Shown here piece by piece: positions 1-64,000 of a stretch of DNA of 64,000 nucleotides. Numbering within the stretch: the stretch's first letter is position 1; each line of letters starts with the position of its first letter. Source of the stretch: Bacteriovorax sp. MedPE-SWde (lineage in GTDB: Bacteria; Bdellovibrionota; Bacteriovoracia; Bacteriovoracales; Bacteriovoracaceae); contig MPCU01000012.1 of NCBI GenBank assembly GCA_001874305.1, forward strand, positions 1-64,000. Direction: 5' to 3'. Under the pieces are notes generated by a model. That model ran no database searches. It saw nothing but the letters and a program-made list of their open reading frames with translations, and had not been told where the DNA came from. Made by a program: the position numbers and the translations under genes.

Positions 1-1
1 A

Positions 2-1183
2 CAGGCCAAGGGAAAACTCGCAGGAATGGGAAAAGAAATCGGTGGTCTTAAAGATAAGCTTGGAAAAGCAAAAGGTGAACTTGCCGGACTTGGAAAAGAA
101 AACGGTAAACTTCATTCTAAATTAGGTGCTGCTGATAAAAAGATAACAGGTCTTAATGGGAAAATTAATGGTCTAGGTAATGCAAATGATGACCTTAAGA
201 AGCTTGTAGCGAGACTTGAGGGTGAGAATAAGGGACTTGGTGATAAAGTGGCCGGTCTTGGAAAGAATCTCTATAAAGTTCAGAGTGATCTGAATAATAA
301 AAATGGTTTATTTGCTGCTTGTACTAATGAAAAGAATGGACTCATTACAGATATTAGCAATCTTAAGAATGGTTTAGGTAATTCAAATAAAGAATTATTT
401 GCTTGTAAAGATAAGAATAAAAGAGAGATTGCAAGTAAGAAGAAGTTTGTTGAACAGTTCAGAAATGTTGCCAAGAAGATTGAGAATCAAAAGAAGAATT
501 TAAGAGCTAATATTGCAAAGAACTTAGCTAGAAAGTTTAGAGAGAATAAAATTGATGCTAAAGTTGATCCAAAAACTGGTAATGTAACTCTTCTTATGGA
601 TAAGAACTTACTTTTTGAAACTAATAGCGCAAGACTTAGTAAGTTCGCTAAAGTGAAACTTAAGCAGATAATCCCAGTATACTCAGATGTTTTATTTTCT
701 GATATGGATATTAAAGAAAAGATTCAAAGCTTCAACGTTGAAGGACATGCTTCTCCGAACTTCTTAAGTGGTCCAGTTGATCCTTTTAACAGTAAACCTG
801 AGGCATATAATTATAATTTAAATCTTTCTTCTAGAAGGGCCTTATCAATCACAAACTTTATCTATGGAAGAAGATTAAAATTCGATAATAAGTACTATAT
901 GAGAAATGTGACTAAGAGTATCGGTTATGGTTTCACTAGACCTGTTCTTCTTAGTGCAAATTTTAATAATAAACTTGAAGATATTATGAACCCTAAAGGG
1001 ATACTTGTCGCAGATAGAAGTCCTGCTTCTGTTAAGATTCCAATGGCAAATCCTGATTTAAAATGTGGTAAATACAGTTGTTCTTTAAGTCAAAGAGTTG
1101 AACTAAGCTTTTCATTAAAAGATGACCCAAAAACGATTGAGAAAATACTTGATCTACCAAAGGATGACTTATGGTTGAAATAA
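2..1183 (+). CDS. OmpA/MotB-like coiled-coil protein (5' end missing)
   Basis: The frame is open to the left edge with the same repeat pattern, so the true start lies outside; the ATG at 26 is probably internal. The first ~110 visible residues are heptad-like repeats of the form K-[LI]-x-G-L-[GN], expected to form a long coiled coil. After a basic linker comes an OmpA/MotB-like peptidoglycan-binding domain, seen in FETNSARLS, NVEGHASP and SSRRALSITNFIY (compare the OmpA 'LSxxRAxxVxxxL' helix). It overlaps the next gene, a MotA-like channel, by 13 bases, so the pair probably forms a stator- or Tol/Exb-like complex in the envelope. The signal or membrane anchor would be in the missing part. Confidence 0.8.
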   Translation, partial: QAKGKLAGMGKEIGGLKDKLGKAKGELAGLGKENGKLHSKLGAADKKITGLNGKINGLGNANDDLKKLVARLEGENKGLGDKVAGLGKNLYKVQSDLNNKNGLFAACTNEKNGLITDISNLKNGLGNSNKELFACKDKNKREIASKKKFVEQFRNVAKKIENQKKNLRANIAKNLARKFRENKIDAKVDPKTGNVTLLMDKNLLFETNSARLSKFAKVKLKQIIPVYSDVLFSDMDIKEKIQSFNVEGHASPNFLSGPVDPFNSKPEAYNYNLNLSSRRALSITNFIYGRRLKFDNKYYMRNVTKSIGYGFTRPVLLSANFNNKLEDIMNPKGILVADRSPASVKIPMANPDLKCGKYSCSLSQRVELSFSLKDDPKTIEKILDLPKDDLWLK

Positions 1184-2076
1184 TTTTAGGATTTTTTGGA
1201 AACTATCTCATTGAGTTTATGATGGCCCTTTTGGCAAGTGCTCTAGTCTTTAGGTATCTTGCCTATAGACATAGTAAAGATGATGAGGCCTATTACTCAC
1301 GTTTTACTCGTGAACTTGATACTTGTATTGATGAAGATAAGCAAAAGGGCTTACGCATCGATGATGTTGATAGCTACCTTTCTAATATTTTAGGAAGAGT
1401 TAATCAGAAACTTCCGACGCAGACATTGAGATTTAGGACTAATAAGAATGTATCTGAGCGTAGCTCTGATGATGATAGAATGTCTCTTGGTGACTATGTC
1501 GGATCTAAACATGGTTTAATTGCCTCTATTCAAGGTGAGGGATCTATATTTAATTGTCAGGTACCTCCTGATTTTACAGAACTTACTGATAGAGTAATGA
1601 ATGATGATAAGAATTGGACGAAGCTTTTTGGTCACGTTCCAATTGAAGGTGTATCAAGAATGATTGATATTTTACCTAACTTATTCATTGTTTTTGGAGT
1701 TTTTGGTACATTTATTGGTATTGCTATGGCGCTACCTGAGATTGCCAATCTTGATTTTAACAATCTAGAAGGATCTAGTGATACTCTTACAAGATTCGTT
1801 ATTAATGTTGCTTACGCGATGAAAACTTCTATTGCAGGTATTGCTTTCTCTTTAGTACTTACATTTTTAAATACATTCTTTCCAATCCAAGATATGAGAG
1901 AGAGAACGTTTAAGAAGGTCGAAACAACAATGCAAATTCTTTGGTATCATATTCAAAATGATTCAAGTAAGGATAAAATTATTTTTCCTCAAATACTTGA
2001 GGTTCTTAAAGAAATTTCTCAAAAACTTAACTTACCAAAAGATCTAGAAGAATTATCTAAGAGGAAGGCATCATGA
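1171..2076 (+). CDS. MotA/TolQ/ExbB-family proton channel-like protein
   Basis: 301 residues. Hydrophobic segments lie at about 5-27, 168-190 and 210-235. The second carries the family-like stretch FGVFGTFIGIAMALP, and the third (VINVAYAMKTSIAGIAFSLV) resembles the TolQ/MotA third helix. A hydrophilic cytoplasmic domain of ~135 residues separates helices 1 and 2. The ATG at 1171 has AAAGGA seven bases upstream and overlaps the end of the OmpA-like gene, suggesting translational coupling. MotA-family proteins pair with MotB/OmpA proteins to couple ion flow to work on the cell wall or outer membrane. No flagellar gene is nearby, so the driven process is unknown. Confidence 0.8.
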   Translation: MVEIILGFFGNYLIEFMMALLASALVFRYLAYRHSKDDEAYYSRFTRELDTCIDEDKQKGLRIDDVDSYLSNILGRVNQKLPTQTLRFRTNKNVSERSSDDDRMSLGDYVGSKHGLIASIQGEGSIFNCQVPPDFTELTDRVMNDDKNWTKLFGHVPIEGVSRMIDILPNLFIVFGVFGTFIGIAMALPEIANLDFNNLEGSSDTLTRFVINVAYAMKTSIAGIAFSLVLTFLNTFFPIQDMRERTFKKVETTMQILWYHIQNDSSKDKIIFPQILEVLKEISQKLNLPKDLEELSKRKAS

Positions 2077-2537
2077 GTGTTTTACAGATAGTTAAGGGCT
2101 GTCCTCTTTTTCACGATCTTTATGATGCTGAAATTATGACAATATGTGAAAGTTGCTCAGTTAAGACTTTAGTACCTGATGATTATATTTTTAAGAAGGG
2201 CGATGAGGGAGATGAGATATATTTGATTCTCTCTGGAAGTGCAATCGTGTCAAAAGGTGGTATAGAAATAGCAAAACTAAGGAAGGGAGATCTCTTTGGT
2301 GAAATGGTTTTGTTAAAAGAGAATGTAAGGCATGCGGATATAATGAGTGATAACTATACGGATGTTCTCGTTTTAAAATATAATGATATTTTCGGACTGT
2401 ATCAGACGAATCCTAAAATATTCTCTTTACTCATATTGAACTTATCTCGCTTATTGGCCACGCGTTTAAAAGGAGCTGGCTCCTATATAGAAGAATTAAA
2501 AATTAAAGAATTTGAAAGAAATAAAAAAGCCGCTTAG
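2073..2537 (+). CDS. cyclic-nucleotide-binding domain protein
   Basis: 154 residues forming one cNMP-binding (CAP_ED) beta-roll. Visible family features are FKKGDEGDEIYLILSGSA, a glycine-rich turn, and the phosphate-binding cassette FGEMVLLKENVRHADI, with the Glu and Arg that usually contact cyclic nucleotide. There is no DNA-binding domain, so this is not a Crp-type activator. It starts in an ATGA overlap with the MotA-like gene, so it is the third member of that operon. It may tie the channel complex to cAMP or cGMP, or be a structural relic of the fold; ligand binding is inferred. Confidence 0.85.
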   Translation: MSVLQIVKGCPLFHDLYDAEIMTICESCSVKTLVPDDYIFKKGDEGDEIYLILSGSAIVSKGGIEIAKLRKGDLFGEMVLLKENVRHADIMSDNYTDVLVLKYNDIFGLYQTNPKIFSLLILNLSRLLATRLKGAGSYIEELKIKEFERNKKAA

Positions 2538-2542
2538 AATTT

Positions 2543-2566
2543 ATGCCGTCTTTAATGAGACGGCAT
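2543..2566. terminator. hairpin between convergent genes
   Basis: ATGCCGTCT and AGACGGCAT form a perfect 9-bp stem around a 6-base loop. It lies just after the cNMP-domain gene and overlaps the last codons of cinA. There is no clean T-run on the plus side, so termination is plausible but not certain. Confidence 0.45.
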
Positions 2567-3811
2567 ATCTTCAATTATTCTTAAAAGTTTAAATAAACCT
2601 TTCGTCATAAATCTCTCTTTCAGCTTTAATCTATCACCACGAAAATTGTATATCTTGGATTTTGTTTCTGAAGCTGTTGACCAGCCGATTCCAACAGTTC
2701 CAACTGGTTTCTTTTCTGTTCCACCACCTGGGCCAGCTATGCCTGTAAATGAAATTGCGATATCAGCATCTAGTTTTATCCTTGCTCCATTTGCCATTTC
2801 ATAAGCTACATTAGCGCTAACTGCACCATCACTTGATATAGTCTCTTCTTTCACCCCAAGTAAGTTTATTTTACTGTCATTGGAGTAAGTAACAACGCCA
2901 CCCATGAAGACTGAAGATGACCCGGAAACATCTGTTACCTTTGATGAGGCCAGTCCTCCAGTACAACTTTCAGCAAAGGCGATTGTTAAATTCTTTTCTT
3001 TAGCTTTCTCTACTATGTATTGAGGAAGTGGGATGTTACCAATTTGCCATATACTTTCCCATATTGGTGTACTTCTTAGTATTTCTAAGATTTTCTTCTT
3101 TTTATTTTCTAGTTGATTATCTTTACTCAACCTTAGTGTGATATCAACACTCATAGTATGTGGTAGAGAACTTACGCTTCCATACTCTTCAAGTTGCTCC
3201 CATAGTCCAGGACATATCTCGTGGAAAATCTTTTCTTCAGGGATTCCAACTGTTCTTATATTGAAGATTTCTAGTTGAGTCGCTTCTGACTTTAGTCTTG
3301 TACTAAGTATTGGGTAGACAACTTCTTCCGTCATCTTTTGAAACTCTCTAGGAACACCGGGAGTACAAAATATTAGCTTTCCATTTACCTCTGCCATTAA
3401 TCCTGGGGCAAGACCTTGAGGGTTGTTTAGTGGTGTAACTCCCTTTGGAAGAAAGTGGTATGAGTTGTTTTCTTTAGTCCAAGTTTTGTCAAATCTTTCA
3501 TAGTGTTGAGATACAACTTCTATAGCTTCTTGTGACTCTTCAAGATCAACTCCTAAGAAATTAGCTAAGACTGACTTTGTCTTGTCATCCTTTGTTGGAC
3601 CAAGTCCACCTGTTACGATGATTGCATCATTGTTTTTTAAAGTCTGATCTAGTGTCGCTATTATTTGTTCTTCATCGTCACCTATAATTTCGGATGAATT
3701 TAACTTAAATCCTGTCGGAAGAATGAAGTCTGCTAGCCACTTAAGGTTGAGATCTTGAATTTTTCCACTTAAAAGTTCATCTCCAATGATTATTTGTGCA
3801 ATTTTCGCCAT
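2552..3811 (-). CDS. cinA: CinA family protein (NMN deamidase / ADP-ribose pyrophosphatase type)
   Basis: 419 residues, the usual full CinA length. The N-terminal molybdopterin-binding-like (COG1058) domain shows IGDELLSGKI and TGGLGPTKDD. The C-terminal PncC-like amidase domain starts at about residue 260 and shows AFAESCTGGLASSKVT and FTGIAGPGGGT. CinA proteins recycle pyridine nucleotides by deamidating NMN; the N-terminal domain hydrolyses ADP-ribose in characterised members. It is a single gene, convergent with the operon to its left. The FAD-dehydrogenase gene to the right is divergent, with about 50 bases between starts. Confidence 0.92.
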   Translation of the reverse strand: MAKIAQIIIGDELLSGKIQDLNLKWLADFILPTGFKLNSSEIIGDDEEQIIATLDQTLKNNDAIIVTGGLGPTKDDKTKSVLANFLGVDLEESQEAIEVVSQHYERFDKTWTKENNSYHFLPKGVTPLNNPQGLAPGLMAEVNGKLIFCTPGVPREFQKMTEEVVYPILSTRLKSEATQLEIFNIRTVGIPEEKIFHEICPGLWEQLEEYGSVSSLPHTMSVDITLRLSKDNQLENKKKKILEILRSTPIWESIWQIGNIPLPQYIVEKAKEKNLTIAFAESCTGGLASSKVTDVSGSSSVFMGGVVTYSNDSKINLLGVKEETISSDGAVSANVAYEMANGARIKLDADIAISFTGIAGPGGGTEKKPVGTVGIGWSTASETKSKIYNFRGDRLKLKERFMTKGLFKLLRIIEDMPSH

Positions 3812-3861
3812 AGTTATGCTTCCTTGTAGTAAAATAAGCTATTTTCTAGTAGTTTATATCT

Positions 3862-5412
3862 ATGAGTAAAATTGTTCAATTCCGACTTGATTTTGACCAG
3901 GATATCGAGTTCTATCTCAATAAAAATTATCCTGGCTTTGAAGACTACCGCATTCACTCGAAGGCCCTTGACGCACGTGGTGCTAATAGAGGAAAGAAGC
4001 CTATAAATAATTTTAAGGTTGAAATTATCTTCGCTGGTGAGAAATTTGCAGCATATAGAGAAGAGTTTAAAGACCTAGGTGCTCTTGATCAAAAGCCAAT
4101 TATTGTCGGAGCTGGCCCTGCAGGTTTGTTTTGTGCACTTAGGCTTGCTGAGTACGGGATTCCTTCCATTGTCATTGAACGTGGTGATAGGGCCCACAAC
4201 AGAATGAAGCATATTGCAAAATTCTGGAGATACGGTGAATTTGATACTGAGAATAATGTATGCTTTGGTGAAGGTGGAGCAGGGCTCTTTTCTGATGGAA
4301 AGCTAATCACCAGAGTAAAGTCACCATATGTTCAGTATGTGATGAATCGATTTGTGGATTTTGGAGCACCTCCTGAAACTGCTTATACTTCCAATCCACA
4401 CCTTGGATCAAATAAGATCAGAGGTTTAATTAATAAAATCACAGATTACTTGAGAGAAAAAGGCTGTGAAATTCACTATAATACTCGCGTAGATGAGCTA
4501 GTTATAAATGAAGATGATGTAGTTGAAGGGGTTAAGCTTTCAACAGGTAAATCACTCTATTCAAATAATGTTGTTCTCGCTACTGGACACTCTGCAAAGG
4601 AAACTTACTTTCATTTAAAAGAGAAGAAAGTAGCAATGAAAGCAAAAGACTTTTCAGTAGGTGTTAGGGTTGAGCATCCACGTGCAATGATTGACTTTAT
4701 TCAACACGGTCAATTTATGAAGTGTGACCTCGGTGCTGCTAGATATAAACTCACTTATCATGATAAATCTAATGATAAGGGAACATATAGTTTTTGTATG
4801 TGCCCAGGTGGTTATGTTCTTTCAAGTGGGACTGATGCGAATGGAATTGTTGTTAATGGAATGAGTAACTTTGCTAGAAACTCGAGATGGTCAAATGCGG
4901 CCCTTGTTGTAACAGTGAAGGCCGGTGAAGACTATCCTCTCGATGATGTTCTCAACGGACATAAGTTTCAACACGATATAGAGCGAAAGGCCTATGAAGC
5001 TTCTTTAGAAAAAGCATCAGGTAGAGAAATTCCAAGTCAAACATTAAAGGATTTCTTATCTGGTAGTGTTAAAAGTGACCTTCCTAAAACATCGTGTCCA
5101 TCAGGTATTTTTCAATATGATTTAAGAAAAATCTTACCAAGTTTTGTTGCAACTGGTCTTCACGATGGTCTTCTAAGTTTTGAAAAGAAGATGGAGGGCT
5201 TTGTTACAAATGACGCTATATTGATGGCGCCTGAGACGCGAACATCAGCTCCAGTAACTGTTTTAAGAAATAGAACTACTTTTGAATCTGATTCTCACAA
5301 GGGACTATTCCCATGTGGAGAAGGAGCGGGTTACGCAGGAGGTATTACCTCCGCCGCAGTAGATGGTGTCAAGATTGCTATGTCTATTATTCGTCGAGAA
5401 AAAGAATTGTAA
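3862..5412 (+). CDS. NAD(P)/FAD-dependent dehydrogenase (COG2509-like)
   Basis: 516 residues. A small N-terminal domain (~80 residues, with KALDARGANRGKKP) precedes a Rossmann FAD-binding motif, VGAGPAGLFCALRLAEYG. Then come ENNVCFGEGGAGLFSDGKL and a C-terminal FAD motif, GLFPCGEGAGYAGGITSAA. This arrangement matches the uncharacterised 'FAD-dependent dehydrogenase' family COG2509, found widely in bacteria without an assigned substrate. It is monocistronic and cytoplasmic: I see no signal peptide or membrane segment. The redox role is inferred from the fold only. Confidence 0.85.
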   Translation: MSKIVQFRLDFDQDIEFYLNKNYPGFEDYRIHSKALDARGANRGKKPINNFKVEIIFAGEKFAAYREEFKDLGALDQKPIIVGAGPAGLFCALRLAEYGIPSIVIERGDRAHNRMKHIAKFWRYGEFDTENNVCFGEGGAGLFSDGKLITRVKSPYVQYVMNRFVDFGAPPETAYTSNPHLGSNKIRGLINKITDYLREKGCEIHYNTRVDELVINEDDVVEGVKLSTGKSLYSNNVVLATGHSAKETYFHLKEKKVAMKAKDFSVGVRVEHPRAMIDFIQHGQFMKCDLGAARYKLTYHDKSNDKGTYSFCMCPGGYVLSSGTDANGIVVNGMSNFARNSRWSNAALVVTVKAGEDYPLDDVLNGHKFQHDIERKAYEASLEKASGREIPSQTLKDFLSGSVKSDLPKTSCPSGIFQYDLRKILPSFVATGLHDGLLSFEKKMEGFVTNDAILMAPETRTSAPVTVLRNRTTFESDSHKGLFPCGEGAGYAGGITSAAVDGVKIAMSIIRREKEL

Positions 5413-5416
5413 TAAA

Positions 5417-6022
5417 TTAGTAGTTCTTACTTATTCCATACTTTCCGCGAATATTTCTGTCATAGCTTTTTAACTTCTTTCCACAGTTAAATAGTGTACC
5501 CTTACTCCAAGCTCTAGAACTAGAATAGCTCTTGCATCCAACCATTCCTCTGGCCTTGTCCAATGATTTATACCCTGACCATAACTTTTGTAGGGGACCG
5601 TCACAACTCCATTTTCTAGATTTAGAACTTTGCCAGCAATAGGCCAGTGCCGCTTGTTTTACACTACTTACTGAACGTGACTTTTTCTTTTTATTGTAGT
5701 TTGAATAAGTCTTTTTCTTATAACTTCTATTATAATTCTTTTTCTTATACTTATTCTTGGTTCCATATCTATTATAGTTGTTCTTCTTATATCTATTTGT
5801 TTTGTAGCGGTTTCGTGATTTATACTTATTAGATTTGTACTTATTTGTACCATAGCTCTTTTTGTACTTGTTTCTATTGCTCTTATAAGTATTGGTTTTA
5901 CAGGTACGTGACCATTGGTTCCATGTGCCACCTCTTCTCTTACAAATAGATGCTGAGCTTGCTGCTGCGTATATCTCAGAGCTAAGAAATGCAAAAATTA
6001 TGGATAGTACTAGATACTTCAT
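5417..6022 (-). CDS. secreted Lys/Tyr/Asn-rich low-complexity protein
   Basis: 201 residues. A signal peptide (about 1-19, ending IYAAA) is followed by a short segment with two cysteines. A ~90-residue low-complexity stretch built from K, Y, N, R and S comes next, with units such as NKYKS and NRYKK. The C-terminal ~75 residues carry four more cysteines and several tryptophans (AYCWQSSKSRKWSC, GMVGCK, LFNCGK), suggesting a disulphide-bonded domain. No family is recognised. The strongly basic, tyrosine-rich spacer would suit binding to anionic surfaces, which is inference. A +1 shifted frame over the repeat is also open but lacks these features. Confidence 0.8.
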   Translation of the reverse strand: MKYLVLSIIFAFLSSEIYAAASSASICKRRGGTWNQWSRTCKTNTYKSNRNKYKKSYGTNKYKSNKYKSRNRYKTNRYKKNNYNRYGTKNKYKKKNYNRSYKKKTYSNYNKKKKSRSVSSVKQAALAYCWQSSKSRKWSCDGPLQKLWSGYKSLDKARGMVGCKSYSSSRAWSKGTLFNCGKKLKSYDRNIRGKYGISKNY

Positions 6023-6090
6023 AGAAATCTCCCGTAGAGAGATTATGTATCTAAATTAAGAAAGAATGATGAGAGAGTGAGACTATTTGC

Positions 6091-8091
6091 TCACACTCTC
6101 GATTCGAGTGTTTCTAGTTCTTCATAGAAGGATAAGAGTTCTTCCTCTAAGTTATCTTTTTTCGAAGTAAGTTTACCTATGAGTTCTGTTTTTTCACTAT
6201 CTAGATTATTGTAATCAAATTGTGTTAGAAGGTTTTCGATGCTCGAAATTGAATTCTCTGTCTCTTCAATTTTCGTTGGTAGCTCATTTAATCTTAGTTT
6301 TTCTTTTTGAGATAGTGGAGCCTTATCTTCTTGTACATTTGTCTGTGGAACTACTTCTTCTTTTTTTACTTCTAGCACAAGGTCAGTATCTTCCTGTGAC
6401 TTTCTCTCTGTTTTAATTCTCTGTTTTTCAAGGTCCTTTTCTATTGCACATGCCTCAAGGTATGGAGCAACATGAGAGTATCCACTTGTGAATAACTCAA
6501 TCGTTTTATTTTCAACGAGCCATATTTTATTCGTAATATTTTCAAGGAAAGTTCTATCATGTGAGATGATGATAACTGTCCCGTCAAACTCAGATAGTTT
6601 TTTCTCAAGAATCTCAATAGACTCAATGTCTAGGTCGTTAGTAGGCTCATCAAAGATCCATACATCCGCTTCATTTTTTAAATTTAGCGCCAATTGAAGC
6701 CTATTCACTTCACCACCTGAAAAAGATGATAGTGGTCTATGAAGTTCACCTTGATCAAAGAGATAGTTTTGAAAGTATGTTGCTACATGGACAGAGTGAC
6801 CATTTTTAAAGTGAATATATTCTTCCCCATCTCCTAGAATCTCAAATGGAGACTTCTCCATCGGAAGCTCATCTTTGGTTTGTGAGAAATAACATACCTT
6901 TAAATCTTCAGCATACTTGGTCTTTCCAGATGTTTCTTTTAGATCTCTATTAATTAGTTTCATGAGTGTACTTTTTCCAACACCATTTTCACCAATTACA
7001 CCAATCTTATCACCTTTATATAATGTGAAGTTGATACCTTTAAACATTTCTTTTGTATCGTAATTAAAAGAAACGTCTTTATATTCAACTAACATTTTGG
7101 TTTTTCTGCCAGATTTATTTATGAGTACTTCCATACTCTTTCTAGCTTCGCTTTTTAAGTCTTTTACTTTACTCGAAAGGTCATTAAAACCTTCAACTCT
7201 CTTTTTACTACGTGTTCCTCTGGCCTTAATTCCTTGTCTCATCCAGTCTGTTTCACGCTTTAAAGAGTTTTTGAGTTTAACTAACATTTTACGTCTTGAT
7301 TCTTCTTGTCCATCAAGGAATGTAATATAATCAGCATAACTTCCTTTATAAGCTGTAATCTCAGCTCTATTAATATGGAAGATTTTATTTGTTGCTTTAG
7401 ATAGGAGGTACCTATCATGTGAGATAACAATAAATGTTTTGTCAGTCTTTAAGAGTTCGTCTTCAAATGCCGCAATTGTTTCTATATCCAAATGGTTTGT
7501 CGGCTCATCCCACAGGATTAAGTTTGCTTCACTTGTAAGGCCTAGCGCTAATAGAACTTTTCTTTGTTCTCCACCAGAGAGGTCTGTCACATATCTCTCT
7601 AGGTCTTCTAAACCAAAGCTTTTTAAATAAGACTCATAACCACTACTAAGGTTCCAGTGGTTCATTGAATCAAGCTTATCAAGTAAAGCGTGTTGTTTTT
7701 CGATATCACTTTCTTGATAATCTGTTTCTATCTTCTCGTTAAGTACAAGAAGCTCGTCATGGACTTTTTTGATATCAGGGTAATATTCATAAAAGTAGTC
7801 TTTTACTTTTGTCGCTTCTTTAGGAACACGAAACCTTTGATCGATTTGAAAGACAGAGTATTTTTGATCTTCACCCTGCTTCGCTGTCGCTTTATCAAAG
7901 ACAAATGCTGGAGTCGATATATCCGGAGTGACTTCACCAAGTAAGATTTTGAAAAGAGAAGATTTTCCCATTCCATTGAGGCCGACTAGACCAATCTTAT
8001 CTCCGTGCTCAATTTGGAAGATACAGTTGTTGAATATTGCTTTTTGACCAAAGGCCAGATTTAGATTTTTTAATGAACATAGTACAGACAT
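6091..8091 (-). CDS. ABC-F family ATP-binding protein (Uup-like)
   Basis: 666 residues with two ABC ATPase domains and no membrane segments, the ABC-F plan. Domain 1 has GLNGMGKSSLF and LSGGEQRKVLLA; domain 2 has GENGVGKSTLMK and FSGGEVNRLQLA. Walker B sequences are LILWDEPTNHLD and VWIFDEPTNDLD. The ~80-residue linker between them contains basic helices. The C-terminal ~100 residues form a probable coiled coil, as in Uup. ABC-F proteins act at the ribosome on stalled or stressed translation; Uup also affects DNA transposon excision. It is a single gene, divergent from the locus starting at 8277. Confidence 0.92.
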   Translation of the reverse strand: MSVLCSLKNLNLAFGQKAIFNNCIFQIEHGDKIGLVGLNGMGKSSLFKILLGEVTPDISTPAFVFDKATAKQGEDQKYSVFQIDQRFRVPKEATKVKDYFYEYYPDIKKVHDELLVLNEKIETDYQESDIEKQHALLDKLDSMNHWNLSSGYESYLKSFGLEDLERYVTDLSGGEQRKVLLALGLTSEANLILWDEPTNHLDIETIAAFEDELLKTDKTFIVISHDRYLLSKATNKIFHINRAEITAYKGSYADYITFLDGQEESRRKMLVKLKNSLKRETDWMRQGIKARGTRSKKRVEGFNDLSSKVKDLKSEARKSMEVLINKSGRKTKMLVEYKDVSFNYDTKEMFKGINFTLYKGDKIGVIGENGVGKSTLMKLINRDLKETSGKTKYAEDLKVCYFSQTKDELPMEKSPFEILGDGEEYIHFKNGHSVHVATYFQNYLFDQGELHRPLSSFSGGEVNRLQLALNLKNEADVWIFDEPTNDLDIESIEILEKKLSEFDGTVIIISHDRTFLENITNKIWLVENKTIELFTSGYSHVAPYLEACAIEKDLEKQRIKTERKSQEDTDLVLEVKKEEVVPQTNVQEDKAPLSQKEKLRLNELPTKIEETENSISSIENLLTQFDYNNLDSEKTELIGKLTSKKDNLEEELLSFYEELETLESRV

Positions 8092-8276
8092 AGAAGATAA
8101 AGTACCTGATTTAGAACGATAGTGTAATAGATTAGTTGTGCGCCAAGCGTTAGTCGCATTTTTTACACTTCTTTGACCTTTATATTGGTGACGTTACTTG
8201 AGCAAATATGTAAAATATTCGCGAATGGATTCGTTTAAGAGTTGTACTAACTTTACCAATCACAAAGGATGGGATT

Positions 8277-9437
8277 ATGCGTAATTGTGCGATTTTGCTT
8301 TTTTTATTTACTACACAGGTTTTTGCGAAAGATTTATCTCTCGTAGCTGCCACTGGAGATACTGGTCTTAGCTTACCTTCAATCTCTTATCTAACAAATG
8401 TATCACCAAAGATTAATGATAATGGAGATATATCATTTCACGTAATGGCCTTAATTGAAGGTGAATATCGTCATGGAATCTTTATAAAGGATTCTGCTTC
8501 AAAAGAAGGGAGTTTAAAAAAGCTTCTTCCTGTTGGAGAATATATTGGTGATATGTCTCTTACTAATTCTAAAAGGCTTATTTTCACTACTAATGATGGA
8601 TCTCAAAGTCTTGGCGTTTTTGATTATGATTATGCAACAGGTGTAATCGAAAGACCTATTCCATGGGATAGCAAATTCTTTTCAATTTCATCTGCTCACA
8701 TGAGTGATAGAGGAGTTCTGTCTTATAGGTTAATTGAAAATCAAAATGAGAGACAACTTGTAACTTCTGATATCTCAGGAAATACTATAAAAACTGCACC
8801 AGTTTTTAAAGAAGGTGTAAAAGGTGTTTCTTACGTCTTCTCTCCAAGGCAGGCCGGAAACTATATTCTTATTAAAGTAAGATATGGTGATAAAGGTGAC
8901 TTCTCTGAATCTCGCCCAGATAGACTATGGCTTGTTAATACTAAGACAGGAAGAAGAAGTCCTGTTGCTCTAGATAAGGACGCAATGCCTTCATCTAAAA
9001 TTAAATCTATTAATAATATGTACACGGTTAATAGCAAAGGTAATGTTGCATTTTGGGCACATACTGAAAAAGGAAGACAACTTCTTACATATAGAGATGG
9101 ATTTCTTAAGGCCATTCTTACTGAAGGTGTTGAGTACAAGAAGTTAGACTGGTTTTCTCCTGGAATGAATGACAATGGTGATATCGTTGTAAGAGGAACA
9201 AAACTTAATGGTAAACAAATGATAGCGATATATAAGAATGGTACATGGAAAGATCTTGTAGTTGAAAATGACGGGGTCGATCACTTCAATGGTCGTTTTG
9301 TAATTTCAAAGAGAAGAGACCTAACTTTTATTGGCGCTGTTGATATTAATAATAATTCAGAAGTCGTATTTAATGCGAATACGATTAATACTGAATCAAA
9401 CGAAAGAGTTGAAGCAGTATTTAAAATAGAACTTTAA
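8277..9437 (+). CDS. secreted repeat protein, probable beta-propeller
   Basis: 386 residues. A signal peptide (1-17, ending VFA) is followed by five or more spaced repeats of the NxxGxxxF/V type: INDNGDISFHV, SDRGVLSYRL, NSKGNVAFWA, MNDNGDIVVRG and INNNSEVVFNA. This pattern is typical of tandem-repeat proteins expected to fold as beta-propellers, exported to periplasm or surface. It begins just after AAAGGATGGG and ends eight bases before the CrtI-like gene at 9446, so it is the first gene of the oxidoreductase-fabG-fabZ-fabI operon. Why a secreted propeller leads a lipid operon is unclear. Confidence 0.75.
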   Translation: MRNCAILLFLFTTQVFAKDLSLVAATGDTGLSLPSISYLTNVSPKINDNGDISFHVMALIEGEYRHGIFIKDSASKEGSLKKLLPVGEYIGDMSLTNSKRLIFTTNDGSQSLGVFDYDYATGVIERPIPWDSKFFSISSAHMSDRGVLSYRLIENQNERQLVTSDISGNTIKTAPVFKEGVKGVSYVFSPRQAGNYILIKVRYGDKGDFSESRPDRLWLVNTKTGRRSPVALDKDAMPSSKIKSINNMYTVNSKGNVAFWAHTEKGRQLLTYRDGFLKAILTEGVEYKKLDWFSPGMNDNGDIVVRGTKLNGKQMIAIYKNGTWKDLVVENDGVDHFNGRFVISKRRDLTFIGAVDINNNSEVVFNANTINTESNERVEAVFKIEL

Positions 9438-9445
9438 GGGGTTTT

Positions 9446-10897
9446 ATGCTTTTAAAGAGAAAAGATAAGATTACTAAATCTTATGATGTAATTGTCATTG
9501 GTTCGGGACTCGCAGGTATGACTGCAGCAAATAAGCTGGCACGTGATGGAAGATCTGTTCTACTACTTGAAGCACATAATAAATTAGGTGGCTTTGCTAC
9601 TTGGTTTAGAAGAAATGCTGAGAAGGGAGAGAAGCACATATTTGATATTTCTCTTCACGGGTTTCCTGTTGGAATGATTAAAACTTGTCGTCGTCACTGG
9701 TCGCGTGAAATTGCTGATTGTATTGAGCGAGTTGATAAAATTAGATTCGTAAATCCACAGTTTGATATTTCTACAGACTTTACTAAAGAAGATTATATTA
9801 AGATTCTTGTTGAAAAGTTTGGACTGACTGAAGAAGAAGTTACGGGTTTCTTTAAAGAACTTCGTGAAATGAACTTCTACGATGACAATTCATTTAAAAA
9901 TGCTGATCTCTTTGAAAAGTATTTCCCTGGAAGAAATGATGTAATGAGATTTCTCCTAGAGCCAATGGCGTATGCTAATGGCTCTACATTAGAAGATGAA
10001 GCTATAACTTTTGGGATAGTCTTTTCTAATTTTATGAATAAGGGTGCTTACATCTTTAGAGGTGGGACGGATAAACTTATTGGGATGATGAGGGATGAGC
10101 TTGTATCAAATGGTGTTGATATTAAATTACATACCCTCGTAAATGAGATCTCTGTTGAAGATGGTGTTACTACAGGTGTAAAAATTGGAGATGATCATAT
10201 TTCTTCAAAAACGGTTATATCAAATTCATCACTACACAATACGATTTTTAAAATGGTAGGCGAGAAGAATCTTTCTTCTGAATATGTAGAAAAGGCCCGA
10301 GAAGTTAGAATCAACACTTCAAGTTGCCAGGTTTTCATGGGCCTTAAAGATGGAGAGTCTATACCTAATGTTGGCGAGCTGATTTTCTATTCTGATTCTG
10401 ATAAATTTGATACGGAGCTACTTTTGTCTCCTGAGGCACATAGCCAAACTTTCTCAATATACTACCCTGATATGAGACCCCACTTACCTCAGAAATATGC
10501 GATAGTTTCTTCAATGAATGCTCGCTATGATGATTGGGCGAACCTATCACCAGAGGAATATGAAAAGAGAAAAGATTTTATAATAGAAAAGGCGCTTCTT
10601 ACTATTGAAAAACTAATTCCAGGTGTTAGAGATAAGATTGAGCATGTTAATGCTTCGACTCCTTTAACGATCGAAAAATATACTCATCATCACTTTGGTT
10701 CAAGTTTTGGAACAAAGTTTGAAGGTCTTGAAGTTTCAAAAGATCTGACAAAAGAAGTCACGGGTCTCTACCATAGTGGATCAGTTGGAATCATTATGTC
10801 AGGTTGGTTAGGGGCCGCAAATTATGGTGTCATTCAAGCACACGACTTAAATACTTACTTAGATAAAAAAAATAGTGAAGAGGTTAATCATGTTTAA
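9446..10897 (+). CDS. CrtI/phytoene-desaturase-like FAD oxidoreductase
   Basis: 483 residues. The N-terminal dinucleotide-binding motif is VIVIGSGLAGMTAANKLARDG, followed by LLLEAHNKLGG. The C-terminal FAD motif of the CrtI/carotenoid isomerase/retinol saturase family is GLYHSGSVGIIMSGWLGAANYG. Family members desaturate, saturate or isomerise polyene chains. Here the gene is followed by fabG, fabZ and fabI with overlaps or gaps of a few bases, so an acyl chain is a likelier substrate than a carotenoid. A paralogue of the same family lies in the ole operon (20827-22206). Confidence 0.85.
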   Translation: MLLKRKDKITKSYDVIVIGSGLAGMTAANKLARDGRSVLLLEAHNKLGGFATWFRRNAEKGEKHIFDISLHGFPVGMIKTCRRHWSREIADCIERVDKIRFVNPQFDISTDFTKEDYIKILVEKFGLTEEEVTGFFKELREMNFYDDNSFKNADLFEKYFPGRNDVMRFLLEPMAYANGSTLEDEAITFGIVFSNFMNKGAYIFRGGTDKLIGMMRDELVSNGVDIKLHTLVNEISVEDGVTTGVKIGDDHISSKTVISNSSLHNTIFKMVGEKNLSSEYVEKAREVRINTSSCQVFMGLKDGESIPNVGELIFYSDSDKFDTELLLSPEAHSQTFSIYYPDMRPHLPQKYAIVSSMNARYDDWANLSPEEYEKRKDFIIEKALLTIEKLIPGVRDKIEHVNASTPLTIEKYTHHHFGSSFGTKFEGLEVSKDLTKEVTGLYHSGSVGIIMSGWLGAANYGVIQAHDLNTYLDKKNSEEVNHV

Positions 10898-11630
10898 TTT
10901 TCAAGATCAAGTTGCCATTGTTACTGGTGGAACGAGAGGGATCGGTAGAGGTATCACTGAATCATTCTTAAAGGCCGGTGCACAAGTTGTCGCAACATAT
11001 GCGTCTAATGATGATGCTGCTAATAAGTTTAAAGATGAATTAGGTGAACTAGGTAAAGGTCTTTACTTAAGAAAGTTTGATGTATCCAATTCTCAAGAAG
11101 TGGAATCTTTTTGGAATGAAATAACATCATCATTTGAAAAAATTGATATTCTTATAAATAACTCAGGAATAAGAAAGGACAACTTAACTCCTGTTATGCC
11201 AGATGAGGATTGGACGAGAGTACTTGATATCAATCTATCAGGTTCTTTTTATATGACTAAGAGGGCAGTAAATCACTTCTTAGGTAATCGTTACGGAAGA
11301 ATTGTTAATATGAGCTCTGTTGGTGGGTCTCTTGGGCTTCCTGGACAGGCCAACTATGCTGCTTCAAAAGCAGGTCAAGTTGCGATGAGTAAGACTGTAT
11401 CTAAGGAAGTTGGTAAAAAAGGAATTACTATAAATAATGTATGCCCTGGTTTTATCGAGACTGAGTTGATTGCAGATCTTCCTGCTGAACAAGTTAAAGA
11501 GTATAAGAAACAAGTTCCAATGAGAAGATTTGGGAAAGTTGAAGAAGTTGCACACGCTGTTATGTTCCTATCTAGTAAAGAGGCGGGATATATTACAGGT
11601 GCAAGTTTAGAAGTTACTGGTGGTCTATAA
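10890..11630 (+). CDS. fabG: 3-oxoacyl-ACP reductase (FabG-like SDR)
   Basis: 246 residues from the ATG at 10890, which has GAAGAGG seven bases upstream; an in-frame GTG at 10875 is less well placed. It is a classical short-chain dehydrogenase: TGGTRGIGRGITE cofactor loop, NNSGI, active-site Ser in NMSSVGG, YAASK catalytic Tyr/Lys, and the FabG-like tail YITGASLEVTGGL. It reduces 3-oxoacyl-ACP with NADPH in type II fatty-acid synthesis. The start overlaps the oxidoreductase by 8 bases, and the stop overlaps fabZ by one. The context suggests a pathway-specific copy rather than the housekeeping FabG. Confidence 0.9.
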   Translation: MFNFQDQVAIVTGGTRGIGRGITESFLKAGAQVVATYASNDDAANKFKDELGELGKGLYLRKFDVSNSQEVESFWNEITSSFEKIDILINNSGIRKDNLTPVMPDEDWTRVLDINLSGSFYMTKRAVNHFLGNRYGRIVNMSSVGGSLGLPGQANYAASKAGQVAMSKTVSKEVGKKGITINNVCPGFIETELIADLPAEQVKEYKKQVPMRRFGKVEEVAHAVMFLSSKEAGYITGASLEVTGGL

Positions 11631-12043
11631 TGTCTGAAGTTATAACAGATCTTATTCCACAACGTGCACCATTTCTCTTTGTCGATAAGATCATTGAAAG
11701 AGGTGATGCTAAGATTGTTACTAGTTACAATGTAACAGGTGAAGAAGAATTTTTTAAGGGTCATTTTCCTGGAAATCCAATAATGCCAGGAGTAATCCTA
11801 CAAGAGGCCCTATTTCAAACAGGTGCCTGTCTAATGGCCAAGATCGGTAATTCTGGGCTAGGCGTTGTAACTAAAGTTGGTAATGCTAGATTTAAAAATC
11901 TTGTTAGACCTGGAGACGAGCTTGTGATGGAAGTTGAGCTTGTCGAAAATATAGGAAATGCTTACTACTTTAAGGGTAAGACACGAGTAAGTGGAAAGAT
12001 GGCCGTGGCCATTGAATTTACTTGTGCAAAAATTGAGGAATAA
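11630..12043 (+). CDS. fabZ: 3-hydroxyacyl-ACP dehydratase (FabZ)
   Basis: 137 residues, a single hotdog domain of usual FabZ length. The active-site segment is GHFPGNPIMPGVILQEA, with catalytic His45 and Glu59 in place. It dehydrates 3-hydroxyacyl-ACP to trans-2-enoyl-ACP. It starts in a TAATG overlap with fabG and ends three bases before fabI, so fabG, fabZ and fabI give a complete reduction-dehydration-reduction set. The ketosynthase and carrier protein are absent from this operon but present in the ole operon ten kilobases away. Confidence 0.92.
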   Translation: MSEVITDLIPQRAPFLFVDKIIERGDAKIVTSYNVTGEEEFFKGHFPGNPIMPGVILQEALFQTGACLMAKIGNSGLGVVTKVGNARFKNLVRPGDELVMEVELVENIGNAYYFKGKTRVSGKMAVAIEFTCAKIEE

Positions 12044-12046
12044 AAA

Positions 12047-12835
12047 ATGTCTTTTTTAGCTGTTGATTCAAAAACTTTTCTAATTGCAGGTGTTTCTAAT
12101 AGAAAGAGTGTTGCTTATTTTAGTGCTAAAACTTTAAAAGAAGAAGGTGCTAATCTTATCTTTACTGTCCAATCAGAAGATCATAAGGCCCGTGTTAATA
12201 AACTCTTTCCTGACTGTGATGTTTATATCTTAGATGTTGAGTCAGAAGCAGCTATTAAAGAGTTTGGAAGTACTCTGTGTGATAATCAAGTTAAGCTTGA
12301 TGGCTTTCTTCATTCAATTGCATTTGCAAACTTAAGTGAGCCAAAACCATTTCATGAAACAACTTGGACAGACTTTCAACAGGCAACTCAGATTTCGTCT
12401 TTCTCTCTAGTACAAATGAGTAATGCAATAAAAGAATGTTTTAATGTAGATGCAGGAGTTGTGACAATTTCTATTTCTGATACTAAGGCCACAAGTTACG
12501 GGTATATGGGACCCGTTAAATCTATGCTTGATACAACGACTGCTTACTTGGCGAAAAGTTTTTCTGAGTTTTCTAGAGTGAGATTTAATGCTGTTTGTTC
12601 TGGTCCTCTAAAGACCTCGGCATCTGCAGGTATACCTGGATATATTAATAATTACCTCTTTGCTGAAAAGTTAACAATGAGAAAAGAAGCTCTTGCGACA
12701 CAAGAGGTTGCTGATACTGTTGTTTACTTACTGAGTCCTAGGTCTTCCGGGATAAATGCGACGGGGATTCTTGTTGATGCAGGAATGAGATCTAATCACT
12801 TTGATCAAGATGTCGTAAACAAAGTGGCGGAATAA
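12047..12835 (+). CDS. fabI: enoyl-ACP reductase (FabI type)
   Basis: 262 residues, an SDR-fold enoyl reductase. FabI features include the N-terminal FLIAGVSNRKSVAYFSAKTL cofactor region and the Y-x6-K active site YGYMGPVK. The C-terminal segment GILVDAGMRSNHF is in the usual place. It performs the last step of each elongation round, reducing enoyl-ACP with NAD(P)H. It is last in the operon and is followed by a GC-rich hairpin. If chain unsaturation is kept in the product, this enzyme would have to act selectively; that is speculation. Confidence 0.88.
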   Translation: MSFLAVDSKTFLIAGVSNRKSVAYFSAKTLKEEGANLIFTVQSEDHKARVNKLFPDCDVYILDVESEAAIKEFGSTLCDNQVKLDGFLHSIAFANLSEPKPFHETTWTDFQQATQISSFSLVQMSNAIKECFNVDAGVVTISISDTKATSYGYMGPVKSMLDTTTAYLAKSFSEFSRVRFNAVCSGPLKTSASAGIPGYINNYLFAEKLTMRKEALATQEVADTVVYLLSPRSSGINATGILVDAGMRSNHFDQDVVNKVAE

Positions 12836-12845
12836 ATCCGCCACT
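12823..12845. terminator. hairpin between fabI and the peroxiredoxin gene
   Basis: AGTGGCGG and CCGCCACT form a perfect 8-bp GC-rich stem with a 7-base loop containing the fabI stop. It is followed by AGTATTTT. It sits between convergent genes and could end transcripts from both sides; the T-run is weak. Confidence 0.5.
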
Positions 12846-12851
12846 AGTATT

Positions 12852-13586
12852 TTACATATTAAAGTATTTTTCTAAATCATCTCTTCCACCAATCTGTTTA
12901 CCATCGATGAAAATTTGAGGAACTTTATGTGCTCCAGTTACAGCAAATAAGGCCTGATTACTTGCATCTCTGCCAAGAACGATTTCGTTGTATACATATC
13001 CTTTCTCCTTTAATATTTCTTTTGCTCTTAAACAATGTGGACACCCTGGTCTTGTAAATAGAGATACTGACTCTGGTGCTTTAGCTTCTGGGTTTAAGTA
13101 GTTAAGCATAGTGTCTGCGTCACTAACTTCAAATGGATCACCAGGCTTATCTGGCTCAATGAATGCTTTTTCAACAACTCCATCATTAACTACCATTGAG
13201 TATCTCCATGTTCTCTTTCCAAAACCTAGATCACTCTTATCTACAAGAAGTCCAATCCCTTGTGTGAAATCACCATTTCCATCTGGAAGTACTTTAATAT
13301 TTTGCGCCTCTTGGTCTTTTGACCATGCATCCATAACAAATGGGTCATTTACTGATAGAACATAAATATCATCAACACCTTCAGACTTCATAACGTTTGC
13401 AAGCTCATTATATCTCGGTAAATGTGTACTTGAGCAAGTTGGAGTGTAAGCTCCAGGTAATGCAAAAATAACAACTTTCTTACCTGCAAATACTTCTTTA
13501 TTTGTTAAAGTAATTAGTGATCCGTCTTTAATGATCTTAAAGTCGTTTGTTGGAACTTTCTTTCCTTCAATATTTTCAAAACTCAT
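12852..13586 (-). CDS. peroxiredoxin-glutaredoxin fusion (Prx5/Grx hybrid)
   Basis: 244 residues from the ATG at 13586, which has GGAGG at proper spacing; an in-frame ATG four codons earlier lies inside that ribosome site. The N-terminal ~165 residues are a Prx5-type peroxiredoxin with the peroxidatic Cys in PGAYTPTCSSTHLPRYNELA. The C-terminal ~75 residues are a glutaredoxin with CPHC in TRPGCPHCLRA and the glutathione-site VPQIFIDGKQIGG. Such fusions reduce hydroperoxides using glutathione directly. It is monocistronic. Confidence 0.93.
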   Translation of the reverse strand: MSFENIEGKKVPTNDFKIIKDGSLITLTNKEVFAGKKVVIFALPGAYTPTCSSTHLPRYNELANVMKSEGVDDIYVLSVNDPFVMDAWSKDQEAQNIKVLPDGNGDFTQGIGLLVDKSDLGFGKRTWRYSMVVNDGVVEKAFIEPDKPGDPFEVSDADTMLNYLNPEAKAPESVSLFTRPGCPHCLRAKEILKEKGYVYNEIVLGRDASNQALFAVTGAHKVPQIFIDGKQIGGRDDLEKYFNM

Positions 13587-13718
13587 TTTAACCTCCATAG
13601 TTAATTTTAGAGTGTTTCTTATTTCTTGTATTGATTATCGTATAAAAAGCAGCATAGTTGAAATCAATTAAATAAATCAGCCGATAGGTTATATCTAATG
13701 ATATTTTGACCTAATATA

Positions 13719-13848
13719 TCGGAAATAGGAGTGCGAGATCCGTGTTTAAGGGTGTTCTTTGTGTTTGTCGACAAGATAAGTATAATTTGTCTCTAGGAAT
13801 GAGAAGTTACCCTTGCTGCACGTTGGATCTCAAGTAATTTCATCCCGA
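13719..13848 (+). promoter_or_regulatory. nested inverted repeats, probable structured leader or small RNA
   Basis: Successive complementary arms nest around one axis. TCGG 13719-13722 pairs with CCGA 13845-13848. AAAT 13723-13726 pairs with ATTT 13837-13840, and GAGATCC 13735-13741 with GGATCTC 13825-13831. GTG 13742-13744 pairs with CAC 13819-13821, and AAGGGT 13748-13753 with ACCCTT 13809-13814. A terminal GACAA/TTGTC hairpin lies in the central loop. It ends 27 bases before the ATG at 13876, so it is either a structured 5' leader or a separate small RNA. I do not recognise a known riboswitch or 6S core. Confidence 0.5.
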
Positions 13849-13875
13849 GTCATTTTATGATTTTTGGGGGTGGTA

Positions 13876-15960
13876 ATGAGAGTCTTAAACGTATTTATTG
13901 AAGTTCTCGCATTCACATTTTTATTTTCATCTAGTCCTGTTTTTGCAGGAGAATTCTCTACATTTGAAAAGGGCGCTGCCTTTGGAAATGTCGCAAATGG
14001 CACTGAAGCATTGGATCCTAGTGATATCCGAAATTTTTCTAATATCTATGGCCAAATACTAAGCTCGTATAACTCAACCTACGATTCTATTGGAAGCCGT
14101 CTTGCTAAAGATGCTGCTAATGGATTCTTTGGTGGAATAAATATGATTGGATGGCGCCATGCCAATGAGTTTTCAAACTTTAAAGTTTCTTTTAATCGCT
14201 CAATTGCCCCAAGTTTATTTCAAGAGGATAAGTTTATTGTTTCTGATGAGATGATCGTTGAAATTGATGCTTCTAAGTTCTTAAAGAAAATGGCGGATGA
14301 GGATGTTATCAATATTTCTGATCAAAACCTTGCGGCCTTTGCTGGCCTCGCATTCAAGAGGACTATGAGGTTTAACCACTTTGCTTCGAGTGTAGAAGAT
14401 GGTCTTCAGACAAATTTTGATAAATTATTCTTTATGTTCAAATACTTTAATGGTGATAAATTCCATAAATTGTCACCATATGACTTTCTTATAAAAGAAG
14501 ATAGGTTTACTGTTAATGCAGGAGCTATGGCAACCGTGCCTATTTATACTTATGGTGCAATTGGTGCTGGTGTTCTCTATAAATATGAAAAGAAATCAAA
14601 AGTTTCTATCCAAAAGATTGGCCCACTGGATGAAGCTGAGGAAAATGAAAATATCCGATTAACTGTTGAAGATACCAGAGGGACATCAGCAGGTGCAAAT
14701 GTAACATTAGTTGTAGATTTTTTTAAATTACTTCAAATGACACTGTTAAGTTATGATTTTGAATATACTTACTCTAAGACTTATAAGACATACTTATCTT
14801 TGTATGATGAGGACTTAAGAAATATTGATAAAATGTCTAAGGTTAAAAATTTATTAAGGTTTAAGTCTTTTGATCCTGTTATTTTTGCAAATAATATTAA
14901 ATCTAAAGAATTAAGACAGAAAGAAATCCAAAAATCTCGCTATCTTGCTTTTATATTTGGTGGTGTAAAAAACTCTCAGACTGAATATACTGAAATTGTA
15001 AAAGATGGGAAATTAAGGAAGTTCTTTACACATAATTATGAAAAGCTTCGCTATAGAGAAAACTTCTTTTCTAAGATACTTACTTCCATTCTAGGTAAGC
15101 TTATTGGCTATGATCAACTTGCAGCTAGAACCGAGGTTAATTCTAAAGCAGTTGAAATTAGTTATGAAGCCGACCTTGATCTTTTAAAGTCAAAAAGAGA
15201 TTACAATATATTCAATAAGAATGTATTTACAATGGGGTTTGAGAGTAAGATTAGAGTTAATCAAAAAACCAGGTTAAATGCTAAGAAAATTGAATCAAAA
15301 ATGAGACAGGCGATTGCTCAAAGAAGTAATAGCTATTCTAAGTTCAAGATGGCCTTTGATACAACAAATATATCTGCTCCATCCGAATTTACTTCGCAAA
15401 TTATGCTTGATAATTCTAATGTACAAAGGTTCATGAAGCTTTCTGCCTCTAGTGTTTTTTCTAAGTTCAAGTCAGTTTGTCGTGGAAAATCTAGGGGACT
15501 CTTTGGAAAGCTGAGGTCTTTATTTAGTTCTTGTCGTAGAAGATTATATGGAAACTATAATTCATTTCTTAAGGAGTGGACGACTACAAATTACGATGGA
15601 AATGTGTATAAGAAATGTAAGAGAAAGTATCGTTGGAGATACTTATTTAGAAGATCTAAAAGAACAGCAATGATTCAAAAATGTATGGAGATTTCTTATA
15701 AGAAGAAGCGTAATATTCAAATGCTAGAACTTCCTCTATGGAAATTCAAAGATGTTGCAAATAATATGAATAACTATATTGTTGATGTAAGAGATTTAAA
15801 TTACTTCTTTGGGTCATTTAGCAATAAAGGAAGCTTTAGTGCTATGTTAAATGGAAACACTCCATATAAGTCATACTATTCAGAAGGTAGTGATAAGCAA
15901 AATATTCTTACACAGTTCAAGGTGAACAATCAACTGCGCTCACCAGCAAGTTTAAAATAA
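13876..15960 (+). CDS. large secreted protein of unknown function (four-Cys family)
   Basis: 694 residues from the ATG at 13876, preceded by GGGGGTGG; the in-frame TTG at 13864 is less likely. A signal peptide (about 1-24, ending VFAGE) is followed by a long region with amphipathic strands. Four cysteines lie at residues 535, 553, 581 and 603 in a very Lys/Arg-rich segment (SSCRRRLYGN, YKKCKRKYRW, IQKCMEISYKKK). A ~90-residue tail follows. The same cysteine arrangement closes the 1028-residue protein at 26142. No family is recognised. The last 9 bases overlap the convergent receiver gene. Confidence 0.75.
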   Translation: MRVLNVFIEVLAFTFLFSSSPVFAGEFSTFEKGAAFGNVANGTEALDPSDIRNFSNIYGQILSSYNSTYDSIGSRLAKDAANGFFGGINMIGWRHANEFSNFKVSFNRSIAPSLFQEDKFIVSDEMIVEIDASKFLKKMADEDVINISDQNLAAFAGLAFKRTMRFNHFASSVEDGLQTNFDKLFFMFKYFNGDKFHKLSPYDFLIKEDRFTVNAGAMATVPIYTYGAIGAGVLYKYEKKSKVSIQKIGPLDEAEENENIRLTVEDTRGTSAGANVTLVVDFFKLLQMTLLSYDFEYTYSKTYKTYLSLYDEDLRNIDKMSKVKNLLRFKSFDPVIFANNIKSKELRQKEIQKSRYLAFIFGGVKNSQTEYTEIVKDGKLRKFFTHNYEKLRYRENFFSKILTSILGKLIGYDQLAARTEVNSKAVEISYEADLDLLKSKRDYNIFNKNVFTMGFESKIRVNQKTRLNAKKIESKMRQAIAQRSNSYSKFKMAFDTTNISAPSEFTSQIMLDNSNVQRFMKLSASSVFSKFKSVCRGKSRGLFGKLRSLFSSCRRRLYGNYNSFLKEWTTTNYDGNVYKKCKRKYRWRYLFRRSKRTAMIQKCMEISYKKKRNIQMLELPLWKFKDVANNMNNYIVDVRDLNYFFGSFSNKGSFSAMLNGNTPYKSYYSEGSDKQNILTQFKVNNQLRSPASLK

Positions 15961-16320
15961 CTCTTCGAGTGCTTCCTTAATATTGGAAATACTAAATGGT
16001 TTATTTAGTAAATAATCTACATTAAGGAAGTATTCATGTTCGTCGACTAAGCTTAGTAGGCTCATTGTTTGACCAGATGAAAAAATGATTTTGAAGTCTT
16101 TAAGTTTATCAGTATAGATTGTATCGAGTAACTCTTCACCAGACATAACTGGCATGGAGTTGTCTAATAGCAGAAGATCAATATCTTTAACCTTTATCAA
16201 CTTTAATGCTTCTTCACCATTTTTTGCAGTAAAGCATTTATAGTCTAATGATTCAAAAATCATTGTTAAAATATCTATAATTTCACTCTCGTCATCGACG
16301 AGTAGAACTTTCTTACTCAA
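15952..16320 (-). CDS. CheY-like response regulator receiver
   Basis: 122 residues, a lone receiver domain. The acidic pocket is Asp9/Asp10, the phosphoacceptor Asp53 (LLLLDNSMPVMSG), the switch Ser is at 81-82 and the conserved Lys at 107 (LLNKPFS). It has no output domain. The start is a TTG at 16320 with GAGG six bases upstream, inside the last codons of oleD and only 3 bases past its stop, so it is the last gene of the ole operon. A partner kinase is not adjacent; the orphan histidine kinase at 45342 is one candidate, without direct evidence. Confidence 0.88.
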   Translation of the reverse strand: MSKKVLLVDDESEIIDILTMIFESLDYKCFTAKNGEEALKLIKVKDIDLLLLDNSMPVMSGEELLDTIYTDKLKDFKIIFSSGQTMSLLSLVDEHEYFLNVDYLLNKPFSISNIKEALEELF

Positions 16321-16323
16321 AAA

Positions 16324-17298
16324 TTACCTCAATCTTCGTAATGATTCTTCAATTGTAACCTTTGGTTCATGGCCAAAGTCATTCTTTGCATTCTCGTGAC
16401 TAAAGTAGTGAGATGTTCCAAGTTGGAGTGCCACAAACTTTGTCATAGGAGGATGAATATTGAATATTTTAAACAAGTTTAGAAAAAATTCAATACATGA
16501 ACCTATTTTGTAGGCCTTAGCAACACTTATGCTCTTTTTAACTGGCGGTAAACCTTTGCACTCAAGTATTTGATCAATAAAGTCCCATAGATTTACTGGG
16601 TGCTCTTGACCTATAAAGTATGCCTTTCCTGAGTTTTTTGCTTCTGCTATTAACTCATTAAAGGCATCAACATGTGCTTTAGCTGCATTCTCTACATAAA
16701 TTATATCAACAAGGTTAGTTCTGTCTCCAATTGCCTTGAGCTTTCCTTTGGCCTGTGCAGCTACAAGTCTTGGAATAATATTCTTGTCCCTCTCTCCGTA
16801 TATAAGGTGAGGTCTAATAGAAGTCACTTTGAATTTGTCAGAGTTAAGACCCAGAACATATTCTTCTGCTAACGCCTTAGATTTTGCGTATAAGCTAATA
16901 TACTTCTTTGGATAGGGGATTGTCTCATCACCTTTAATAATCTCTTCTGTTCCAAATACAACGCTTGGAGTACTTGTATAGACGAAAGTTTTAATTCCTT
17001 TATCTATACAGGCATCTGCTAAGTTCTTCGTACCAAGGTAGTTAATTGAGTAAAAGTCTTCCCACTTTCCCCACATTCCAACTTTACTTGCTACATGAAA
17101 AACAGCTTCTATTCCTTCAAGTGCTTTAACGATAGAATCTTTATCTGCAAGGTTTCCCGTTCTTGTTGGGATATTGAGTTGTTCTAGTTCGTCAGTGTGG
17201 GAGCGAGAAAAGTTGATTACATTATGGCCTTGGTCTTTGAGTTCTTTAGCAATATGTAGGCCTAGGAATCCAGAAGCTCCTGTGATGAGAATATTCAC
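16324..17298 (-). CDS. oleD: OleD, 2-alkyl-3-ketoacid reductase
   Basis: 324 residues, an extended SDR of the 3-beta-HSD type. The cofactor loop is GASGFLGLHIAKEL, the active-site Ser/Thr lies in VYTSTPSVVFG and the Tyr/Lys pair in YAKSKALAEEY. In olefin biosynthesis OleD reduces the 2-alkyl-3-ketoacid made by OleA to the 3-hydroxyacid using NADPH. It starts in an ATGA overlap with oleC, and the A-B-C-D order of its neighbours supports the assignment. Taken alone it could be any NAD-dependent epimerase/dehydratase. Confidence 0.88.
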   Translation of the reverse strand: MNILITGASGFLGLHIAKELKDQGHNVINFSRSHTDELEQLNIPTRTGNLADKDSIVKALEGIEAVFHVASKVGMWGKWEDFYSINYLGTKNLADACIDKGIKTFVYTSTPSVVFGTEEIIKGDETIPYPKKYISLYAKSKALAEEYVLGLNSDKFKVTSIRPHLIYGERDKNIIPRLVAAQAKGKLKAIGDRTNLVDIIYVENAAKAHVDAFNELIAEAKNSGKAYFIGQEHPVNLWDFIDQILECKGLPPVKKSISVAKAYKIGSCIEFFLNLFKIFNIHPPMTKFVALQLGTSHYFSHENAKNDFGHEPKVTIEESLRRLR

Positions 17299-18944
17299 TG
17301 TATGATTCCCTTAGTTATATCTTCTCCAAGCTTCTTACGATCGATTTTAATATTGTGTCTAATGTCGACGGGGAAAGAGTCTGAAAAGAAGAAATGCTCT
17401 ATGTCGCTTGTATGTTCATGCTGACTTCCAAGACCTTGAAGTTCGGCAATTACTTTATCTTTATCTATCTCTTTTGATTTAAAATTCTCTTTTGGCTCGA
17501 TAACTACGGCCGCATTAAGTTGTCCTGCTTTTTCATATCTTACTAGTGCAGAACGTTTTACAAAGGGATGTTCATTATAAATTGCTTCACATGAAATAGA
17601 GTATTTTACTTCTTTAGTTAATTCGATACGATGAACTTTTCTTCCATAGAACCAAATATTTCCAGAAGTATCTATTCTCCCCAGATCTCCCATCCTATGC
17701 CAGTAGCTATCACCATCTTTAATTTTGGCGGCCGCTGTTTTGTCAGGAAGGTTGAGATACATAGGAGTTGTAATATCGCCTTTTACAATTATTTCACCAA
17801 CAGCATCAGTATCTAAGATTTTAACATCTTCTATTGTGGCGATATCTTGGTCGTGTGCCTCAATTATTTTGACCTCTAGACCAGGTGCCGGTTGACCTAT
17901 ACATGTTCCGCCACCCTTGGCCGATATTTGAACCTTATCGCTTTTTGGATCTAAGATTTCTTTTCCAGAAATACATGCTACAGGAAGTGCCTCAGTCGCA
18001 CCGTAGGGAGTATATGTGGTTCCATTTGGTAGAATCTTTTGAAAGTTTTCATGAAGCTCAACTCGAACAGGTGCTCCAAACATAACTACATACTTAACTG
18101 AGTCAAGTTGTATACTTTGCTTTATGCAGTAGTCAGCAACACGCTCCCATATCGCAGGAGAGCCAGCAACGAAAGTCGCTCTATTATCTTTTATATTAGC
18201 AACCAGTGACTGTGGATCACATGTTGCTGGTTTAGATGGGTTCATATCAGGGATACAACTTGTCATTCCCATAGACATCGTAAAAAACGAAAAGAGTGGA
18301 AATCCTGGTATATCAATATCACTGTCATTCAGAGTGAATATCTCTTGCAGGACATCTGTTTGATTATTAAAAATTCTATGTGTGTAAACTACACCCTTTG
18401 GCCTACCTGTTCCACCTGAAGTGAAAAGGATCGCGGCCATATCATCAGGGGACTTTTGCTTTGTCTCGTAATCTTTCCAAGGTCCTTTTTTTAGGGCCTT
18501 TACGGAGTGAAGACCTGGCCAGAGTTTTGGTCCGGTTGTGATAAATGTTTTGATACTTTTAAAAGCAGAGCGGTAGAACATTCTAATAATATGTACTTCA
18601 GGTACTGCTATTAGTGCATCTGGTTGTGCGCTTTCAATCGCCTTGAGAAGATTCTTCTTTCCCATTCCTGGATCTATGAGAATAGGAGTGGCCCCCATCT
18701 TAAAAAGAGCAAATGTAAGAGCTGGGAAGTCTAGTGAAGGACGAACAAAGAGTAGTACCTTGTCGCCTTCTTTTATTCCCTTTGCTTCTAAAGAGTTTGC
18801 GTAGTGCGAGCTGAGTCTATTTAGTTCACTAAAGCTAAGCTTCTCATAGAGATAGTTGTAACTTCCAATTTTCTTTGGAAATCTCACTGCATCTTGATTT
18901 GGCCTTACTTTTGCTTGGTTTTCAATACGTGCTGCTATATTCAT
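17295..18944 (-). CDS. oleC: OleC, beta-lactone synthetase (AMP-binding superfamily)
   Basis: 549 residues of the acyl-adenylating ANL superfamily. The P-loop-like motif is LFTSGGTGRPKGVVYTHR, with TPYGATEALPVA and the hinge region GRIDTSGNIWFYGRKVHRIEL. In the Ole pathway this enzyme uses ATP to turn the 2-alkyl-3-hydroxyacid into a beta-lactone. It overlaps oleB by 23 bases and oleD by 4, so translation is likely coupled along the operon. In some bacteria oleB and oleC are fused; here they remain separate. Confidence 0.9.
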   Translation of the reverse strand: MNIAARIENQAKVRPNQDAVRFPKKIGSYNYLYEKLSFSELNRLSSHYANSLEAKGIKEGDKVLLFVRPSLDFPALTFALFKMGATPILIDPGMGKKNLLKAIESAQPDALIAVPEVHIIRMFYRSAFKSIKTFITTGPKLWPGLHSVKALKKGPWKDYETKQKSPDDMAAILFTSGGTGRPKGVVYTHRIFNNQTDVLQEIFTLNDSDIDIPGFPLFSFFTMSMGMTSCIPDMNPSKPATCDPQSLVANIKDNRATFVAGSPAIWERVADYCIKQSIQLDSVKYVVMFGAPVRVELHENFQKILPNGTTYTPYGATEALPVACISGKEILDPKSDKVQISAKGGGTCIGQPAPGLEVKIIEAHDQDIATIEDVKILDTDAVGEIIVKGDITTPMYLNLPDKTAAAKIKDGDSYWHRMGDLGRIDTSGNIWFYGRKVHRIELTKEVKYSISCEAIYNEHPFVKRSALVRYEKAGQLNAAVVIEPKENFKSKEIDKDKVIAELQGLGSQHEHTSDIEHFFFSDSFPVDIRHNIKIDRKKLGEDITKGIIQ

Positions 18945-19800
18945 TGAAGAAGCTTCCTATTTCTCTTATACAATTATCTTTTTCATCTTCCAGTACATAG
19001 TGACCAGCATCTTCATAGACAACATACTTTTCATTTGGAAAGAAGTCCTTCCATCTGTTAAGAAAGCCCATATTAAAGCAGAAGTCTTTTGCACCCCAGA
19101 TAAATAGTTTTGGACACGTCACTTCTTTGAGTGAGTTCTCAATACTATCAAGCTTGTTCCATGATCTGTGATCTGGTTTTAATGGAATGTCTTTTACAAA
19201 TTGTGCAGTGGCAATTCTGTTGTGATAATTATTGTAAGGAAATAAATATCCTTGTTTAACCTCTTTGCTTAGTTTCTTTTCAACCGCCATAAAAGTAGCT
19301 GGCCATGCAAATGCATTAAAGGCCCTTACCATTGGAGCTCCAATAATTGGAAGCTTGCAAAGACCTATTGTGAATGGAATATCTTGTGATTTAAATGCAG
19401 CAGTATTCATAATAGTCATACTCATGACTTTGTCAGGCATTGTCGTCGCAACACCCATTCCTATAGCACCACCCCAGTCATGAACTATTAATGAGAACTT
19501 ATCTAATTTGAGTTCTTTAATTAGCTTTAAAACATTGTTGACATGATTTTCAAGTGTATATTCAAAGTCTTGTGGTTTGTCTGATAGTCCACATCCAATA
19601 TGATCAGGAACAATACAGCGGTAGTTCTTTTGTAGGTCTTTAACTACATTTCTATAAAAGAAGGACCATGTAGGATTTCCATGAATCATAATAATAGGGT
19701 GACCTTCACCTTCATCAAGATAGTGAAGTCTTCCATTGTCAGTATTTAAAAAGTTATTTTTAAAAGGATAGTGTTTTTGCCATGAATTCTTCATTACCAT
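18922..19800 (-). CDS. oleB: OleB, alpha/beta-hydrolase (beta-lactone decarboxylase)
   Basis: 292 residues, an alpha/beta-hydrolase of the haloalkane dehalogenase branch. The oxyanion region is MIHGNPTWSFFYRNVV, the nucleophile Asp108 sits in VHDWGGAIGMG, and the catalytic His in DAGHYVLED. OleB decarboxylates the cis-beta-lactone made by OleC to the final cis-alkene. It overlaps oleA by 7 bases. Alone it would be called a dehalogenase; the ole context makes that unlikely. Confidence 0.9.
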   Translation of the reverse strand: MVMKNSWQKHYPFKNNFLNTDNGRLHYLDEGEGHPIIMIHGNPTWSFFYRNVVKDLQKNYRCIVPDHIGCGLSDKPQDFEYTLENHVNNVLKLIKELKLDKFSLIVHDWGGAIGMGVATTMPDKVMSMTIMNTAAFKSQDIPFTIGLCKLPIIGAPMVRAFNAFAWPATFMAVEKKLSKEVKQGYLFPYNNYHNRIATAQFVKDIPLKPDHRSWNKLDSIENSLKEVTCPKLFIWGAKDFCFNMGFLNRWKDFFPNEKYVVYEDAGHYVLEDEKDNCIREIGSFFNEYSSTY

Positions 19801-20825
19801 TCTACTCCGAGTACGATAGAGGATAATCCGCTACCTATTCCTACTAGGACAATCTTTTGTCCCTTCTGTATTCCTTCTCTGTCATTCTTGAGTGCAAGAG
19901 TTACGGGAAGTGCTGCCGAACCTGTATTTCCTAAAAAAGGAAAAGTATCAAATGTCGGTCTTTTGTTTAAGTTTAATTCGCCAAGTACTATTTCTTTATG
20001 GGCCTTTCCTACTTGATGTCCAATAACAAGGTCGATCTCTTTCTCTGTCCAATCGAGTCTTTGCTTGGCCTTCGCCCATGTGTTCTTTGCTAGTTTCTTA
20101 CCATGCTCCAAAAGCTTTTCAGAGTCAGTTTCCATAAATAAGGAATTAGGATCACCATCCCCTTGGCACAATTTATTTGCTGTAGAGTCTGTCATTACTG
20201 CACCAGAGACAAGCTTGTGTCCATTAGGACAAAGGTCTTTATGTGTAAGTACATAAGCAACAGCAGCTGAACCGATAGTTAGATTAGCAAAGTATTTCTT
20301 TATCGATTTACGAGTGATTGTTTCATCTTCATTTAATCGTTTAATAGTTTCCTCTAAAAGTGGTCCACCATTTTCTCCAGAAACAATAAGTGCTTTCTTT
20401 ATTTGACCTGATTCGATCATGTTTGCAGCGACAACCCACGAATTAACCATTCCAAGACAAGCATTTGATAAATCAAATATCGTACATTCATCGTTTAATT
20501 CTAAGTTTCCGTGCACTATTGAAGCAGTCGAAGGCTCAAGGAAATTTCTACAAACAGAGCTGTGGATAAGCAGGTCAATGTCATCTTTATTAACGTTACC
20601 TTTATTAAATAAATCTCTCGCAGCATTAGCTGAAAGATCACTTGGTAGAGTTCCAGATGGCCAAACACCTCTTTCTTTTATACCTGTCATTAGCTCAAGT
20701 CTTCCCTGTGGAAGTTTTAAGCGTTTGTATATAGGGGAGAGTAGTTCTTCCATTTTTTCTGAAGATATTTTTTCTTCAGGTAGATAAAGACCGTAATCTT
20801 CAATGACAACATTATTAAACTTCAT
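19794..20825 (-). CDS. oleA: OleA, head-to-head acyl-CoA condensing thiolase
   Basis: 343 residues of the KAS III/OleA family. The active-site residues fit OleA: Cys123 (LSNACLGMVNS), His270 (IGHQVGKAHKE), Asn300 (FLGNTGSAALP), and Glu97 (FLEPSTAS), 26 residues before the Cys as in characterised OleA. OleA joins two fatty acyl thioesters head to head by non-decarboxylative Claisen condensation, giving a 2-alkyl-3-ketoacid. The preceding oxidoreductase gene ends only one base upstream of the start. It is the committed step of long-chain olefin synthesis. Confidence 0.93.
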   Translation of the reverse strand: MKFNNVVIEDYGLYLPEEKISSEKMEELLSPIYKRLKLPQGRLELMTGIKERGVWPSGTLPSDLSANAARDLFNKGNVNKDDIDLLIHSSVCRNFLEPSTASIVHGNLELNDECTIFDLSNACLGMVNSWVVAANMIESGQIKKALIVSGENGGPLLEETIKRLNEDETITRKSIKKYFANLTIGSAAVAYVLTHKDLCPNGHKLVSGAVMTDSTANKLCQGDGDPNSLFMETDSEKLLEHGKKLAKNTWAKAKQRLDWTEKEIDLVIGHQVGKAHKEIVLGELNLNKRPTFDTFPFLGNTGSAALPVTLALKNDREGIQKGQKIVLVGIGSGLSSIVLGVEW

Positions 20826-20826
20826 A

Positions 20827-22206
20827 TTATTCCATTAGTCCGTGTAGGTTTGCCATTGATATTCCACTTAACATTGCACCTACTATACCGAGAAACCCTT
20901 GATCTGTTCCGCAGATATAGAGTCCATCTATATGTGTTCTACCATCACGTATTTTATCTGTAGATCCATATACTGTGCCTTCAAAGTGACCTGTATATCT
21001 CTCAATTGTTGTTGGAGTGAAAACATCTTTAAAAAGAACATTTGCATCAAAACCTGGAGCAATCCTCTTTATCGTTTCAATTGATTTTTCAAAGAGATCA
21101 TTCTTATTCTCTAAATAGACTTTTCTTTCCAATTCTTTCCATAGCGCGTAGTTGGCCATGTATGTAACTCTTGCTACACCTTCTGTATCGCCGTCATCAT
21201 GTTGAAAATTATTGGGAAAGCATGCTACAGCACTTGAGTGATCAAATAATGTATTAGGCTTCTTATAATCGTATATATCTTTTTCATTGTAGAAAACTAT
21301 CGTATGATCAAAACCAAAGTCTTTTGGTTTCTTGTCTAAACAAGCAATAGATTCACAAAAGCTTAAAGGCCCTACTTTAGGTTCAGGTCTTTCTCCAGTT
21401 GTAACGGCCATTGTTTCGGGGTTACCCATACTAGATATTACTTTATCGCACTCAAGGATAGTACCATCCTTAAGTTCTACTCCAGATATTTTCCCATTTG
21501 AGTGAATGATCTTTGTAACTTCTGATTTAAAACGAAGCTCACCCCCAACTTTTTCATATTTTTCAAGTAGTAGGTTAAGTATTGTCCTAACTCCTCCTGA
21601 AGGTCTACAAAAGCCCTCAAGGTAGATACTCTTAAACATGATAACGAATTGGGAAAAATCCATATCGTTTTCCCAAGCTGATCCATAGATAAGTAGCGGG
21701 CAGAAAATCATTTCTAAAAGTTGACTGTCAGTAATAAACTTCTTCGCGACATCTTTTGCCATAAAGGTTTTATTATCTAATGCAACTTCATTGTATTCTT
21801 CTATATATGTTACGAATCTATTGAAGTTATCAATTTGAAGAGGAAATTTTGTTGCAACTTCTTCTCTTAGAACTTCAAAGTTATTCGTAAACATGAGGCT
21901 TTGGCCTGGAAACTGAATAAGAGAAGACTTCTGCTCACTTAGTTCAAGCGCATCCCATGGTATTCTTAATTGCTTAAGTAGTTTTGTTAGAGGTCTTCCT
22001 CTTGTTCCTCTAGGAACAAAGTTGGTCATTGCATGAAGACCAACATCGAACTTTCTCTTTCCACGTTTGTAGTATGAGTTGAGTCCACCTGTAAGAAAGT
22101 GTTTTTCTAGAATACAAACTTTCTTACCGAACATCGCGAGTCTAATGGCCGCGGCCAGACCTGACATTCCTGCGCCTATGACTATAGTGTCGTACTTTTG
22201 TGACAT
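20827..22206 (-). CDS. CrtI/phytoene-desaturase-like FAD oxidoreductase of the ole operon
   Basis: 459 residues. The N-terminal FAD motif is TIVIGAGMSGLAAAIRLAMFG followed by LEKHFLTGGLNSYYKRG; the C-terminal motif is GLYICGTDQGFLGIVGAMLSG. It belongs to the same family as the protein at 9446-10897. It lies between the acyl carrier protein gene (59 bases upstream) and oleA (1 base downstream). Canonical ole operons do not include such an enzyme, so it probably adjusts chain unsaturation, by desaturation, isomerisation or saturation, before or after condensation; which one cannot be told from sequence. Confidence 0.85.
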   Translation of the reverse strand: MSQKYDTIVIGAGMSGLAAAIRLAMFGKKVCILEKHFLTGGLNSYYKRGKRKFDVGLHAMTNFVPRGTRGRPLTKLLKQLRIPWDALELSEQKSSLIQFPGQSLMFTNNFEVLREEVATKFPLQIDNFNRFVTYIEEYNEVALDNKTFMAKDVAKKFITDSQLLEMIFCPLLIYGSAWENDMDFSQFVIMFKSIYLEGFCRPSGGVRTILNLLLEKYEKVGGELRFKSEVTKIIHSNGKISGVELKDGTILECDKVISSMGNPETMAVTTGERPEPKVGPLSFCESIACLDKKPKDFGFDHTIVFYNEKDIYDYKKPNTLFDHSSAVACFPNNFQHDDGDTEGVARVTYMANYALWKELERKVYLENKNDLFEKSIETIKRIAPGFDANVLFKDVFTPTTIERYTGHFEGTVYGSTDKIRDGRTHIDGLYICGTDQGFLGIVGAMLSGISMANLHGLME

Positions 22207-22265
22207 GATTTGCCTTTAAAAAGATAGGAATCTAAAACTTAGATCCCTATCTATTTATGATATAT

Positions 22266-22511
22266 TTACTGAAATTTTGGAGTTAAGTATTCAACACAGC
22301 TATCCATAGATGCTAGTTGACCATAATCTTCCTGTGGTACTTCAACTTTATGTCTCTTCTTAAGCTCCATTACGATATCAAGGAAGTCCATAGAGTCTAG
22401 GTCTAGTTGATCTCTAAGTGGAGTAGCATCGTTGATTGATGTTACATCGTCATCAACTGCGATATCTGCGATAATGTCTGAAACTGCTTGTCTTACTTCT
22501 TGTGGTGTCAT
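22266..22511 (-). CDS. acyl carrier protein
   Basis: 81 residues, the usual ACP size, acidic and helical. The phosphopantetheine attachment Ser lies in LDLDSMDFLDI, where the usual 'DSL' is DSM. It carries growing acyl chains as thioesters. It lies 9 bases after the ketosynthase gene and before the CrtI-like gene, so it is a dedicated carrier for this operon rather than the housekeeping AcpP, which normally sits beside fabF/fabD. Confidence 0.92.
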   Translation of the reverse strand: MTPQEVRQAVSDIIADIAVDDDVTSINDATPLRDQLDLDSMDFLDIVMELKKRHKVEVPQEDYGQLASMDSCVEYLTPKFQ

Positions 22512-22520
22512 GTTTTCTCC

Positions 22521-23756
22521 TTAATTATATTTTTTTAGAATTAATACTGAGTTAATACCTAGCATTCCAAATGAATTATTTAATATATAGTTAACTTCTT
22601 GTTTCTTTGGTTGATCAAGTACAAGCCCATCAAACGCACACTCTGGGTCGATTTCTTCTATCTTGTGACAAGGGTGAATTAAGTCATCTTGAAAGCTTAA
22701 TAAGTTTCCTGCAAGCTCTAGTGCTCCGGCGGCACCCATAGCGTGACCAATAAGACCTTTTGTACAATTGATATTGATCTCAGGACAATCTTGGAACATT
22801 TTCTTAATTCCTTCCATCTCCTGGATATCTCCCATTTTTGTACCTGTAGCATGAAGGTTTACAATATCAATTTCTTGTTTCGTTATTCCTGCCTTACTTA
22901 TCGCATGCTCCATACACTGGACCTGTCTTTCGGGATTTGGAAGAACAAAATCTGTTGCATCACTATTGATGTGGTGACCAACTATTTCAGCATAGATCTT
23001 TGCTCCACGCTCTAAAGCATCTTCAAGTCTTTCAAGAGTGTAAACACATCCACCTTCTGAAATTACAATACCATTTCTTGTATTATCTAAAGGTCTTGAG
23101 GCCATTGACTGGTCTTCTTTGTTTTCTGCTAATGCACCTTGAGCCTTGAATGAAACATGATTTCCAAAACTATTGGCAGATTCGCTAACGCCCCCTGCAA
23201 GTGCAATATCAACCTCTCCAAGCTGTAGCATTTGCATCGCTTGAATGATTCCCATATTTCCTGCTGCACAAGCAGCTCCAATTGTATAATGAGGTCCTGT
23301 AATTCCGAGGTTAAGTGATACTTCACCGGCCGGGTTATTTGCTACAGTTCTTGGGTTGTGATGATGAGTCCACAGTGAAGCATCTTCATCATTATTCTTA
23401 TAGAATTGGAATAGCTCTTCTTCTGTTTCTACCGGACCATGCTCTGTGATTCCTAAGTAGATTCCAACACGATTCTTATCAAGGTTTTCAAGATTCAGAT
23501 CAGCATCATCAAGTGCCTCTTTAGAACAGTAAACACTGATTCCACCAACTCTGGTACCTCTTTTTCGCATTTTCTTTTTTTGGTGCTTTGTTTCTTCAAA
23601 GTCACATTTTCCAACAGGAATTTTTCCAAGAAAGCGAACATCTTCTTCTGTTATTCCAGATTTTTGCTCGAGTAGAGCGCTTCTGAATTCTTTTATATTA
23701 TTTCCATTTGGTGCTGTTAGACCAACACCTGTGATAACAACTCTTGATAGATTCAT
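22521..23756 (-). CDS. beta-ketoacyl-ACP synthase (FabF-like)
   Basis: 411 residues from the ATG at 23756 (MNLSRVVITGVG), which has AGGAG eight bases upstream and overlaps the regulator stop as ATGA; longer in-frame starts have no such site. It has the full KAS I/II triad: Cys163 (GAACAAGNMG), His302 (LHATGTKMGD) and His338 (KGLIGHAMGAAG), with Lys333. It elongates ACP-bound chains with malonyl-ACP. It is paired with its own ACP, as in aryl-polyene, ladderane-type and other secondary fatty-acid systems. Confidence 0.92.
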   Translation of the reverse strand: MNLSRVVITGVGLTAPNGNNIKEFRSALLEQKSGITEEDVRFLGKIPVGKCDFEETKHQKKKMRKRGTRVGGISVYCSKEALDDADLNLENLDKNRVGIYLGITEHGPVETEEELFQFYKNNDEDASLWTHHHNPRTVANNPAGEVSLNLGITGPHYTIGAACAAGNMGIIQAMQMLQLGEVDIALAGGVSESANSFGNHVSFKAQGALAENKEDQSMASRPLDNTRNGIVISEGGCVYTLERLEDALERGAKIYAEIVGHHINSDATDFVLPNPERQVQCMEHAISKAGITKQEIDIVNLHATGTKMGDIQEMEGIKKMFQDCPEININCTKGLIGHAMGAAGALELAGNLLSFQDDLIHPCHKIEEIDPECAFDGLVLDQPKKQEVNYILNNSFGMLGINSVLILKKYN

Positions 23757-24400
23757 CTGGCTTCTCCTGAGGCATCGGCCCATGCATTTAATTTATCTTT
23801 TAGTTTAGATTTTATTTGGTTCTTTATTTGTGTTTTAGCTTCATTGATATTTGGAATATTTGTTTTAACAAATCCCATAAATTGAGGAAACTTCTCTATA
23901 ACTGGATATGGATTTTTAAACTCTTCACTAACATTAACGATTACATCGCATATTGAGCGTGCAAATTTAACAGTTGATAGGATCGTTGAGAGACGTTGTT
24001 TTCGGACATCATCTTCTACAATAGTCATTGCTGATGCAGTCATTCTTTCAAAGTCTGCAAGGTACTCCATTTCTCTTTTTCTAATTACACTGGCAACGAT
24101 CTTTAGGGCATCATCCTTGGCATAGTGAAGCTTTAGTCTCTTCAGTTCTTTGTGATCTCTACTCTCAATCATTGAATATTGCGCGAGTGTCTTTAAAGAG
24201 AGGGAAACAGCGCTTTGAGAAAGCCCTAGATCTTCTTCTATTTGGTCAGATGTTAATGGCCCCTTTGAAAAACAAAGAAGTCCAAAGACTGCACCATCGA
24301 TCCTCTTAAAACCAACTCTATTAAAGAAGCTTTCAAAGTGTGGAAGGTGGGCCTTGAGTTCATCTTCAATGTGAACCTTTGCTAAAATGTCGTCATTCAT
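23753..24400 (-). CDS. MarR/GbsR-type transcriptional regulator
   Basis: 215 residues from the ATG at 24400; a GTG four codons upstream is also possible. The N-terminal half is a winged helix: GLLCFSKGPLTSDQIEEDLG then LSQSAVSLSLKTLAQYSMIE and the basic wing of the GbsR/MarR group. The C-terminal helices probably dimerise. It is the first gene of the ole operon and overlaps the ketosynthase start by 3 bases. A perfect inverted repeat at 24418-24441 lies 17 bases upstream of its start, a natural autoregulatory operator. The ligand is unknown. Confidence 0.87.
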   Translation of the reverse strand: MNDDILAKVHIEDELKAHLPHFESFFNRVGFKRIDGAVFGLLCFSKGPLTSDQIEEDLGLSQSAVSLSLKTLAQYSMIESRDHKELKRLKLHYAKDDALKIVASVIRKREMEYLADFERMTASAMTIVEDDVRKQRLSTILSTVKFARSICDVIVNVSEEFKNPYPVIEKFPQFMGFVKTNIPNINEAKTQIKNQIKSKLKDKLNAWADASGEAR

Positions 24401-24417
24401 AGTGTGTACCACTTTCT

Positions 24418-24441
24418 AGAATTACAAATCCCCGTAATTCT
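24418..24441. promoter_or_regulatory. probable operator of the ole operon
   Basis: AGAATTAC, 8-base spacer, GTAATTCT: a perfect inverted repeat directly upstream of the operon regulator. A further ATTAC half-site lies at 24448-24452, so half-sites alternate in orientation along the promoter region. It fits a dimeric winged-helix repressor site. Confidence 0.5.
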
Positions 24442-24631
24442 TTAAATATTACAAAAATAAAATATAAGGAATATTAGCTTTCTACCCGTAGGAGATAAAG
24501 ACCTTCGGTGTCATTCTTACAAAAATTTTTAAATGGGGTGCGCTTTGACACCAATATCTACATGTCTGACAGAATGGCTCCAGTTTTCTGTGCGTCATTT
24601 GGACAAAGTGATTCCAAAGACTTAAAAAAAG

Positions 24632-24648
24632 TTGGCACGCTAATTGTA
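24632..24648 (+). promoter_or_regulatory. sigma-54-like -24/-12 promoter
   Basis: TTGGCACGCTAATTGTA matches the sigma-54 consensus TTGGCACG-N4-TTGCW, with GG at 24634-24635 and GT (for GC) at 24646-24647, exactly ten bases between. It would start transcription near 24658 and drive the lipoprotein gene at 24751. An ATGTCA/TGACAT inverted repeat at 24698-24719 lies in the predicted leader. Confidence 0.55.
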
Positions 24649-24750
24649 TAAAGTTTTTACACAAACTACAAAACAAGATGTTTTTAGGTTATAACGCATG
24701 TCACTAGCAAATATGACATATATTTTTGTATTCAAGAGAGAGGGGTTTTC

Positions 24751-25632
24751 ATGAAAGTACAATTAAAAAAAGGTTTAACTAGTTTAGCAGTATTAGCAAC
24801 TGCAGCAACAATTCTTACTTCTTGTGGAGGAAGTGGAGGAAGTGGTGGTAGTTCATCTACTTATGGTAAGTATCAGTCATCATTTATTACAGCAGAAGGT
24901 TTTGTTAATTCATTAAACTCTGTAGATCCAATTTCTAATCCACTTAACTATATTGATAAAGACGAGTATGAAACACTTAGAAATGATGGACGCTGGTTTG
25001 TTTATTATGATGCTGAGTATGATCATGAAGTAGCAGTAGATCTTAACTACCTTAGATCTATTCAATACTGGGATTACTATTCTTCAAATAATAACTTAGC
25101 TAGAGAATTTAGAGATATCCAACTTGACGATGAAATTGATTATGGTGATATCGGAGATCTATACGGTGATTACTATGAGCCAGTAGATGTTGCAGGTTAT
25201 GACTATGTTTTAGATGAATTTATCTATGAAGGTGTTTGGTCTGGTGAGTTATATGAAGACGAAACAGAAACAACAGATACAGGGCTTCTTGCAGCTCAAA
25301 AAGAAGATAACAAGCTATTCGAAAAGGCATCAGCTTACTCTGTAGCTTTCAAGCTTCCAGTTAAAAAAGCACTTGAGCTTGTAACTATGGAAAAAGAAGT
25401 TAAGAGAATGCTTGAGTCAGCTACAGAGGGATCACTTCTTGAAGCAGATCAAAAGGCAATCACTAAAAACATTGAGCATTTCACTGGTAAGACAATGGCC
25501 GAGTTTAACGAAGCTAAAGAAGATGTTTCTAAGAGAGAAGTTCTTATTGAAGAAATTTCTGCTCACATCGGAACTCCAGGAAGTAACCTTGAAAACGTTA
25601 TCCTTCCAGAGCTTTTAAGCATTGACCTATAA
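24751..25632 (+). CDS. acidic lipoprotein of unknown function
   Basis: 293 residues. A lipoprotein signal peptide ends in the lipobox ILTSC with the lipidated Cys25, followed by a flexible GGSGGSGGSSS linker. The middle (~100-170) is rich in Asp, Glu and Tyr (DEIDYGDIGDLYGDYYEP); the C-terminal ~110 residues are helical and charged. GAGGGG lies five bases before the ATG. It is preceded by a sigma-54-like promoter and followed by a strong terminator, so it is monocistronic with its own control. No family is recognised; membrane anchoring is the only safe inference. Confidence 0.85.
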   Translation: MKVQLKKGLTSLAVLATAATILTSCGGSGGSGGSSSTYGKYQSSFITAEGFVNSLNSVDPISNPLNYIDKDEYETLRNDGRWFVYYDAEYDHEVAVDLNYLRSIQYWDYYSSNNNLAREFRDIQLDDEIDYGDIGDLYGDYYEPVDVAGYDYVLDEFIYEGVWSGELYEDETETTDTGLLAAQKEDNKLFEKASAYSVAFKLPVKKALELVTMEKEVKRMLESATEGSLLEADQKAITKNIEHFTGKTMAEFNEAKEDVSKREVLIEEISAHIGTPGSNLENVILPELLSIDL

Positions 25633-25666
25633 GTCACATAGTTTAGAAAAATTTCAATACTTAATG

Positions 25667-25694
25667 AAGGGGATCTTAGGATCCCCTTTTTTTT
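25667..25694 (+). terminator. rho-independent terminator of the lipoprotein gene
   Basis: AAGGGGATC, loop TTAG, GATCCCCTT form a 9-bp stem followed by a T-run. It sits about 35 bases after the stop codon. Confidence 0.9.
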
Positions 25695-25803
25695 CATTTT
25701 AACTGTATAAAGTTTAGACAGTGTTAGTAATTCTTTCAGTTATTCACGTTTTTATTTAGATTTTAGTATTCTCTATCCAAACCATATTATTAAAGGAGTT
25801 TGA

Positions 25804-26094
25804 ATGCGAGTTACCACTATTATCATTCTTTCATTAATATCTATCACCGCTAGTGCTGGAAACAGGGCAAGATGCGAAAGAAATGTCGCGGCCAAAATTC
25901 TTACTATTAATGAAGTAGATCAGCGCCTAGAGGGATTATCACGTATTTCTAATAGAGTTGGGAAAATTCCAACTAAAGAAGAAGTGATCGCCGTTGATAG
26001 AGAAAACTCTATTTACTTTCATGCTTATCAAATGGCCGAAAGTGTATGTACAGGAGTAAATCCTACCAAAAAACTACCGCCTGAAGATGATTAG
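25804..26094 (+). CDS. small secreted protein, unknown
   Basis: 96 residues. The signal peptide runs to about residue 18 (ITASAG). The mature ~78 residues contain two cysteines (RCERN and SVCTG) that could form one disulphide, a mostly helical charged middle, and a proline-ended acidic tail (KKLPPEDD). AAAGGAG precedes the ATG at good distance. It lies 47 bases upstream of the 1028-residue secreted protein on the same strand and may belong to that operon. No family is recognised. Confidence 0.7.
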   Translation: MRVTTIIILSLISITASAGNRARCERNVAAKILTINEVDQRLEGLSRISNRVGKIPTKEEVIAVDRENSIYFHAYQMAESVCTGVNPTKKLPPEDD

Positions 26095-26141
26095 TACTTG
26101 GCATAGAGATTGCTACGTATATTGAATAACTCAGGATATTT

Positions 26142-29100
26142 ATGAAATATTTATTACTTATAGTCACACTCATCAATTTGTCTGTTCATGCGGAATACGC
26201 ACGTGTTCCCATTGATAATACAGGACTTCCTGCAAATGATTTAATTCATGAAGACTATGGAGTTCTTGATCCTGAGCTAGCATTAGAGCTTTCTCAAGAA
26301 GAAGGCCTTGACCTTGCATCTCTGAATCCTGAAGAAAGTGATATTTGGGATGGAAGAAATAATTTTCTTTCTTCACAGCTTGATAATAATCTCCCTGTTG
26401 ATAACGGCGATGAATTAACTTACAGCGGTACTATTAAATCACCGTCAGGTGTTATGAGGTTTAATGCAATAAACGGTGATCAAAGATTTCAAGTTCATTT
26501 AAGTAAGAGACTTCACACTATACTTTTAAGAAAAAACCTTATGAGAAGGTTAGGGTATATTATTCCTTCAATGAAATACCTTAAGGATTTAACTATTAAC
26601 TTTAAGGATGAAGCCCAGAAGAACTTCTTTAAAGATGTTGAATTAGTAAATGATCTCGTGGCATCATCAAGTCGTTGGATTGTTAAGGAAACTAAAACAA
26701 GCCTTACACTACAAGATGTTTTCGTTAAGGTTCCTAGTGCAAGTGACTTCTATGATATTGCATTAACTATGCTACCTCAGACTCTTGAGTCGAGATCTCT
26801 TCGTTCTTCAATTATCCCATACGCTCTAGCAGACATGGGTGAATCTATTAATAAATTTTCTTTTAAGGCCGTAAAGGTTAAAGATGGACATATTATTCTC
26901 CCACATGACACAGAAGCTAATTTTAACGCTACTGTTAATGACTTAAAGTGGATGGCGAATAAACTCAAGAAACTTACACGTAAAGACTTTGAAGTTATCG
27001 TTAAGGATGCATACTTTCCTGAAGTTGTCGCAAAGATTCTTGTTGAGAAATTAATTGCTCGAAGAAATAATATTCTTGAAATCGTAGATGTTACTCATAA
27101 CACAATTCCATACGTGAAAGACTTAGGTTTAGAAGGGATGGATAAAGGATATTTGAAAACTGAAGAATATGCAGGCTATGCTTCAAGATTTAGTCACGGA
27201 ATGAAGAAGGGACCACTTGATGATGTCTGGAGATATATTTTCTCTGAAGTTCAATCTAGTGCAATCTCATCTGTTGCAGATCTTGCAAGTAGCTTTATAA
27301 AGGCCAGAGACTTTGGTGAGGAAAGACTTGATTGGACAATAGATGATTTTCAAAAATATAAAGATTTTGCAATCGATGAATATATTAGAACTGGAGCATT
27401 TCCAGCGCTACCTTTTCAGTCTTGGACCGCACCATTAATAGAAGGACGATTAAATCTCGGACGTGATATTATTATTGGTGGAGCTCTGGGTACTGATAAC
27501 TTTGTACAGCTTGCAGATACAGCTGGTTTTGGGTTTTCATTAGGTGCATATGTAGGACTTGAAAGAGTATTCTCACAAGTTGTTAACGGAAGTGCGGTAC
27601 CAAAAATTGGTGTAAATGTTAACTATACACATGTTAAACCGATTGTTTCTCTTAAAGAAGCTCTTAAAGAGCCATATAAAAATATCTTAGTTAACTTTCT
27701 TACTAAGAGAGTAAAAAATAGCTTCAAGGGAATGGCCAGTGGTGCTGAACTAGATGAAGAGACACGTATGGAAGAGATTTCTAACTCTTATAAAGAGCTA
27801 AGTGAAAATCTCGGTGTTGGTGAATCTTTAATAATATCTGAAAATTTAGTTCCTGATATTTCGGTAAGTCTTAGAGGGCCATTATTTAATGGTATAACTG
27901 CATCAGGATCTTCTGGTGTTCGTTACAAGACCTTAAAAAGAATTCAAATCTATAGAAAGAGCCGAACTAGATTTCATGTATATTTTGATAATGGAAATCT
28001 TGTTGAAGCTTATGGAAACGGTGGTCTTGCTTATCTGATCCCTATTTTTAATGGTGCATCTAAGAAGACTGTTGGAAAAATGAATATAAACTTCTTTGAC
28101 TTCAACCTTGATCCGGATTTAAACGAAAATCCAGAATTTTATAAGAATGTAACTAATCTTTATTCTATTTTAAAGGATCGCTCTTTGGAATCAGTGGGTG
28201 AAGCACCTGTAAGAATCAAAAGTAATATTAATGATAATAGCACTAAGTTTTCTCTACTATTTTTTGTAAGTAAATTTGCAAGAAAGTTAAATGATTTAGT
28301 TGTTAAGTTTTCTGGTGCTGAAGATACTCGATATGTAGCAACAAGCTATGGTAGTCAGTCTGGTCTTAATTATATGAACTTCATGAAGACGATTGCGAAT
28401 TACTATTTGAAGCAAGTCTTTGAAGGATTCTCTTTCTCTGTTAATCCATTTGAGAATGCTGGTAGAACATTTAAAGGTTCGTCAAAAACTAAGGATATGC
28501 GATTTGAAGCTAAAATTAGAGATGTTAACGGTAAGACTAACTTAGATAATATGTATTCTAAGTATATGATGTACACCTACAAACATGAGGGTGGTTCTAC
28601 AAGTGAAAAACGCCTTTGGAAAAAGCTAAAAGCTTTCAATAAGAAATTTAAAAGAAATCTATTCTCTAAGTCAGATTCTGAAGATGCTGGAGCAATGCTT
28701 ACTTATAAAATTCAGGCAAACCTTCATTTTTATGAAAAAGCTGTAGAGAAAATGTTAAATCTCAATGATGATGAATTTAAAGCTCTAGGTATGAAGGTTG
28801 CAAAGTCTTATAATCGTTCTTATGCACGCTGCCAGCATGATTCTAACTCATCTAGTAGAACAATATCTCAAGAAATATATTGTGGAGATTTGTCATATAT
28901 AAAAAGATTAAGAAGATCTTGTCAAAAGTACTATAAGAAAGAAAAGCTGACTAAGGCACATAAGTGTGTTGCTAAATATGGATCTTATTTTGCAAAATAT
29001 ATGTCTTTTGAAATTTTATCAGACCTTCTTGGTTCAAAAAACATTTACTTAGAATCGTCTTTAAATGGTTTTAGAAAGAGACATGAATTCTTATATAGAC

Positions 29101-29228
29101 CAATCTATGGAAACTCCTTTGGCAGACAGAATGGTCAATTCGTTGATGGACCTATTGATTCAATACGAAAGTTTCTTGGTGTTATGAAGGGTGAAATTGA
29201 AGGAAGCTGGTATAGGGAGAGACTGTAA
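26142..29228 (+). CDS. very large secreted protein, unknown (four-Cys family)
   Basis: 1028 residues with a signal peptide (1-17, SVHAEY). The central part (~430-640) has glycine-rich alternating segments (IIIGGALGTDNF, GFGFSLGAYVGLE, GITASGSSGVRYK), suggesting strands or a barrel. Near the end four cysteines lie at residues 897, 914, 927 and 942 in a Lys/Arg-rich stretch (RLRRSCQKYYKKE, AHKCVAKYG), followed by ~86 residues. The 694-residue protein at 13876 ends the same way, so the two are probably distant paralogues. It is translationally coupled (TAATG) to the subtilase gene. Confidence 0.78.
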   Translation: MKYLLLIVTLINLSVHAEYARVPIDNTGLPANDLIHEDYGVLDPELALELSQEEGLDLASLNPEESDIWDGRNNFLSSQLDNNLPVDNGDELTYSGTIKSPSGVMRFNAINGDQRFQVHLSKRLHTILLRKNLMRRLGYIIPSMKYLKDLTINFKDEAQKNFFKDVELVNDLVASSSRWIVKETKTSLTLQDVFVKVPSASDFYDIALTMLPQTLESRSLRSSIIPYALADMGESINKFSFKAVKVKDGHIILPHDTEANFNATVNDLKWMANKLKKLTRKDFEVIVKDAYFPEVVAKILVEKLIARRNNILEIVDVTHNTIPYVKDLGLEGMDKGYLKTEEYAGYASRFSHGMKKGPLDDVWRYIFSEVQSSAISSVADLASSFIKARDFGEERLDWTIDDFQKYKDFAIDEYIRTGAFPALPFQSWTAPLIEGRLNLGRDIIIGGALGTDNFVQLADTAGFGFSLGAYVGLERVFSQVVNGSAVPKIGVNVNYTHVKPIVSLKEALKEPYKNILVNFLTKRVKNSFKGMASGAELDEETRMEEISNSYKELSENLGVGESLIISENLVPDISVSLRGPLFNGITASGSSGVRYKTLKRIQIYRKSRTRFHVYFDNGNLVEAYGNGGLAYLIPIFNGASKKTVGKMNINFFDFNLDPDLNENPEFYKNVTNLYSILKDRSLESVGEAPVRIKSNINDNSTKFSLLFFVSKFARKLNDLVVKFSGAEDTRYVATSYGSQSGLNYMNFMKTIANYYLKQVFEGFSFSVNPFENAGRTFKGSSKTKDMRFEAKIRDVNGKTNLDNMYSKYMMYTYKHEGGSTSEKRLWKKLKAFNKKFKRNLFSKSDSEDAGAMLTYKIQANLHFYEKAVEKMLNLNDDEFKALGMKVAKSYNRSYARCQHDSNSSSRTISQEIYCGDLSYIKRLRRSCQKYYKKEKLTKAHKCVAKYGSYFAKYMSFEILSDLLGSKNIYLESSLNGFRKRHEFLYRPIYGNSFGRQNGQFVDGPIDSIRKFLGVMKGEIEGSWYRERL

Positions 29229-32020
29229 TGTTTAAGAAATTACTAATATCTACATGTTTGATAAGCCCTGTTCTAGCGAATATTTCACTTGTTGATAAGC
29301 AATGGGCATCTAAGAATACTGGACAAGAGTATACACGTAAAGTTGGAGAACATAAGAGAAAGATAATTCATGGTACTCCAGGTTTTGATATAAATTTCCC
29401 AACAAACTTGTCAAAGTTAGAAGAAACTTCAAAAGAAGTTATCGTTGCTGTTATTGATACTGGTGTTGATATACACCATCCTGACTTAAAAGGTCGTATT
29501 TGGGAGAGTCCTAAGTGTAAGGGGCTTTCAAAAGAAGAGAGAGAAAAGTTAGTCTGTAATGGACTCAATGTACTAGATAGTAACGGAGATGTTTCAGATA
29601 GTGTTGGTCACGGTACTCATATTGCGGGTGTAATAGCATCTGCCATTAATGGTGTTGGTACTAGTGGGGTTACACACTCTAAGATCAAAATTATGCCTAT
29701 GAAGGCGGCACGTAAGAAGTTTAAGGGCTACACTGTAAATGGAAAGTTAACTTCAGAGTTAATGGCCAGTGCTGTTATGTATGCTCTAAGAAATGGTGCT
29801 CAAGTGGTTAACCTTAGTCTTGGGTATCCAAAAGTTGTTGTTTCTCCAAAAGTTAAAGCAACATTTGATTATGCAATCAAGCGAGGCCTCGTGATTGTGG
29901 CCGCGGCCGGAAATAATAATAAGAACAAGCCAGTATTTCCATGTAACTTTCCAGGAGTTATTTGTGTTGGAGCAATGGACGCTACAGGTGAAAAGCTATC
30001 AAGCTCTAATTTTGGTCATAAAGTAGATATTTATGCGCCTGGTGAGAATATCATTAGTACTATTCCAACAGGTTTAGAGTCGAAAATAATACGAGTTAAT
30101 GGTTATGATGCTAGAAATGGTACTTCACACGCTGCTCCATACGTTGCTGGACTTGCGGCCTTGATTAAATCTCAAGATCCAACACAAAGTGTAGAAGAAG
30201 TAACAAATAAAATTCTTTCATTTGCTAAATTGGTAAAAGCAAAAGATGGACGTGTTTATCCAGTTGTTAATTTTAATGATTCGCTATCAGCTAAGTCTGC
30301 CACTAATTTATCTTTAGATGTAAAAGGACTAGATGAAGTGACAGTGTCTGCAAACGGGAAATTTAAGTTTGATATTCCTGTTAAGTCTTCTACAGGTAAT
30401 GTAAGTTACAGTATAAAGAGTTCTAATTCTGATATTGTGATAGAAAATGCTACTGGAAGTATTAACTTAGATAAAACAAAGAATATTTTAGTTTCCGGAA
30501 AGCTGAATAACTTCTTATCTGATGCTGAGACTCAATTTACTCTAGATATCTCAAAAGATGGTGTGAGTATTTCAAAAGTCATTGATATTGATTTAAATAC
30601 TGTTTCTAGAGCAGATTTTAGGCAGTCTATAAATGGAATACCTGCTCCAGCAATCATTAAAATTACAAAACATTATAAAAGAAGTTCTTTGCAAAGGGTT
30701 TTAACTAGAGACAGTACTAAGACCACTCAAGACTTATTCTTTTTAAATCCTAAACTAAAGAGTCAGATAATACTTTTAAAAGAAGGGAAGTCATATTCCC
30801 CAATTAAGTTAAATTTAGAAAATAGCTCTGAAATTAGCTCTGTTATAAAAATCGATATCAACCTTGATGGTATAGAAGATTACTTCGTTTATGGGGCAAC
30901 AGCTAATAAGAGAAGCTATTTCTTTGCATACTTTGATGCCGAAGGTAGACCATTATTTAAAAATAACTATTGGAAGTTTCCTTCGACTCGTTTTGGTGGG
31001 TTACCTTTTGTTAGAGGTTTTGAAAAATTCTCATATCTTAAAATTACTACCAAAGAATTTGGTACATTTTTAACTCCTGCATTAGTTAGACAGTGGGATT
31101 TACCTTTTGAAGACAATAGTAATGATCCAATCGATAGATTAATGGTTTCTAAGAAAAAGAGAGGATACTACTTCCTTCCTGCTTTAAGTGAAGATAAGGT
31201 GAGCTTATCACTTAGAACTCTAGACTCTTATTCTACTATTATGAAGCTAAAGAAGGATCTTGATGTTGAAAGTTTTGAGCAGCTTGATATAGCACATATA
31301 ATTCCACAGACAAATACACAGAAGTTACACGGTAAACTTATGGCAACGTATGTATACGGTGAAGGATTTAAGAAGAAGACTGCGTTAGTAGAATATACTT
31401 CTGTTGGAGAGTTCCAGATCATCAATAAAGATTTAGGAAAGAATGTTGAAAAAAATGATCTCTCAAGATTTAGAAGTTCTTTAGATCGTACATATTCTGA
31501 TGATTTTATGTATGTAAGGCGCTTTAAAAGAAATTTTCTTAGAATAGCAAATAATAAATCGAGAAAGGCATTTATGCTGAAGTCTCAAACATGGTCTAAT
31601 CCTATTGTTGGAACAGTTGACGTATTTACTGATGGAGAGTCACGTAATTACTTTATCGAAAGTCGTTATAAAGTATTTTCTATAAAAGAAGAGAATGGAA
31701 TAGTTATAAGTAAGACAGCTCTTCCTGTTAATAGGGAGTCTAGTTATCCTGGTCTTTCATTCTCTCAAAGCTTTCAAGGTGTAAACCTAGGTAATGGTAG
31801 TGTTGGAGTATTTACAGATACAAAGTCTATATATGGTGAGACTGTTGGTGTGATGACAGATATAGGTGGTAGCTTTGCACGACCTGTAAAACTTAATATC
31901 TTAATGAAGAATAACTGTGTTTCTTTAGGACAATCTGAGATTAGTAATGTTTCTACATTATTGATGCATTGTACGGATGGAAAGAAGTCATGGATTGAAA
32001 AACAGAAACTATCTATTTAG
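29228..32020 (+). CDS. secreted S8 (subtilisin-like) serine protease with long C-terminal region
   Basis: 930 residues. The signal peptide is 1-17. The S8 peptidase domain spans ~70-345 with the full triad: Asp77 (VAVIDTGVDIHHPDL), His128 (GHGTHIAGVIAS) and Ser300 (NGTSHAAPYVAGLAAL), plus the oxyanion Asn in AAAGNNN. A short N-terminal stretch may be a propeptide. The ~580-residue C-terminal part looks beta-rich, with an FG-GAP-like segment (IDINLDGIEDYFVYG). It starts on the stop of the 1028-residue secreted protein (TAATG), so the two are probably made together; processing of that partner or of prey proteins is inference. Confidence 0.92.
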   Translation: MFKKLLISTCLISPVLANISLVDKQWASKNTGQEYTRKVGEHKRKIIHGTPGFDINFPTNLSKLEETSKEVIVAVIDTGVDIHHPDLKGRIWESPKCKGLSKEEREKLVCNGLNVLDSNGDVSDSVGHGTHIAGVIASAINGVGTSGVTHSKIKIMPMKAARKKFKGYTVNGKLTSELMASAVMYALRNGAQVVNLSLGYPKVVVSPKVKATFDYAIKRGLVIVAAAGNNNKNKPVFPCNFPGVICVGAMDATGEKLSSSNFGHKVDIYAPGENIISTIPTGLESKIIRVNGYDARNGTSHAAPYVAGLAALIKSQDPTQSVEEVTNKILSFAKLVKAKDGRVYPVVNFNDSLSAKSATNLSLDVKGLDEVTVSANGKFKFDIPVKSSTGNVSYSIKSSNSDIVIENATGSINLDKTKNILVSGKLNNFLSDAETQFTLDISKDGVSISKVIDIDLNTVSRADFRQSINGIPAPAIIKITKHYKRSSLQRVLTRDSTKTTQDLFFLNPKLKSQIILLKEGKSYSPIKLNLENSSEISSVIKIDINLDGIEDYFVYGATANKRSYFFAYFDAEGRPLFKNNYWKFPSTRFGGLPFVRGFEKFSYLKITTKEFGTFLTPALVRQWDLPFEDNSNDPIDRLMVSKKKRGYYFLPALSEDKVSLSLRTLDSYSTIMKLKKDLDVESFEQLDIAHIIPQTNTQKLHGKLMATYVYGEGFKKKTALVEYTSVGEFQIINKDLGKNVEKNDLSRFRSSLDRTYSDDFMYVRRFKRNFLRIANNKSRKAFMLKSQTWSNPIVGTVDVFTDGESRNYFIESRYKVFSIKEENGIVISKTALPVNRESSYPGLSFSQSFQGVNLGNGSVGVFTDTKSIYGETVGVMTDIGGSFARPVKLNILMKNNCVSLGQSEISNVSTLLMHCTDGKKSWIEKQKLSI

Positions 32021-32831
32021 TAAATGGGAAGAATTGAAGTGCAGTTAAGTATATTTCACTTTCTTCCCTAGTTGCTTCTTTGGTATCGAATTCATCTGCA
32101 AATTTATCTAATAATTGAATGAGTCTATCTTTTGCTTTTGGGATATCTTCTTTCTTTATCATGATCATTCTATATTCTAATGATCTCTTATTAAAATCAA
32201 TTTCATAACTCTTTTTAGAAAACTCAATAAAGTCATTGTGAAGATGTTTAAAATATCTTGTATCGATATCTTTGGATTGATAGTTTCCATTTATTTTTAA
32301 TGCACCATCATGATATTTTAATATCTCTTCTTTTTTCATTTCATTAAGAACTTCCATAAAGCTCTTAGTCTTAGGAATAAAGCGACTCTGATCATTTAGC
32401 CATGAAAGATCCTCTTTTAAGTTTGACCACTTTGTGGCCTCTCTTAGTAGACCCATCTCCCATCTAAACTGAATAGGGCGATTATCATCTTTTAAAGTAT
32501 TATCTTTGTTTGTTTCACCGTTATCCATGAGGAAAACAACTAGACTTTCATCATCCTTGGCCTGCTTTTGTATTTTTACTAATTGTTGAAAATACTGTTT
32601 TTCTTTTTCATCTAACTCTAAGTTTGCAATCAGCTTCTCTTGCATCCCTTTTCCTGCATGACGTTGACCTTTTAGTATCATTGTCAGTCCAGAGACACTT
32701 GAGAGACCAATTGCTTTGGCCCATTTTCCATAGGTGTGATTCTTATTTCGAGACTTTTCTATATTAAAAATATCCGCAAGTAACTTACGGTAATCCTTAT
32801 ATTCGAATATGTTTATCTCTTTGAATTTCAT
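32013..32831 (-). CDS. TIGR02147 family protein
   Basis: 272 residues from the ATG at 32831 (MKFKEINIFEYKDYRKLL); a TTG nine codons upstream is also in frame. The N-terminal segment contains FEYKDYRKLLADIF and the helix-turn-helix-like KWAKAIGLSSVSGLTMILKG. The ~180-residue helical C-terminal region is typical of TIGR02147, a family found mainly in Bdellovibrio-group bacteria and Fibrobacter. Members are presumed DNA-binding regulators. The last 8 bases overlap the convergent protease gene. A palindrome at 32876-32892 lies just upstream and could be its operator. Confidence 0.88.
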   Translation of the reverse strand: MKFKEINIFEYKDYRKLLADIFNIEKSRNKNHTYGKWAKAIGLSSVSGLTMILKGQRHAGKGMQEKLIANLELDEKEKQYFQQLVKIQKQAKDDESLVVFLMDNGETNKDNTLKDDNRPIQFRWEMGLLREATKWSNLKEDLSWLNDQSRFIPKTKSFMEVLNEMKKEEILKYHDGALKINGNYQSKDIDTRYFKHLHNDFIEFSKKSYEIDFNKRSLEYRMIMIKKEDIPKAKDRLIQLLDKFADEFDTKEATREESEIYLTALQFFPFTK

Positions 32832-32875
32832 GTATTTAGCTTGTCGGCAGATAACCAACTGATATTTAGCTATTT

Positions 32876-32892
32876 TTCACATATATTGTGAA
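32876..32892. promoter_or_regulatory. palindrome between divergent genes
   Basis: TTCACA, TATAT, TGTGAA is a perfect 6-bp inverted repeat between the TIGR02147 gene and the secreted-protein gene at 33002. Its arms are in the opposite order to a Crp site (TGTGA-N6-TCACA), so it is more likely a different regulator's operator. Confidence 0.35.
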
Positions 32893-33001
32893 TGTAAAAA
32901 GGTAACTGTGCTCTTGGATATGTTGATTTAAAAAGACATTTAAGTATTATAGCTCTTGTTTTCGGCCTTGGGCCCTTAGATATACTTTAAAGAGAGATAC
33001 T

Positions 33002-33379
33002 ATGAAAAAGATGATACTAGCATTACTTATTACCTTTTCAGCATTTGCAGATAATACTGGGTGGAGTGGAAGAATTCTTGCGAACCCTGAGTTTAATGAT
33101 CAAGTAAGAACTGAAATCGTAAAATCTTATAAGTCTAAATGTGGTACATCTTCTAAGGATTTTGAATTACCTCCTATTGTTCTAGTATCTGCAAAAGAGT
33201 CTACTTTCGGTTACCTTGGAACTGAAGCTCCTGTGTTCACTGTAACTCTTAGAACTTTTAGTGCTGTGATTTCTGACTATGTAGAACAGAATTTTGATAT
33301 TGAAGTTCAATACAATAGTCTTTTAAATAAATTTAAAGTTAAGTACGATCAAGATTTTAATTTAGAGTGTATTGATTAA
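33002..33379 (+). CDS. small secreted protein, unknown
   Basis: 125 residues. A signal peptide (1-16, SAFADN) precedes a ~108-residue mature domain with two cysteines (SKCGTSS and the C-terminal ECID) that could pair. Strand-rich segments (VFTVTLRTFSAVISDY, FDIEVQYNS) suggest a small beta-sandwich. GAGAGA precedes the ATG. It stands alone, divergent from the TIGR02147 gene and overlapping the convergent DOMON-like gene by 4 bases. No family is recognised. Confidence 0.7.
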   Translation: MKKMILALLITFSAFADNTGWSGRILANPEFNDQVRTEIVKSYKSKCGTSSKDFELPPIVLVSAKESTFGYLGTEAPVFTVTLRTFSAVISDYVEQNFDIEVQYNSLLNKFKVKYDQDFNLECID

Positions 33380-33921
33380 TTATATTCAAGAAAACTATCT
33401 GGGTGATGAAAATTTGGTCTTTCGTCCTTATGAGTAATTGCCCAATAACTTAAGTCCTCATCTTTTCCATCATTACTTTTTAATACTGCCGTTAAAGAAT
33501 ATTTTAAATTGTTTAAATCTTTAAACTCTTCAAAGAGAACACTCTTTGGGATTATAACTTTCATTTCTATTTGATTAGAACTTTTATCAAAATTTATTTT
33601 AAAGTTTCCTTCAAAAGACCATTGCGTTAATTGATCTATGTTATTTCTAAATTCAAAACAATTCCAGTCTAGCGATGGTGAGAAGTTAAACTCCATATAT
33701 TCTTTTGGATCATTCTTTCTAATAAAGAATTCAAAACAGGTTCTTTCCCACAGGCCTATTATGCGTTGTGGATTATCGGATATTTTGGAAGTGATGATCT
33801 TACTTGTGTCACCTGTAATATGGTAGGTGAGCTCTATTGAATCGCATTGAACAACTATCCCCGCATTAAAGTTATAGGGATAGTTGTTTGCTTTATATGG
33901 TAAGAGTTTATGCTTAGTCAT
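33376..33921 (-). CDS. DOMON-like domain protein
   Basis: 181 residues, one CBM9/DOMON-like beta-sandwich. Family-like landmarks are GLWERTCFEFFI, YMEFNFSPSLDWNCFEF and, at the end, LSYWAITHKDERPNFHHPDSF. Such domains bind sugars or haem in other settings; this stand-alone bacterial group has no assigned role. There is no signal peptide, so it should be cytoplasmic. It starts 3 bases after the slipin stop and is the last gene of the nfeD-slipin operon. Confidence 0.78.
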   Translation of the reverse strand: MTKHKLLPYKANNYPYNFNAGIVVQCDSIELTYHITGDTSKIITSKISDNPQRIIGLWERTCFEFFIRKNDPKEYMEFNFSPSLDWNCFEFRNNIDQLTQWSFEGNFKINFDKSSNQIEMKVIIPKSVLFEEFKDLNNLKYSLTAVLKSNDGKDEDLSYWAITHKDERPNFHHPDSFLEYN

Positions 33922-33924
33922 CTA

Positions 33925-34683
33925 CTACTTAGATTTTCCTTCCATAAACTTATTTAAGAAATCAACTGGTAGAGGGAAGAATGTTGTTGATTTTCCTTCA
34001 CCTGAAGAAATTTCTTTCATTGTATCTAAGTATCTAAGTACTATAGCATTTTGATGACGTCCCAGTATTTCTGCCGCTTCAGAGAGTTTGATAGATGCTT
34101 GAAGTTCACCTTCTGCTGAGATTACTTTAGCTCTCTTATCTCTTTCAGCTTCGGCCTGTTTTGCCATTGCTCTTTGCATTTCTATTGGAAGGTCAATCGC
34201 TTTAACTTCAACAGCTGAAACCTTAATTCCCCAAGGCTCAGTTTGTTCATCAAGAATAGCTTGTAGCTTCATATTGATTTGTTCTCTCATTGAAAGAATT
34301 TCATCTAGCTCGAACTGTCCAATAACTGATCTTAGAGTTGTCTGTGCAATTTGTGCTGTCGCTTGTAGATAGTTTTCTACCGCAATTACTGACTTTTCAG
34401 GATCTTCAACTCTAAAGTAAACAACACCATTTACTTTCAGTGTAACGTTGTCCTTAGAAATGATATCTTGAGATGGGATATCCATAGTGACAGTTCTTAG
34501 ATCACTTTTTTGCATTTTTTCTAGGCCTGGGATAATAAAAATCAGACCTGGACCTCTGACGCCAGTTAAACGACCTAGAAAGAATATAACACCACGTTCA
34601 TATTCTTTAAGAATCTTAACTGAGTTAAAGATTAGAATTATTAAAAAGAGGGCAAACGGTAAATAAGGTCCTAATAAGCTCAT
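33925..34683 (-). CDS. slipin/stomatin family (SPFH domain) protein
   Basis: 252 residues. A membrane hairpin (~1-25) precedes the SPFH domain: [45 protein letters not shown], and an Ala/Glu-rich helix [20 protein letters not shown] used for oligomerisation. AAGGAG precedes the ATG. Slipins form membrane rings and are classically paired with NfeD-type proteases, as here, where nfeD lies upstream on the same strand. The ~200 bases before this gene hold an unusual foldable region. Confidence 0.92.
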
Positions 34684-34760
34684 TCCTACTCCTTGGAATT
34701 AATATTTTTTGAATTGACATAAAACTGACAAAGCCTTGACTCTTAACCGATGTAAAGGAC

Positions 34761-34808
34761 AGAGGGGCCGTGTAATATAGTTACATGAGTTAGCGGCTTT
34801 CGCCCTCT
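34761..34808 (-). promoter_or_regulatory. nested hairpin upstream of the slipin gene
   Basis: Three stacked stems: AGAGGG 34761-34766 with CCCTCT 34803-34808, GCCG 34767-34770 with CGGC 34794-34797, and TGTAA 34771-34775 with TTACA 34781-34785, closing on a 5-base loop. The segment 34796-34809 is also perfectly complementary to 34967-34980 inside the small ORF, so two exclusive folds are possible in the mRNA. The rest of 34684-34881 is AT-rich leader. Confidence 0.5.
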
Positions 34809-34881
34809 CTCCCTCATTCTTTGTTTGATGTGTCGTCTCTTAAAAACTCACAACATTGATAGAAGGTCGTTAACCATATTT

Positions 34882-35019
34882 TTAAAACTTTGCTAAATTA
34901 GCAGCCCACCTCTTAAGTTCATTCCTAAACCATGTAATTTCATTTACTCCCACCTCAGAAGCTTTTGAGAGGGCGAAAGCTATCGACATAACTTGAGATA
35001 AAGATTTTTTAGTTATCAT
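34882..35019 (-). CDS. 45-residue small ORF between nfeD and slipin
   Basis: The ATG at 35019 shares a base with the nfeD stop (TAATG) and has AAAGGA six bases upstream inside nfeD, a good translation signal. The predicted peptide starts MITKKSLSQVMSIAFALSKA and ends in an amphipathic, Trp-containing helix (ITWFRNELKRWAANLAKF). No homologue is recognised. Its codons 12-17 hold one arm (34967-34980) of a perfect 14-bp inverted repeat whose other arm is at 34796-34809. It could be a real small membrane-active protein or a leader peptide whose translation controls slipin expression. Confidence 0.6.
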   Translation of the reverse strand: MITKKSLSQVMSIAFALSKASEVGVNEITWFRNELKRWAANLAKF

Positions 35020-36341
35020 TAAGTATCCTTTCTTTTTGATATTTGAAGTGTCAGGTCTCTATTTTTACATAATACTTCAACTTTGTCTCCAATAACTAGA
35101 TTTTGTGGACCTGTTGATTTCCAGAATTCTCCGTGTGACTTAATCATATACTGTCCATTGTCATTTACTTCAACAATCTCTCCAAATCTTAGGTTATCTT
35201 CGTTAAACTTGTGAACACCTATGGATTTTCGGGCCTTCATAAAGAAATAGAAAACTATTGCCATGAAAGTGAGTATTGCAGCTAAGACCGACATTATGAC
35301 GGAGAATGAGACACTCATATAACTATCATCCGTCCTAAAGAGAAACATTGAGCCTGCAACTAAGCAGGTGGTCGCTGCTATAGAGAGTATTCCAAAACTG
35401 GTTATATATATTTCTAATATAAAGAGAATAAAGCCGAGGCAAATAAGAGCTAGCGCTCCTAAATTTAGGGGTAGAACTTGAAAGCCGATACCTGCAAGGA
35501 CAAGACATACGGCTCCAATTGATCCTGCGAGGAAGCCACCAGGGGCCTGAAACTCCATATATATAAGAGCTGCTCCGGCAAGAAAGAGGATATAGGCCAA
35601 ATTTGGTGAACTAAGAATATTAAGAAGTCTTTGGCCTAAGTCCATGACTGCTTCGACAATTCTTGGTGAAGTATTCATTTTTAATGAAAACTCTCTTCCT
35701 TGTAGTTTAACTTTCTTTCCATTGATCTTCTTAAAAAGCTCTTTTTGATTTGCAGCAAGTCCATCTATTATTTTTAACTCTAGGGATTCATCTGCACTAT
35801 AGCTCTTTGCTTCTTGAATCATTTTTTCAAAAGGAATAGCGTTCTTTCCGTGGAGTTTTGCCTGAGAGCGTACAAGTGCTGCAATATCATTGATTGCCTT
35901 GGACCTAAGGTCTGAGTTCTTCTTTAAATCTCCTGACGTAGAGATTGGAGTCGCAGCTCCAATATTTGTACCTTCTGCCATATAGAGCAGGTGTGAGCTA
36001 CTTGCGATAATTGCACCGGCACTGGTGGCCGATGCCCCTGAAGGACCGATCCAAATAACGGTAGGCTTTTCACTGCTTGAAAGCTTTATCATTATTTCTT
36101 TGGTCGTAGAAACAAGTCCGCCCGGTGTGTTCATCTGTATTACATAGGCGTCGACATTTTTGTGTTTTGCCATGTTGTGTTTAAGGTAGTTTAGAGTTGC
36201 GGGATTAATAGATGAATCAATATTAAATTTGAGTATGCTATTGATTTCGTATACATTGTCATCTTGCGCTTGAGCAAACGATGAGATGAACATCAGTAGA
36301 GCAATTGTAATTGCCCTGAATGTTAAAAGATGGTAATTCAT
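35019..36341 (-). CDS. nfeD: NfeD family membrane-bound serine protease (ClpP class)
   Basis: 440 residues. The signal peptide is ~1-25 (FAQAQ). A ClpP-like protease domain follows: VIQMNTPGGLVSTTKEIM, IGPSGASATSAGAIIASS with the probable catalytic Ser in SATSAG, and GAATPI. The likely Lys is in the following ~50 residues. Four to five membrane segments occupy ~250-370. The C-terminal ~65 residues are the OB-fold NfeD domain (FGEIVEVNDNGQYMI). In characterised pairs the NfeD protease cleaves the C-terminus of its stomatin partner, encoded downstream here. Confidence 0.93.
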   Translation of the reverse strand: MNYHLLTFRAITIALLMFISSFAQAQDDNVYEINSILKFNIDSSINPATLNYLKHNMAKHKNVDAYVIQMNTPGGLVSTTKEIMIKLSSSEKPTVIWIGPSGASATSAGAIIASSSHLLYMAEGTNIGAATPISTSGDLKKNSDLRSKAINDIAALVRSQAKLHGKNAIPFEKMIQEAKSYSADESLELKIIDGLAANQKELFKKINGKKVKLQGREFSLKMNTSPRIVEAVMDLGQRLLNILSSPNLAYILFLAGAALIYMEFQAPGGFLAGSIGAVCLVLAGIGFQVLPLNLGALALICLGFILFILEIYITSFGILSIAATTCLVAGSMFLFRTDDSYMSVSFSVIMSVLAAILTFMAIVFYFFMKARKSIGVHKFNEDNLRFGEIVEVNDNGQYMIKSHGEFWKSTGPQNLVIGDKVEVLCKNRDLTLQISKRKDT

Positions 36342-36370
36342 TTTTCCCTTCCTTAAATTATGGAGAACGT

Positions 36371-37672
36371 ATGAGCTTATATAGAGTTATTTTCGCTGAT
36401 TTTTTGAATCCTATAAACGATAAAAAGTGTGATTTCTTAAAAAAACACGCAATTGTTGCGAAGCGGTATAAAAATGGACATAAAATCATAGATATTTGCC
36501 CTCAAAGTCAGGCAGAAGAGTTCATATCTAAGAAGAAGTCTGTCGAAATTATAGATATGTCTGGGAAGATTTTAATTCCTGGTCTGTATGACACACACTT
36601 TCATTGGGTACAAGATGAAGTTCGTACAATGCCAAAGGACAACCTTTTAAAGTGGTTAGAAAACTATACATGGCCATATGAGAATAACTTCAAGAAAAAG
36701 GCATTTGCTAAGAAGAAAGCAAAGAGCTTTGCTCAAGAGTTAGCTGCATGCGGTACTGTTGGTGGAGCATGTTATGGATCAATTCATGCTCACAGTGTTG
36801 ATGAAGCACTAGCGAACTTCGTAGGTGATTACGTAGTTGGTAATGTACTCATGACGATGAACTCACCTGATTATCTTTTACAAAAGGAACAGGATGCTAA
36901 GGATATCGTTACGGAACTTTCAAAAAAGTATAAGAAGCAATATGCGATGACTCCTAGGTTTGCAATTACAACAGACCCAGAGACAATGTCCCATGGAGCT
37001 AAAGTCGCTAAGAAGAACGGAAGCTTTATACAAACGCACTTAAGTGAAACTTTAAATGAAATAGATTTTGTTCTTTCAATATATAAAGACGTAAAAGGTT
37101 TCGAGAAGATCAAAACATACACTGAGATATACGATAAATGTAATCTGTTAGGGCCTAAGACTATTATGGGGCACGGAATCTATCTTTCTCCAAAAGAACT
37201 TAAGAGACTTGGTGAAACACAAACTGCCGTTGCTCATTGCCCGACTTCAAATGCTCCTCATAAAGAGCTTGGTCTTGGCTCTGGTCTCTTTGATTATAAG
37301 AAAGCAAATCGTTATAAAGTACCTTGGGCACTAGCAACTGATATTGGAGGGGGACCTTTTCTTTCAATGTTAGATGTTATGAACTCTTTTGTTGATCAAA
37401 ACTCAAAGCGTGGCCATAAAGATACTTCATATACACAAGCTCTTTTTAGATCTACTCAGGCCGGTGCAAATGTTCTTGGTGTCGGAGAGGAGAGTGGAAA
37501 CTTCGCATCAGGAAAGTACCTAAATTATGTTGTACTTGATGGTGTTAAATATAAAGACTCTGATAAGTCTGAAGACGTTTTAAAGAAGCTTATAAAGCGT
37601 AAACAAAAAGACCGTTTTCAATTTGAAGAGATGGTCATCTCGACTTCCTATAAAGGATCAATCATTCACTAG
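36371..37672 (+). CDS. guaD: guanine deaminase (amidohydrolase)
   Basis: 433 residues from the ATG at 36371 (MSLYRVIFADFL), with TGGAGA upstream; an earlier in-frame start would overlap nfeD. Zinc ligands and motifs of the ATZ/GuaD group are visible: DTHFHWVQDEV, WLENYTWPYE, QTHLSET, GHGIYLS, HCPTSNAPHKELG and ATDIGGGPFLS. It converts guanine to xanthine and ammonia, useful to a cell salvaging or degrading prey nucleic acid (inference). Monocistronic, with a strong terminator. Confidence 0.88.
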   Translation: MSLYRVIFADFLNPINDKKCDFLKKHAIVAKRYKNGHKIIDICPQSQAEEFISKKKSVEIIDMSGKILIPGLYDTHFHWVQDEVRTMPKDNLLKWLENYTWPYENNFKKKAFAKKKAKSFAQELAACGTVGGACYGSIHAHSVDEALANFVGDYVVGNVLMTMNSPDYLLQKEQDAKDIVTELSKKYKKQYAMTPRFAITTDPETMSHGAKVAKKNGSFIQTHLSETLNEIDFVLSIYKDVKGFEKIKTYTEIYDKCNLLGPKTIMGHGIYLSPKELKRLGETQTAVAHCPTSNAPHKELGLGSGLFDYKKANRYKVPWALATDIGGGPFLSMLDVMNSFVDQNSKRGHKDTSYTQALFRSTQAGANVLGVGEESGNFASGKYLNYVVLDGVKYKDSDKSEDVLKKLIKRKQKDRFQFEEMVISTSYKGSIIH

Positions 37673-37677
37673 ATATC

Positions 37678-37707
37678 AAAGGCGCTGTAGATTCAGCGCC
37701 TTTTTTT
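37678..37707 (+). terminator. rho-independent terminator of guaD
   Basis: AAAGGCGCTG, loop TAGATT, CAGCGCCTTT and a T-run. The stem is 10 bp with GC-rich core, six bases after the stop. Confidence 0.92.
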
Positions 37708-37999
37708 ATTTACGCGATGAGATATATTTATAAATAATTTGGTTAAAATATAGGTATGACTCGTAAGTACTTGATAAGTCGATGAAAATAAAATATGTGT
37801 TTCTCTTGCAATCTTAAATAAAATTATTATAATTAAAGATAGATTTGAAGTTAAAAGCGTAACTTGTTTAAATTCCATAGAAGTTAACTTTATGGTTAAT
37901 TAAAAATAACCAAATTATGTTTGAACTTTATCCGAAAACTATATATTATCTAGAGCATAGGGCTGTACTTAATTGAAAATACTTAACAGGAGATAAAGC
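37708..37999. other. AT-rich intergenic region with repeated TGGTTA elements
   Basis: No convincing gene. TTTGGTTA occurs at 37738-37745, and TGGTTA/TAACCA form an inverted repeat at 37893-37912, i.e. three related half-sites upstream of the XRE regulator gene. They could be its operators. A short open frame on the minus strand here lacks a ribosome site and protein-like composition. Confidence 0.35.
37921..37949 (+). promoter_or_regulatory. sigma-70-type promoter of the XRE gene
   Basis: TTGAAC, 17-base spacer, TATTAT. It ends about 50 bases before the ATG at 38000. Confidence 0.5.
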
Positions 38000-38326
38000 A
38001 TGAGAAGTTTCGAGAACATTGCAAAACTTATTAAAACTAAAAGAACTCAACACCCAAAGGGTTACTCTCAATCTGAACTTTCACACCTACTTGGATACAA
38101 GAATGGTCAGTTCATTTCAAATGTTGAAAGAGCACTTTGTAATATTCCATTAAAAATGTTGGGAAGAGTTGCAGAAATTCTTGATATTCCTCATATTGAC
38201 CTTAGAGATGCTATTCTTAAGGATCACGAAAATACTCTTAATAACTACCTACAAAATGGATCAGGAGTTGTTGGAGCTATGGCAGGTGAGCAATCTCACT
38301 CTATGTCATCAACACAAGTACTTTAA
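38000..38326 (+). CDS. XRE-type helix-turn-helix regulator
   Basis: 108 residues. The N-terminal ~65 residues are an HTH_XRE domain: IAKLIKTKRTQHPKG, SQSELSHLLGYKNGQFISNVE and LGRVAEILDI. The C-terminal ~40 residues are polar, Gly/Ser/Gln-rich and probably disordered (GSGVVGAMAGEQSHSMS). AACAGGAG lies well placed before the ATG. It is monocistronic between a clear promoter and terminator. The target is unknown; autoregulation through the TGGTTA repeats upstream is plausible. Confidence 0.85.
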   Translation: MRSFENIAKLIKTKRTQHPKGYSQSELSHLLGYKNGQFISNVERALCNIPLKMLGRVAEILDIPHIDLRDAILKDHENTLNNYLQNGSGVVGAMAGEQSHSMSSTQVL

Positions 38327-38390
38327 TCTTTAATAAAGGGCCAAGAAATTGGCCTACCTCTCTCTCAAATTTATTAAAGAGTTAAAATAA

Positions 38391-38425
38391 AAAAGGCCTC
38401 GTCACTGACAAGGCCTTTTCTTTTT
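38391..38425. terminator. bidirectional terminator
   Basis: AAAAGGCCT and AGGCCTTTT flank an 11-base loop; A- and T-runs lie on both sides. It serves the XRE gene on the plus strand and the convergent basic-protein gene on the minus strand. Confidence 0.85.
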
Positions 38426-38445
38426 ATACTTATATAAAAATTAAA

Positions 38446-39099
38446 TTATACGATTCCTTTATAGGCCTTATAATCATCATAGCTACCAGAAGATTCTTCA
38501 CTGTCCTCTTCATAGTTTGCTTGAATTTGCGACTGAAGATAGTGTGGGTCAATAATATCTTCTTCTCCTAGAGAGATCTCTACTGGACCTTGTGGAAGCT
38601 CATGGTTCTTAGAATACGTTTCATCGTCACCAAGAGAGTTATATCTTTTTTCAAATAGCTCTTGATCAGTTGTACTAAGCCTTTCTTTAAATACTAGGAA
38701 TGCCTTTTGAGATTCGATAAAGTTTCTCTCTAGCTTCGCTAGTGCTTGTCCTTTGACTCTTGAAAAGTTCTCAAAATACTTCTTTCTTGCTTGAATATGC
38801 TGATCAAGAAGATTGAGATATTTTGTCGTGATATAGTCTATACCTGTGAGCTTTTGAACTTTGTTGTTCCCACGTCTTTTATTATTGGAATATCTCTTCT
38901 TCTTTTTGTTGGGATTGTTATTCTGTCTATTACCAGAGTTTGGCCCAGCTTTCTTTTCAGAATTATTTTGTCCCTGAGAGGCCGATGCCTTCTTCTTAGG
39001 TCTATTATTTCTATTTTGTGGACGTCTTCTACGGTTACTAGAACCACCAGAAGCGGCAGGCTTATTTCCACCTGAGTCTCTATTTTCCTTATTATCCAT
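38446..39099 (-). CDS. basic low-complexity N-terminus protein, possible RNA-binding
   Basis: 217 residues. The first ~80 are a disordered, Arg/Lys/Asn/Gly-rich tract (RRRRPQNRNNRPKKK, NKKKKRYSNNKRRG). The C-terminal ~135 residues are an acidic, helical segment (GIDYITTKYLNLLDQHIQARKKYFE) ending in a Glu/Asp/Ser-rich tail. Basic disordered tails of this kind are common on RNA- or ribosome-associated proteins, which is inference. An overlapping alternative frame is also open but is only the shifted repeat. Monocistronic, sharing a terminator with the XRE gene. Confidence 0.75.
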   Translation of the reverse strand: MDNKENRDSGGNKPAASGGSSNRRRRPQNRNNRPKKKASASQGQNNSEKKAGPNSGNRQNNNPNKKKKRYSNNKRRGNNKVQKLTGIDYITTKYLNLLDQHIQARKKYFENFSRVKGQALAKLERNFIESQKAFLVFKERLSTTDQELFEKRYNSLGDDETYSKNHELPQGPVEISLGEEDIIDPHYLQSQIQANYEEDSEESSGSYDDYKAYKGIV

Positions 39100-39271
39100 G
39101 GATTTTCCAATTCTTAGTTTTAAAATATTATATCTACTATTCTACACAGCGCTTAATTATGTGGCAATAGCAGGGGAGGCAAAGCTCGCCATAACACTGT
39201 GGGACTACAAAAATCAATACGATATGATACATTAATGCCAATCTCAAATTACCTATTCAAGGAGTATGATA

Positions 39272-40258
39272 ATGGCAAAGAACAGAGTTAAGGTTGCAAT
39301 CACTGGTGCAGCAGGTCAAATTGGTTATGCGATTCTATTTAGAGTTGCTTCAGGACAGATGTTTGGTCCAGATACAGAAGTTGAATTACAACTTTTAGAG
39401 CTTCCTCAAGCGCTAGGTGCACTTGAAGGTGTAAAGATGGAACTAGATGACTGTGCATTTCCACTTCTTAAAAATGTAGTATGTACTGATAAGATGGAAG
39501 TTGCATTTAAAGATGCTAACTGGATTCTAGCTATCGGTGCTGTTCCAAGAAAAGACGGAATGGAAAGAGCTGACCTTCTAAAAGTTAATGGTGGTATTTT
39601 TGGTCCACTAGGTAAAGCAATGGCCGCTAACGGTGCAGATGACTGTAAGTTATTTGTTGTTGGTAACCCATGTAACACAAACTGCTTAATTGCTATGGAG
39701 TCTTCAGGACTTCCAAGAGAGAGATTCTTCGCGATGACTACTCTTGATGAAAATAGAGCTAAGACTCAGCTTGCTATGAAAGCTGGTGTAGATGTAACTG
39801 AAGTTACTAATATGACTATCTGGGGTAATCACTCAGCAACTCAATATCCTGACTTCTACAATGCTAAGGTTGGTGGTAAGTCTGCTGCTGAAGTTATTAC
39901 TGATCAAGCATGGCTTAAAGAAGAGTTCATTACGACTGTTCAAAAAAGAGGTGCTGCAATCATTAAGGCAAGAGGTGCTTCATCTGCAGCATCTGCGGCA
40001 AACGCATGTGTAAATGGTGTTTATAACCTTACTCATGACACTCCTGCTGGTGAGACATTCTCTATGTGTCTTTCTGCTAAGGGTGAATATGGTGTTGATG
40101 AAGGTCTTATCTTCTCATTTCCATGTCGTGTAGAAAATGGTGTTCTTAAAGTTGTTGAAGGTGTTGAGCACAACGATTTTGGAACAGAGAAGTTCAATAC
40201 AACTCTTGAAGAGTTAAGAACTGAAAAGTCTACAGTTAAAGAGCTTGGTTTAATCTAA
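39272..40258 (+). CDS. mdh: malate dehydrogenase
   Basis: 328 residues from the ATG at 39272, seven bases after AAGGAG; the ATG at 39266 is too close to it. The NAD loop is [15 protein letters not shown]. Substrate Arg residues lie in [16 protein letters not shown], and the catalytic His in [11 protein letters not shown]. The length and the GAAGQIGY loop mark the cytosolic-type (LDH-like MalateDH2) group. It interconverts malate and oxaloacetate in the TCA cycle. Monocistronic with its own terminator; codon use is typical of a highly expressed gene. Confidence 0.95.
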
Positions 40259-40280
40259 TACAAATATCTTTAATATAGTG

Positions 40281-40312
40281 AAAGGCCCTTACTTTGTGAG
40301 GGCCTTTTTTTG
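40281..40312 (+). terminator. rho-independent terminator of mdh
   Basis: AAAGGCCCT, 9-base loop, AGGGCCTTT followed by a T-run, 22 bases after the mdh stop. Confidence 0.9.
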
Positions 40313-40329
40313 TACCTGTTAATTATTAG

Positions 40330-41160
40330 CTAAACAACTCTTTGAACAAGGGATGAGATTCCTTCTTTATCAAGTTCTGACTTCCTTATAAACTCAATGA
40401 TCTCATTATTCGAATATTTCGTGTGATCATAGACTACAACGATACTTGAATCACCTGACTTTAAAAAGTTCGCTTCTCCATAGTCTGTATATCTAGTAGC
40501 GCCAATACTTAAAAGACACTCGTTGGGCATACTTGCCTCTTGTATAAAGGCCGATATATTTTCAGCAGGTCCAATATCTTCTTGGTTATTCATTCTATCA
40601 ACAACCCAGTCCAAGAGCTTCTCATTAAAGTAGCTATAACTCTTGGCCGAGCTATTTTCACCATACTGGTGTAGTTCACCATCTGATAGGTGAAATGATG
40701 TAATTGAGTAATTTTCTATTATTCCACCAGAGCTAAAACTATCAATTGGAATTAGTGTTTGTGAGATTCCTTTAGATGATTCTCCCCAGTTTTTCTTTTC
40801 ACTAATTTTTTTAGCATTTGGCCTTCTAATAGAACAATCATTATATGCTGCAAAACTTTTTGGAATGATCTTTGATACTTTGTTATCAGAGTATTCTATA
40901 TCACAATACAGAGCGATTTCGGGCTCTATCTGTACATTGAAGTCGCCTTCTGGCATTTTTATTTGATCATGGGATAGTGGATATTGAGAGAGAAACTCTT
41001 TTGTTTTTGAATTAGGAACATAGAAAGGGAATATCGCCTTTGGTTGATTCTCTTCTTTTACTTCAATATTTTTAAAGTCACTTGCTTCGTTTGCCTGTTC
41101 TAGGTGGCCTGCGAAATTTCCTGCTACTCCTAGACCAATTATACTTTCATATTTCTTCAT
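40330..41160 (-). CDS. DUF5718 family protein
   Basis: 276 residues. The N-terminus IIGLGVAGNFAGHLEQANEASDF and IFPFYVPNSK match the DUF5718 family, whose function is unknown. There is no signal peptide or membrane segment. Later segments (PEIALYCDIEY, AYNDCSIRRPNAKKISEKKN, CLLSIGATRYTDYGEANFL) resemble the fold of fumarylacetoacetate hydrolase-like proteins, a loose impression only. It starts one base within the preceding cNMP-domain gene, so the three genes 42703-40330 form an operon. Confidence 0.8.
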   Translation of the reverse strand: MKKYESIIGLGVAGNFAGHLEQANEASDFKNIEVKEENQPKAIFPFYVPNSKTKEFLSQYPLSHDQIKMPEGDFNVQIEPEIALYCDIEYSDNKVSKIIPKSFAAYNDCSIRRPNAKKISEKKNWGESSKGISQTLIPIDSFSSGGIIENYSITSFHLSDGELHQYGENSSAKSYSYFNEKLLDWVVDRMNNQEDIGPAENISAFIQEASMPNECLLSIGATRYTDYGEANFLKSGDSSIVVVYDHTKYSNNEIIEFIRKSELDKEGISSLVQRVV

Positions 41161-41588
41161 TATGCTTCCTGTATTCTTTGATATATTTCTCTTTGCTCAT
41201 CAATTGAAAGAGGTTTTACTCCATCAACGTTACTTCTTTTTATTCCCTTGTGCGAGATGAGATTATCAATATGTCTTAACCTCTTAGTGAGGTTTATTCC
41301 AAGCTTAATCATCCAATCTGGCATGAGCTCTGTTTGTTTTGAAGGGGGAACAGTCATGAGAGTTGTATCTTCTATGGCCATAACATAGGCACTTCTACTT
41401 TTTCCATCAAAGTACGAAAGCTCTCCAACAAATTCATTTTCTTTAATATAGGCAAAGGGAGTAACCTTAGTTCCATCTAGGCCAAATACTAAAAGCTTTC
41501 CATTCTCGACAAGGTATAATGTAGTGTCATCATCACCTTGCTTACAAATAATTTCACCATTTTTAAGTTCTTTTTTTATATTTGTCAT
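41160..41588 (-). CDS. cyclic-nucleotide-binding domain protein
   Basis: 142 residues with one CAP_ED beta-roll: ICKQGDDDTTLYLVENGKLLVF, then the phosphate-cassette region EFVGELSYFDGKSRSAYVMA with the Glu and Arg retained. The C-terminal ~50 residues are helical. There is no DNA-binding or catalytic domain. It overlaps the SGNH-like gene (ATGA) and the DUF5718 gene (1 base). It is the second stand-alone cNMP-binding protein in the window, after 2073-2537. Confidence 0.85.
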   Translation of the reverse strand: MTNIKKELKNGEIICKQGDDDTTLYLVENGKLLVFGLDGTKVTPFAYIKENEFVGELSYFDGKSRSAYVMAIEDTTLMTVPPSKQTELMPDWMIKLGINLTKRLRHIDNLISHKGIKRSNVDGVKPLSIDEQREIYQRIQEA

Positions 41589-42703
41589 AAATCTAAAATC
41601 CTTTTGATCTTTAAAGTTAGCTCTGTTTCGAGTTTTTCCCAGTAGATGAATTGTGGACTATTGTCATTTAGAAATAAGACTTCTTTTCCTAGGTCATTAT
41701 TAACAATATTATCAAAATCAATATTCTCTAAACTACGCAGAATGATAACTTGACGTATAATTTGATTCACTACAGGGTGTGCTTCACTTGGAGCGCAATC
41801 TAGAGCTTTGGCCAAGATGAAGTTCTTCTTAGCTAATTTAAATTTCCCTTGTGCAAGTTGAGACTTGGCAAGGAGGTACTTTGTTTGCGCATTACCGACA
41901 GAGATACCATCAAGTATGAGAGTCTTATTATAGGCTTCTTTTAATCTATTGTTCTCTAGTAGTTTATTGATGTCGACTTGCTCGATCGTAATATCGTCAG
42001 TCACTGCATTATCACAAACCTTTTGAACTTTACGTTCATAGTTAACTACTGGAGTAACCATAATGACAGTTGATTTGTTCTCGCTAATATAGTCTACAAG
42101 ATCCATTAACTGTTCTTTGAAAAAGTAGAATGTACTCTCTGCTATGACCTGAAAGTTTCTATCATTTCTTTTTTTACTCTTTATAATTTCCTGTCCAAGA
42201 GATTTTACCTGGTCCGGAAAAAAGAGAAAGCGAGATAGAACTGGCATAAGCATTATAAATGTTTGGGCATAGTCGTTCTTATAAATCTTAAAGTTTACTT
42301 TAAACTTTCTTATATCTTGTGGATAAAGGTCTTCGTGAAACTCACTCCCTCCACTCATGTAAACAATTATTGGTGGGAGCCTTTTTAACTTTTTGAGTTT
42401 GTTTAATGTCCTGTGAATCCCTTCACCATTTTGAGCAAGATTATAAATAGAGAGGGGCTTTTTTAACTTTTCTGAGAGAGTTTCAACTAGTTTTTGTACC
42501 TGGTTATTAAACTCGACTCCAAAGTCATCGCCTACGATTAATATATCGGCATCTTCTGCAATATTATCAGTACCATAGGTCTGATTTGCGACCTGATAAG
42601 GGAGTGGGTAAATACGAGTTGGATTCTTAGAATAGAGGTACCCAAGGCCTGAGCCAATGGTTGCGATAACAAGAAAAATAAGGATTAGTATGATGCGCTG
42701 CAT
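41585..42703 (-). CDS. membrane-anchored SGNH-like protein
   Basis: 372 residues from the ATG at 42703, with TTTGGATAAAA upstream. One N-terminal membrane segment (QRIILILIFLVIATIGSGLG) leaves the rest in the periplasm. ILIVGDDFGVEFNNQVQ and SIYNLAQNGEGIHRTLNKLK resemble blocks I and II of SGNH hydrolases, but Asp replaces the usual block-I Ser, so catalysis is doubtful. The C-terminal ~120 residues are helical and TPR-like (YLLAKSQLAQGKFKLAKKNF). It heads an operon with a cNMP-binding protein and DUF5718. Confidence 0.65.
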   Translation of the reverse strand: MQRIILILIFLVIATIGSGLGYLYSKNPTRIYPLPYQVANQTYGTDNIAEDADILIVGDDFGVEFNNQVQKLVETLSEKLKKPLSIYNLAQNGEGIHRTLNKLKKLKRLPPIIVYMSGGSEFHEDLYPQDIRKFKVNFKIYKNDYAQTFIMLMPVLSRFLFFPDQVKSLGQEIIKSKKRNDRNFQVIAESTFYFFKEQLMDLVDYISENKSTVIMVTPVVNYERKVQKVCDNAVTDDITIEQVDINKLLENNRLKEAYNKTLILDGISVGNAQTKYLLAKSQLAQGKFKLAKKNFILAKALDCAPSEAHPVVNQIIRQVIILRSLENIDFDNIVNNDLGKEVLFLNDNSPQFIYWEKLETELTLKIKRILDL

Positions 42704-42786
42704 TTTTATCCAAAGTAATAATTTCAATACCTTTATTATACATGAAATATCTGGTAGTTAGAAGCGAGGTAAAAGGAGTAGAAATT

Positions 42787-44007
42787 ATGTCCCATTGGGT
42801 CCCAGAACTTTTAGCGCCAGCTGGTAGTCTTGAAAAACTTAAGGTTGCAATTCTCTATGGTGCAAATGCGGTATATTTAGGCGGCCAAAAATTTGGTCTT
42901 CGATCAGCTGCGGAAAACTTTACGTTAGAAGAACTTGAAGAGGGTGTTCAATTTGCACACGAGCGAAATGCTCAAGTGTATGTTGTTCTCAATAGCTTCT
43001 TCCACGATAAAGACTTCGATACTCTCGGTGAGTTTATTGCGAAGCTTGAAGAATTTAAAGTTGATGCTGTAATTGTATCTGATCCTGGTGTTATTAAATA
43101 TATTACTGAAAACTCAAATGTAGAAGTCCATCTCTCTACACAGGCAAGTTGTCTAAATGTACAGTCTGCAAAACTATGGAAGAAACTTGGAGTTACAAGA
43201 GTTGTTCTTGGAAGAGAAGTTTCTGTCGCTGAAGCGGCCAAAATAAAAAAAGAAGCTGGGCTTGAAGTTGAAATGTTCATTCATGGTTCAATGTGTATGG
43301 CCTATTCAGGAAATTGTGTAATTTCTAACTTTACTCAAGGCCGTGATAGTAACCGAGGTGGTTGTGCTCACAGTTGTCGATTTGAGTATAAGCTTGAAGG
43401 TGTTGATCCTAATTCAGGTACTGAGTTTTCTAAAAATAGTTTCTTTATGAGTTCTAAGGACCTTGAAGGGATTAGAGTTTTACCAGAATTTATAAATGGT
43501 GAAATCGACTCTTTAAAAGTAGAGGGACGTATGAAATCTCACCTTTATGCTGGAACTATATCCAAAGTTTATTCTGAAGCGCTTTCATACTACAAAGAGC
43601 ATGGTGATTTTCTTAGTGATGAGCTAAAAACATGGGAAAACGAACTTACAAAAGTTTCTCATAGAGCATATACAAACGCCTCTCTTGTTGAGCCTGCAAA
43701 GGCCGATTCAATATATGATGAAAGAGAGCATGAAGAAATAGAGTACGCAGCAGTTGGAGCTATATTAGAAGTAGTAAACACTGATAAGAATAAGTATTTA
43801 CTTGTGGAAGTTAGAAGTGCTTTTAATCTCCAAGAGGATCTTGAATTGATTCCTTTTAGAGGGCGTGCAGTCGAGTTTAAAATGGACTCTATCAAAAATG
43901 TTATGGATGAGGATATCGAAAGAACTCGTCCAGGTTCATTAGTTAAAATTCCTTATGTTGAAGGTGCAAAACAATGGAACCTCCTTAGAAGGAGAGTTGA
44001 GCAATGA
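42787..44007 (+). CDS. peptidase U32 family protein (TrhP/RlhA-like)
   Basis: 406 residues from the ATG at 42787, eight bases after AAAGGAG; an upstream ATG at 42742 is poorly supported. U32 landmarks: ELLAPAGSLEKLKVAILYGANAVYLGG in short, STQASCLNVQSAKLWKKLGV, and the cysteine cluster MCMAYSGNCVISN ... GGCAHSCRF, the probable Fe-S ligands. A C-terminal beta-barrel (U32_C) domain follows. Characterised relatives hydroxylate tRNA U34 (TrhP) or 23S rRNA (RlhA) rather than act as peptidases. It overlaps the next gene by four bases. Confidence 0.88.
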   Translation: MSHWVPELLAPAGSLEKLKVAILYGANAVYLGGQKFGLRSAAENFTLEELEEGVQFAHERNAQVYVVLNSFFHDKDFDTLGEFIAKLEEFKVDAVIVSDPGVIKYITENSNVEVHLSTQASCLNVQSAKLWKKLGVTRVVLGREVSVAEAAKIKKEAGLEVEMFIHGSMCMAYSGNCVISNFTQGRDSNRGGCAHSCRFEYKLEGVDPNSGTEFSKNSFFMSSKDLEGIRVLPEFINGEIDSLKVEGRMKSHLYAGTISKVYSEALSYYKEHGDFLSDELKTWENELTKVSHRAYTNASLVEPAKADSIYDEREHEEIEYAAVGAILEVVNTDKNKYLLVEVRSAFNLQEDLELIPFRGRAVEFKMDSIKNVMDEDIERTRPGSLVKIPYVEGAKQWNLLRRRVEQ

Positions 44008-45194
44008 TTAATACTAATCTCATCACATATATTGAAAGAATCGAAGATATAGATATTCTCGTTGAGAGTGGAGTAAAAGAGGCCATCATTGGTACTTCTA
44101 CACTTAGCCGCTTCGGTAACCTATCCAATTCTCAAGCACAAGATATAGCTAAGGCATGTAAGAGTGTAGGAATTCGGCCTGTTCTTGAATGGGATATTCT
44201 CATGACTGAGAATGTCTTTAATATGACAATTAAAACATTTGAACACTTAGACTTAAATGCATTTGTTGCTATTCGTTTACAGGACCCAGGTGCTGTAAAT
44301 TATATAATTGAAAACTACCCTGAACATAAGATTCAAATGATTTTAGAATCTGGTGGTCACCACAACTTAGAGGCCGTGAAGATTTGGCAAACTCTTGCTG
44401 GTGGTAATTTAGAAAGGGCGATTTTATCTCTAGAGTTATCTAAGAATATTCTTGAAGAATATATAAGAGAGTTGGATGTTGAAGTTGAACTATTAGGGCT
44501 TGGAAGAATACTTTTATTCTATACACCTAGATCTCTTGTTGCTCCGATGTTTGGTACAGATGATAAAGATCATAAACAAGTAAATAAAGCTCCTATTGAA
44601 GTAAGCGCCTCTAGTGAAGAGTCTCCACATAAAGGATTTCCTGTTATTGAAAATATGCACGGAACATTTATGTTTAACACTAAAGATATATTTCTTCTTG
44701 AGTACCTCGATGAGATTGGAGATGTGGGACTTCAGCATTTACGTATAGATCTTCGTTTTGGACATGACCTATCTCTATTAAAAAAAATAGCTAGTCTAAA
44801 GACTAACTTTTCAAAAGAGAAAGCAACATCAATTAAAGATGAGTATCCAGTTGTTACAAATAGAGGCTTCTTTCATGTAAATAAGTCAGATGTTCTCTTT
44901 AAGAAACTTAAAAATTACAGAATCCAAAGAAGCGATATGCAGTTCATTGGGGATGTAGTTGAAGTGAATAAGAAAAAGCACATTGGTATTGTTCTAAGAA
45001 GCCGACAAAATGGATTAAAAGTAGGTGATAGTATTCGTCTACACACTCCAGACGGAAAAGAGAAGACAACTAAGATTAACTCTCTAAAGACTAGTGCTCA
45101 TGAAGAGGTATCTCATGCAGAGCACGGACAAGTCATTTTCATCCCTCATATTTCTGGAATATCTGTTAAAACGTCGGTTTATTTGGATATGTAG
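44004..45194 (+). CDS. U32-like partner protein lacking the cysteine cluster
   Basis: 396 residues, starting in an ATGA overlap with the U32 gene. It has a TIM-barrel-like layout parallel to U32 proteins (VESGVKEAIIGTSTLSRFG, RPVLEWDILMTENVF, HKIQMILESGGHHNLEAVKIW). The C-terminal barrel (FIGDVVEVNKKKHIGIVLRS) is like U32_C. It contains only one cysteine, so it cannot hold the Fe-S cluster seen in its partner. A catalytic-plus-degenerate U32 heterodimer is the simplest reading, reminiscent of UbiU-UbiV, although there both subunits keep clusters. Confidence 0.75.
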   Translation: MINTNLITYIERIEDIDILVESGVKEAIIGTSTLSRFGNLSNSQAQDIAKACKSVGIRPVLEWDILMTENVFNMTIKTFEHLDLNAFVAIRLQDPGAVNYIIENYPEHKIQMILESGGHHNLEAVKIWQTLAGGNLERAILSLELSKNILEEYIRELDVEVELLGLGRILLFYTPRSLVAPMFGTDDKDHKQVNKAPIEVSASSEESPHKGFPVIENMHGTFMFNTKDIFLLEYLDEIGDVGLQHLRIDLRFGHDLSLLKKIASLKTNFSKEKATSIKDEYPVVTNRGFFHVNKSDVLFKKLKNYRIQRSDMQFIGDVVEVNKKKHIGIVLRSRQNGLKVGDSIRLHTPDGKEKTTKINSLKTSAHEEVSHAEHGQVIFIPHISGISVKTSVYLDM

Positions 45195-45276
45195 TTATCA
45201 ACTAATTAGGGCAGCTTCGACGATTTCTAAAGGCAGTCAATAATGTCCTATAATAGTTAAGAAAGACTTTAAAATC

Positions 45277-45309
45277 AGAGGGTTATCAAATACCCCTCTT
45301 TTAGTTTTA
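45277..45309 (+). terminator. probable terminator of the U32 pair
   Basis: AGAGGG 45277-45282 and CCCTCT 45294-45299 with an 11-base loop, followed by TTTAGTTTT. Position fits the end of the U32 operon. Confidence 0.6.
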
Positions 45310-45341
45310 GCGGCGGCCACTCTTAATATACTCTAGTATCT

Positions 45342-46703
45342 ATGAATAATGAGAAAACCCTGAATAGACCTTTATACTTAAGGGCCTATTTTGATATATT
45401 TAACTTTATAGCAAAGAAGCGGATAAAGAATTCCGACGTTGATCTTAAAGAAGTTCATACTCTTTTGATATCTGTTGTCACGACAAGTATCCTCATGTGG
45501 GCCTATGCCGTAACTGCAGCAACAACAATTTCATCTCCAATTCCTGGAATAGTTGGCCTAGTTTGTAGTGCCGTACACCTATATTCTCCAGTTCTATACC
45601 GATTTACAAAAAGCTCATTTGTCGTTTGTAGTGTCATGCTCTTTGCTGGTGCGATTCATCAATCAACTTTTGCATACTATAGTGGTGGACTAAATGGAGT
45701 GATACTCGTTTGGTTAAGTGTTCTACCATTTCTTGCTGGACTTATATGTGGAAAGAAGGGAGTCTTTTTTTGGGGGAGTATTGTGTTTCTAATATGCTCT
45801 TCATTTCTAGTTTTCCAACTCATGGGTTATGCAGCTCCTCACTTAATAAGTGCTAAAGGTGATATTATTGCACGTGCGCTTCTAATTTTTGGATATATCT
45901 TTTTAACAACTACAGTTATTTCTATATATATAACTTTGCATGATGAGTATGAAGACAATTTAAAGGCCGAAAAAGAGAGAGTTCAAGGTCTTATTAGAGT
46001 TCTATGTCATGACCTATCTAATCCTATACTTATTATAGAAAATTATGTGAGAAGAATTTCAAATATGCTTGATTCAAATGAATCTACAGAAAAGTATATT
46101 GGTAAGATTGAAAGGTCCGTGACGGCCATGAGAGATATTTCATCTAGTGTGCGAAGGATGCAAGCTGCAGAGTCTGGAAAGACTGACTTAGATATAAGAC
46201 CAACTTCAATTAATGACTGTATACGCTACATAAAATTTCTTCTTGAGGACAATTTTATTCTAAAAGAAATTGAGTTAGTTTACGACTTTGAAAAATATAA
46301 AGACATATATATTAGTGTCGACCCTGTTGTATTTAAGAACCAAGTTTTGGCCAATATTCTAACTAACTCCATCAAGTTTTCTGCTCCTGGAACAAAAGTC
46401 GTTATTGATATTTCTATGACCGATACAGATGATATCCAGTTAAACATCACTGATTCAGGTGTGGGTATGCCTAAAGAGATTATTGAAAACTTATTTGAAC
46501 TTGATAGACCAACTTCACGTAGGGGGACAAATGGTGAAGATGGGACAGGCTTTGGAATGATGATAGCTAAAACTTTCATGTCAAAGTTTGATGGAGACAT
46601 CTCTGTTAGATCCACAGAAGAGTCAGATCACTGTAAAGATCACGGAACTATTGTGTCACTTAATCTAATAAAAGTTCAAGCTGCTGGAGCTGTGATTAAT
46701 TAG
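45342..46703 (+). CDS. orphan sensor histidine kinase
   Basis: 453 residues. The first ~200 contain about six membrane segments with little periplasmic sequence. HisKA follows with the phosphoacceptor His in VLCHDLSNPILIIENY. HATPase_c then shows NILTNSIKFSAPG (N box), DSGVGMPKEI (G1) and GTGFGMMIAK (G2). No response regulator is adjacent. Candidate partners in the window include the CheY-like receiver at 15952, but nothing links them directly. The last 8 bases overlap the convergent methyltransferase gene. Confidence 0.9.
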   Translation: MNNEKTLNRPLYLRAYFDIFNFIAKKRIKNSDVDLKEVHTLLISVVTTSILMWAYAVTAATTISSPIPGIVGLVCSAVHLYSPVLYRFTKSSFVVCSVMLFAGAIHQSTFAYYSGGLNGVILVWLSVLPFLAGLICGKKGVFFWGSIVFLICSSFLVFQLMGYAAPHLISAKGDIIARALLIFGYIFLTTTVISIYITLHDEYEDNLKAEKERVQGLIRVLCHDLSNPILIIENYVRRISNMLDSNESTEKYIGKIERSVTAMRDISSSVRRMQAAESGKTDLDIRPTSINDCIRYIKFLLEDNFILKEIELVYDFEKYKDIYISVDPVVFKNQVLANILTNSIKFSAPGTKVVIDISMTDTDDIQLNITDSGVGMPKEIIENLFELDRPTSRRGTNGEDGTGFGMMIAKTFMSKFDGDISVRSTEESDHCKDHGTIVSLNLIKVQAAGAVIN

Positions 46704-47835
46704 AAAGTTGAAAGAATGAAACCCATATCCCACCATTATTAATTCTCTTAGACTTCTTTACCTTTAATCCTGATATCTTAGGAATTATAAATGAGTCCGG
46801 CATGACTAGGCAGACGTCTGAGGCCTTGTTTTCAGAAATGAGCTTTTTAACAAGCTTATCTATGAAGTCATTAATCTTCATATTAGTTTTAATACGTTTA
46901 TTATATGGTGGATTGACAACGATGAAATCTTTTGAAAAGTTTTCTGTGTTTTTGAAAATATCCTTGGTTGAAAACTCAATTAAAGATTCCTCCCAATTCT
47001 CTTTATTCTTATTTGCCACAGAGATCATCTCTTCAGATAAATCATACCCATTGAGTCCTTCTGTTGTTGATGATTCAACTCTAATCTTCTTAACTTGAAC
47101 TTTTGGAAAGTCTTGATAGAGAAAATATCTGTCATAGTTGAGCTTGTAGAAGTTTTCAAACTCAAATAGTAACGTACCACTTCCACACATAGGGTCTATG
47201 ATTCTATTATCTACATTATTAAATTTCTTATTTTCTGTTTTTAAGTGATAGTACATTGCAGATGCTATTGACTCTCTAATTGGAGCTTTCGAAGTAAATA
47301 ACTTCTTTCCTCTTCTATCAAGTCTTTCACCTGAAGTATCAATACTGACTGTACAGGTGTCATCTATAAATCTTAAGAAAACTGTAGGTGTTACAGGCCA
47401 TTCATAGTCTATATATTTCTTCTTTGGACCACTTCCAATAAAGAACTTCTTCATAGCATCGTGTAAGCACTTTTCTACTTTTCTATCGTCAAAGATTTTA
47501 GAGTTCTTACTATTGACTACAACCTTAGGTGACGATCCCGAAATATATTTATTCCAGTCAATTTTAGCTAGTTTATTATAAAGCTTAGGGAAATCTCTAA
47601 CTTTAAAACTATTAATTCTCAGAAGAAGCCTTGTTCCAATTTTCGAATAATGGTTTACATAGAAACCTTGCTCGATTGAAGTCGTTTGAAAACTTACGCC
47701 TCCTTGTGAAGCTGTAATTTTTTCGAGTGCTTGTTCATAGAGAGCTGATTTTTCTTCTAGCTCTCTTGCTGCAAGACCTTCAAGTCCTGGAAGTGTGATT
47801 AAAAAGAAGTCATTGATATCGCTTGTATTGGTCAT
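46696..47835 (-). CDS. THUMP-domain class I RNA methyltransferase (RlmL/RlmK N-like)
   Basis: 379 residues. The N-terminal ~150 residues hold a ferredoxin-like/THUMP RNA-binding region (TLPGLEGLAARELEEK, then ISGSSPKVVVNSKNSK). The C-terminal Rossmann methyltransferase domain shows RESIASAMYY, DPMCGSGTLLFEF (SAM loop) and the catalytic NPPY (FIVVNPPYNKRIKTN) for N2-guanine or N6-adenine methylation. It most resembles the m2G half of RlmKL, acting on 23S rRNA. Monocistronic; divergent from the PAP2 gene. Confidence 0.9.
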   Translation of the reverse strand: MTNTSDINDFFLITLPGLEGLAARELEEKSALYEQALEKITASQGGVSFQTTSIEQGFYVNHYSKIGTRLLLRINSFKVRDFPKLYNKLAKIDWNKYISGSSPKVVVNSKNSKIFDDRKVEKCLHDAMKKFFIGSGPKKKYIDYEWPVTPTVFLRFIDDTCTVSIDTSGERLDRRGKKLFTSKAPIRESIASAMYYHLKTENKKFNNVDNRIIDPMCGSGTLLFEFENFYKLNYDRYFLYQDFPKVQVKKIRVESSTTEGLNGYDLSEEMISVANKNKENWEESLIEFSTKDIFKNTENFSKDFIVVNPPYNKRIKTNMKINDFIDKLVKKLISENKASDVCLVMPDSFIIPKISGLKVKKSKRINNGGIWVSFFQLSN

Positions 47836-47877
47836 ATTTCTCTTAGTGTTTCTTTAGGGGGGTGTTAGTATCTTATT

Positions 47878-48828
47878 ATGTTTGAGTGGAAAATACAAAA
47901 GGGTTGGGATGAATACAGAAGGGACTTTGGTCTTGGCCGTATTGCTCTGGCCACTTCTGTCTTTAACACATTCCTTTTTGCTTTAAGCTATCTCATGACA
48001 TCTCAAGTGCTTTTGGAACCAATTTATCCAGTTCTATTTTCTCTTGTTTTCTTCTTCCTTAGGGACAAAATATCTCGCTTTAGGCCCACGACAATATTTA
48101 TTATAAATTCATTTGCTGTGTCTATAACTATTGTTCTTAATTATATATTAATTGGAGTTCTCGATCAGATAACAGGTACTATTCAAAGAATGGATCTAGG
48201 GTTTGCTCAGTTTGATTTGCAGTTATACTCAATGCCCGTTGCATCGTTTATGAAGGTTATCTCTTTTGAGATTTTTGGAACTTACCAATGGCTCTATTAT
48301 GACTATCTTCAAATTAGCTATATGACTTATTATCTCTTTCCATTTTTTGGAGGAATCTTTTACTTTAGGCAACTGTCTTCTCGTAATAAAAGTAAGATTG
48401 GTAGGCTGATAGGATCTGTTGCACTTTTTTTTAACATTAATTATATTCTCTACTTACTAGTTCCAATAACTGGTCCACAATACTACATTGCTGAGATGAA
48501 AGAGTTAGCATTACCATTTTCCCAAATAGGTCACTACTTTAATCGTTTGGTTTTTCACACTCATCCAAACTTTATTGATTGCTTTCCATCAGGTCATGCA
48601 GGTATCGCAATTCTTATTACAATGTGGATGTTTAAAATAAAGAATCATTATCGTTATATTTTCTTATTCTTCTGTGTTGGAATGATTCAAGCGACTCTCG
48701 GGCTAAAGTATCACTATACTCTTGATGTGCTCTTCGCGATTCCATTCTCAGTCAGTATTTATTATTTAAGCTATAAATTCATTCCAATAGAGCTTGACGT
48801 TAGAAGTAGTAGAAAATGGCGCTTTTGA
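47878..48828 (+). CDS. PAP2-superfamily membrane phosphatase
   Basis: 316 residues with six or more membrane segments. The lipid phosphatase signature is split as usual: FPSGHAGIAILITMW with the acid/base His, and GLKYHYTLDVLFAIP with the nucleophilic His and supporting Asp. Family members hydrolyse lipid phosphates or transfer headgroups (Aur1/IPC-synthase-like). It lies ~100 bases upstream of the mevalonate operon on the same strand and could act on prenyl diphosphates, which would fit its neighbours but is inference. Confidence 0.82.
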   Translation: MFEWKIQKGWDEYRRDFGLGRIALATSVFNTFLFALSYLMTSQVLLEPIYPVLFSLVFFFLRDKISRFRPTTIFIINSFAVSITIVLNYILIGVLDQITGTIQRMDLGFAQFDLQLYSMPVASFMKVISFEIFGTYQWLYYDYLQISYMTYYLFPFFGGIFYFRQLSSRNKSKIGRLIGSVALFFNINYILYLLVPITGPQYYIAEMKELALPFSQIGHYFNRLVFHTHPNFIDCFPSGHAGIAILITMWMFKIKNHYRYIFLFFCVGMIQATLGLKYHYTLDVLFAIPFSVSIYYLSYKFIPIELDVRSSRKWRF

Positions 48829-48930
48829 ATATTTATGTATTTTTGACTTACTTGTAATATTAGTTAGTATGATCCGCGTCATGGATAATATAATAGTCAT
48901 TTACTCTTCTATTTGTTATGTTTTTGATCT

Positions 48931-49938
48931 ATGCAGCAAAATAAAAGAGACAGAAAGCTCGAACACATTGAGCTAACAGATAAGTCACAGACTTTACACG
49001 CATCGATTGACGATAGGTTTAATTATGAACCGCTTCTATCTGCACACCCGGAAAAAGGTGAAGCGATGGAATCGACTTTTCTTGGTAAGAAGATGAACTT
49101 TCCTTTGTGGATATCATCAATGACAGGTGGTACTGGAAAAGCTGGTCATATAAATCAAAATCTCTCAAAAGTTGCCGGGGAATTCTCAATTGGAATGGGC
49201 CTTGGCTCTTGTAGAATGCTCTTGGAGAGTGATGAGTTCTTTTCTGACTTCGACTTAAGAAAGAATATTGGAGATTCTCCTTTCTATGCGAATCTCGGTG
49301 TGGCACAGGTTCAAGAATGTCTTGATCAGGGACGCATTAAGCAAATAGAGGACTTAGTTTCAAGACTTGGTGTAGATGGTCTAATTATTCATATAAATCC
49401 ACTACAAGAATGGTTTCAACCTGAGGGTGACTTTCTTAAGGTTTCTCCCCTTAAAACAATATCAGACTTTCTAAAAGCTACGGATATTCCTGTGATTGCT
49501 AAGGAAGTAGGCCAAGGGATGGGGCCTAAGAGTTTATTTGAATTGATGAGCATGCCTATACAAGCTATTGAGTTTGCAGCATTTGGTGGAACTAACTTTG
49601 CTCAATTGGAAATCCTTAGGAATTCCAAGGACTTAAACTTACATAGTGGTCTTACCAGAGTTGGACATACTGCGCTAAATATGGTACTTGAGACGAACAA
49701 AATTATTGAGAATGCTAAAACAAAAATCCACTGTGACAATTTTATTATCTCTGGTGGCGTAAGAACATATCTTGATGGTTATCATTTAACACAACTGTCA
49801 AAAGGTAATGCTGTATTTGGTATGGCATCACCATTTCTAAAGAAGGCCGATGAAGGTTTTGAAGAACTTCATCAGTATGTAACTGAAGTAACTAAAGGGC
49901 TTGTTTTCGCTAACAAGTTCTTATCCGTTAAGGAGTAA
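48931..49938 (+). CDS. fni: type 2 isopentenyl-diphosphate isomerase (FMN-dependent)
   Basis: 335 residues, a TIM-barrel FMN enzyme. Fni landmarks: RKLEHIELT (the usual RKxxH start), LWISSMTGGTGKAGHINQNL, GMGLGSCRMLL, HINPLQEW and the C-terminal ISGGVRTYLDGYH. It interconverts IPP and DMAPP using reduced FMN. It heads a five-gene mevalonate operon; only 3 bases separate it from the HMG-CoA reductase gene. Type 2 isomerase is typical of bacteria that use the mevalonate route. Confidence 0.93.
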   Translation: MQQNKRDRKLEHIELTDKSQTLHASIDDRFNYEPLLSAHPEKGEAMESTFLGKKMNFPLWISSMTGGTGKAGHINQNLSKVAGEFSIGMGLGSCRMLLESDEFFSDFDLRKNIGDSPFYANLGVAQVQECLDQGRIKQIEDLVSRLGVDGLIIHINPLQEWFQPEGDFLKVSPLKTISDFLKATDIPVIAKEVGQGMGPKSLFELMSMPIQAIEFAAFGGTNFAQLEILRNSKDLNLHSGLTRVGHTALNMVLETNKIIENAKTKIHCDNFIISGGVRTYLDGYHLTQLSKGNAVFGMASPFLKKADEGFEELHQYVTEVTKGLVFANKFLSVKE

Positions 49939-49941
49939 GCT

Positions 49942-51264
49942 TTGAAAATGATTTCAGGTTTTTCAAAATTAAGTAAAGTTGAAAAAATTGATTACCTTGT
50001 TGAGAATTACTTTTCTGGAAGTAGTAGAGTCAAGGGAGATCTAAAAGCATTCTGGCATGATAATCCAAACTCTCAAAAAGTCTTTGATGAGTTTAGCGAA
50101 AACACAATTACAAATTTCTACAGCCCTTATGGTGTAGTTCCAAACTTTATGCTTAACGATAAACTTCATATGGTTCCAATAGTAACAGAGGAAAGCTCTG
50201 TTGTTGCAGCTCTTTCTAAGGCCGCAAAATTTTGGTCTACAAGAGGTGGTTTTAAAGCACAGGTTGTTGACACTGAAAAGCTAGGTCAGGTTCACTTTAT
50301 TTGGAATGGAGAGAAATCAAAGCTTGAAGAGTTCTTTAACTCTAATTATGAAAATATAATTGCACATATAACTCCACTTACTAGAAATATGGAAAAAAGA
50401 GGCGGCGGTGTTAAATCCCTTACTCTTGTTGATATGTCTGACAAAGAGGAAGGCTACTTTCAAATTAAAGCAGCTTTTGAAACATGTGATGCAATGGGGG
50501 CAAACTTTATTAACTCTGTACTTGAGTCAATAGGGTCTTATTTAAAAACTGCAATACCTGCACATGATGCTTTCTCTGATAGTGAGAAGGAGATTCAGGT
50601 CGTAATGTGTATCCTTTCAAACTACACTCCAAACTGTCTTGTTAAAGCTTGGGTTGAGTGTGGTATTGAAGAGCTTTATGAGCCAAGCCAGGAAATGTCT
50701 GCAGACGAATTTGTTGAGAAGTTTACACGTGCAGTTCGAATTGCTCAGATAGATGTACACAGAGCAACTACACACAATAAGGGTATTTTTAACGGTATCG
50801 ATGGAGTAATCCTCGCGACTGGAAATGATTTTAGAGCTGTCGAGGCATGTGGGCATACGCACGCTGCAAGAGATGGACAATACAGAAGCCTTACAAATTA
50901 TAAAATATATGATGGTAAATTTCGTTTTGAAATAGAGTTACCACTTGCTCTTGGAACTGTTGGAGGTTTAACTAACCTTCATCCACTAGCAAAGATGTCT
51001 CTTGATATGCTTGAAAATCCATCAGCAAAAGAACTTATGATGATTACTGCTAGTGTTGGGCTTGCCCAAAACTTTGCGGCCTTAAGAAGCTTAGTAACGA
51101 GTGGTATTCAAAAAGGACACATGAAAATGCACCTTATGAATATTTTAAACCAGCTCGAAGCGACAGAGTCTGAAAAGGAAATCGTAAGAACTGAGTTTGA
51201 ACACAAGGTTGTTTCTTTTAAAGGTGTACGTGACCTTTTAGAAAGTGTTCGTAGTCTACAATAG
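49942..51264 (+). CDS. mvaA: hydroxymethylglutaryl-CoA reductase (class II-like)
   Basis: 440 residues. The catalytic set of HMG-CoA reductase is present: Glu in VTEESSVVAALSKAAKFW, CDAMGANFINSVLES, Lys in HNKGIFNGIDGVILATGNDF with Asp, and His in GHMKMHLMN. The length and plan match bacterial class II enzymes. It makes mevalonate from HMG-CoA. The start is either TTG at 49942, six bases after GGAG, or ATG at 49948; I keep the TTG because the spacing is better. HMG-CoA synthase is not in the window. Confidence 0.92.
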   Translation: MKMISGFSKLSKVEKIDYLVENYFSGSSRVKGDLKAFWHDNPNSQKVFDEFSENTITNFYSPYGVVPNFMLNDKLHMVPIVTEESSVVAALSKAAKFWSTRGGFKAQVVDTEKLGQVHFIWNGEKSKLEEFFNSNYENIIAHITPLTRNMEKRGGGVKSLTLVDMSDKEEGYFQIKAAFETCDAMGANFINSVLESIGSYLKTAIPAHDAFSDSEKEIQVVMCILSNYTPNCLVKAWVECGIEELYEPSQEMSADEFVEKFTRAVRIAQIDVHRATTHNKGIFNGIDGVILATGNDFRAVEACGHTHAARDGQYRSLTNYKIYDGKFRFEIELPLALGTVGGLTNLHPLAKMSLDMLENPSAKELMMITASVGLAQNFAALRSLVTSGIQKGHMKMHLMNILNQLEATESEKEIVRTEFEHKVVSFKGVRDLLESVRSLQ

Positions 51265-51272
51265 GGAAGTTT

Positions 51273-52298
51273 ATGGAACAAACAGAACATCTGTTTAAAT
51301 ATTTTGATCAAAGTGGTTTAGTACATGCTCCTGAAAAGGATCAGTACTTCTACGGACATGGAAAGGTTCTTCTGAGTGGAGAATACTTTGTTCTTGATGG
51401 AGCGAAATCTCTTGGGTTACCAACTCAAGTAGGTCAGTCTCTGTCAGTCAAATACTCATCTTCATTTGAACCTAAGTTATATTGGAAATCTTTTGATCCA
51501 GCTGGAAACTTATGGTTTCAGGCGAGTTTTGAATTTTGGCATTTTGATATTCTTGATGAAGTACCAACACCTGAAGCGGAAGTTCTTCAAAAGATACTAA
51601 GACAAGTTAGAAGTCAAAACACTCACTTTCTTAGAGAGGGCAAGGATGTTCATGTTGAAACTCAACTTGGCTTTCCTCTTGATTGGGGCCTCGGCTCTAG
51701 TTCGACTCTAATTCATAATATTGCAGACTGGGCCTATGTTTCACCTTTTGAACTTCTTTTTGAAACTCTTGGTGGTTCTGGTTATGATATTGCCTGTGCT
51801 CAAAGTGATGGACCAATTCTCTATCATAGAACAAATGAAGGACCTAACTGGTCTCCTGTGATTTTTGATCCACCTTTTAAAGAAAATCTATTTTTTGTAT
51901 ATTTGGATAGAAAGCAAAACTCGAGACATGCAATAGAATACTATAATGAAAAGAGACCTCATGCTCCTGAAATAATTCAAGCGATATCAGATCTAACTGA
52001 TGATATGGCCAGCGCTAAGACTGTAGAAGAGTTTAACTTCTGTCTCAAAGCACATGAAGAACTTGTAGGAAAGAATCTCAATATGACACCTGTAAAAGAA
52101 AGGCTCTTTGAAGACTTTTCTGGAGAGATTAAATCTCTTGGTGCATGGGGTGGAGACTTTGTTCTTGCTTCATCTATTGAAGGTCGACGTTATGTTACCG
52201 AGTACTTTAATGCTAAAGGTTTCAACGTTGTTATCCCTTACAAAGAATTAATTTTATCACCTGAGGTTAAGAGTGGTACAGAATACAATATTCACTAA
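51273..52298 (+). CDS. GYDIA family GHMP kinase, probable phosphomevalonate kinase
   Basis: 341 residues of the GHMP superfamily. Motif 1 is GHGKVLLSGEYFVLDGAKSL, the ATP loop WGLGSSSTLIHNI, and the signature GYDIACAQSDGPILYH names the GYDIA group, known mainly from Bacteroidetes-type mevalonate operons. C-terminally, GAWGGDFVLAS replaces the usual GxGxGG. Mevalonate kinase and decarboxylase are both identified downstream and no other phosphomevalonate kinase is present, so this protein is the natural candidate for that step. Substrate assignment is inference. Confidence 0.82.
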   Translation: MEQTEHLFKYFDQSGLVHAPEKDQYFYGHGKVLLSGEYFVLDGAKSLGLPTQVGQSLSVKYSSSFEPKLYWKSFDPAGNLWFQASFEFWHFDILDEVPTPEAEVLQKILRQVRSQNTHFLREGKDVHVETQLGFPLDWGLGSSSTLIHNIADWAYVSPFELLFETLGGSGYDIACAQSDGPILYHRTNEGPNWSPVIFDPPFKENLFFVYLDRKQNSRHAIEYYNEKRPHAPEIIQAISDLTDDMASAKTVEEFNFCLKAHEELVGKNLNMTPVKERLFEDFSGEIKSLGAWGGDFVLASSIEGRRYVTEYFNAKGFNVVIPYKELILSPEVKSGTEYNIH

Positions 52299-53364
52299 TA
52301 AGAGTTCTAATTATAAAACTGATATAGCGACTTATAAGGTGGGTTATAGCTCACCTTCTAATATAGCCCTAGTGAAGTACTGGGGAAAGTTTGGGCGACA
52401 GTTTCCTAAAAATCCATCTCTAAGTATAACTCTTGATAATGCTCATACTAAGACTCTAGTAAATTTCTCAAAGAAGGAAGTTACTGGCGACGTTTCTCTT
52501 TCATTCCTTTTTGAGGGAGAGAAGAAGAAGAGCTTTGAAGATAAGATGCTTAAGTTTCTTTCTTCAATAACTAATGAGTTACCTTTTTTACTAGAATATG
52601 ACCTCAAAGTAGAATCATCTAATACGTTTCCTCATTCATCAGGGATTGCCTCTTCAGCATCAAGCATGAGTGCTCTAGCAATGTGCTTATGTGATTTTGA
52701 AAGGGTTCTAAGTAAGGAAGAAGTATCTGAGAAGTACTTCTTTGAGAAAGCTTCATATATCGCAAGACTAGGGTCGGGAAGTGCTTCACGTTCTCTCTTT
52801 GAGTCTATGGCGGTTTGGGGAAAGACAGATCTTGTTGAATCTAGTGATGACTATGCTGTAGAGTTTAGAGACTTTAGTGATGTATTTAATGGTATCTGTG
52901 ATTCTGTCGCTATAATAAGTGCAGGTGAAAAGGCCGTTTCAAGCCGAGCTGGTCACGCATTAATGGATACACATCCATTTGCAGAGACACGTTTTAAAAG
53001 TGCTAACTCTAATATGGAAACACTCCTAGATTCTCTAAAGTCAGGAGATTTTGATAAGTTTACTGAGGTGGTTGAAATTGAGGCCCTTGAGCTTCATGGT
53101 CTTATGATGAATTCAAGACCGTCATTCATACTAATGGAGCCTAATACTCTTGAAGCGATAAAGAGAATTAGAGAATTTAGAAATAAGACAGGTACCAAGG
53201 TATGTTTTACTCTTGATGCTGGTCCTAATGTTCATATTCTCTATCCTAACTCAGAAAAGTCTGCGGTAAAAAAGTTTATTGAAGATGAAATTAAGCCACT
53301 TGCTCAAAATGGTTTAATTATTCATGATCAAATGGGTTCTGGCGCTAAGAGGTTAGAGTGTTAA
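52273..53364 (+). CDS. mvaD: diphosphomevalonate decarboxylase
   Basis: 363 residues. It starts at a GTG six bases after GAGG, overlapping the GHMP kinase by 26 bases. Decarboxylase landmarks: SPSNIALVKYWGKFG, PSLSITLDNAHT, HSSGIASSASSMSALA, ARLGSGSASRSLF and LDAGPNVHILYP. It converts diphosphomevalonate to isopentenyl diphosphate with ATP. The LVKYWGK and SGSASRS motifs separate it clearly from the two kinases on either side. Confidence 0.94.
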   Translation: MVQNTIFTNKSSNYKTDIATYKVGYSSPSNIALVKYWGKFGRQFPKNPSLSITLDNAHTKTLVNFSKKEVTGDVSLSFLFEGEKKKSFEDKMLKFLSSITNELPFLLEYDLKVESSNTFPHSSGIASSASSMSALAMCLCDFERVLSKEEVSEKYFFEKASYIARLGSGSASRSLFESMAVWGKTDLVESSDDYAVEFRDFSDVFNGICDSVAIISAGEKAVSSRAGHALMDTHPFAETRFKSANSNMETLLDSLKSGDFDKFTEVVEIEALELHGLMMNSRPSFILMEPNTLEAIKRIREFRNKTGTKVCFTLDAGPNVHILYPNSEKSAVKKFIEDEIKPLAQNGLIIHDQMGSGAKRLEC

Positions 53365-54272
53365 TTAATGAGCAGAGTTTTAGCGCAAAAATTCTTCTGT
53401 TTGGAGAGTACTCTGTCATTCGTAAGTCTAATGCACTAGCAATTCCTTATTCTTTATTTGATGGAAAGCTTGTCTTTCCAAAAGATAAGGCCAGTGGTGT
53501 TGATAATGAACTCAATACCTTTTCACAATATATTAAGCGATTGATTGATCTTAAAGAGTTAGGCTTTGATTTTGATGTTAACTCATTTGGCTTTGATGTT
53601 TCGAGTGGACTAATTTTTGATTCTTCTATTCCTCAAGGCTATGGTGTCGGAAGCTCTGGAGCACTTTGTGCAGCGATATTGGCACAGTATGGAAAGCTAA
53701 GTGAAAAACAGCAACAAGATATATCATTTTTAAAAAAAACATTTAGTGTTTTAGAATCTCATTTCCATGGTTCAAGTTCAGGTGTTGATCCTTTAATAAG
53801 TTACCTCAATTCACCAATTATCATTGGTGATGGAGACCTAAGAAAAGTGGAAATTCCTGAATATAAAAATGGGAATGGAGCAATTTTTCTACTAAATACT
53901 GGAAGGTCTCGAAGAACAGAGCCTTTAGTAAATCTCTTTCTTGAGAAATGCTCTTCTAAAGACTTCGCCTATCTTTGTGATAGAGTTTTAAGCCCGATTT
54001 CAAATAAATGTATTGAGAATTTTCTTAGTGGAGATACTGATAGCTTACTTAAAAACTATAAGGAGCTTTCGACTTTTCAATTTGAACATTTCTCAGCGAT
54101 GATACCAAAGTTATATAGTAAATTATGGGAAGATGGAATTGAGTCCGGAGACTATTACCTTAAGCTCTGCGGAGCAGGTGGAGGAGGATTTATCCTCGGT
54201 ATCACTAAGGACTTAAACAAACTTCCTAAGGAATTCTCATCTCAAGAAGTTCGTCCTTTATTTAGATTTTAA
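53358..54272 (+). CDS. mvk: mevalonate kinase (GHMP family)
   Basis: 304 residues, starting at a GTG that overlaps mvaD by 7 bases. GHMP motifs: AKILLFGEYSVIRKSNALAI, PQGYGVGSSGALCAAILA, HGSSSGVDPLISYLN with the catalytic Asp, and LCGAGGGGFILG. The LLFGEYSVI/HGSSSGVDP form is that of mevalonate kinases in Bacteroidetes-type operons. It phosphorylates mevalonate, the step after HMG-CoA reductase. Last gene of the operon; the crotonase-like gene converges on it with 2 bases between. Confidence 0.87.
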   Translation: MLINEQSFSAKILLFGEYSVIRKSNALAIPYSLFDGKLVFPKDKASGVDNELNTFSQYIKRLIDLKELGFDFDVNSFGFDVSSGLIFDSSIPQGYGVGSSGALCAAILAQYGKLSEKQQQDISFLKKTFSVLESHFHGSSSGVDPLISYLNSPIIIGDGDLRKVEIPEYKNGNGAIFLLNTGRSRRTEPLVNLFLEKCSSKDFAYLCDRVLSPISNKCIENFLSGDTDSLLKNYKELSTFQFEHFSAMIPKLYSKLWEDGIESGDYYLKLCGAGGGGFILGITKDLNKLPKEFSSQEVRPLFRF

Positions 54273-54274
54273 TT

Positions 54275-55114
54275 TTAGGCCATTTCTCTTTGAAAATTTT
54301 CTTGTCTAACTTGTTCGACAGTTGGAGTCTTTCTAAGAATTTTAGAGAACTCTCTAGGGTTAGAGAACTCTTTGTCATTGGCCCACTTCTTCCAGTCGCC
54401 AATAGCAAGTGTCGCTTTTGCAAAAGTTAACTCTTGAACCATCAGCTCATCTATATTTCTAATTAATTCGTCATTTATCGATCTCTTGAATTGGATTCTC
54501 GCGATAGGCGATTGAAGAGATATATTTCTTAAAGTCTTTCTTACTTCATCAGCATAACAAATAGTGTGAATAATCCCTAGGCCGATTAACCTTTCAGCGT
54601 TCTCTACCTTATTTGATAAAAGGTTTGCTTTGATAATTGAGCTATTTGTTAGTTTTGACATTAGACATGAACCTGACGCCATAGGTGTTACACCTTTACT
54701 TAAACTATCAAAGGCAAGAGTGAACGATGCTCCACATGTTCTTATGTCTGCACCTGCAGCTAATTCCATTGTTAAGAAGTCTACCTGGTTTTGAAAGTTC
54801 CAAATTACTGTTTGTGGCAGAACTATTTGACCCCAGCTAAGTCTTTGTACTTTCTTTAAAAAGTTATAAATAGCTTTTTCATCTAAGAACTTTAATTCTG
54901 ATTGGTTTAGCAACTCTAACTCTTTATCAGAGGTCTCAATAAGTATTGAAGCGATTTCTGTTTTTGATGTAACCCAATCAAAAAAGAGCTCGAGCTCATC
55001 TATAAATTTAAAAGAACTAAATTGTTCCGAGTCGTTTAAGACACTAACAGTACAGTTTTTTAATTCACGGGATAATGATACAGAAAACGTTTTATAGTTA
55101 AAGAGTTGAGACAT
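54275..55114 (-). CDS. divergent crotonase (enoyl-CoA hydratase/isomerase)-fold protein
   Basis: 279 residues. The recognisable part is FLTMELAAGADIRTCGASFTLAFDSLSKGVTP, here split over ~30 residues, which matches the oxyanion-hole and DIR block of crotonases, followed by SGSCLMSKLTNSS. The usual catalytic glutamates are not evident, so activity may be lost or altered. The C-terminal helices are charged. It is monocistronic with a start close to the left end of a short AT-rich gap. An acyl-CoA-related role is all that can be suggested. Confidence 0.65.
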   Translation of the reverse strand: MSQLFNYKTFSVSLSRELKNCTVSVLNDSEQFSSFKFIDELELFFDWVTSKTEIASILIETSDKELELLNQSELKFLDEKAIYNFLKKVQRLSWGQIVLPQTVIWNFQNQVDFLTMELAAGADIRTCGASFTLAFDSLSKGVTPMASGSCLMSKLTNSSIIKANLLSNKVENAERLIGLGIIHTICYADEVRKTLRNISLQSPIARIQFKRSINDELIRNIDELMVQELTFAKATLAIGDWKKWANDKEFSNPREFSKILRKTPTVEQVRQENFQREMA

Positions 55115-55201
55115 GCTACCTTCCTTGGTTTCTTCTCTAGGATCAATCCTTTGATCCTTTTAAAATTATCTAATATCTCTAATCTCATTGTCAAAAAAAA
55201 A

Positions 55202-56926
55202 TTAAGAAACTTTCTTATTCTTTATAAAGTAGTTGAGGGATTCAGTATGTCCTTTGTAGTGAATACTCTTGTCCGAATGTTTGACAAGTGATTTTAGTAA
55301 CTTGTGTAAGAACTGATTAGATTGAACTTGAGTTGTCTGCTTGGATATATCAATATTTAATTTTATATCTTTGTCTTCGTTAAGCCTTATAACAGATTTC
55401 TTTATTGTATTTCTTAGCTCTTTTAGATTTCCTGGCCAGTCGTAATCCATAATTTCTTCAATAGTTTCACGTGAAAATCCTTTAGATTCAATCTGTCTCT
55501 TACTTATCTCATCCTTTAGTATGAGTAGGGCGATTTCGGCCAGGTCATTCTTTCTATTTCTTATTGGTGGAAGGTGTATATAGATATCTGATATTAGAAA
55601 GTATAGCTTTTTAGAAAAGTGTCCAGACTTAACTAAGCAGTATATTTCTGTTTCAGAGATAGTGACTATCCTTGAATTGATATTCTTAAGAAAGTCATAG
55701 AGCTTGTTTTGTTGTTCGTGATTGAGGAGCTTAACTTCATTAAGGACAATTGTGCCATAATCATTGTAGTCTGTAGCATTTGCATCTTCTTTAAAGAACA
55801 CTTCAACTTTCTCTAGTGTGTCTAATTCTATTGTTTTTGATTTTGAATTTTTAAACTTACCTTCTCTATGGAGATACTCTGGAACCTCTTCCTTCATTGT
55901 TCCTTTTTCTCCAAGTACTAATACAGATTTATCAAGGTTTTTGAGAAGTTCTAATGAACTCTTTAGTTCAAGAGAGGTTCTATTTTTTCCTAGAAGTGTG
56001 TCGTAGACGACGACTTTTTCTTTCTGTGAGGACTTTGTAATACTAGAGTTATGGTCCTTGAAGAAATATGAAAAAACCTGAGAGATTAACCTAATAGAAG
56101 ATTCGTTGAATGCATCAAAAGGTGCCATTGAAACAGTATTAGACAGTGCTATTACGCCTATTTGTTTTTGAAGATGATTGTGAAATGGAAATGCTAAAAT
56201 ATTTCTTATTTCTCTGACGTTCTCGTCATTATCGGAGAATGACATATTCGTTAACATGTCATTATCAAATGTAAGATCGATTACATTCTTGTGCTCAGTC
56301 TGTGCGAGATCAAACTCAGTATTACTTCTATAGAGTTCTAACTTATTCTTAGACTCACTTGTAAGATAGATATGATAATTGTGACATTGAAAAGATTTCG
56401 TTAGGCCCTGTAAAAATGAAGCAAGGCCTTCTTTGTATATATCTCCAATGATAGAATGAAATAAAGAGAATAATTCAACCCCTTCTGATGAGGCAACTTT
56501 TCTATCTAATGTACACGCTCGATAGAAATGGTTTTCAAGTCTCTTTCTCGGAAATTTTGAAATAAAATCTTTCAAAAAATATCTAAGTACACTATCTACA
56601 CTTTGGGGATCGAGTTTAACTCCATAAACAATTTTCTTAATATCTTTCTCATATATAAATGAACGTACAATTTTACCACTGAGATTAAAATCCCAATTAT
56701 TGAAAAACCTATTAGAGAAAATATAGATTGATACTTCTTCACCAATTTTGAATTTTGTATCAGAAATAAAATTAAGACCTGATAAATTTAGTGATTCGAT
56801 ATCAGCATCAGAGCATGACTTGTTCTCTCTATTCTTAGATTGAATATTAGACTTAACATTGTCCTTCTCTCTAAGTGGAAGACGATATGATTTAAAAAAC
56901 TGATAATTTAATAAACTGTTTTTCAC
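55202..56926 (-). CDS. PilZ-GAF-AAA regulator with degenerate sigma-54-type domain
   Basis: 574 residues, starting at a GTG six bases after GGGG. Order: PilZ-like domain (~15-125), GAF-like domain (~150-290), AAA+ domain of NtrC type (~320-500), short tail. Walker A is broken (GEKGTMKEEV, Met for Gly), the GAFTGA loop is absent, and Walker B is TIVLNEV with Asn for Asp. The NtrC-type helix DWPGNLKELRNTIKKSV is retained. It probably binds neither sigma-54 nor ATP normally. It is divergent from, and paralogous to, the gene at 57026; 99 bases separate the starts. Confidence 0.82.
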   Translation of the reverse strand: MKNSLLNYQFFKSYRLPLREKDNVKSNIQSKNRENKSCSDADIESLNLSGLNFISDTKFKIGEEVSIYIFSNRFFNNWDFNLSGKIVRSFIYEKDIKKIVYGVKLDPQSVDSVLRYFLKDFISKFPRKRLENHFYRACTLDRKVASSEGVELFSLFHSIIGDIYKEGLASFLQGLTKSFQCHNYHIYLTSESKNKLELYRSNTEFDLAQTEHKNVIDLTFDNDMLTNMSFSDNDENVREIRNILAFPFHNHLQKQIGVIALSNTVSMAPFDAFNESSIRLISQVFSYFFKDHNSSITKSSQKEKVVVYDTLLGKNRTSLELKSSLELLKNLDKSVLVLGEKGTMKEEVPEYLHREGKFKNSKSKTIELDTLEKVEVFFKEDANATDYNDYGTIVLNEVKLLNHEQQNKLYDFLKNINSRIVTISETEIYCLVKSGHFSKKLYFLISDIYIHLPPIRNRKNDLAEIALLILKDEISKRQIESKGFSRETIEEIMDYDWPGNLKELRNTIKKSVIRLNEDKDIKLNIDISKQTTQVQSNQFLHKLLKSLVKHSDKSIHYKGHTESLNYFIKNKKVS

Positions 56927-57025
56927 AATATTCCCCAGTTGTGTTCAATACTTTATCGGTTGTTCTATATGAAAAGTTGATTAAAGAAGTTGGTTAATTG
57001 TGACGATAATTATATGTAACCTTTT

Positions 57026-58993
57026 ATGGCAGGTAAGTACTTGAAAAAACTACGGCAGTATAGAATACCAATTAAGACAAGTGACAATGTTATTGTTGAT
57101 ATTGTTTCAGAGAGTAAAAGTTTATCTAGTTTAAATGTAGATATTGAACTGGTGAATATTTCAAGCTCTGGTGTTGGTGTTTATATACCTTCTCATCATA
57201 TTTTAGATGAGGTCTTTGATGTAGAGCTTCGCTTTCAAAAGCTATCTTTAACTGGGCGTGCTCATGTCGTTAGGAGAACTAAGGAAGAGACTAGAGAATT
57301 CGATGACTATGTTGGTGTTGAATTTGTCGAAGTAGATGTCTTTCTTCTTCAGAATTTTATTCACGATATTGTTTCAAATATGTCTTCTCGTCGCTTAAAG
57401 AAATTGATGGTTGATATGATTGAAAATGAAGGTCGTGCCGTTATTAATGAAAATGAAAATCTTGAGGTATCTGCTCACATTCTAACAGAGCTCTTTCATG
57501 CTTTTGAAAAATATAATAATTCTTATTCATTGATGTTTCTCTTTGCTCAAGAAGTAAAAAGAACAATTAGTGCTGAGAAATTTAGATTCTACATGTTTGA
57601 ACATGATGGAAAGGATGTTTCTATTTTTGACTTCGAAGAAGGAAAGCCTTCTTCAAGTGTTCTTCCTATCTCTGGGAATATTAAGGATGTTAAAGACACT
57701 GGAAAGATTATACGATCTCGCTTGTCTAAAAAGAATGTTGATGATCAATTCTATAGTTTATTACAAACACTATTCGATGTGAATATTGATACATTCATTC
57801 TGGCCCCTGTTATTGATAAGTCTGGTATGACTGTTGGAGTGATAGAGTTCTCTAACAAAAATAATCATGAACTATTTAACGAAAAAGATCTTTATGAAGT
57901 ATCTCTTTTATCGACAATAATTGGTCTGAACTTTTCACTTCATAATGATACTGAAAATTTTGAATACGCTAAGAAACTTCAAGAGTTCTATGATGCAGGT
58001 CACTTGATAGGAACAAGTGAGGAGAGTCGATATCTTAACTCGTTTATTGATACGACTTCGCTTACTGAGGATAATGTATTTATCTCAGGCGAGTATGGAG
58101 TTGGGAAAAAGCTTATCGCAGTAAACATGCATAATAAAAGTCCTCGATCTATTCATGGGATTGGACATGTTAATTGTCATGACATAGAAACTGAAAAAGA
58201 TCTCACTCGTGTTCTATCTTCTGATGGTGAGCATACTGGTATACTAGATTTTTATAGTGGTGGTACAATCGTCTTTAAAGATATTAACTTTCTCTCTGTG
58301 GAGCTACAGGAAAAACTCCATAATGAGCTTGTCTTACGTGATGACATTCGCTTTATGGCAACATCTACGCAGACCCTGGAAACACTGGAAAGAGGTGTTG
58401 GACACGATGTAATTTACCGTCCTTTAATTTCATTTCTAAGTACAAAATCTGTACGTGTTCCAGCATTAAGAGAGAGAAAGGAAGATATTATTCCTCTAAC
58501 TCACTTCTTTGCTTATCAGCTATGTCAAAGTAGTGATTTGGCCCCTAAGAATATCTCTGCAGAAGTATTAAATCATTTTTCTAACTATGATTGGCCGGGA
58601 AATATTAGTGAGTTAAGAATTGCTTTAGATAGGTTGATTATTCTTGGTCGTGATCTTAAAACGCTAGTATATAAGAGAACTCGTGTACTACCTTTACTGG
58701 ATAGGGAAATTGATCATGACTTTACAATTGGGCTAGATTTAAACCATGACTTTCTGGATCAATCAGACGCTATAAGTTCAGGAGACTTTGAAGAACTATA
58801 TTTCTATTTCTATGTAGAAGAATTAGTTGGAATGAAGCACTATGAGTTCTTTGAATTAGCTGAACATTTCGACATGGAGTATGATCAGTTTTATGAGCGT
58901 CTCTTTCATGCTCATGATAAGGCACTAACTTACTTTGGTGTTAATTCAGAGCTTGTTTCTATTTATCTGGAAGACAAGGCCGCGGCCGCATAA
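57026..58993 (+). CDS. PilZ-GAF-AAA regulator, sigma-54-type domain without GAFTGA
   Basis: 655 residues. Order: PilZ-like (~10-125), GAF-like (~150-300), NtrC-type AAA+ (~325-540), C-terminal ~110 residues with helices that could include a Fis-like DNA-binding unit. Walker A is intact (GEYGVGKKLIA), but the GAFTGA loop is missing and Walker B reads GGTIVFKDIN with Lys for the key Asp. YDWPGNISELRIALDRL is kept. The PilZ domain suggests c-di-GMP input. It forms a divergent pair with 55202-56926. The coding end runs straight into a terminator. Confidence 0.83.
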   Translation: MAGKYLKKLRQYRIPIKTSDNVIVDIVSESKSLSSLNVDIELVNISSSGVGVYIPSHHILDEVFDVELRFQKLSLTGRAHVVRRTKEETREFDDYVGVEFVEVDVFLLQNFIHDIVSNMSSRRLKKLMVDMIENEGRAVINENENLEVSAHILTELFHAFEKYNNSYSLMFLFAQEVKRTISAEKFRFYMFEHDGKDVSIFDFEEGKPSSSVLPISGNIKDVKDTGKIIRSRLSKKNVDDQFYSLLQTLFDVNIDTFILAPVIDKSGMTVGVIEFSNKNNHELFNEKDLYEVSLLSTIIGLNFSLHNDTENFEYAKKLQEFYDAGHLIGTSEESRYLNSFIDTTSLTEDNVFISGEYGVGKKLIAVNMHNKSPRSIHGIGHVNCHDIETEKDLTRVLSSDGEHTGILDFYSGGTIVFKDINFLSVELQEKLHNELVLRDDIRFMATSTQTLETLERGVGHDVIYRPLISFLSTKSVRVPALRERKEDIIPLTHFFAYQLCQSSDLAPKNISAEVLNHFSNYDWPGNISELRIALDRLIILGRDLKTLVYKRTRVLPLLDREIDHDFTIGLDLNHDFLDQSDAISSGDFEELYFYFYVEELVGMKHYEFFELAEHFDMEYDQFYERLFHAHDKALTYFGVNSELVSIYLEDKAAAA

Positions 58994-59020
58994 AAAAAAG
59001 GCCCTCGCTAAGCGAAGGCC
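58992..59020 (-). terminator. rho-independent terminator of trxB
   Basis: On the minus strand GGCCTTCGC, loop TTA, GCGAGGGCC (9 bp, one G-U pair) is followed by a run of eight T. It may also serve the convergent regulator gene. Confidence 0.88.
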
Positions 59021-59026
59021 ATATTC

Positions 59027-59950
59027 TTAGTTTTCTTCAATAAATCTTTCAGCTCTAATTGCTGCTTGACAACCACTACCAGCTGCCGAGATGGCCTGTC
59101 TGTAGTATGAGTCTTGAACATCACCACAAGCAAAGATTCCCGGAACACTAGTGTCAGGATGCTCTCCTGTTATAATGAATCCATGATCATCTAGCTTTAC
59201 CTTACCTTTTACAAAGTCAGTATTTGGCTTGTGACCAATTCCCATGAATAGTCCGTCAGTTGCTCTTTCTGTAACTTCACCAGTTTTTAAGTTCTTAACT
59301 TTTATACCTGTAACACCTGTTCCATCAAAGAGAATCTCTTCAACACCAGTGTCCCAAACAAATTCGATCTTTTCGTTATCAAAAGCTCTTTGTTGCATTG
59401 GCTTAGAAGCTCTAAGTTCATCTCTTCTATGTACAACATAAACTTTAGAAGCAAACTTCGTAAGGAATGTCGCTTCTTCCATTGCTGTATCACCACCACC
59501 AACAACGTGAACAACTCTGTTTCTATAGAAGAAACCGTCACATGTTGCACAAGCACTAACACCTTTTCCAATGAGTTCTTTTTCATTAGGAATACCTAGG
59601 TATTTAGCAGAAGCACCTGTCGCTATAATAACTGCATCAGCAGTTAATTCATTTCCATTCTCACACTTAAGAGTGAATGGTCTTTTATCCGTATCAATAT
59701 CAGTTACATGAGATGTCATATATTCTGTACCAAAACGCTCTGTTTGTTTTCTCATGTTTGCCATAAGTTCCGGTCCCATGATTCCATCTGGAAATCCTGG
59801 GAAGTTATCTACATCTGTTGTTGTAGTTAACTGGCCACCTGGCTCATGTCCCTCGATTACTAGAGGGTTTAGGTTTGCTCTTGAAGCATATAGTGCTGCA
59901 GTGTATCCGGCAGGACCAGATCCAATGATGATAACTTTTCTGTGAGTCAT
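59027..59950 (-). CDS. trxB: thioredoxin-disulfide reductase
   Basis: 307 residues, the usual low-Mr TrxB length. FAD motif IIGSGPAGYTAALYASRA, redox-active disulphide Cys134/Cys137 (ACATCDGFFYR), NADPH motif VVGGGDTAMEEATFL and C-terminal FAD segment FACGDVQDSYYRQAISAAGSG. It passes electrons from NADPH to thioredoxin. A 63-codon gene lies 26 bases upstream on the same strand. Thioredoxin itself is not in the window. Confidence 0.96.
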   Translation of the reverse strand: MTHRKVIIIGSGPAGYTAALYASRANLNPLVIEGHEPGGQLTTTTDVDNFPGFPDGIMGPELMANMRKQTERFGTEYMTSHVTDIDTDKRPFTLKCENGNELTADAVIIATGASAKYLGIPNEKELIGKGVSACATCDGFFYRNRVVHVVGGGDTAMEEATFLTKFASKVYVVHRRDELRASKPMQQRAFDNEKIEFVWDTGVEEILFDGTGVTGIKVKNLKTGEVTERATDGLFMGIGHKPNTDFVKGKVKLDDHGFIITGEHPDTSVPGIFACGDVQDSYYRQAISAAGSGCQAAIRAERFIEEN

Positions 59951-59976
59951 CTTAACTCCTATTTTGAATGAGGTAA

Positions 59977-60168
59977 TTATTCTGAGTCGATACCAAGTTC
60001 TTTCTTGATTCTTTCTGGACGATCGTCTTCTTCAGGGTTTAACTCGTAGTAAGCCTGTACTGAAACTAAATCATCAGGATTATCAGCTTTCTTAGTTGTT
60101 TTGTAAGTATCACCCGTCATAGTACAATCATAACGAAATATTTGTTTAGCTTTCTTCTTTCTTGCCAC
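59977..60168 (-). CDS. small conserved-looking charged protein upstream of trxB
   Basis: 63 residues from a GTG at 60168 with GGAG five bases upstream. The N-terminus is basic (ARKKKAKQIFRYDCTMTGDTY), the C-terminus acidic (YELNPEEDDRPERIKKELGI). The single cysteine lies in a possible short strand. There is no signal peptide. It lies 26 bases ahead of trxB on the same strand, so they are likely co-transcribed. The well-placed ribosome site and biased composition make it a credible gene; its function is unknown. Confidence 0.7.
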   Translation of the reverse strand: MARKKKAKQIFRYDCTMTGDTYKTTKKADNPDDLVSVQAYYELNPEEDDRPERIKKELGIDSE

Positions 60169-60261
60169 GTTATCTCCGTTGACTTAATGCAAAATATCTA
60201 AAATATCGTAAACCTTACCATATTGTTTCAAATACTTCCATTTGTTATCCTTATAAATAAG

Positions 60262-61770
60262 ATGAAAATATACAATAAAATCACATTTTTGCTGCTCTTC
60301 TTACAGTTAACCACTGTTGCGATGCAGCAAGTTGTCGTACAGACAATGAGTGACAGTGGAAAGACTGTAAAACTAGATATTGGCGCACTGCAGGGAGTGA
60401 AGGGTGATGATCTTGCAGACTTTACTCTAAAGTCGGGTACCTTAGATGTTCCACGCTATAGTCTCATTGGCTCTGGCCGAGTCTTAAAGGTCTTTCAAAA
60501 TTACTCATATTGGTATTTCCCTCAGGGTGAAAGTCAGTCTCTTAAAATTGGAAAAACTTATCATTTAATGCTTAGAAGAGAGACTCTCTCTGGAAGAGTT
60601 GGCGTTTCTATCGACTATAAATTAAGTGCCTATGACAATAAGAAAACGAAGAAGAGAATGATTGAGGGTGAGAGGTCATCATTTCCAACTGATCTTATTC
60701 AACAGAAGAAGAGTTTTGTTACTAAAGTTTACGATGAAGAGAAAATTTCTGATTCAGATTATAAGAAAATAAAAGAAGTAAATTTAAATAAATCCAAGTC
60801 TATTCTTCTTGATGAAGAGTATATGGAGCTTCAATATATAAGGGCCGATACTAATATTGTTAATAGGAAGAAAATTACAAAAGAGTATAAAGAAAAGCTT
60901 GCTAAAAATCAGCATATTAATCAGGTAAGAAAAATTAATAAGTTAAAGCATGGTTATGATGAGCTCTATTATGAAGTAAATACGTTGGATGATAGAACTG
61001 ACACTGTCTTCTATGAAAAGAGACAAAAAAAGATCAAGGATGCAAAAATACCTGCTGAAACACTTGCAATGATCAATAAAGAAGGTGGTCTTTGGTCTAC
61101 AGATATGTCTGATAACGAGTTAAAGAACTACCTTCTCAAAACTGGTGTTGCTAGAGCTCAAACGAGACAACGAAATGTTCTGTCTTTGGAGTCTGGTAAC
61201 GAAGTCATTCTCTACTTAGGTTCTAACTTAACGGGGAATTATCTACAAGAAGATAGTAACCATCAAAACAATGGTTACGTGATGGGAATTGGATATGACT
61301 TTCATCTTGTGCGAGTATCTGAAGATTTAATGAATTGGAGTTTTGATTTTAAGTTTGAAAGAGGAACGACAAGTATAGGCCAAGGAACACTCAATAGTAG
61401 AATCGTTTATGGTGCTATAAGTGGACATGTTAATTATTACTTCCTAAATCACCCGCACAGTCGTAATCGATTTGCATGGTATATAGGTGCCGGTGCTAAA
61501 CGAGGAAATGGTGAAGGTAATAATATTAACCTGAGTGCTCCTTATGAGTATGAAATAGCGTCAATTCCTTCTATGCAGCTTGGGATGAAATATAGAATGC
61601 CTGCTGGAAGAGATTATGAATATAGTTCAGGTTTTGGCTTTGGCTTTAATGCAAAATTAACTTATGAAGCACTAACATATAAGACAATTAATACAGTACA
61701 AGATGACTTTCAGCCGAATCAATCTGTTAGTAATGCGAGATTTGATATCGGGCTGAGTATTTATTTTTAA
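60262..61770 (+). CDS. secreted protein with C-terminal outer-membrane barrel-like domain
   Basis: 502 residues from the ATG at 60262, which opens a good signal peptide (FLLLFLQLTTVAMQQ); a longer in-frame start would bury it. The N-terminal ~100 residues (KLDIGALQGVKGDDLADFTL) resemble the same region of the next protein (LNRGLEDGLVVGDHAKFFI). A charged helical middle follows. The last ~190 residues alternate hydrophobic strands and end ARFDIGLSIYF, as barrel proteins end in an aromatic residue. It is 10 bases before 61781, so co-transcribed. Confidence 0.75.
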   Translation: MKIYNKITFLLLFLQLTTVAMQQVVVQTMSDSGKTVKLDIGALQGVKGDDLADFTLKSGTLDVPRYSLIGSGRVLKVFQNYSYWYFPQGESQSLKIGKTYHLMLRRETLSGRVGVSIDYKLSAYDNKKTKKRMIEGERSSFPTDLIQQKKSFVTKVYDEEKISDSDYKKIKEVNLNKSKSILLDEEYMELQYIRADTNIVNRKKITKEYKEKLAKNQHINQVRKINKLKHGYDELYYEVNTLDDRTDTVFYEKRQKKIKDAKIPAETLAMINKEGGLWSTDMSDNELKNYLLKTGVARAQTRQRNVLSLESGNEVILYLGSNLTGNYLQEDSNHQNNGYVMGIGYDFHLVRVSEDLMNWSFDFKFERGTTSIGQGTLNSRIVYGAISGHVNYYFLNHPHSRNRFAWYIGAGAKRGNGEGNNINLSAPYEYEIASIPSMQLGMKYRMPAGRDYEYSSGFGFGFNAKLTYEALTYKTINTVQDDFQPNQSVSNARFDIGLSIYF

Positions 61771-61780
61771 TGGTGATAAT

Positions 61781-62878
61781 ATGAAGAAAATTTTAATGAG
61801 TCTCTCTCTATTCGCGGCCCTAAATTCTATGGCACTTGAGATTGATGAAAAGCTAACAATGCGTATTCTTGATACCTCAGTAAGTAAGAAAACTATTTTG
61901 CTTAATAGAGGACTTGAAGATGGTCTTGTCGTAGGTGATCATGCCAAGTTCTTTATAACAACAGGTGTAGTTGCTCGTGGAGTTGTTGTTAAGGCGTCGC
62001 CTTCTCGCTCAATTTGGTCTGTCTATAGAATCATTAAACCTGAAGAACTATCTAAAGGGTTAGTTGCTAATTTAAAAATATCTACAGCAGTAAAGTTAAC
62101 AATGGACTCTACTAAAAGTATTAGAGCATTGGCAGTTCCTGTAAGAGAAATGGGTGAGCCCAAGAATATTTATAAACCTAAGGAAAAAATTGGTTCTATG
62201 ACAGAGGCCCAAGAGATTTCTTCTCTAATGCAAGATGGGAACTCTGAGATCGTAACCGATATGTCACAAACAGGTAGTTCTTCAACTCATCATGGTTTGG
62301 AGATTTCAGGACTCCTAAGTATGTCGAGCTTATCGGGTACTTATACCGATGGTAATTCGGGAGATTCTCTTGATGCTAAAAACAGTGCTATGAATTTTTC
62401 AGGTGCTATTGAAAAGTACTTTCCAACATATAATAATTTTCTAAAAAATATGTCTATAAAGGCAATCCTTAATAGAACATCTCAGGAGAGTGGAACAGGT
62501 ATCAATAGTATCGCTACATTTACTGATTATGGTCTTGGACTTTCTTATTATTTTGGAAAAGGACCGTTTAGAAATAACTCTTTATTATATTTTGTTGATG
62601 GAAATATGGGAATAAGTGCTGCAACTTTAGAGACACAAGATAATTCAAACGCTGCTAATAATACAAGTGCAAGTATTGAAGGGTCTGGTTCATTTTTAAG
62701 TGTTGGGATTGGTGCTAAGTATCTTGTCGGCAATAAATTTGGTGCTATAGGAAAACTTGATTATTATAAGAATACAACTACATTTGAAATTGATGATGGA
62801 TCTGGAAATATAAACTCTGATGAGTATGCTCTGGCCGGACCACGAGTTATGTTTGGTCTTTTTTATAGATTCTTTTAA
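61781..62878 (+). CDS. secreted protein with C-terminal outer-membrane barrel-like domain (paralogue)
   Basis: 365 residues. The signal peptide is 1-18 (LNSMALE). The N-terminal ~90 residues contain KTILLNRGLEDGLVVGDHAKFF and VVKASPSRSIWSVYRI, parallel to the preceding protein. After a Ser/Thr-rich linker, the last ~190 residues form alternating strands and end MFGLFYRFF, with the terminal Phe typical of outer-membrane barrels. It is smaller than its neighbour because the charged middle is missing. A terminator follows. Function unknown; outer-membrane location inferred. Confidence 0.75.
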   Translation: MKKILMSLSLFAALNSMALEIDEKLTMRILDTSVSKKTILLNRGLEDGLVVGDHAKFFITTGVVARGVVVKASPSRSIWSVYRIIKPEELSKGLVANLKISTAVKLTMDSTKSIRALAVPVREMGEPKNIYKPKEKIGSMTEAQEISSLMQDGNSEIVTDMSQTGSSSTHHGLEISGLLSMSSLSGTYTDGNSGDSLDAKNSAMNFSGAIEKYFPTYNNFLKNMSIKAILNRTSQESGTGINSIATFTDYGLGLSYYFGKGPFRNNSLLYFVDGNMGISAATLETQDNSNAANNTSASIEGSGSFLSVGIGAKYLVGNKFGAIGKLDYYKNTTTFEIDDGSGNINSDEYALAGPRVMFGLFYRFF

Positions 62879-62908
62879 CCTCTTTATTTACAAATACTTA
62901 CATAGTTG

Positions 62909-62935
62909 ATGCCCTCAAATGAGGGCATTTATTTT
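62909..62935 (+). terminator. rho-independent terminator of the barrel pair
   Basis: ATGCCCTC, loop AAAT, GAGGGCAT followed by TTATTTT, 30 bases after the stop. Confidence 0.85.
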
Positions 62936-63023
62936 AGAAAACTCTAATCTCGTCTCATAATTTCAGTATCTTAGCTGATTTCATAGTCCCCTTCGTTAGA
63001 ATATATAATGCATGGGGAGTAAT

Positions 63024-64000
63024 ATGAAACTTAAGAAACTATCTATCTTTCTGGGAACTTTTATTTTGATTCTTGGACTCAGTTCTTGTTCTAAGTCTGG
63101 TGAGAAATTATCAGGAAAGATCTCTTTTAGTGTTTCATCTCTTGTATCTGGAAACTTCCCAGGTAATGGAATAGTTGTAAATGGTAGCAATGGAGTTAAT
63201 CATTTTCAGTTAGCTCTTAGTAATCCTGCTGATGATATTATAATAGAGTTAGAGCCAGGTAACTGGAGTTTTAAGGCCATTGCTTGGGTTTCTGATGGCA
63301 CAGTAAGCCCTCTTCATGGAGTCACTACATGTGCTGTAACGACAAGTGAACTTACGCTTGGAGATTTTGTAATAACAATGAATTTCAATAAGCCAAATTG
63401 TAATGCTCCAACATTTGGTCCGGCCTCAATGAAGAGAACAGATGACACGACTCAATTTAAAGAATTAGTTCTGAGGCCTTGTCTTTATTATAATGGATTA
63501 TCGTTTACCAATCCGAGCAGTGAGAAGTGCTACGATACGTGGAAGCAAAAGGGTATGGGGACATCTTATAGAGTTGTCATATTCTCAAGTAACTCTGTTA
63601 CTGGACAAAGAACCCCTGGAATCGTTTCTAAGTGTGTTGATGTGAATTCAACTACAGATGGAGTCTCTGATATTCACTTACCAATTAATTCTCCAAGTGG
63701 AAGCTTTCCATTTGTAATTAATAGCTATGAAGAAAAAGGGTGCGCTGGAAGTGTTGACTCTGCTTATATAGTATCTAGTTTAGGTGGTAGTTTTCCGGCC
63801 GCTGGAATACCAAAAGCTGAAACGAATATTAATGATACCTTTGATTCACTATCTGTGTTTCTCTATTTTCCTGACAACTTTGTTGGAACAGGCATGACTT
63901 CTCTAGACACTATTCAACCTGAGGATCCATCTAAGTGTGGTGGTGCCTCTCACTGTTTTGACAATGAGAATAGACTTGAGGGAATACCTCACATGAGATT
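63024..64000 (+). CDS. lipoprotein, unknown (3' end missing)
   Basis: At least 325 residues; the frame runs open off the right edge. The ATG at 63024 follows GGGGAG at good spacing. The signal peptide ends with the lipobox LGLSSC, lipidated Cys22. The mature part is strand-rich with regular cysteines (TTCAVTT, KPNCNAP, RPCLYYN, EKCYDTW, SKCVDV, KGCAGS, SKCGGASHC), suggesting several disulphides and an extracytoplasmic domain. ITMNFNKPN and similar segments resemble the carboxypeptidase-regulatory-like or beta-sandwich lipoproteins of this group, a weak impression. Own promoter region after the previous terminator. Confidence 0.85.
   Translation, partial: MKLKKLSIFLGTFILILGLSSCSKSGEKLSGKISFSVSSLVSGNFPGNGIVVNGSNGVNHFQLALSNPADDIIIELEPGNWSFKAIAWVSDGTVSPLHGVTTCAVTTSELTLGDFVITMNFNKPNCNAPTFGPASMKRTDDTTQFKELVLRPCLYYNGLSFTNPSSEKCYDTWKQKGMGTSYRVVIFSSNSVTGQRTPGIVSKCVDVNSTTDGVSDIHLPINSPSGSFPFVINSYEEKGCAGSVDSAYIVSSLGGSFPAAGIPKAETNINDTFDSLSVFLYFPDNFVGTGMTSLDTIQPEDPSKCGGASHCFDNENRLEGIPHMR

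Follow-up and report, generated by a model that had tools for sequence, protein, structure and literature searches.

The genes oleABCD of Bacteriovorax sp. MedPE-SWde lie in one operon with genes for a ketosynthase (KS), an acyl carrier protein (ACP) and a CrtI-like flavoenzyme, which raises the question of where the acyl chains joined by OleA come from. The stretch of DNA analysed here (the window) comprises 64,000 nucleotides, positions 1 to 64,000 of the forward strand of contig MPCU01000012.1 (assembly GCA_001874305.1). The reading we favour, with a probability of roughly 0.7, is that the locus encodes a dedicated, discrete type II fatty acid synthase (FAS) whose chains, altered in their unsaturation by two CrtI-family enzymes (CrtI1 and CrtI2), feed OleABCD to give a long olefin.

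Results

Nine open reading frames were confirmed on the minus strand between positions 15952 and 24412, with agreement between the ORF list and the Pfam and NCBIfam profiles. The operon is larger than the initial annotation proposed, since a convergent plus-strand set (9446-12835), 3.1 kb beyond the receiver gene and missed at that time, also belongs to it. The features of both halves are as follows.

23753-24412, minus strand: first gene of the operon, helix-turn-helix (HTH) regulator, weakly MarR/GbsR/ArsR-like (Pfam HTH_5, 24.3 bits)
22521-23783, minus strand: FabF-like beta-ketoacyl-ACP synthase, KS (Pfam/NCBIfam)
22266-22511, minus strand: ACP with phosphopantetheine Ser40 (Pfam PP-binding, 29 bits)
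20827-22206, minus strand: CrtI1, FAD-dependent oxidoreductase of the CrtI/CrtISO/amine-oxidase superfamily (Pfam/NCBIfam)
19794-20825, minus strand: OleA, head-to-head condensing thiolase (PRK09258)
18922-19800, minus strand: OleB, beta-lactone decarboxylase, a haloalkane-dehalogenase-like alpha/beta hydrolase (Pfam/NCBIfam)
17295-18944, minus strand: OleC, beta-lactone synthetase, AMP-binding (PRK09274)
16324-17298, minus strand: OleD, 2-alkyl-3-oxoalkanoate reductase, a short-chain dehydrogenase/reductase (NF042422/NF042423)
15952-16320, minus strand: single-domain response-regulator receiver (Pfam Response_reg, 68 bits)
9446-10897, plus strand: CrtI2, another FAD oxidoreductase of the CrtI family and the first enzyme encoded in the plus-strand half
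10875-11630, plus strand: FabG, dedicated beta-ketoacyl-ACP reductase (adh_short_C2, 199.9 bits)
11630-12043, plus strand: dedicated FabZ-type dehydratase with His45/Glu59 (FabA-like, 73.8 bits)
12047-12835, plus strand: dedicated, divergent FabI-type enoyl reductase with Tyr151/Lys158 (FabI models, about 140 bits)
12823-12845, plus strand: intrinsic-terminator-like hairpin of 9 pairs, 6 of them G-C, ending the plus-strand half (consensus match only)

An Rfam scan of positions 8000-25000 gave no match. When the loci of relatives were compared, this gene order was found again in dozens of genera, and it is therefore far beyond chance.

The four Ole enzymes are recognisable, in order and with intact active sites, as had been noticed before, and profiles and invariant residues agree on this. 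OleA scored 404.7 bits with the NCBIfam model PRK09258 (cut-off 285), and its best PDB match was the Xanthomonas OleA 3row over the full length (E 3e-116); its residues E97/C123/H270/N300, which include the equivalent of Glu117, are intact and do not vary among the relatives checked. OleB, found in most relatives, retains D108 and H267, both invariant in 56 sequences; its presence points to an olefin as the end product and not a beta-lactone. In the case of OleC, the score was 604.7 bits with NCBIfam PRK09274 (cut-off 478) and 466-482 bits with the olefin beta-lactone synthetase models, under their cut-offs, and the P-loop is conserved among relatives. OleD reached 329-335 bits with the 2-alkyl-3-oxoalkanoate reductase models NF042422/NF042423, under the cut-off of 580, and its S109/Y137/K141 are intact and invariant in 51 sequences. 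Thus, OleC and OleD stay under the Ole-specific equivalog cut-offs, yet their residues and context fit, and at the sequence level all parts of an OleABCD pathway are present, including the catalytic residues of OleA. For the OleA of Halobacteriovorax marinus, activity has been reported from an OleA assay in vivo (PMC7064751). By analogy with known Ole biochemistry, OleA would join two chains head to head, OleD would reduce the resulting beta-keto acid, OleC would close the beta-lactone and OleB would decarboxylate it to a long internal olefin bound for the membrane.

The KS, with a probable start at ATG 23756 that gives a 4-nt ATGA overlap with the stop of the regulator gene, scored 300 bits with the FabF model of NCBIfam (cut-off 494). 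Its catalytic residues C172/H311/K342/H347 (C172/H311/H347 correspond to Cys163/His302/His338 in the numbering of the initial annotation) are intact, and all 51 operon KSs compared share them. Gating loop 1 of FabF/FabB ketosynthases reads GFGG (PMC7138838); the operon KS has GMLG instead, with M407-L408 invariant in 51/51 operon KSs, while the corresponding gate of the housekeeping FabF of the same genome is GFGS. In the KS tree, the operon KSs form a clade apart from that FabF. The phosphopantetheine serine of the ACP is likewise invariant (51/51). On the plus strand, FabG probably starts at ATG 10890 and its Ser/Tyr/Lys are conserved among relatives, as are the intact Tyr/Lys of FabI, and the His and Glu of FabZ are invariant in 27 sequences. 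FabI remains under the cut-offs of the NCBIfam FabI models, and it matched the FabI family in the PDB with an E value of 2.5e-45. The locus thus holds separate KS, ACP, ketoreductase, dehydratase and enoyl reductase genes with intact catalytic residues, that is, a discrete type II FAS.

Neither FabH nor FabD was found in the operon or in the ORFs that flank it, and the operon also lacks a phosphopantetheinyl transferase and a thioesterase of its own; FabH-type copies are present elsewhere in the genome. Therefore, priming and malonyl loading must be borrowed. The earlier proposal that the operon builds its own chain would hold for the elongation cycle, from KS to enoyl reductase, but not for the steps of FabD, FabH and the phosphopantetheinyl transferase. 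In the mechanism that we propose, this two-part operon (one-part in some relatives) would encode a type II elongation cycle feeding the olefin pathway, in which KS, FabG, FabZ and FabI would lengthen the acyl chain on the dedicated ACP, and CrtI1 and CrtI2 would alter its unsaturation either at chosen rounds or afterwards. We infer that OleA draws its chains from the dedicated ACP, and likewise the order of the reactions, the action of CrtI1 and CrtI2 and a polyunsaturated product.

Discrete KS, ACP, ketoreductase and dehydratase genes together with CrtI-family enzymes could also belong to an aryl-polyene or highly reducing type II PKS-like system, in which CrtI1 and CrtI2 would be polyene oxidases or isomerases and Ole would join two conjugated polyenes to a pigment-like product; in a plasmid cluster of Pseudalkalibacillus, a CrtI-like gene likewise accompanies type II FAS genes. 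Such a product is very improbable here, as the locus has a dedicated enoyl reductase with intact and conserved Tyr/Lys, and the genome has no chain-length-factor-like partner KS. To our knowledge, conjugated-polyene systems do without an enoyl reductase. With this enzyme, the module could also produce chains that are simply saturated.

The operon genes are not the housekeeping FAS. The housekeeping FabF forms a cluster of its own with KASIII, FabG and ACP (L140), and the other FabI and the other FabZ of the genome are located elsewhere, away from the operon; these are the same enzyme types, but encoded by separate genes on other contigs. Identity between operon and housekeeping proteins is 32% for KS and FabF, about 27-28% for FabI and 32% for FabZ. 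The initial annotation would have been contradicted if the operon KS and ACP had been the only housekeeping copies, which they are not. The genome search returned only two ketosynthases, each encoded in a frame of about 420 aa, and a weak match in a further frame. Since no multidomain PfaA-like ketosynthase is among them, a Pfa-type polyunsaturated fatty acid synthase was ruled out as the source of the chains, in line with what had been suggested. A carotenoid role of the CrtI-like enzymes was also discarded, because phytoene/squalene synthase (PF00494) is absent from this genome; it is present in 9 of 38 relatives.

CrtI1 and CrtI2 share their fold and FAD motifs with the carotenoid enzymes CrtI, CrtISO and CrtD, but they are linked to FAS and Ole genes in a genome devoid of phytoene/squalene synthase. 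In Foldseek searches against the PDB, the AlphaFold model of CrtI1 (pLDDT 91.8) matched best the gamma-carotene desaturase 4rep, 3ka7 and CrtI 4dgk, and that of CrtI2 (pLDDT 84.8) matched 4rep and 3ka7, which identifies only the general CrtI/amine-oxidase fold in both. The superfamily comprises desaturases, but also reductases and isomerases, and the best NCBIfam model for CrtI1 was a carotenoid isomerase at 130 bits, far under the cut-off of 587. Both facts leave some room for CrtI1 and CrtI2 as saturases (RetSat-like reductases) or quality-control enzymes, so that the chain would be fully saturated, with a defined length, and the product a mono-olefin. We regard this as quite unlikely, given that a dedicated FabI is already there and that two different flavoenzymes would not be expected to serve one end. 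In the reading we favour, CrtI1 and CrtI2 would change the unsaturation of the chain, most likely by desaturation or isomerisation and possibly by saturation. In plasmid collections, only distant family members matched them (about 20-28% identical along most of their length), and no relatives were found in the viral contigs searched. A CrtI-like match in Photobacterium adjoins unrelated genes. The CrtI1 profile, for which the phylum of the window served as positive control, was also run against 398 genomes sampled from another phylum, that of the Lysobacterales MAG L025, and matched none of them at E 1e-40.

Profile searches were carried out in 369 genomes of the phylum of the window. CrtI1 was present in 108 of them, and 107 of these 108 also had OleA; in 101 of the 107, the CrtI1 gene immediately precedes oleA, with a median gap of 8 bp. 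CrtI2 was found in 107 genomes, 101 of them in common with CrtI1, and it was often unlinked, on another contig. Within the phylum, both are confined to one family, with one exceptional genome. Two relatives (L015 and L105) have the single collinear run KS-ACP-CrtI1-OleABCD-CrtI2-FabG-FabZ-FabI, and a third (L018) has the same run for the part lying on the contig. KS-ACP-CrtI1-CrtI2-FabG-FabZ forms one run separate from oleABCD in G249, which indicates that this module is a unit. The gene-order search that the initial annotation had called for thus returned an order conserved across dozens of genera and a CrtI1 virtually restricted to one family, and the coupling of a dedicated KS, ACP and CrtI-like enzyme to OleABCD is borne out by this linkage and by the separate housekeeping copies. 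The ketoreductase, the dehydratase, the enoyl reductase and CrtI2, which also belong to the system, make the case stronger than first proposed. Correlations of distances between operon genes fit plain common descent, with CrtI2 values contaminated by CrtI1 cross-hits.

The same survey bears on whether OleA simply condenses housekeeping acyl-CoA as in Xanthomonas, with the FAS genes making another lipid (a special membrane fatty acid, for instance) and clustering with ole through shared regulation. Characterised OleA enzymes do take acyl-CoA. Genomes with oleABCD but no module exist, nearly all of them belonging to other families (f4 and f29, besides two gammaproteobacterial MAGs), and module and oleA are unlinked in G083 and G249. 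However, the presence and absence of CrtI1 and oleA coincide throughout the survey, CrtI1 without oleA being seen in a single genome (G097, a partial match), and this, like the short gap between both genes, makes such an arrangement unlikely.

Two outer genes of the minus-strand half are not part of the core. An HTH gene does head the operon, as the initial annotation had it, and it lies upstream of KS in many relatives; its assignment to MarR/GbsR is weak (26 bits with the GbsR-type CudC model, cut-off 218), and it was not detected in other loci. The CheY-like receiver, previously counted as the terminal gene of the operon, was rejected as a core part, since among relatives it flanks OleD only in L014 and L092, this position being limited to some members of the genus; it is a lineage-specific accessory.

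Discussion

With the OleABCD pathway of Xanthomonas, Shewanella and Micrococcus, the locus has in common OleA to OleD in order and with intact active sites. The oleABCD clusters examined in one study carry 0-3 extra genes, and their products were inferred to come from the general fatty acid pool (PMC7064751), whereas the operon described here is accompanied by a complete elongation cycle and by two enzymes of the CrtI family. In Shewanella and Photobacterium, a Pfa synthase and OleABCD give a C31:9 hydrocarbon, and the ole and pfa operons can adjoin (PMC6463001). A dedicated synthase supplying OleA with a special chain, as proposed here, would be a likeness to that system; there it consists of the multidomain PKS-like PfaA-E, and here of single-domain enzymes plus flavoenzymes, with no Pfa-type KS.

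The nearest precedent, compared by published description, is found in anammox bacteria and Desulfotalea psychrophila, whose FASII clusters contain phytoene-dehydrogenase-like genes (PMC2649909, PMC4790861). The hydrocarbons of D. psychrophila include C31:8 and C31:9, for which the authors found no PKS route, the CrtI-like enzymes of anammox bacteria do not yield lycopene, and ole genes go unmentioned in these papers (PMC2649909, PMC4790861). Divergent FabF, ACP, FabG and FabZ together with CrtI-like flavoenzymes are common to those clusters and to the present locus. They differ in that the former carry radical SAM enzymes and methyltransferases and have FabI elsewhere, while neither the operon ORFs nor the ORFs scanned in the stretch separating the two halves include a radical SAM enzyme.

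We consider it probable that these cells produce a special membrane hydrocarbon, likely an unsaturated one, and that they do so by a route not described before. That this route combines a discrete type II FAS with CrtI-family flavoenzymes working on chains bound to ACP, does without Pfa, and leads through OleABCD to a polyene hydrocarbon is a tentative proposal, possible but somewhat short of even odds. If it is true, polyunsaturated chains could be reached by one more route, and the pathway that has been postulated for Desulfotalea and anammox bacteria would have a minimal counterpart in organisms amenable to culture. If the favoured reading is correct, these culturable bacteria would have an olefin pathway with a fatty acid synthase of its own, and they would offer a testable setting for the long-standing question of the role of CrtI-like 'phytoene desaturases' in FAS clusters of anammox and sulphate-reducing bacteria, for which no genetics is available. 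That these genes co-occur so strictly throughout a predatory family suggests a hydrocarbon of importance to the cells, probably in their membranes.

Organisation of the ole operon and its companion genes

All nine minus-strand open reading frames of the initial annotation were recovered at 15952-24412, closely spaced or slightly overlapping, in the order regulator, FabF-like ketosynthase (KS), ACP, the CrtI-family FAD enzyme CrtI1 (20827-22206), OleA, OleB, OleC, OleD and receiver. From the coordinates, the regulator stop and the KS start (ATG at 23756) overlap as ATGA, OleA starts one base beyond the CrtI1 stop, and the overlaps are 7 nt for OleB/OleA, 23 nt for OleC/OleB and 4 nt for OleD/OleC. 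Family scans placed OleA above the PRK09258 cut-off, assigned OleB to the alpha/beta hydrolases of the haloalkane-dehalogenase type, and supported OleC, OleD, the FabF-like KS, the ACP and the CrtI/CrtISO-like flavoprotein. Xanthomonas OleA structures match the OleA of the window over its full length. Catalytic residues of KS, ACP, OleA, OleB, OleC and OleD are kept across the aligned relatives, Thr replacing Ser in the OleC P-loop of 4 out of 54.

The operon is real and conserved. Its nine genes are present, but a plus-strand set at 9446-12835 had been missed, and the system is larger than first reported. This set codes for a second CrtI-family enzyme (CrtI2, 9446-10897), FabG, FabZ and a divergent FabI; a peroxiredoxin-glutaredoxin fusion and a protein of unknown function separate it from OleD and the receiver.

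Features around the plus-strand set
8277-9437: DUF7453 protein immediately before CrtI2, with an 8-nt gap
12823-12845: terminator-like hairpin at the end of the plus-strand set
12852-13598: peroxiredoxin-glutaredoxin fusion, lying between the plus-strand set and the ole operon
13864-15960: protein of some 700 aa, convergent to OleD, whose start resembles a signal peptide and which matches no Pfam family

The fusion occupies the same place in three other loci (L092, L094, L107), and weak homologues of the DUF7453 protein do so in two (L127, L129). In many genomes a relative of the 700-aa protein, 29-63% identical, sits between the FabI end and OleD, and because this place is kept the protein may be tied to the pathway.

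In three relatives, Halobacteriovorax SP2999 (L015), L018 and L105, CrtI2-FabG-FabZ-FabI directly follows OleD on the same strand, giving a single run KS-ACP-CrtI1-OleABCD-CrtI2-FabG-FabZ-FabI (the L018 contig starts inside CrtI1). In many others the set is convergent to the ole operon, as in the window, and in some it is located elsewhere. Genome G249, of another family, carries KS-ACP-CrtI1-CrtI2-FabG-FabZ on one contig, ending inside FabZ, and oleABCD on a separate one. The module is therefore a unit, comprising a complete elongation cycle and two flavoenzymes. KS-ACP-CrtI1 is separated from oleA in G083, and in G008 (L117, L118) oleA has moved apart from KS-ACP-CrtI1-oleBCD; this natural rearrangement could help to show which parts need co-expression.

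Distribution in the phylum

OleA, CrtI1 and CrtI2 were searched for in 369 genomes of the phylum. OleA proper was found in 114; the E-value used gave 119 matches, five of which, weak FabH-like matches in family f6, were left out. CrtI1 was present in 108 genomes, 107 of them with OleA; the remaining one, G097, has a partial CrtI1 match. In 101 of these 107, the gene immediately before OleA is CrtI1, at a distance of -5 to 89 bp (median 8). CrtI2 occurs in 107 genomes; 101 of these have CrtI1 too, frequently not on the same contig. Apart from G249, no genome outside the one family was found to have CrtI2. Several fairly complete genomes of that family (e.g. G055, G086, G093) lack all three. The chief evidence that the module works for the olefin pathway is that these genes are present together and absent together.

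Families f4 and f29 (L134-L137) and two gammaproteobacterial MAGs have oleABCD without the module; the f4 and f29 genomes offer a naturally occurring comparison set for lipid analysis. None of 398 genomes sampled from the phylum to which a Lysobacterales MAG (L025) belongs gave a CrtI1 match.

G115 possibly holds a second, diverged set on two contigs: an OleA-like protein (41%), a CrtI2-like protein, a fatty-acid hydroxylase and an alpha/beta hydrolase (L143, 261-4178), and a CrtI1-like protein (40%), an ACP-like protein, an SDR and another FAD enzyme (L144, 1-3789).

Separation from housekeeping fatty-acid synthesis

That KS and ACP are distinct from the housekeeping copies was borne out, the genome having its own KASIII, FabG, ACP and FabF in a fab cluster (C10, L140). 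Other copies of FabI (27% identical to that of the operon) and FabZ lie on C12 and C9. Between the operon KS and the housekeeping FabF identity is 32%, and in a tree with three housekeeping KSs the operon KSs formed their own clade, set apart by a long branch. GMLG stands in place of the GFGG gate, highly conserved across FabB and FabF enzymes (PMC7138838), in each of the 51 operon KSs that were aligned (window KS 22521-23783); the Asn residues flanking it and the Asp265 equivalent are retained. For a FabF-like enzyme this change, invariant among the 51, is unusual.

In Shewanella and Photobacterium, OleABCD is coupled to a Pfa synthase that supplies it (PMC6463001), whereas here such a synthase is ruled out because the genome has just two ketosynthases. 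A carotenoid role of the CrtI-like enzymes is likewise ruled out, since no phytoene or squalene synthase was found in the genome.

CrtI-family enzymes and proposed pathway

CrtI1 and CrtI2 share 23% identity by profile comparison; both have the FAD Rossmann motif and predicted structures of CrtI-family proteins. The closest PDB folds are gamma-carotene desaturase 4rep, 3ka7, CrtI 4dgk and plant phytoene desaturase for CrtI1, and 4rep, nicotine oxidoreductase and 3ka7 for CrtI2. The predicted fold does not decide the reaction, as desaturation, isomerisation and reduction would all be compatible with it.

FASII clusters containing phytoene-dehydrogenase-like genes have been described from Kuenenia and Desulfotalea by Rattray et al. 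2009 (PMC2649909), who also detected the hydrocarbons C31:8 and C31:9 in Desulfotalea and suggested a new route to PUFAs; the Kuenenia CrtI-like proteins made no lycopene (Javidpour et al. 2016, PMC4790861). A type II FAS/PKS-like cluster on a Pseudalkalibacillus plasmid (NZ_CP156675.1; L150, 1-10650), with KS, two carrier proteins, KASIII, FabG, FabZ, enoyl-CoA hydratase and phosphopantetheinyl transferase, resembles the window operon in having a CrtI-like flavoenzyme beside discrete FAS genes. In the sections covered here, the mBio 2020 OleA survey (PMC7064751) records an active Halobacteriovorax marinus OleA and makes no mention of a fatty-acid module. Our literature search, whose coverage left out most subscription papers, found no earlier description of the operon.

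Judged from sequence, the enzymes are present with intact active sites, as private copies in conserved linkage. KS, FabG, FabZ and FabI would elongate a chain on the dedicated ACP, CrtI1 and CrtI2 would alter its unsaturation, and the chain would pass to OleA; following established Ole biochemistry, OleA condensation would lead to OleD reduction, OleC lactonisation and OleB decarboxylation. FabD, FabH and phosphopantetheinyl transferase are missing from the operon and presumably common to it and the housekeeping system. A role of the module as the dedicated supplier of fatty acids to OleABCD is well supported, and a polyunsaturated product is plausible.

Follow-up and report, generated by a model that had tools for sequence, protein, structure and literature searches.

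The spacer upstream of the slipin gene in the window (the whole 64,000-nucleotide, or 64-kb, stretch of DNA analyzed in this study) probably holds a small RNA gene on the plus strand that is activated by a VxrB-type regulator, is an analogue of VadR, and likely acts via a C-rich loop. Considering the sequence comparisons and analogies presented here, a probability of about 0.72 is assigned to this reading. It is built on features that emerge from comparison among genomes, namely a stem, the strand to which that stem belongs, a conserved triple TTGAC repeat, separate copies, and the same triple before a kinase gene. The small RNA appears to be previously undescribed; no Rfam matches were found in the window, in positions 34600-35100 at E ≤ 5, or in 8 related loci, and a search of the accessible literature returned no paper on a small RNA in Halobacteriovorax or on VxrB together with an sRNA and Bdellovibrio. 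The source of the window is related to Bacteriovorax sp. DB6_IX (Bacteriovoracaceae; 88% slipin identity). Hereafter G000 denotes the window's own genome, G004 that of DB6_IX, and g1 the window's genus, and the family set comprises 129 genomes. The positions of the features discussed are given in Table 1.

Table 1. Features of the nfeD-slipin locus, in window coordinates
Feature	Position	Strand	Basis or remark
slipin (Band_7/SPFH)	33925-34683	-	Pfam PF01145, E 6.4e-40
TTGAC-N6-CTGAC-N6-TTGAC triple direct repeat, 11-nt period; putative VxrB-box-like operator	34714-34740	+	score 14/15
-10-like TATAGT of the putative small RNA promoter	34775-34780	+	by eye; consensus match only
Candidate small RNA	34789-34874	+	13-bp closing stem, 34789-34801 with 34862-34874
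Spacer arm of inverted repeat	34796-34809	-	on the plus strand, small RNA nt 8-21
C/U-rich unpaired stretch GCCCTCTCTCCCTC, putative target-binding region	34802-34815	+	unpaired in plus-strand folds of G000, G004, and G003
U-rich tail CATATTTTTAAAA after the closing stem, possible terminator	34875-34887	+	sequence
45-codon ORF (sORF), conserved small protein gene	34882-35019	-	no Pfam or NCBIfam family
Second arm of inverted repeat	34967-34980	-	sORF codons 14-18; mRNA letters equal small RNA nt 8-21
nfeD (NfeD1b-type membrane protein)	35019-36341	-	Pfam PF24961 and PF25145 above cut-off

An earlier note on this DNA had proposed an RNA switch between nfeD and slipin, read on the slipin mRNA, and a conserved structured RNA is indeed present between these genes. 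When the closing stem was compared among G000, G004, and G003, all 39 cells were paired on the plus strand and 31 of 39 on the minus strand, with all 8 unpaired minus-strand cells being A·C mirrors of plus-strand G·U pairs. Because these minus-strand failures become G·U on the plus strand, the conserved fold is assigned, on comparative grounds, to the plus strand, opposite the slipin operon; the strand evidence within g1 comprises 5 variable pairs in 3 genomes. Across ten elements, plus-strand reading gave 13 G·U versus 1 A·C cells (binomial 0.0009, with relatedness ignored). Plus-strand folds also stood further from shuffles than minus-strand folds in all 4 spacer-bearing g1 species, with z of -2.38 against -1.59 in G000, -5.71 against -2.96 in G004, -5.28 against -2.87 in G003, and -4.41 against -3.51 in G002. 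The corresponding plus- and minus-strand values in genus g3 were -4.5 and -2.08 (G076), -3.32 and -1.94 (G074), -1.56 and +1.4 (G077), -3.73 and -1.29 (G007), and -1.72 and -1.67 (G075). Both sides of the g3 stem had changed in 4 of 12 pairs among 5 sequences, and in 6 of 12 pairs (10 such cells, 1 of 500 shuffles) once a second G077 copy was included; the structure is thus conserved with compensatory changes on the promoter's own strand, as is looked for in a small RNA. On the slipin strand, a three-way-junction RNA with a GNRA hairpin at first seemed conserved; it was rejected because the A·C mismatches of its closing stem read as G·U on the plus strand. The G000 element, folded on the slipin strand, was not clearly beyond shuffles (z -1.34, 20 of 200). 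The asymmetry of G·U versus A·C cells can reassign a conserved fold from the strand first assumed to its complement. The loops of all 10 elements are 52-67 nt long and G-poor (3-12% G), with tracts of the CCCUC, CCUCC, and CCUACC types, and a terminator tail is clear in G002 (TCCCCTTAGTTTTTTCTTCTTATTTT), possible in G000, and weak in G004.

The stem is preceded on the same strand, at 61-75 nt, by the triple TTGAC repeat (at -75 from the RNA in G000, where its score of 14 out of 15 was reached by 0 of 500 shuffles). A triple scoring 13-14 of 15 lies upstream of slipin in 9 of the 13 loci examined, from two genera, and is missing from G015, BSW11_IV, L056, and L052. Counterparts of the -10 sequence occupy the same place in G003 (TATACT) and in genus g3 (TATAAT or TATACT), and the third box lies approximately 11-15 nt more distant from the -10 in G000 and G004 than in the others. 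A putative promoter of its own with regulator sites, a further feature sought in a small RNA gene, can thus be recognized from sequence in 9 genomes and in the second G077 copy. The strict pattern TGTCA-N6-TGTCA has 2 matches in the window's own genome, here and before a VxrA-like kinase gene, compared with 3 for a control pattern; therefore, there is no large regulon of that strict form, and an E. coli-type Pho box regulon was rejected. Relaxed triple patterns missed the known sites because single boxes vary.

The kinase gene forms an operon with a PhoB/OmpR-type regulator gene (L170:2252-4500, contig G000:C8), and the upstream region of this operon carries the same TTGAC triple, which suggests autoregulation. 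The kinase matches VxrA best (NF041841, 172 bits, with the next family at 52) and is called only VxrA-like because this score falls under the equivalog cut-off of 750. Its DUF3404 sensor domain, which we take to be the mark of VxrA, is borderline (PF11884, 25.1 bits with a cut-off of 25). TTGAC repeats with an 11-nt period, scored without the AAAA part of the VxrB motif, precede the kinase gene in 14 of 16 genomes (shuffle p ≤ 0.024), the two misses being G077 (p 0.506) and G012 (p 0.062). The VxrB motif is reported as TTGACAAAA-N2-TTGAC, and the V. cholerae sRNA VadR is described as driven by three VxrB-type sites at its promoter (PMC7695739).

The full module, consisting of the triple, the -10, and a stem closing a C-rich loop, is found at the slipin locus in 9 genomes from two genera, plus one solitary intergenic copy. 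The solitary copy was found by R2, a structure-only model of the g3 stem-loop that holds no promoter, as a second element in G077 (E 6.5e-5) with the triple at the same -61; it lies between convergent genes at L220:2072-2163 (G077:C2:318071-318162), its neighbors being a TPR gene and a fliW-like gene with a csrA-like gene behind it (named by eye). R3, a model of promoter plus RNA trained on genus g3 only, recovered the element of G002 where it was expected and on the expected strand (E 4.8e-4) and, among the 129 genomes searched and with rough calibration, returned intergenic elements in G127 (E 9e-4) and G010 (E 1.8e-3), which are candidates and not proof. Candidate modules from two further genera, each between genes and with a triple TTGAC and a long stem, were noted at L229:1501-1655 and L228:1501-1671. 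G000 was missing from the R3 results at E ≤ 0.5, as were the spacer RNAs of G003 and G004. A further model, R1, returned with confidence only its three training members and no new member in the 129 genomes, and none of the additional weak hits examined, at 12 R1 loci and 10 R2 loci, carried a significant triple (lowest shuffle p 0.05). No copy of the element was found in congeners G001 and G005. A dispersed repeat was rejected after a DNA search of the window's own genome gave one copy; an attC site, a group II intron, and a type I toxin-antitoxin system were rejected on core order, length, and protein character.

There are several potential alternative explanations for this element. It may be a cis-acting 5' leader of a same-strand gene in g3, left as a remnant after loss of that gene in the window's genus, and a same-strand ORF does lie downstream of the stem in 5 of 5 g3 genomes, starting approximately 60-100 nt away. 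At g3 loci L156, L157, L158, L159, and L161, the sORF and slipin flank a MazG-like gene (by eye) of the opposite strand, with the small RNA module ahead of it. However, no same-strand gene follows the second copy in G077 or the candidates in G010 and G127, all of which are intergenic, the spacer-bearing species of the window's genus retain the stem and promoter without that gene, and G000 and G004 are 88% identical over their best-matching stretch while synonymous positions have diverged. A 5' leader is accordingly considered unlikely.

It is less likely again that the stem is a bidirectional terminator of the sORF operon beside a regulator site, with no regulatory RNA. Several g3 genomes do carry a short, closing-stem-like GC hairpin after the sORF (in G075, AGCGACCTC..GAGGTCGC), and in G002 the stem is followed by a T-run. 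Against this explanation, g3 genomes carry both the sORF hairpin and a separate promoter-linked element, the loop is long compared to that of a usual terminator, and conservation extends to both the composition of the loop and the upstream triple.

The genes around the element are arranged on the minus strand in the order nfeD, sORF, slipin, and the synteny amidohydrolase - nfeD - sORF - slipin - 181-aa gene (window 33376-37672) is common to genera g1 and g3. Outside genus g1, nfeD and slipin are mostly adjacent without a gap, and G001 and G005 are without the spacer, with slipin starting at most 16-18 nt after the sORF. The slipin ribosome site (window 34682-34699) could form a 5-bp hairpin, ATTCC-AAGGAGTA-GGAAT, with the Shine-Dalgarno sequence in its loop; this possible hairpin is identical in G004 and absent from G003 and G002. 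Matches to the sORF occur in 18 of the 129 family genomes (tblastn, E ≤ 0.1), 3 of them (G113, G124, and G059) with in-frame stops. The sORF stands directly 3' of nfeD in all six congeners (5 by search, G002 by eye), and its homologues occupy the same locus in genera g3, where the nfeD-to-sORF distance is approximately 1.3 kb, and g11. It appears to represent a small protein family of about 45 aa that accompanies the nfeD-slipin locus in three genera. Judged by this conservation, the 45-codon ORF is a gene for a conserved small protein and not a leader peptide, which speaks against the leader-peptide logic that the earlier note had proposed.

How such a VxrB-type-regulated small RNA would be made and would act, from regulator binding to its targets, is inferred as follows. 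Envelope stress would activate the VxrA-like kinase, encoded elsewhere in the genome, and its PhoB/OmpR-type partner regulator would bind the triple TTGAC repeat and activate the promoter with its -10 near 34775. The transcript would start near 34787, on the strand that, by sequence, is antisense to a read-through nfeD-sORF-slipin operon mRNA; its long closing stem would present the C-rich, G-poor loop in single-stranded form, and it would end at the stem and U-rich tail. Other small RNAs, taken as models, suggest that the loop would base-pair with target mRNAs at purine-rich Shine-Dalgarno regions, where the CCCUC, CCUCC, and CCUACC tracts could mask Shine-Dalgarno sites. A 14-letter part of the small RNA recurs in the sORF mRNA of G000 and G004 (Table 1); therefore, the small RNA would not pair with the sORF there. 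This identity is either coincidental or an elaboration that arose later in the G000/G004 pair. A scheme in which the sORF copy masks the small RNA site of the spacer, sORF ribosomes expose that site, and the operon acts as a translation-gated sponge or target of the small RNA is improbable.

The earlier note had started from the inverted repeat itself, and its description of the repeat was exact: the two arms are 14 nt each, 100% complementary, and 157 nt apart, and no other perfect inverted repeat in the window is 14 nt or longer with a span of at most 336 nt. Dinucleotide shuffles of the window (n=60) contained a mean of 0.2 such repeats and none with at least 8 G/C per arm, and in shuffles of the 336-nt region a 14-nt repeat was reached in 2 of 3000, close to the chance of below 1 in 1000 that had been estimated. 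The complementarity is not chance-like. The 14-mer occurs once per strand in the window's own genome and in that of the sister species, G004, and is missing from the other 4 of the 6 congeners. On the slipin strand, the long-range helix has a pairing probability of 0.65-0.74 in G000 and 0.97-1.0 in G004, and forcing it gave folds better than those with the sORF arm unpaired by 8.8 and 13.4 kcal/mol, respectively. Around the arm, G000 and G004 share all 8 sORF codons, which is the longest identical run across nfeD, sORF, and slipin, compared with a same-residue codon match of 46-51% in nfeD and slipin; this is mild evidence for constraint at the nucleotide level.

These observations could suggest a switch on a read-through nfeD-sORF-slipin mRNA, in which the two arms pair with each other and sORF translation sets the fold and slipin expression. 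However, the earlier note had named the lack of conserved pairing in related genomes as an outcome that would speak against it, and this is largely what was found: no counterpart of the long-range helix appeared in slipin-strand folds of G003 and G002, G001 and G005 have no spacer in which it could form, and no compensatory change in the helix was seen. The sORF-spacer duplex energy exceeded shuffles only in G004 (whose value was reached by 5 of 300) and fell within them in G000 (118 of 300), G003 (172 of 300), and G002 (97 of 300). Folds of 361-nt and 199-nt segments on the slipin strand were no better than shuffles (z -0.35 and -0.28). The competing local nested hairpin was present in the slipin-strand minimum-energy fold at the proposed place, but it is not conserved in G004, where the alignment has unrelated sequence in place of its 3' half. 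In addition, some 100 nt separate the spacer arm from the slipin ribosome site, and the region before slipin yielded no terminator, terminator/antiterminator pair, or sequestering partner. Finally, the constrained structure is on the plus strand, so both arms would not be on one transcript. A leader-peptide switch is not the best reading of this locus and is the least probable of those considered, with very little chance of being correct.

If the VxrB-type-regulated small RNA is confirmed, it would represent a family of regulated small RNAs from marine predatory bacteria that lacks an Rfam entry, and would offer a concrete promoter, regulator, and transcript for testing. Among known systems, leader-peptide attenuators resemble this locus in having a short ORF and, on the slipin strand, RNA pairings that exclude each other; they differ in that the ORF here is kept as a protein across genera instead of being a leader ORF without its own function, no terminator/antiterminator pair was found before slipin, and the alternative pairings are confined to 2 of 6 congeners, with the local hairpin lost in G004. 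Small RNAs with C-rich loops that mask Shine-Dalgarno sites exist, such as the CcsR RNAs, which likewise hold a G-poor loop with CCUCC/CCCUC-like tracts in a stem; the sORF here is not a DUF1127 protein (no Pfam match), and the likeness is one of loop and stem. Compared to the envelope-stress two-component system VxrAB/WigKR, the kinase here matches VxrA best over both sensor and kinase parts, with DUF3404 just above its cut-off, an OmpR/PhoB-type partner, and TTGAC repeats before its own gene, although its 172 bits contrast with an equivalog cut-off of 750. The closest comparison is VadR of Vibrio cholerae, which shares a promoter with three TTGAC-type sites and a VxrAB-like cognate pair (PMC7695739). 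The present element belongs to another phylum and another genomic place, and its likeness to VadR concerns promoter and regulator; if the reading is correct, the link between VxrB-type regulation and a small RNA would extend from Vibrio to another phylum.
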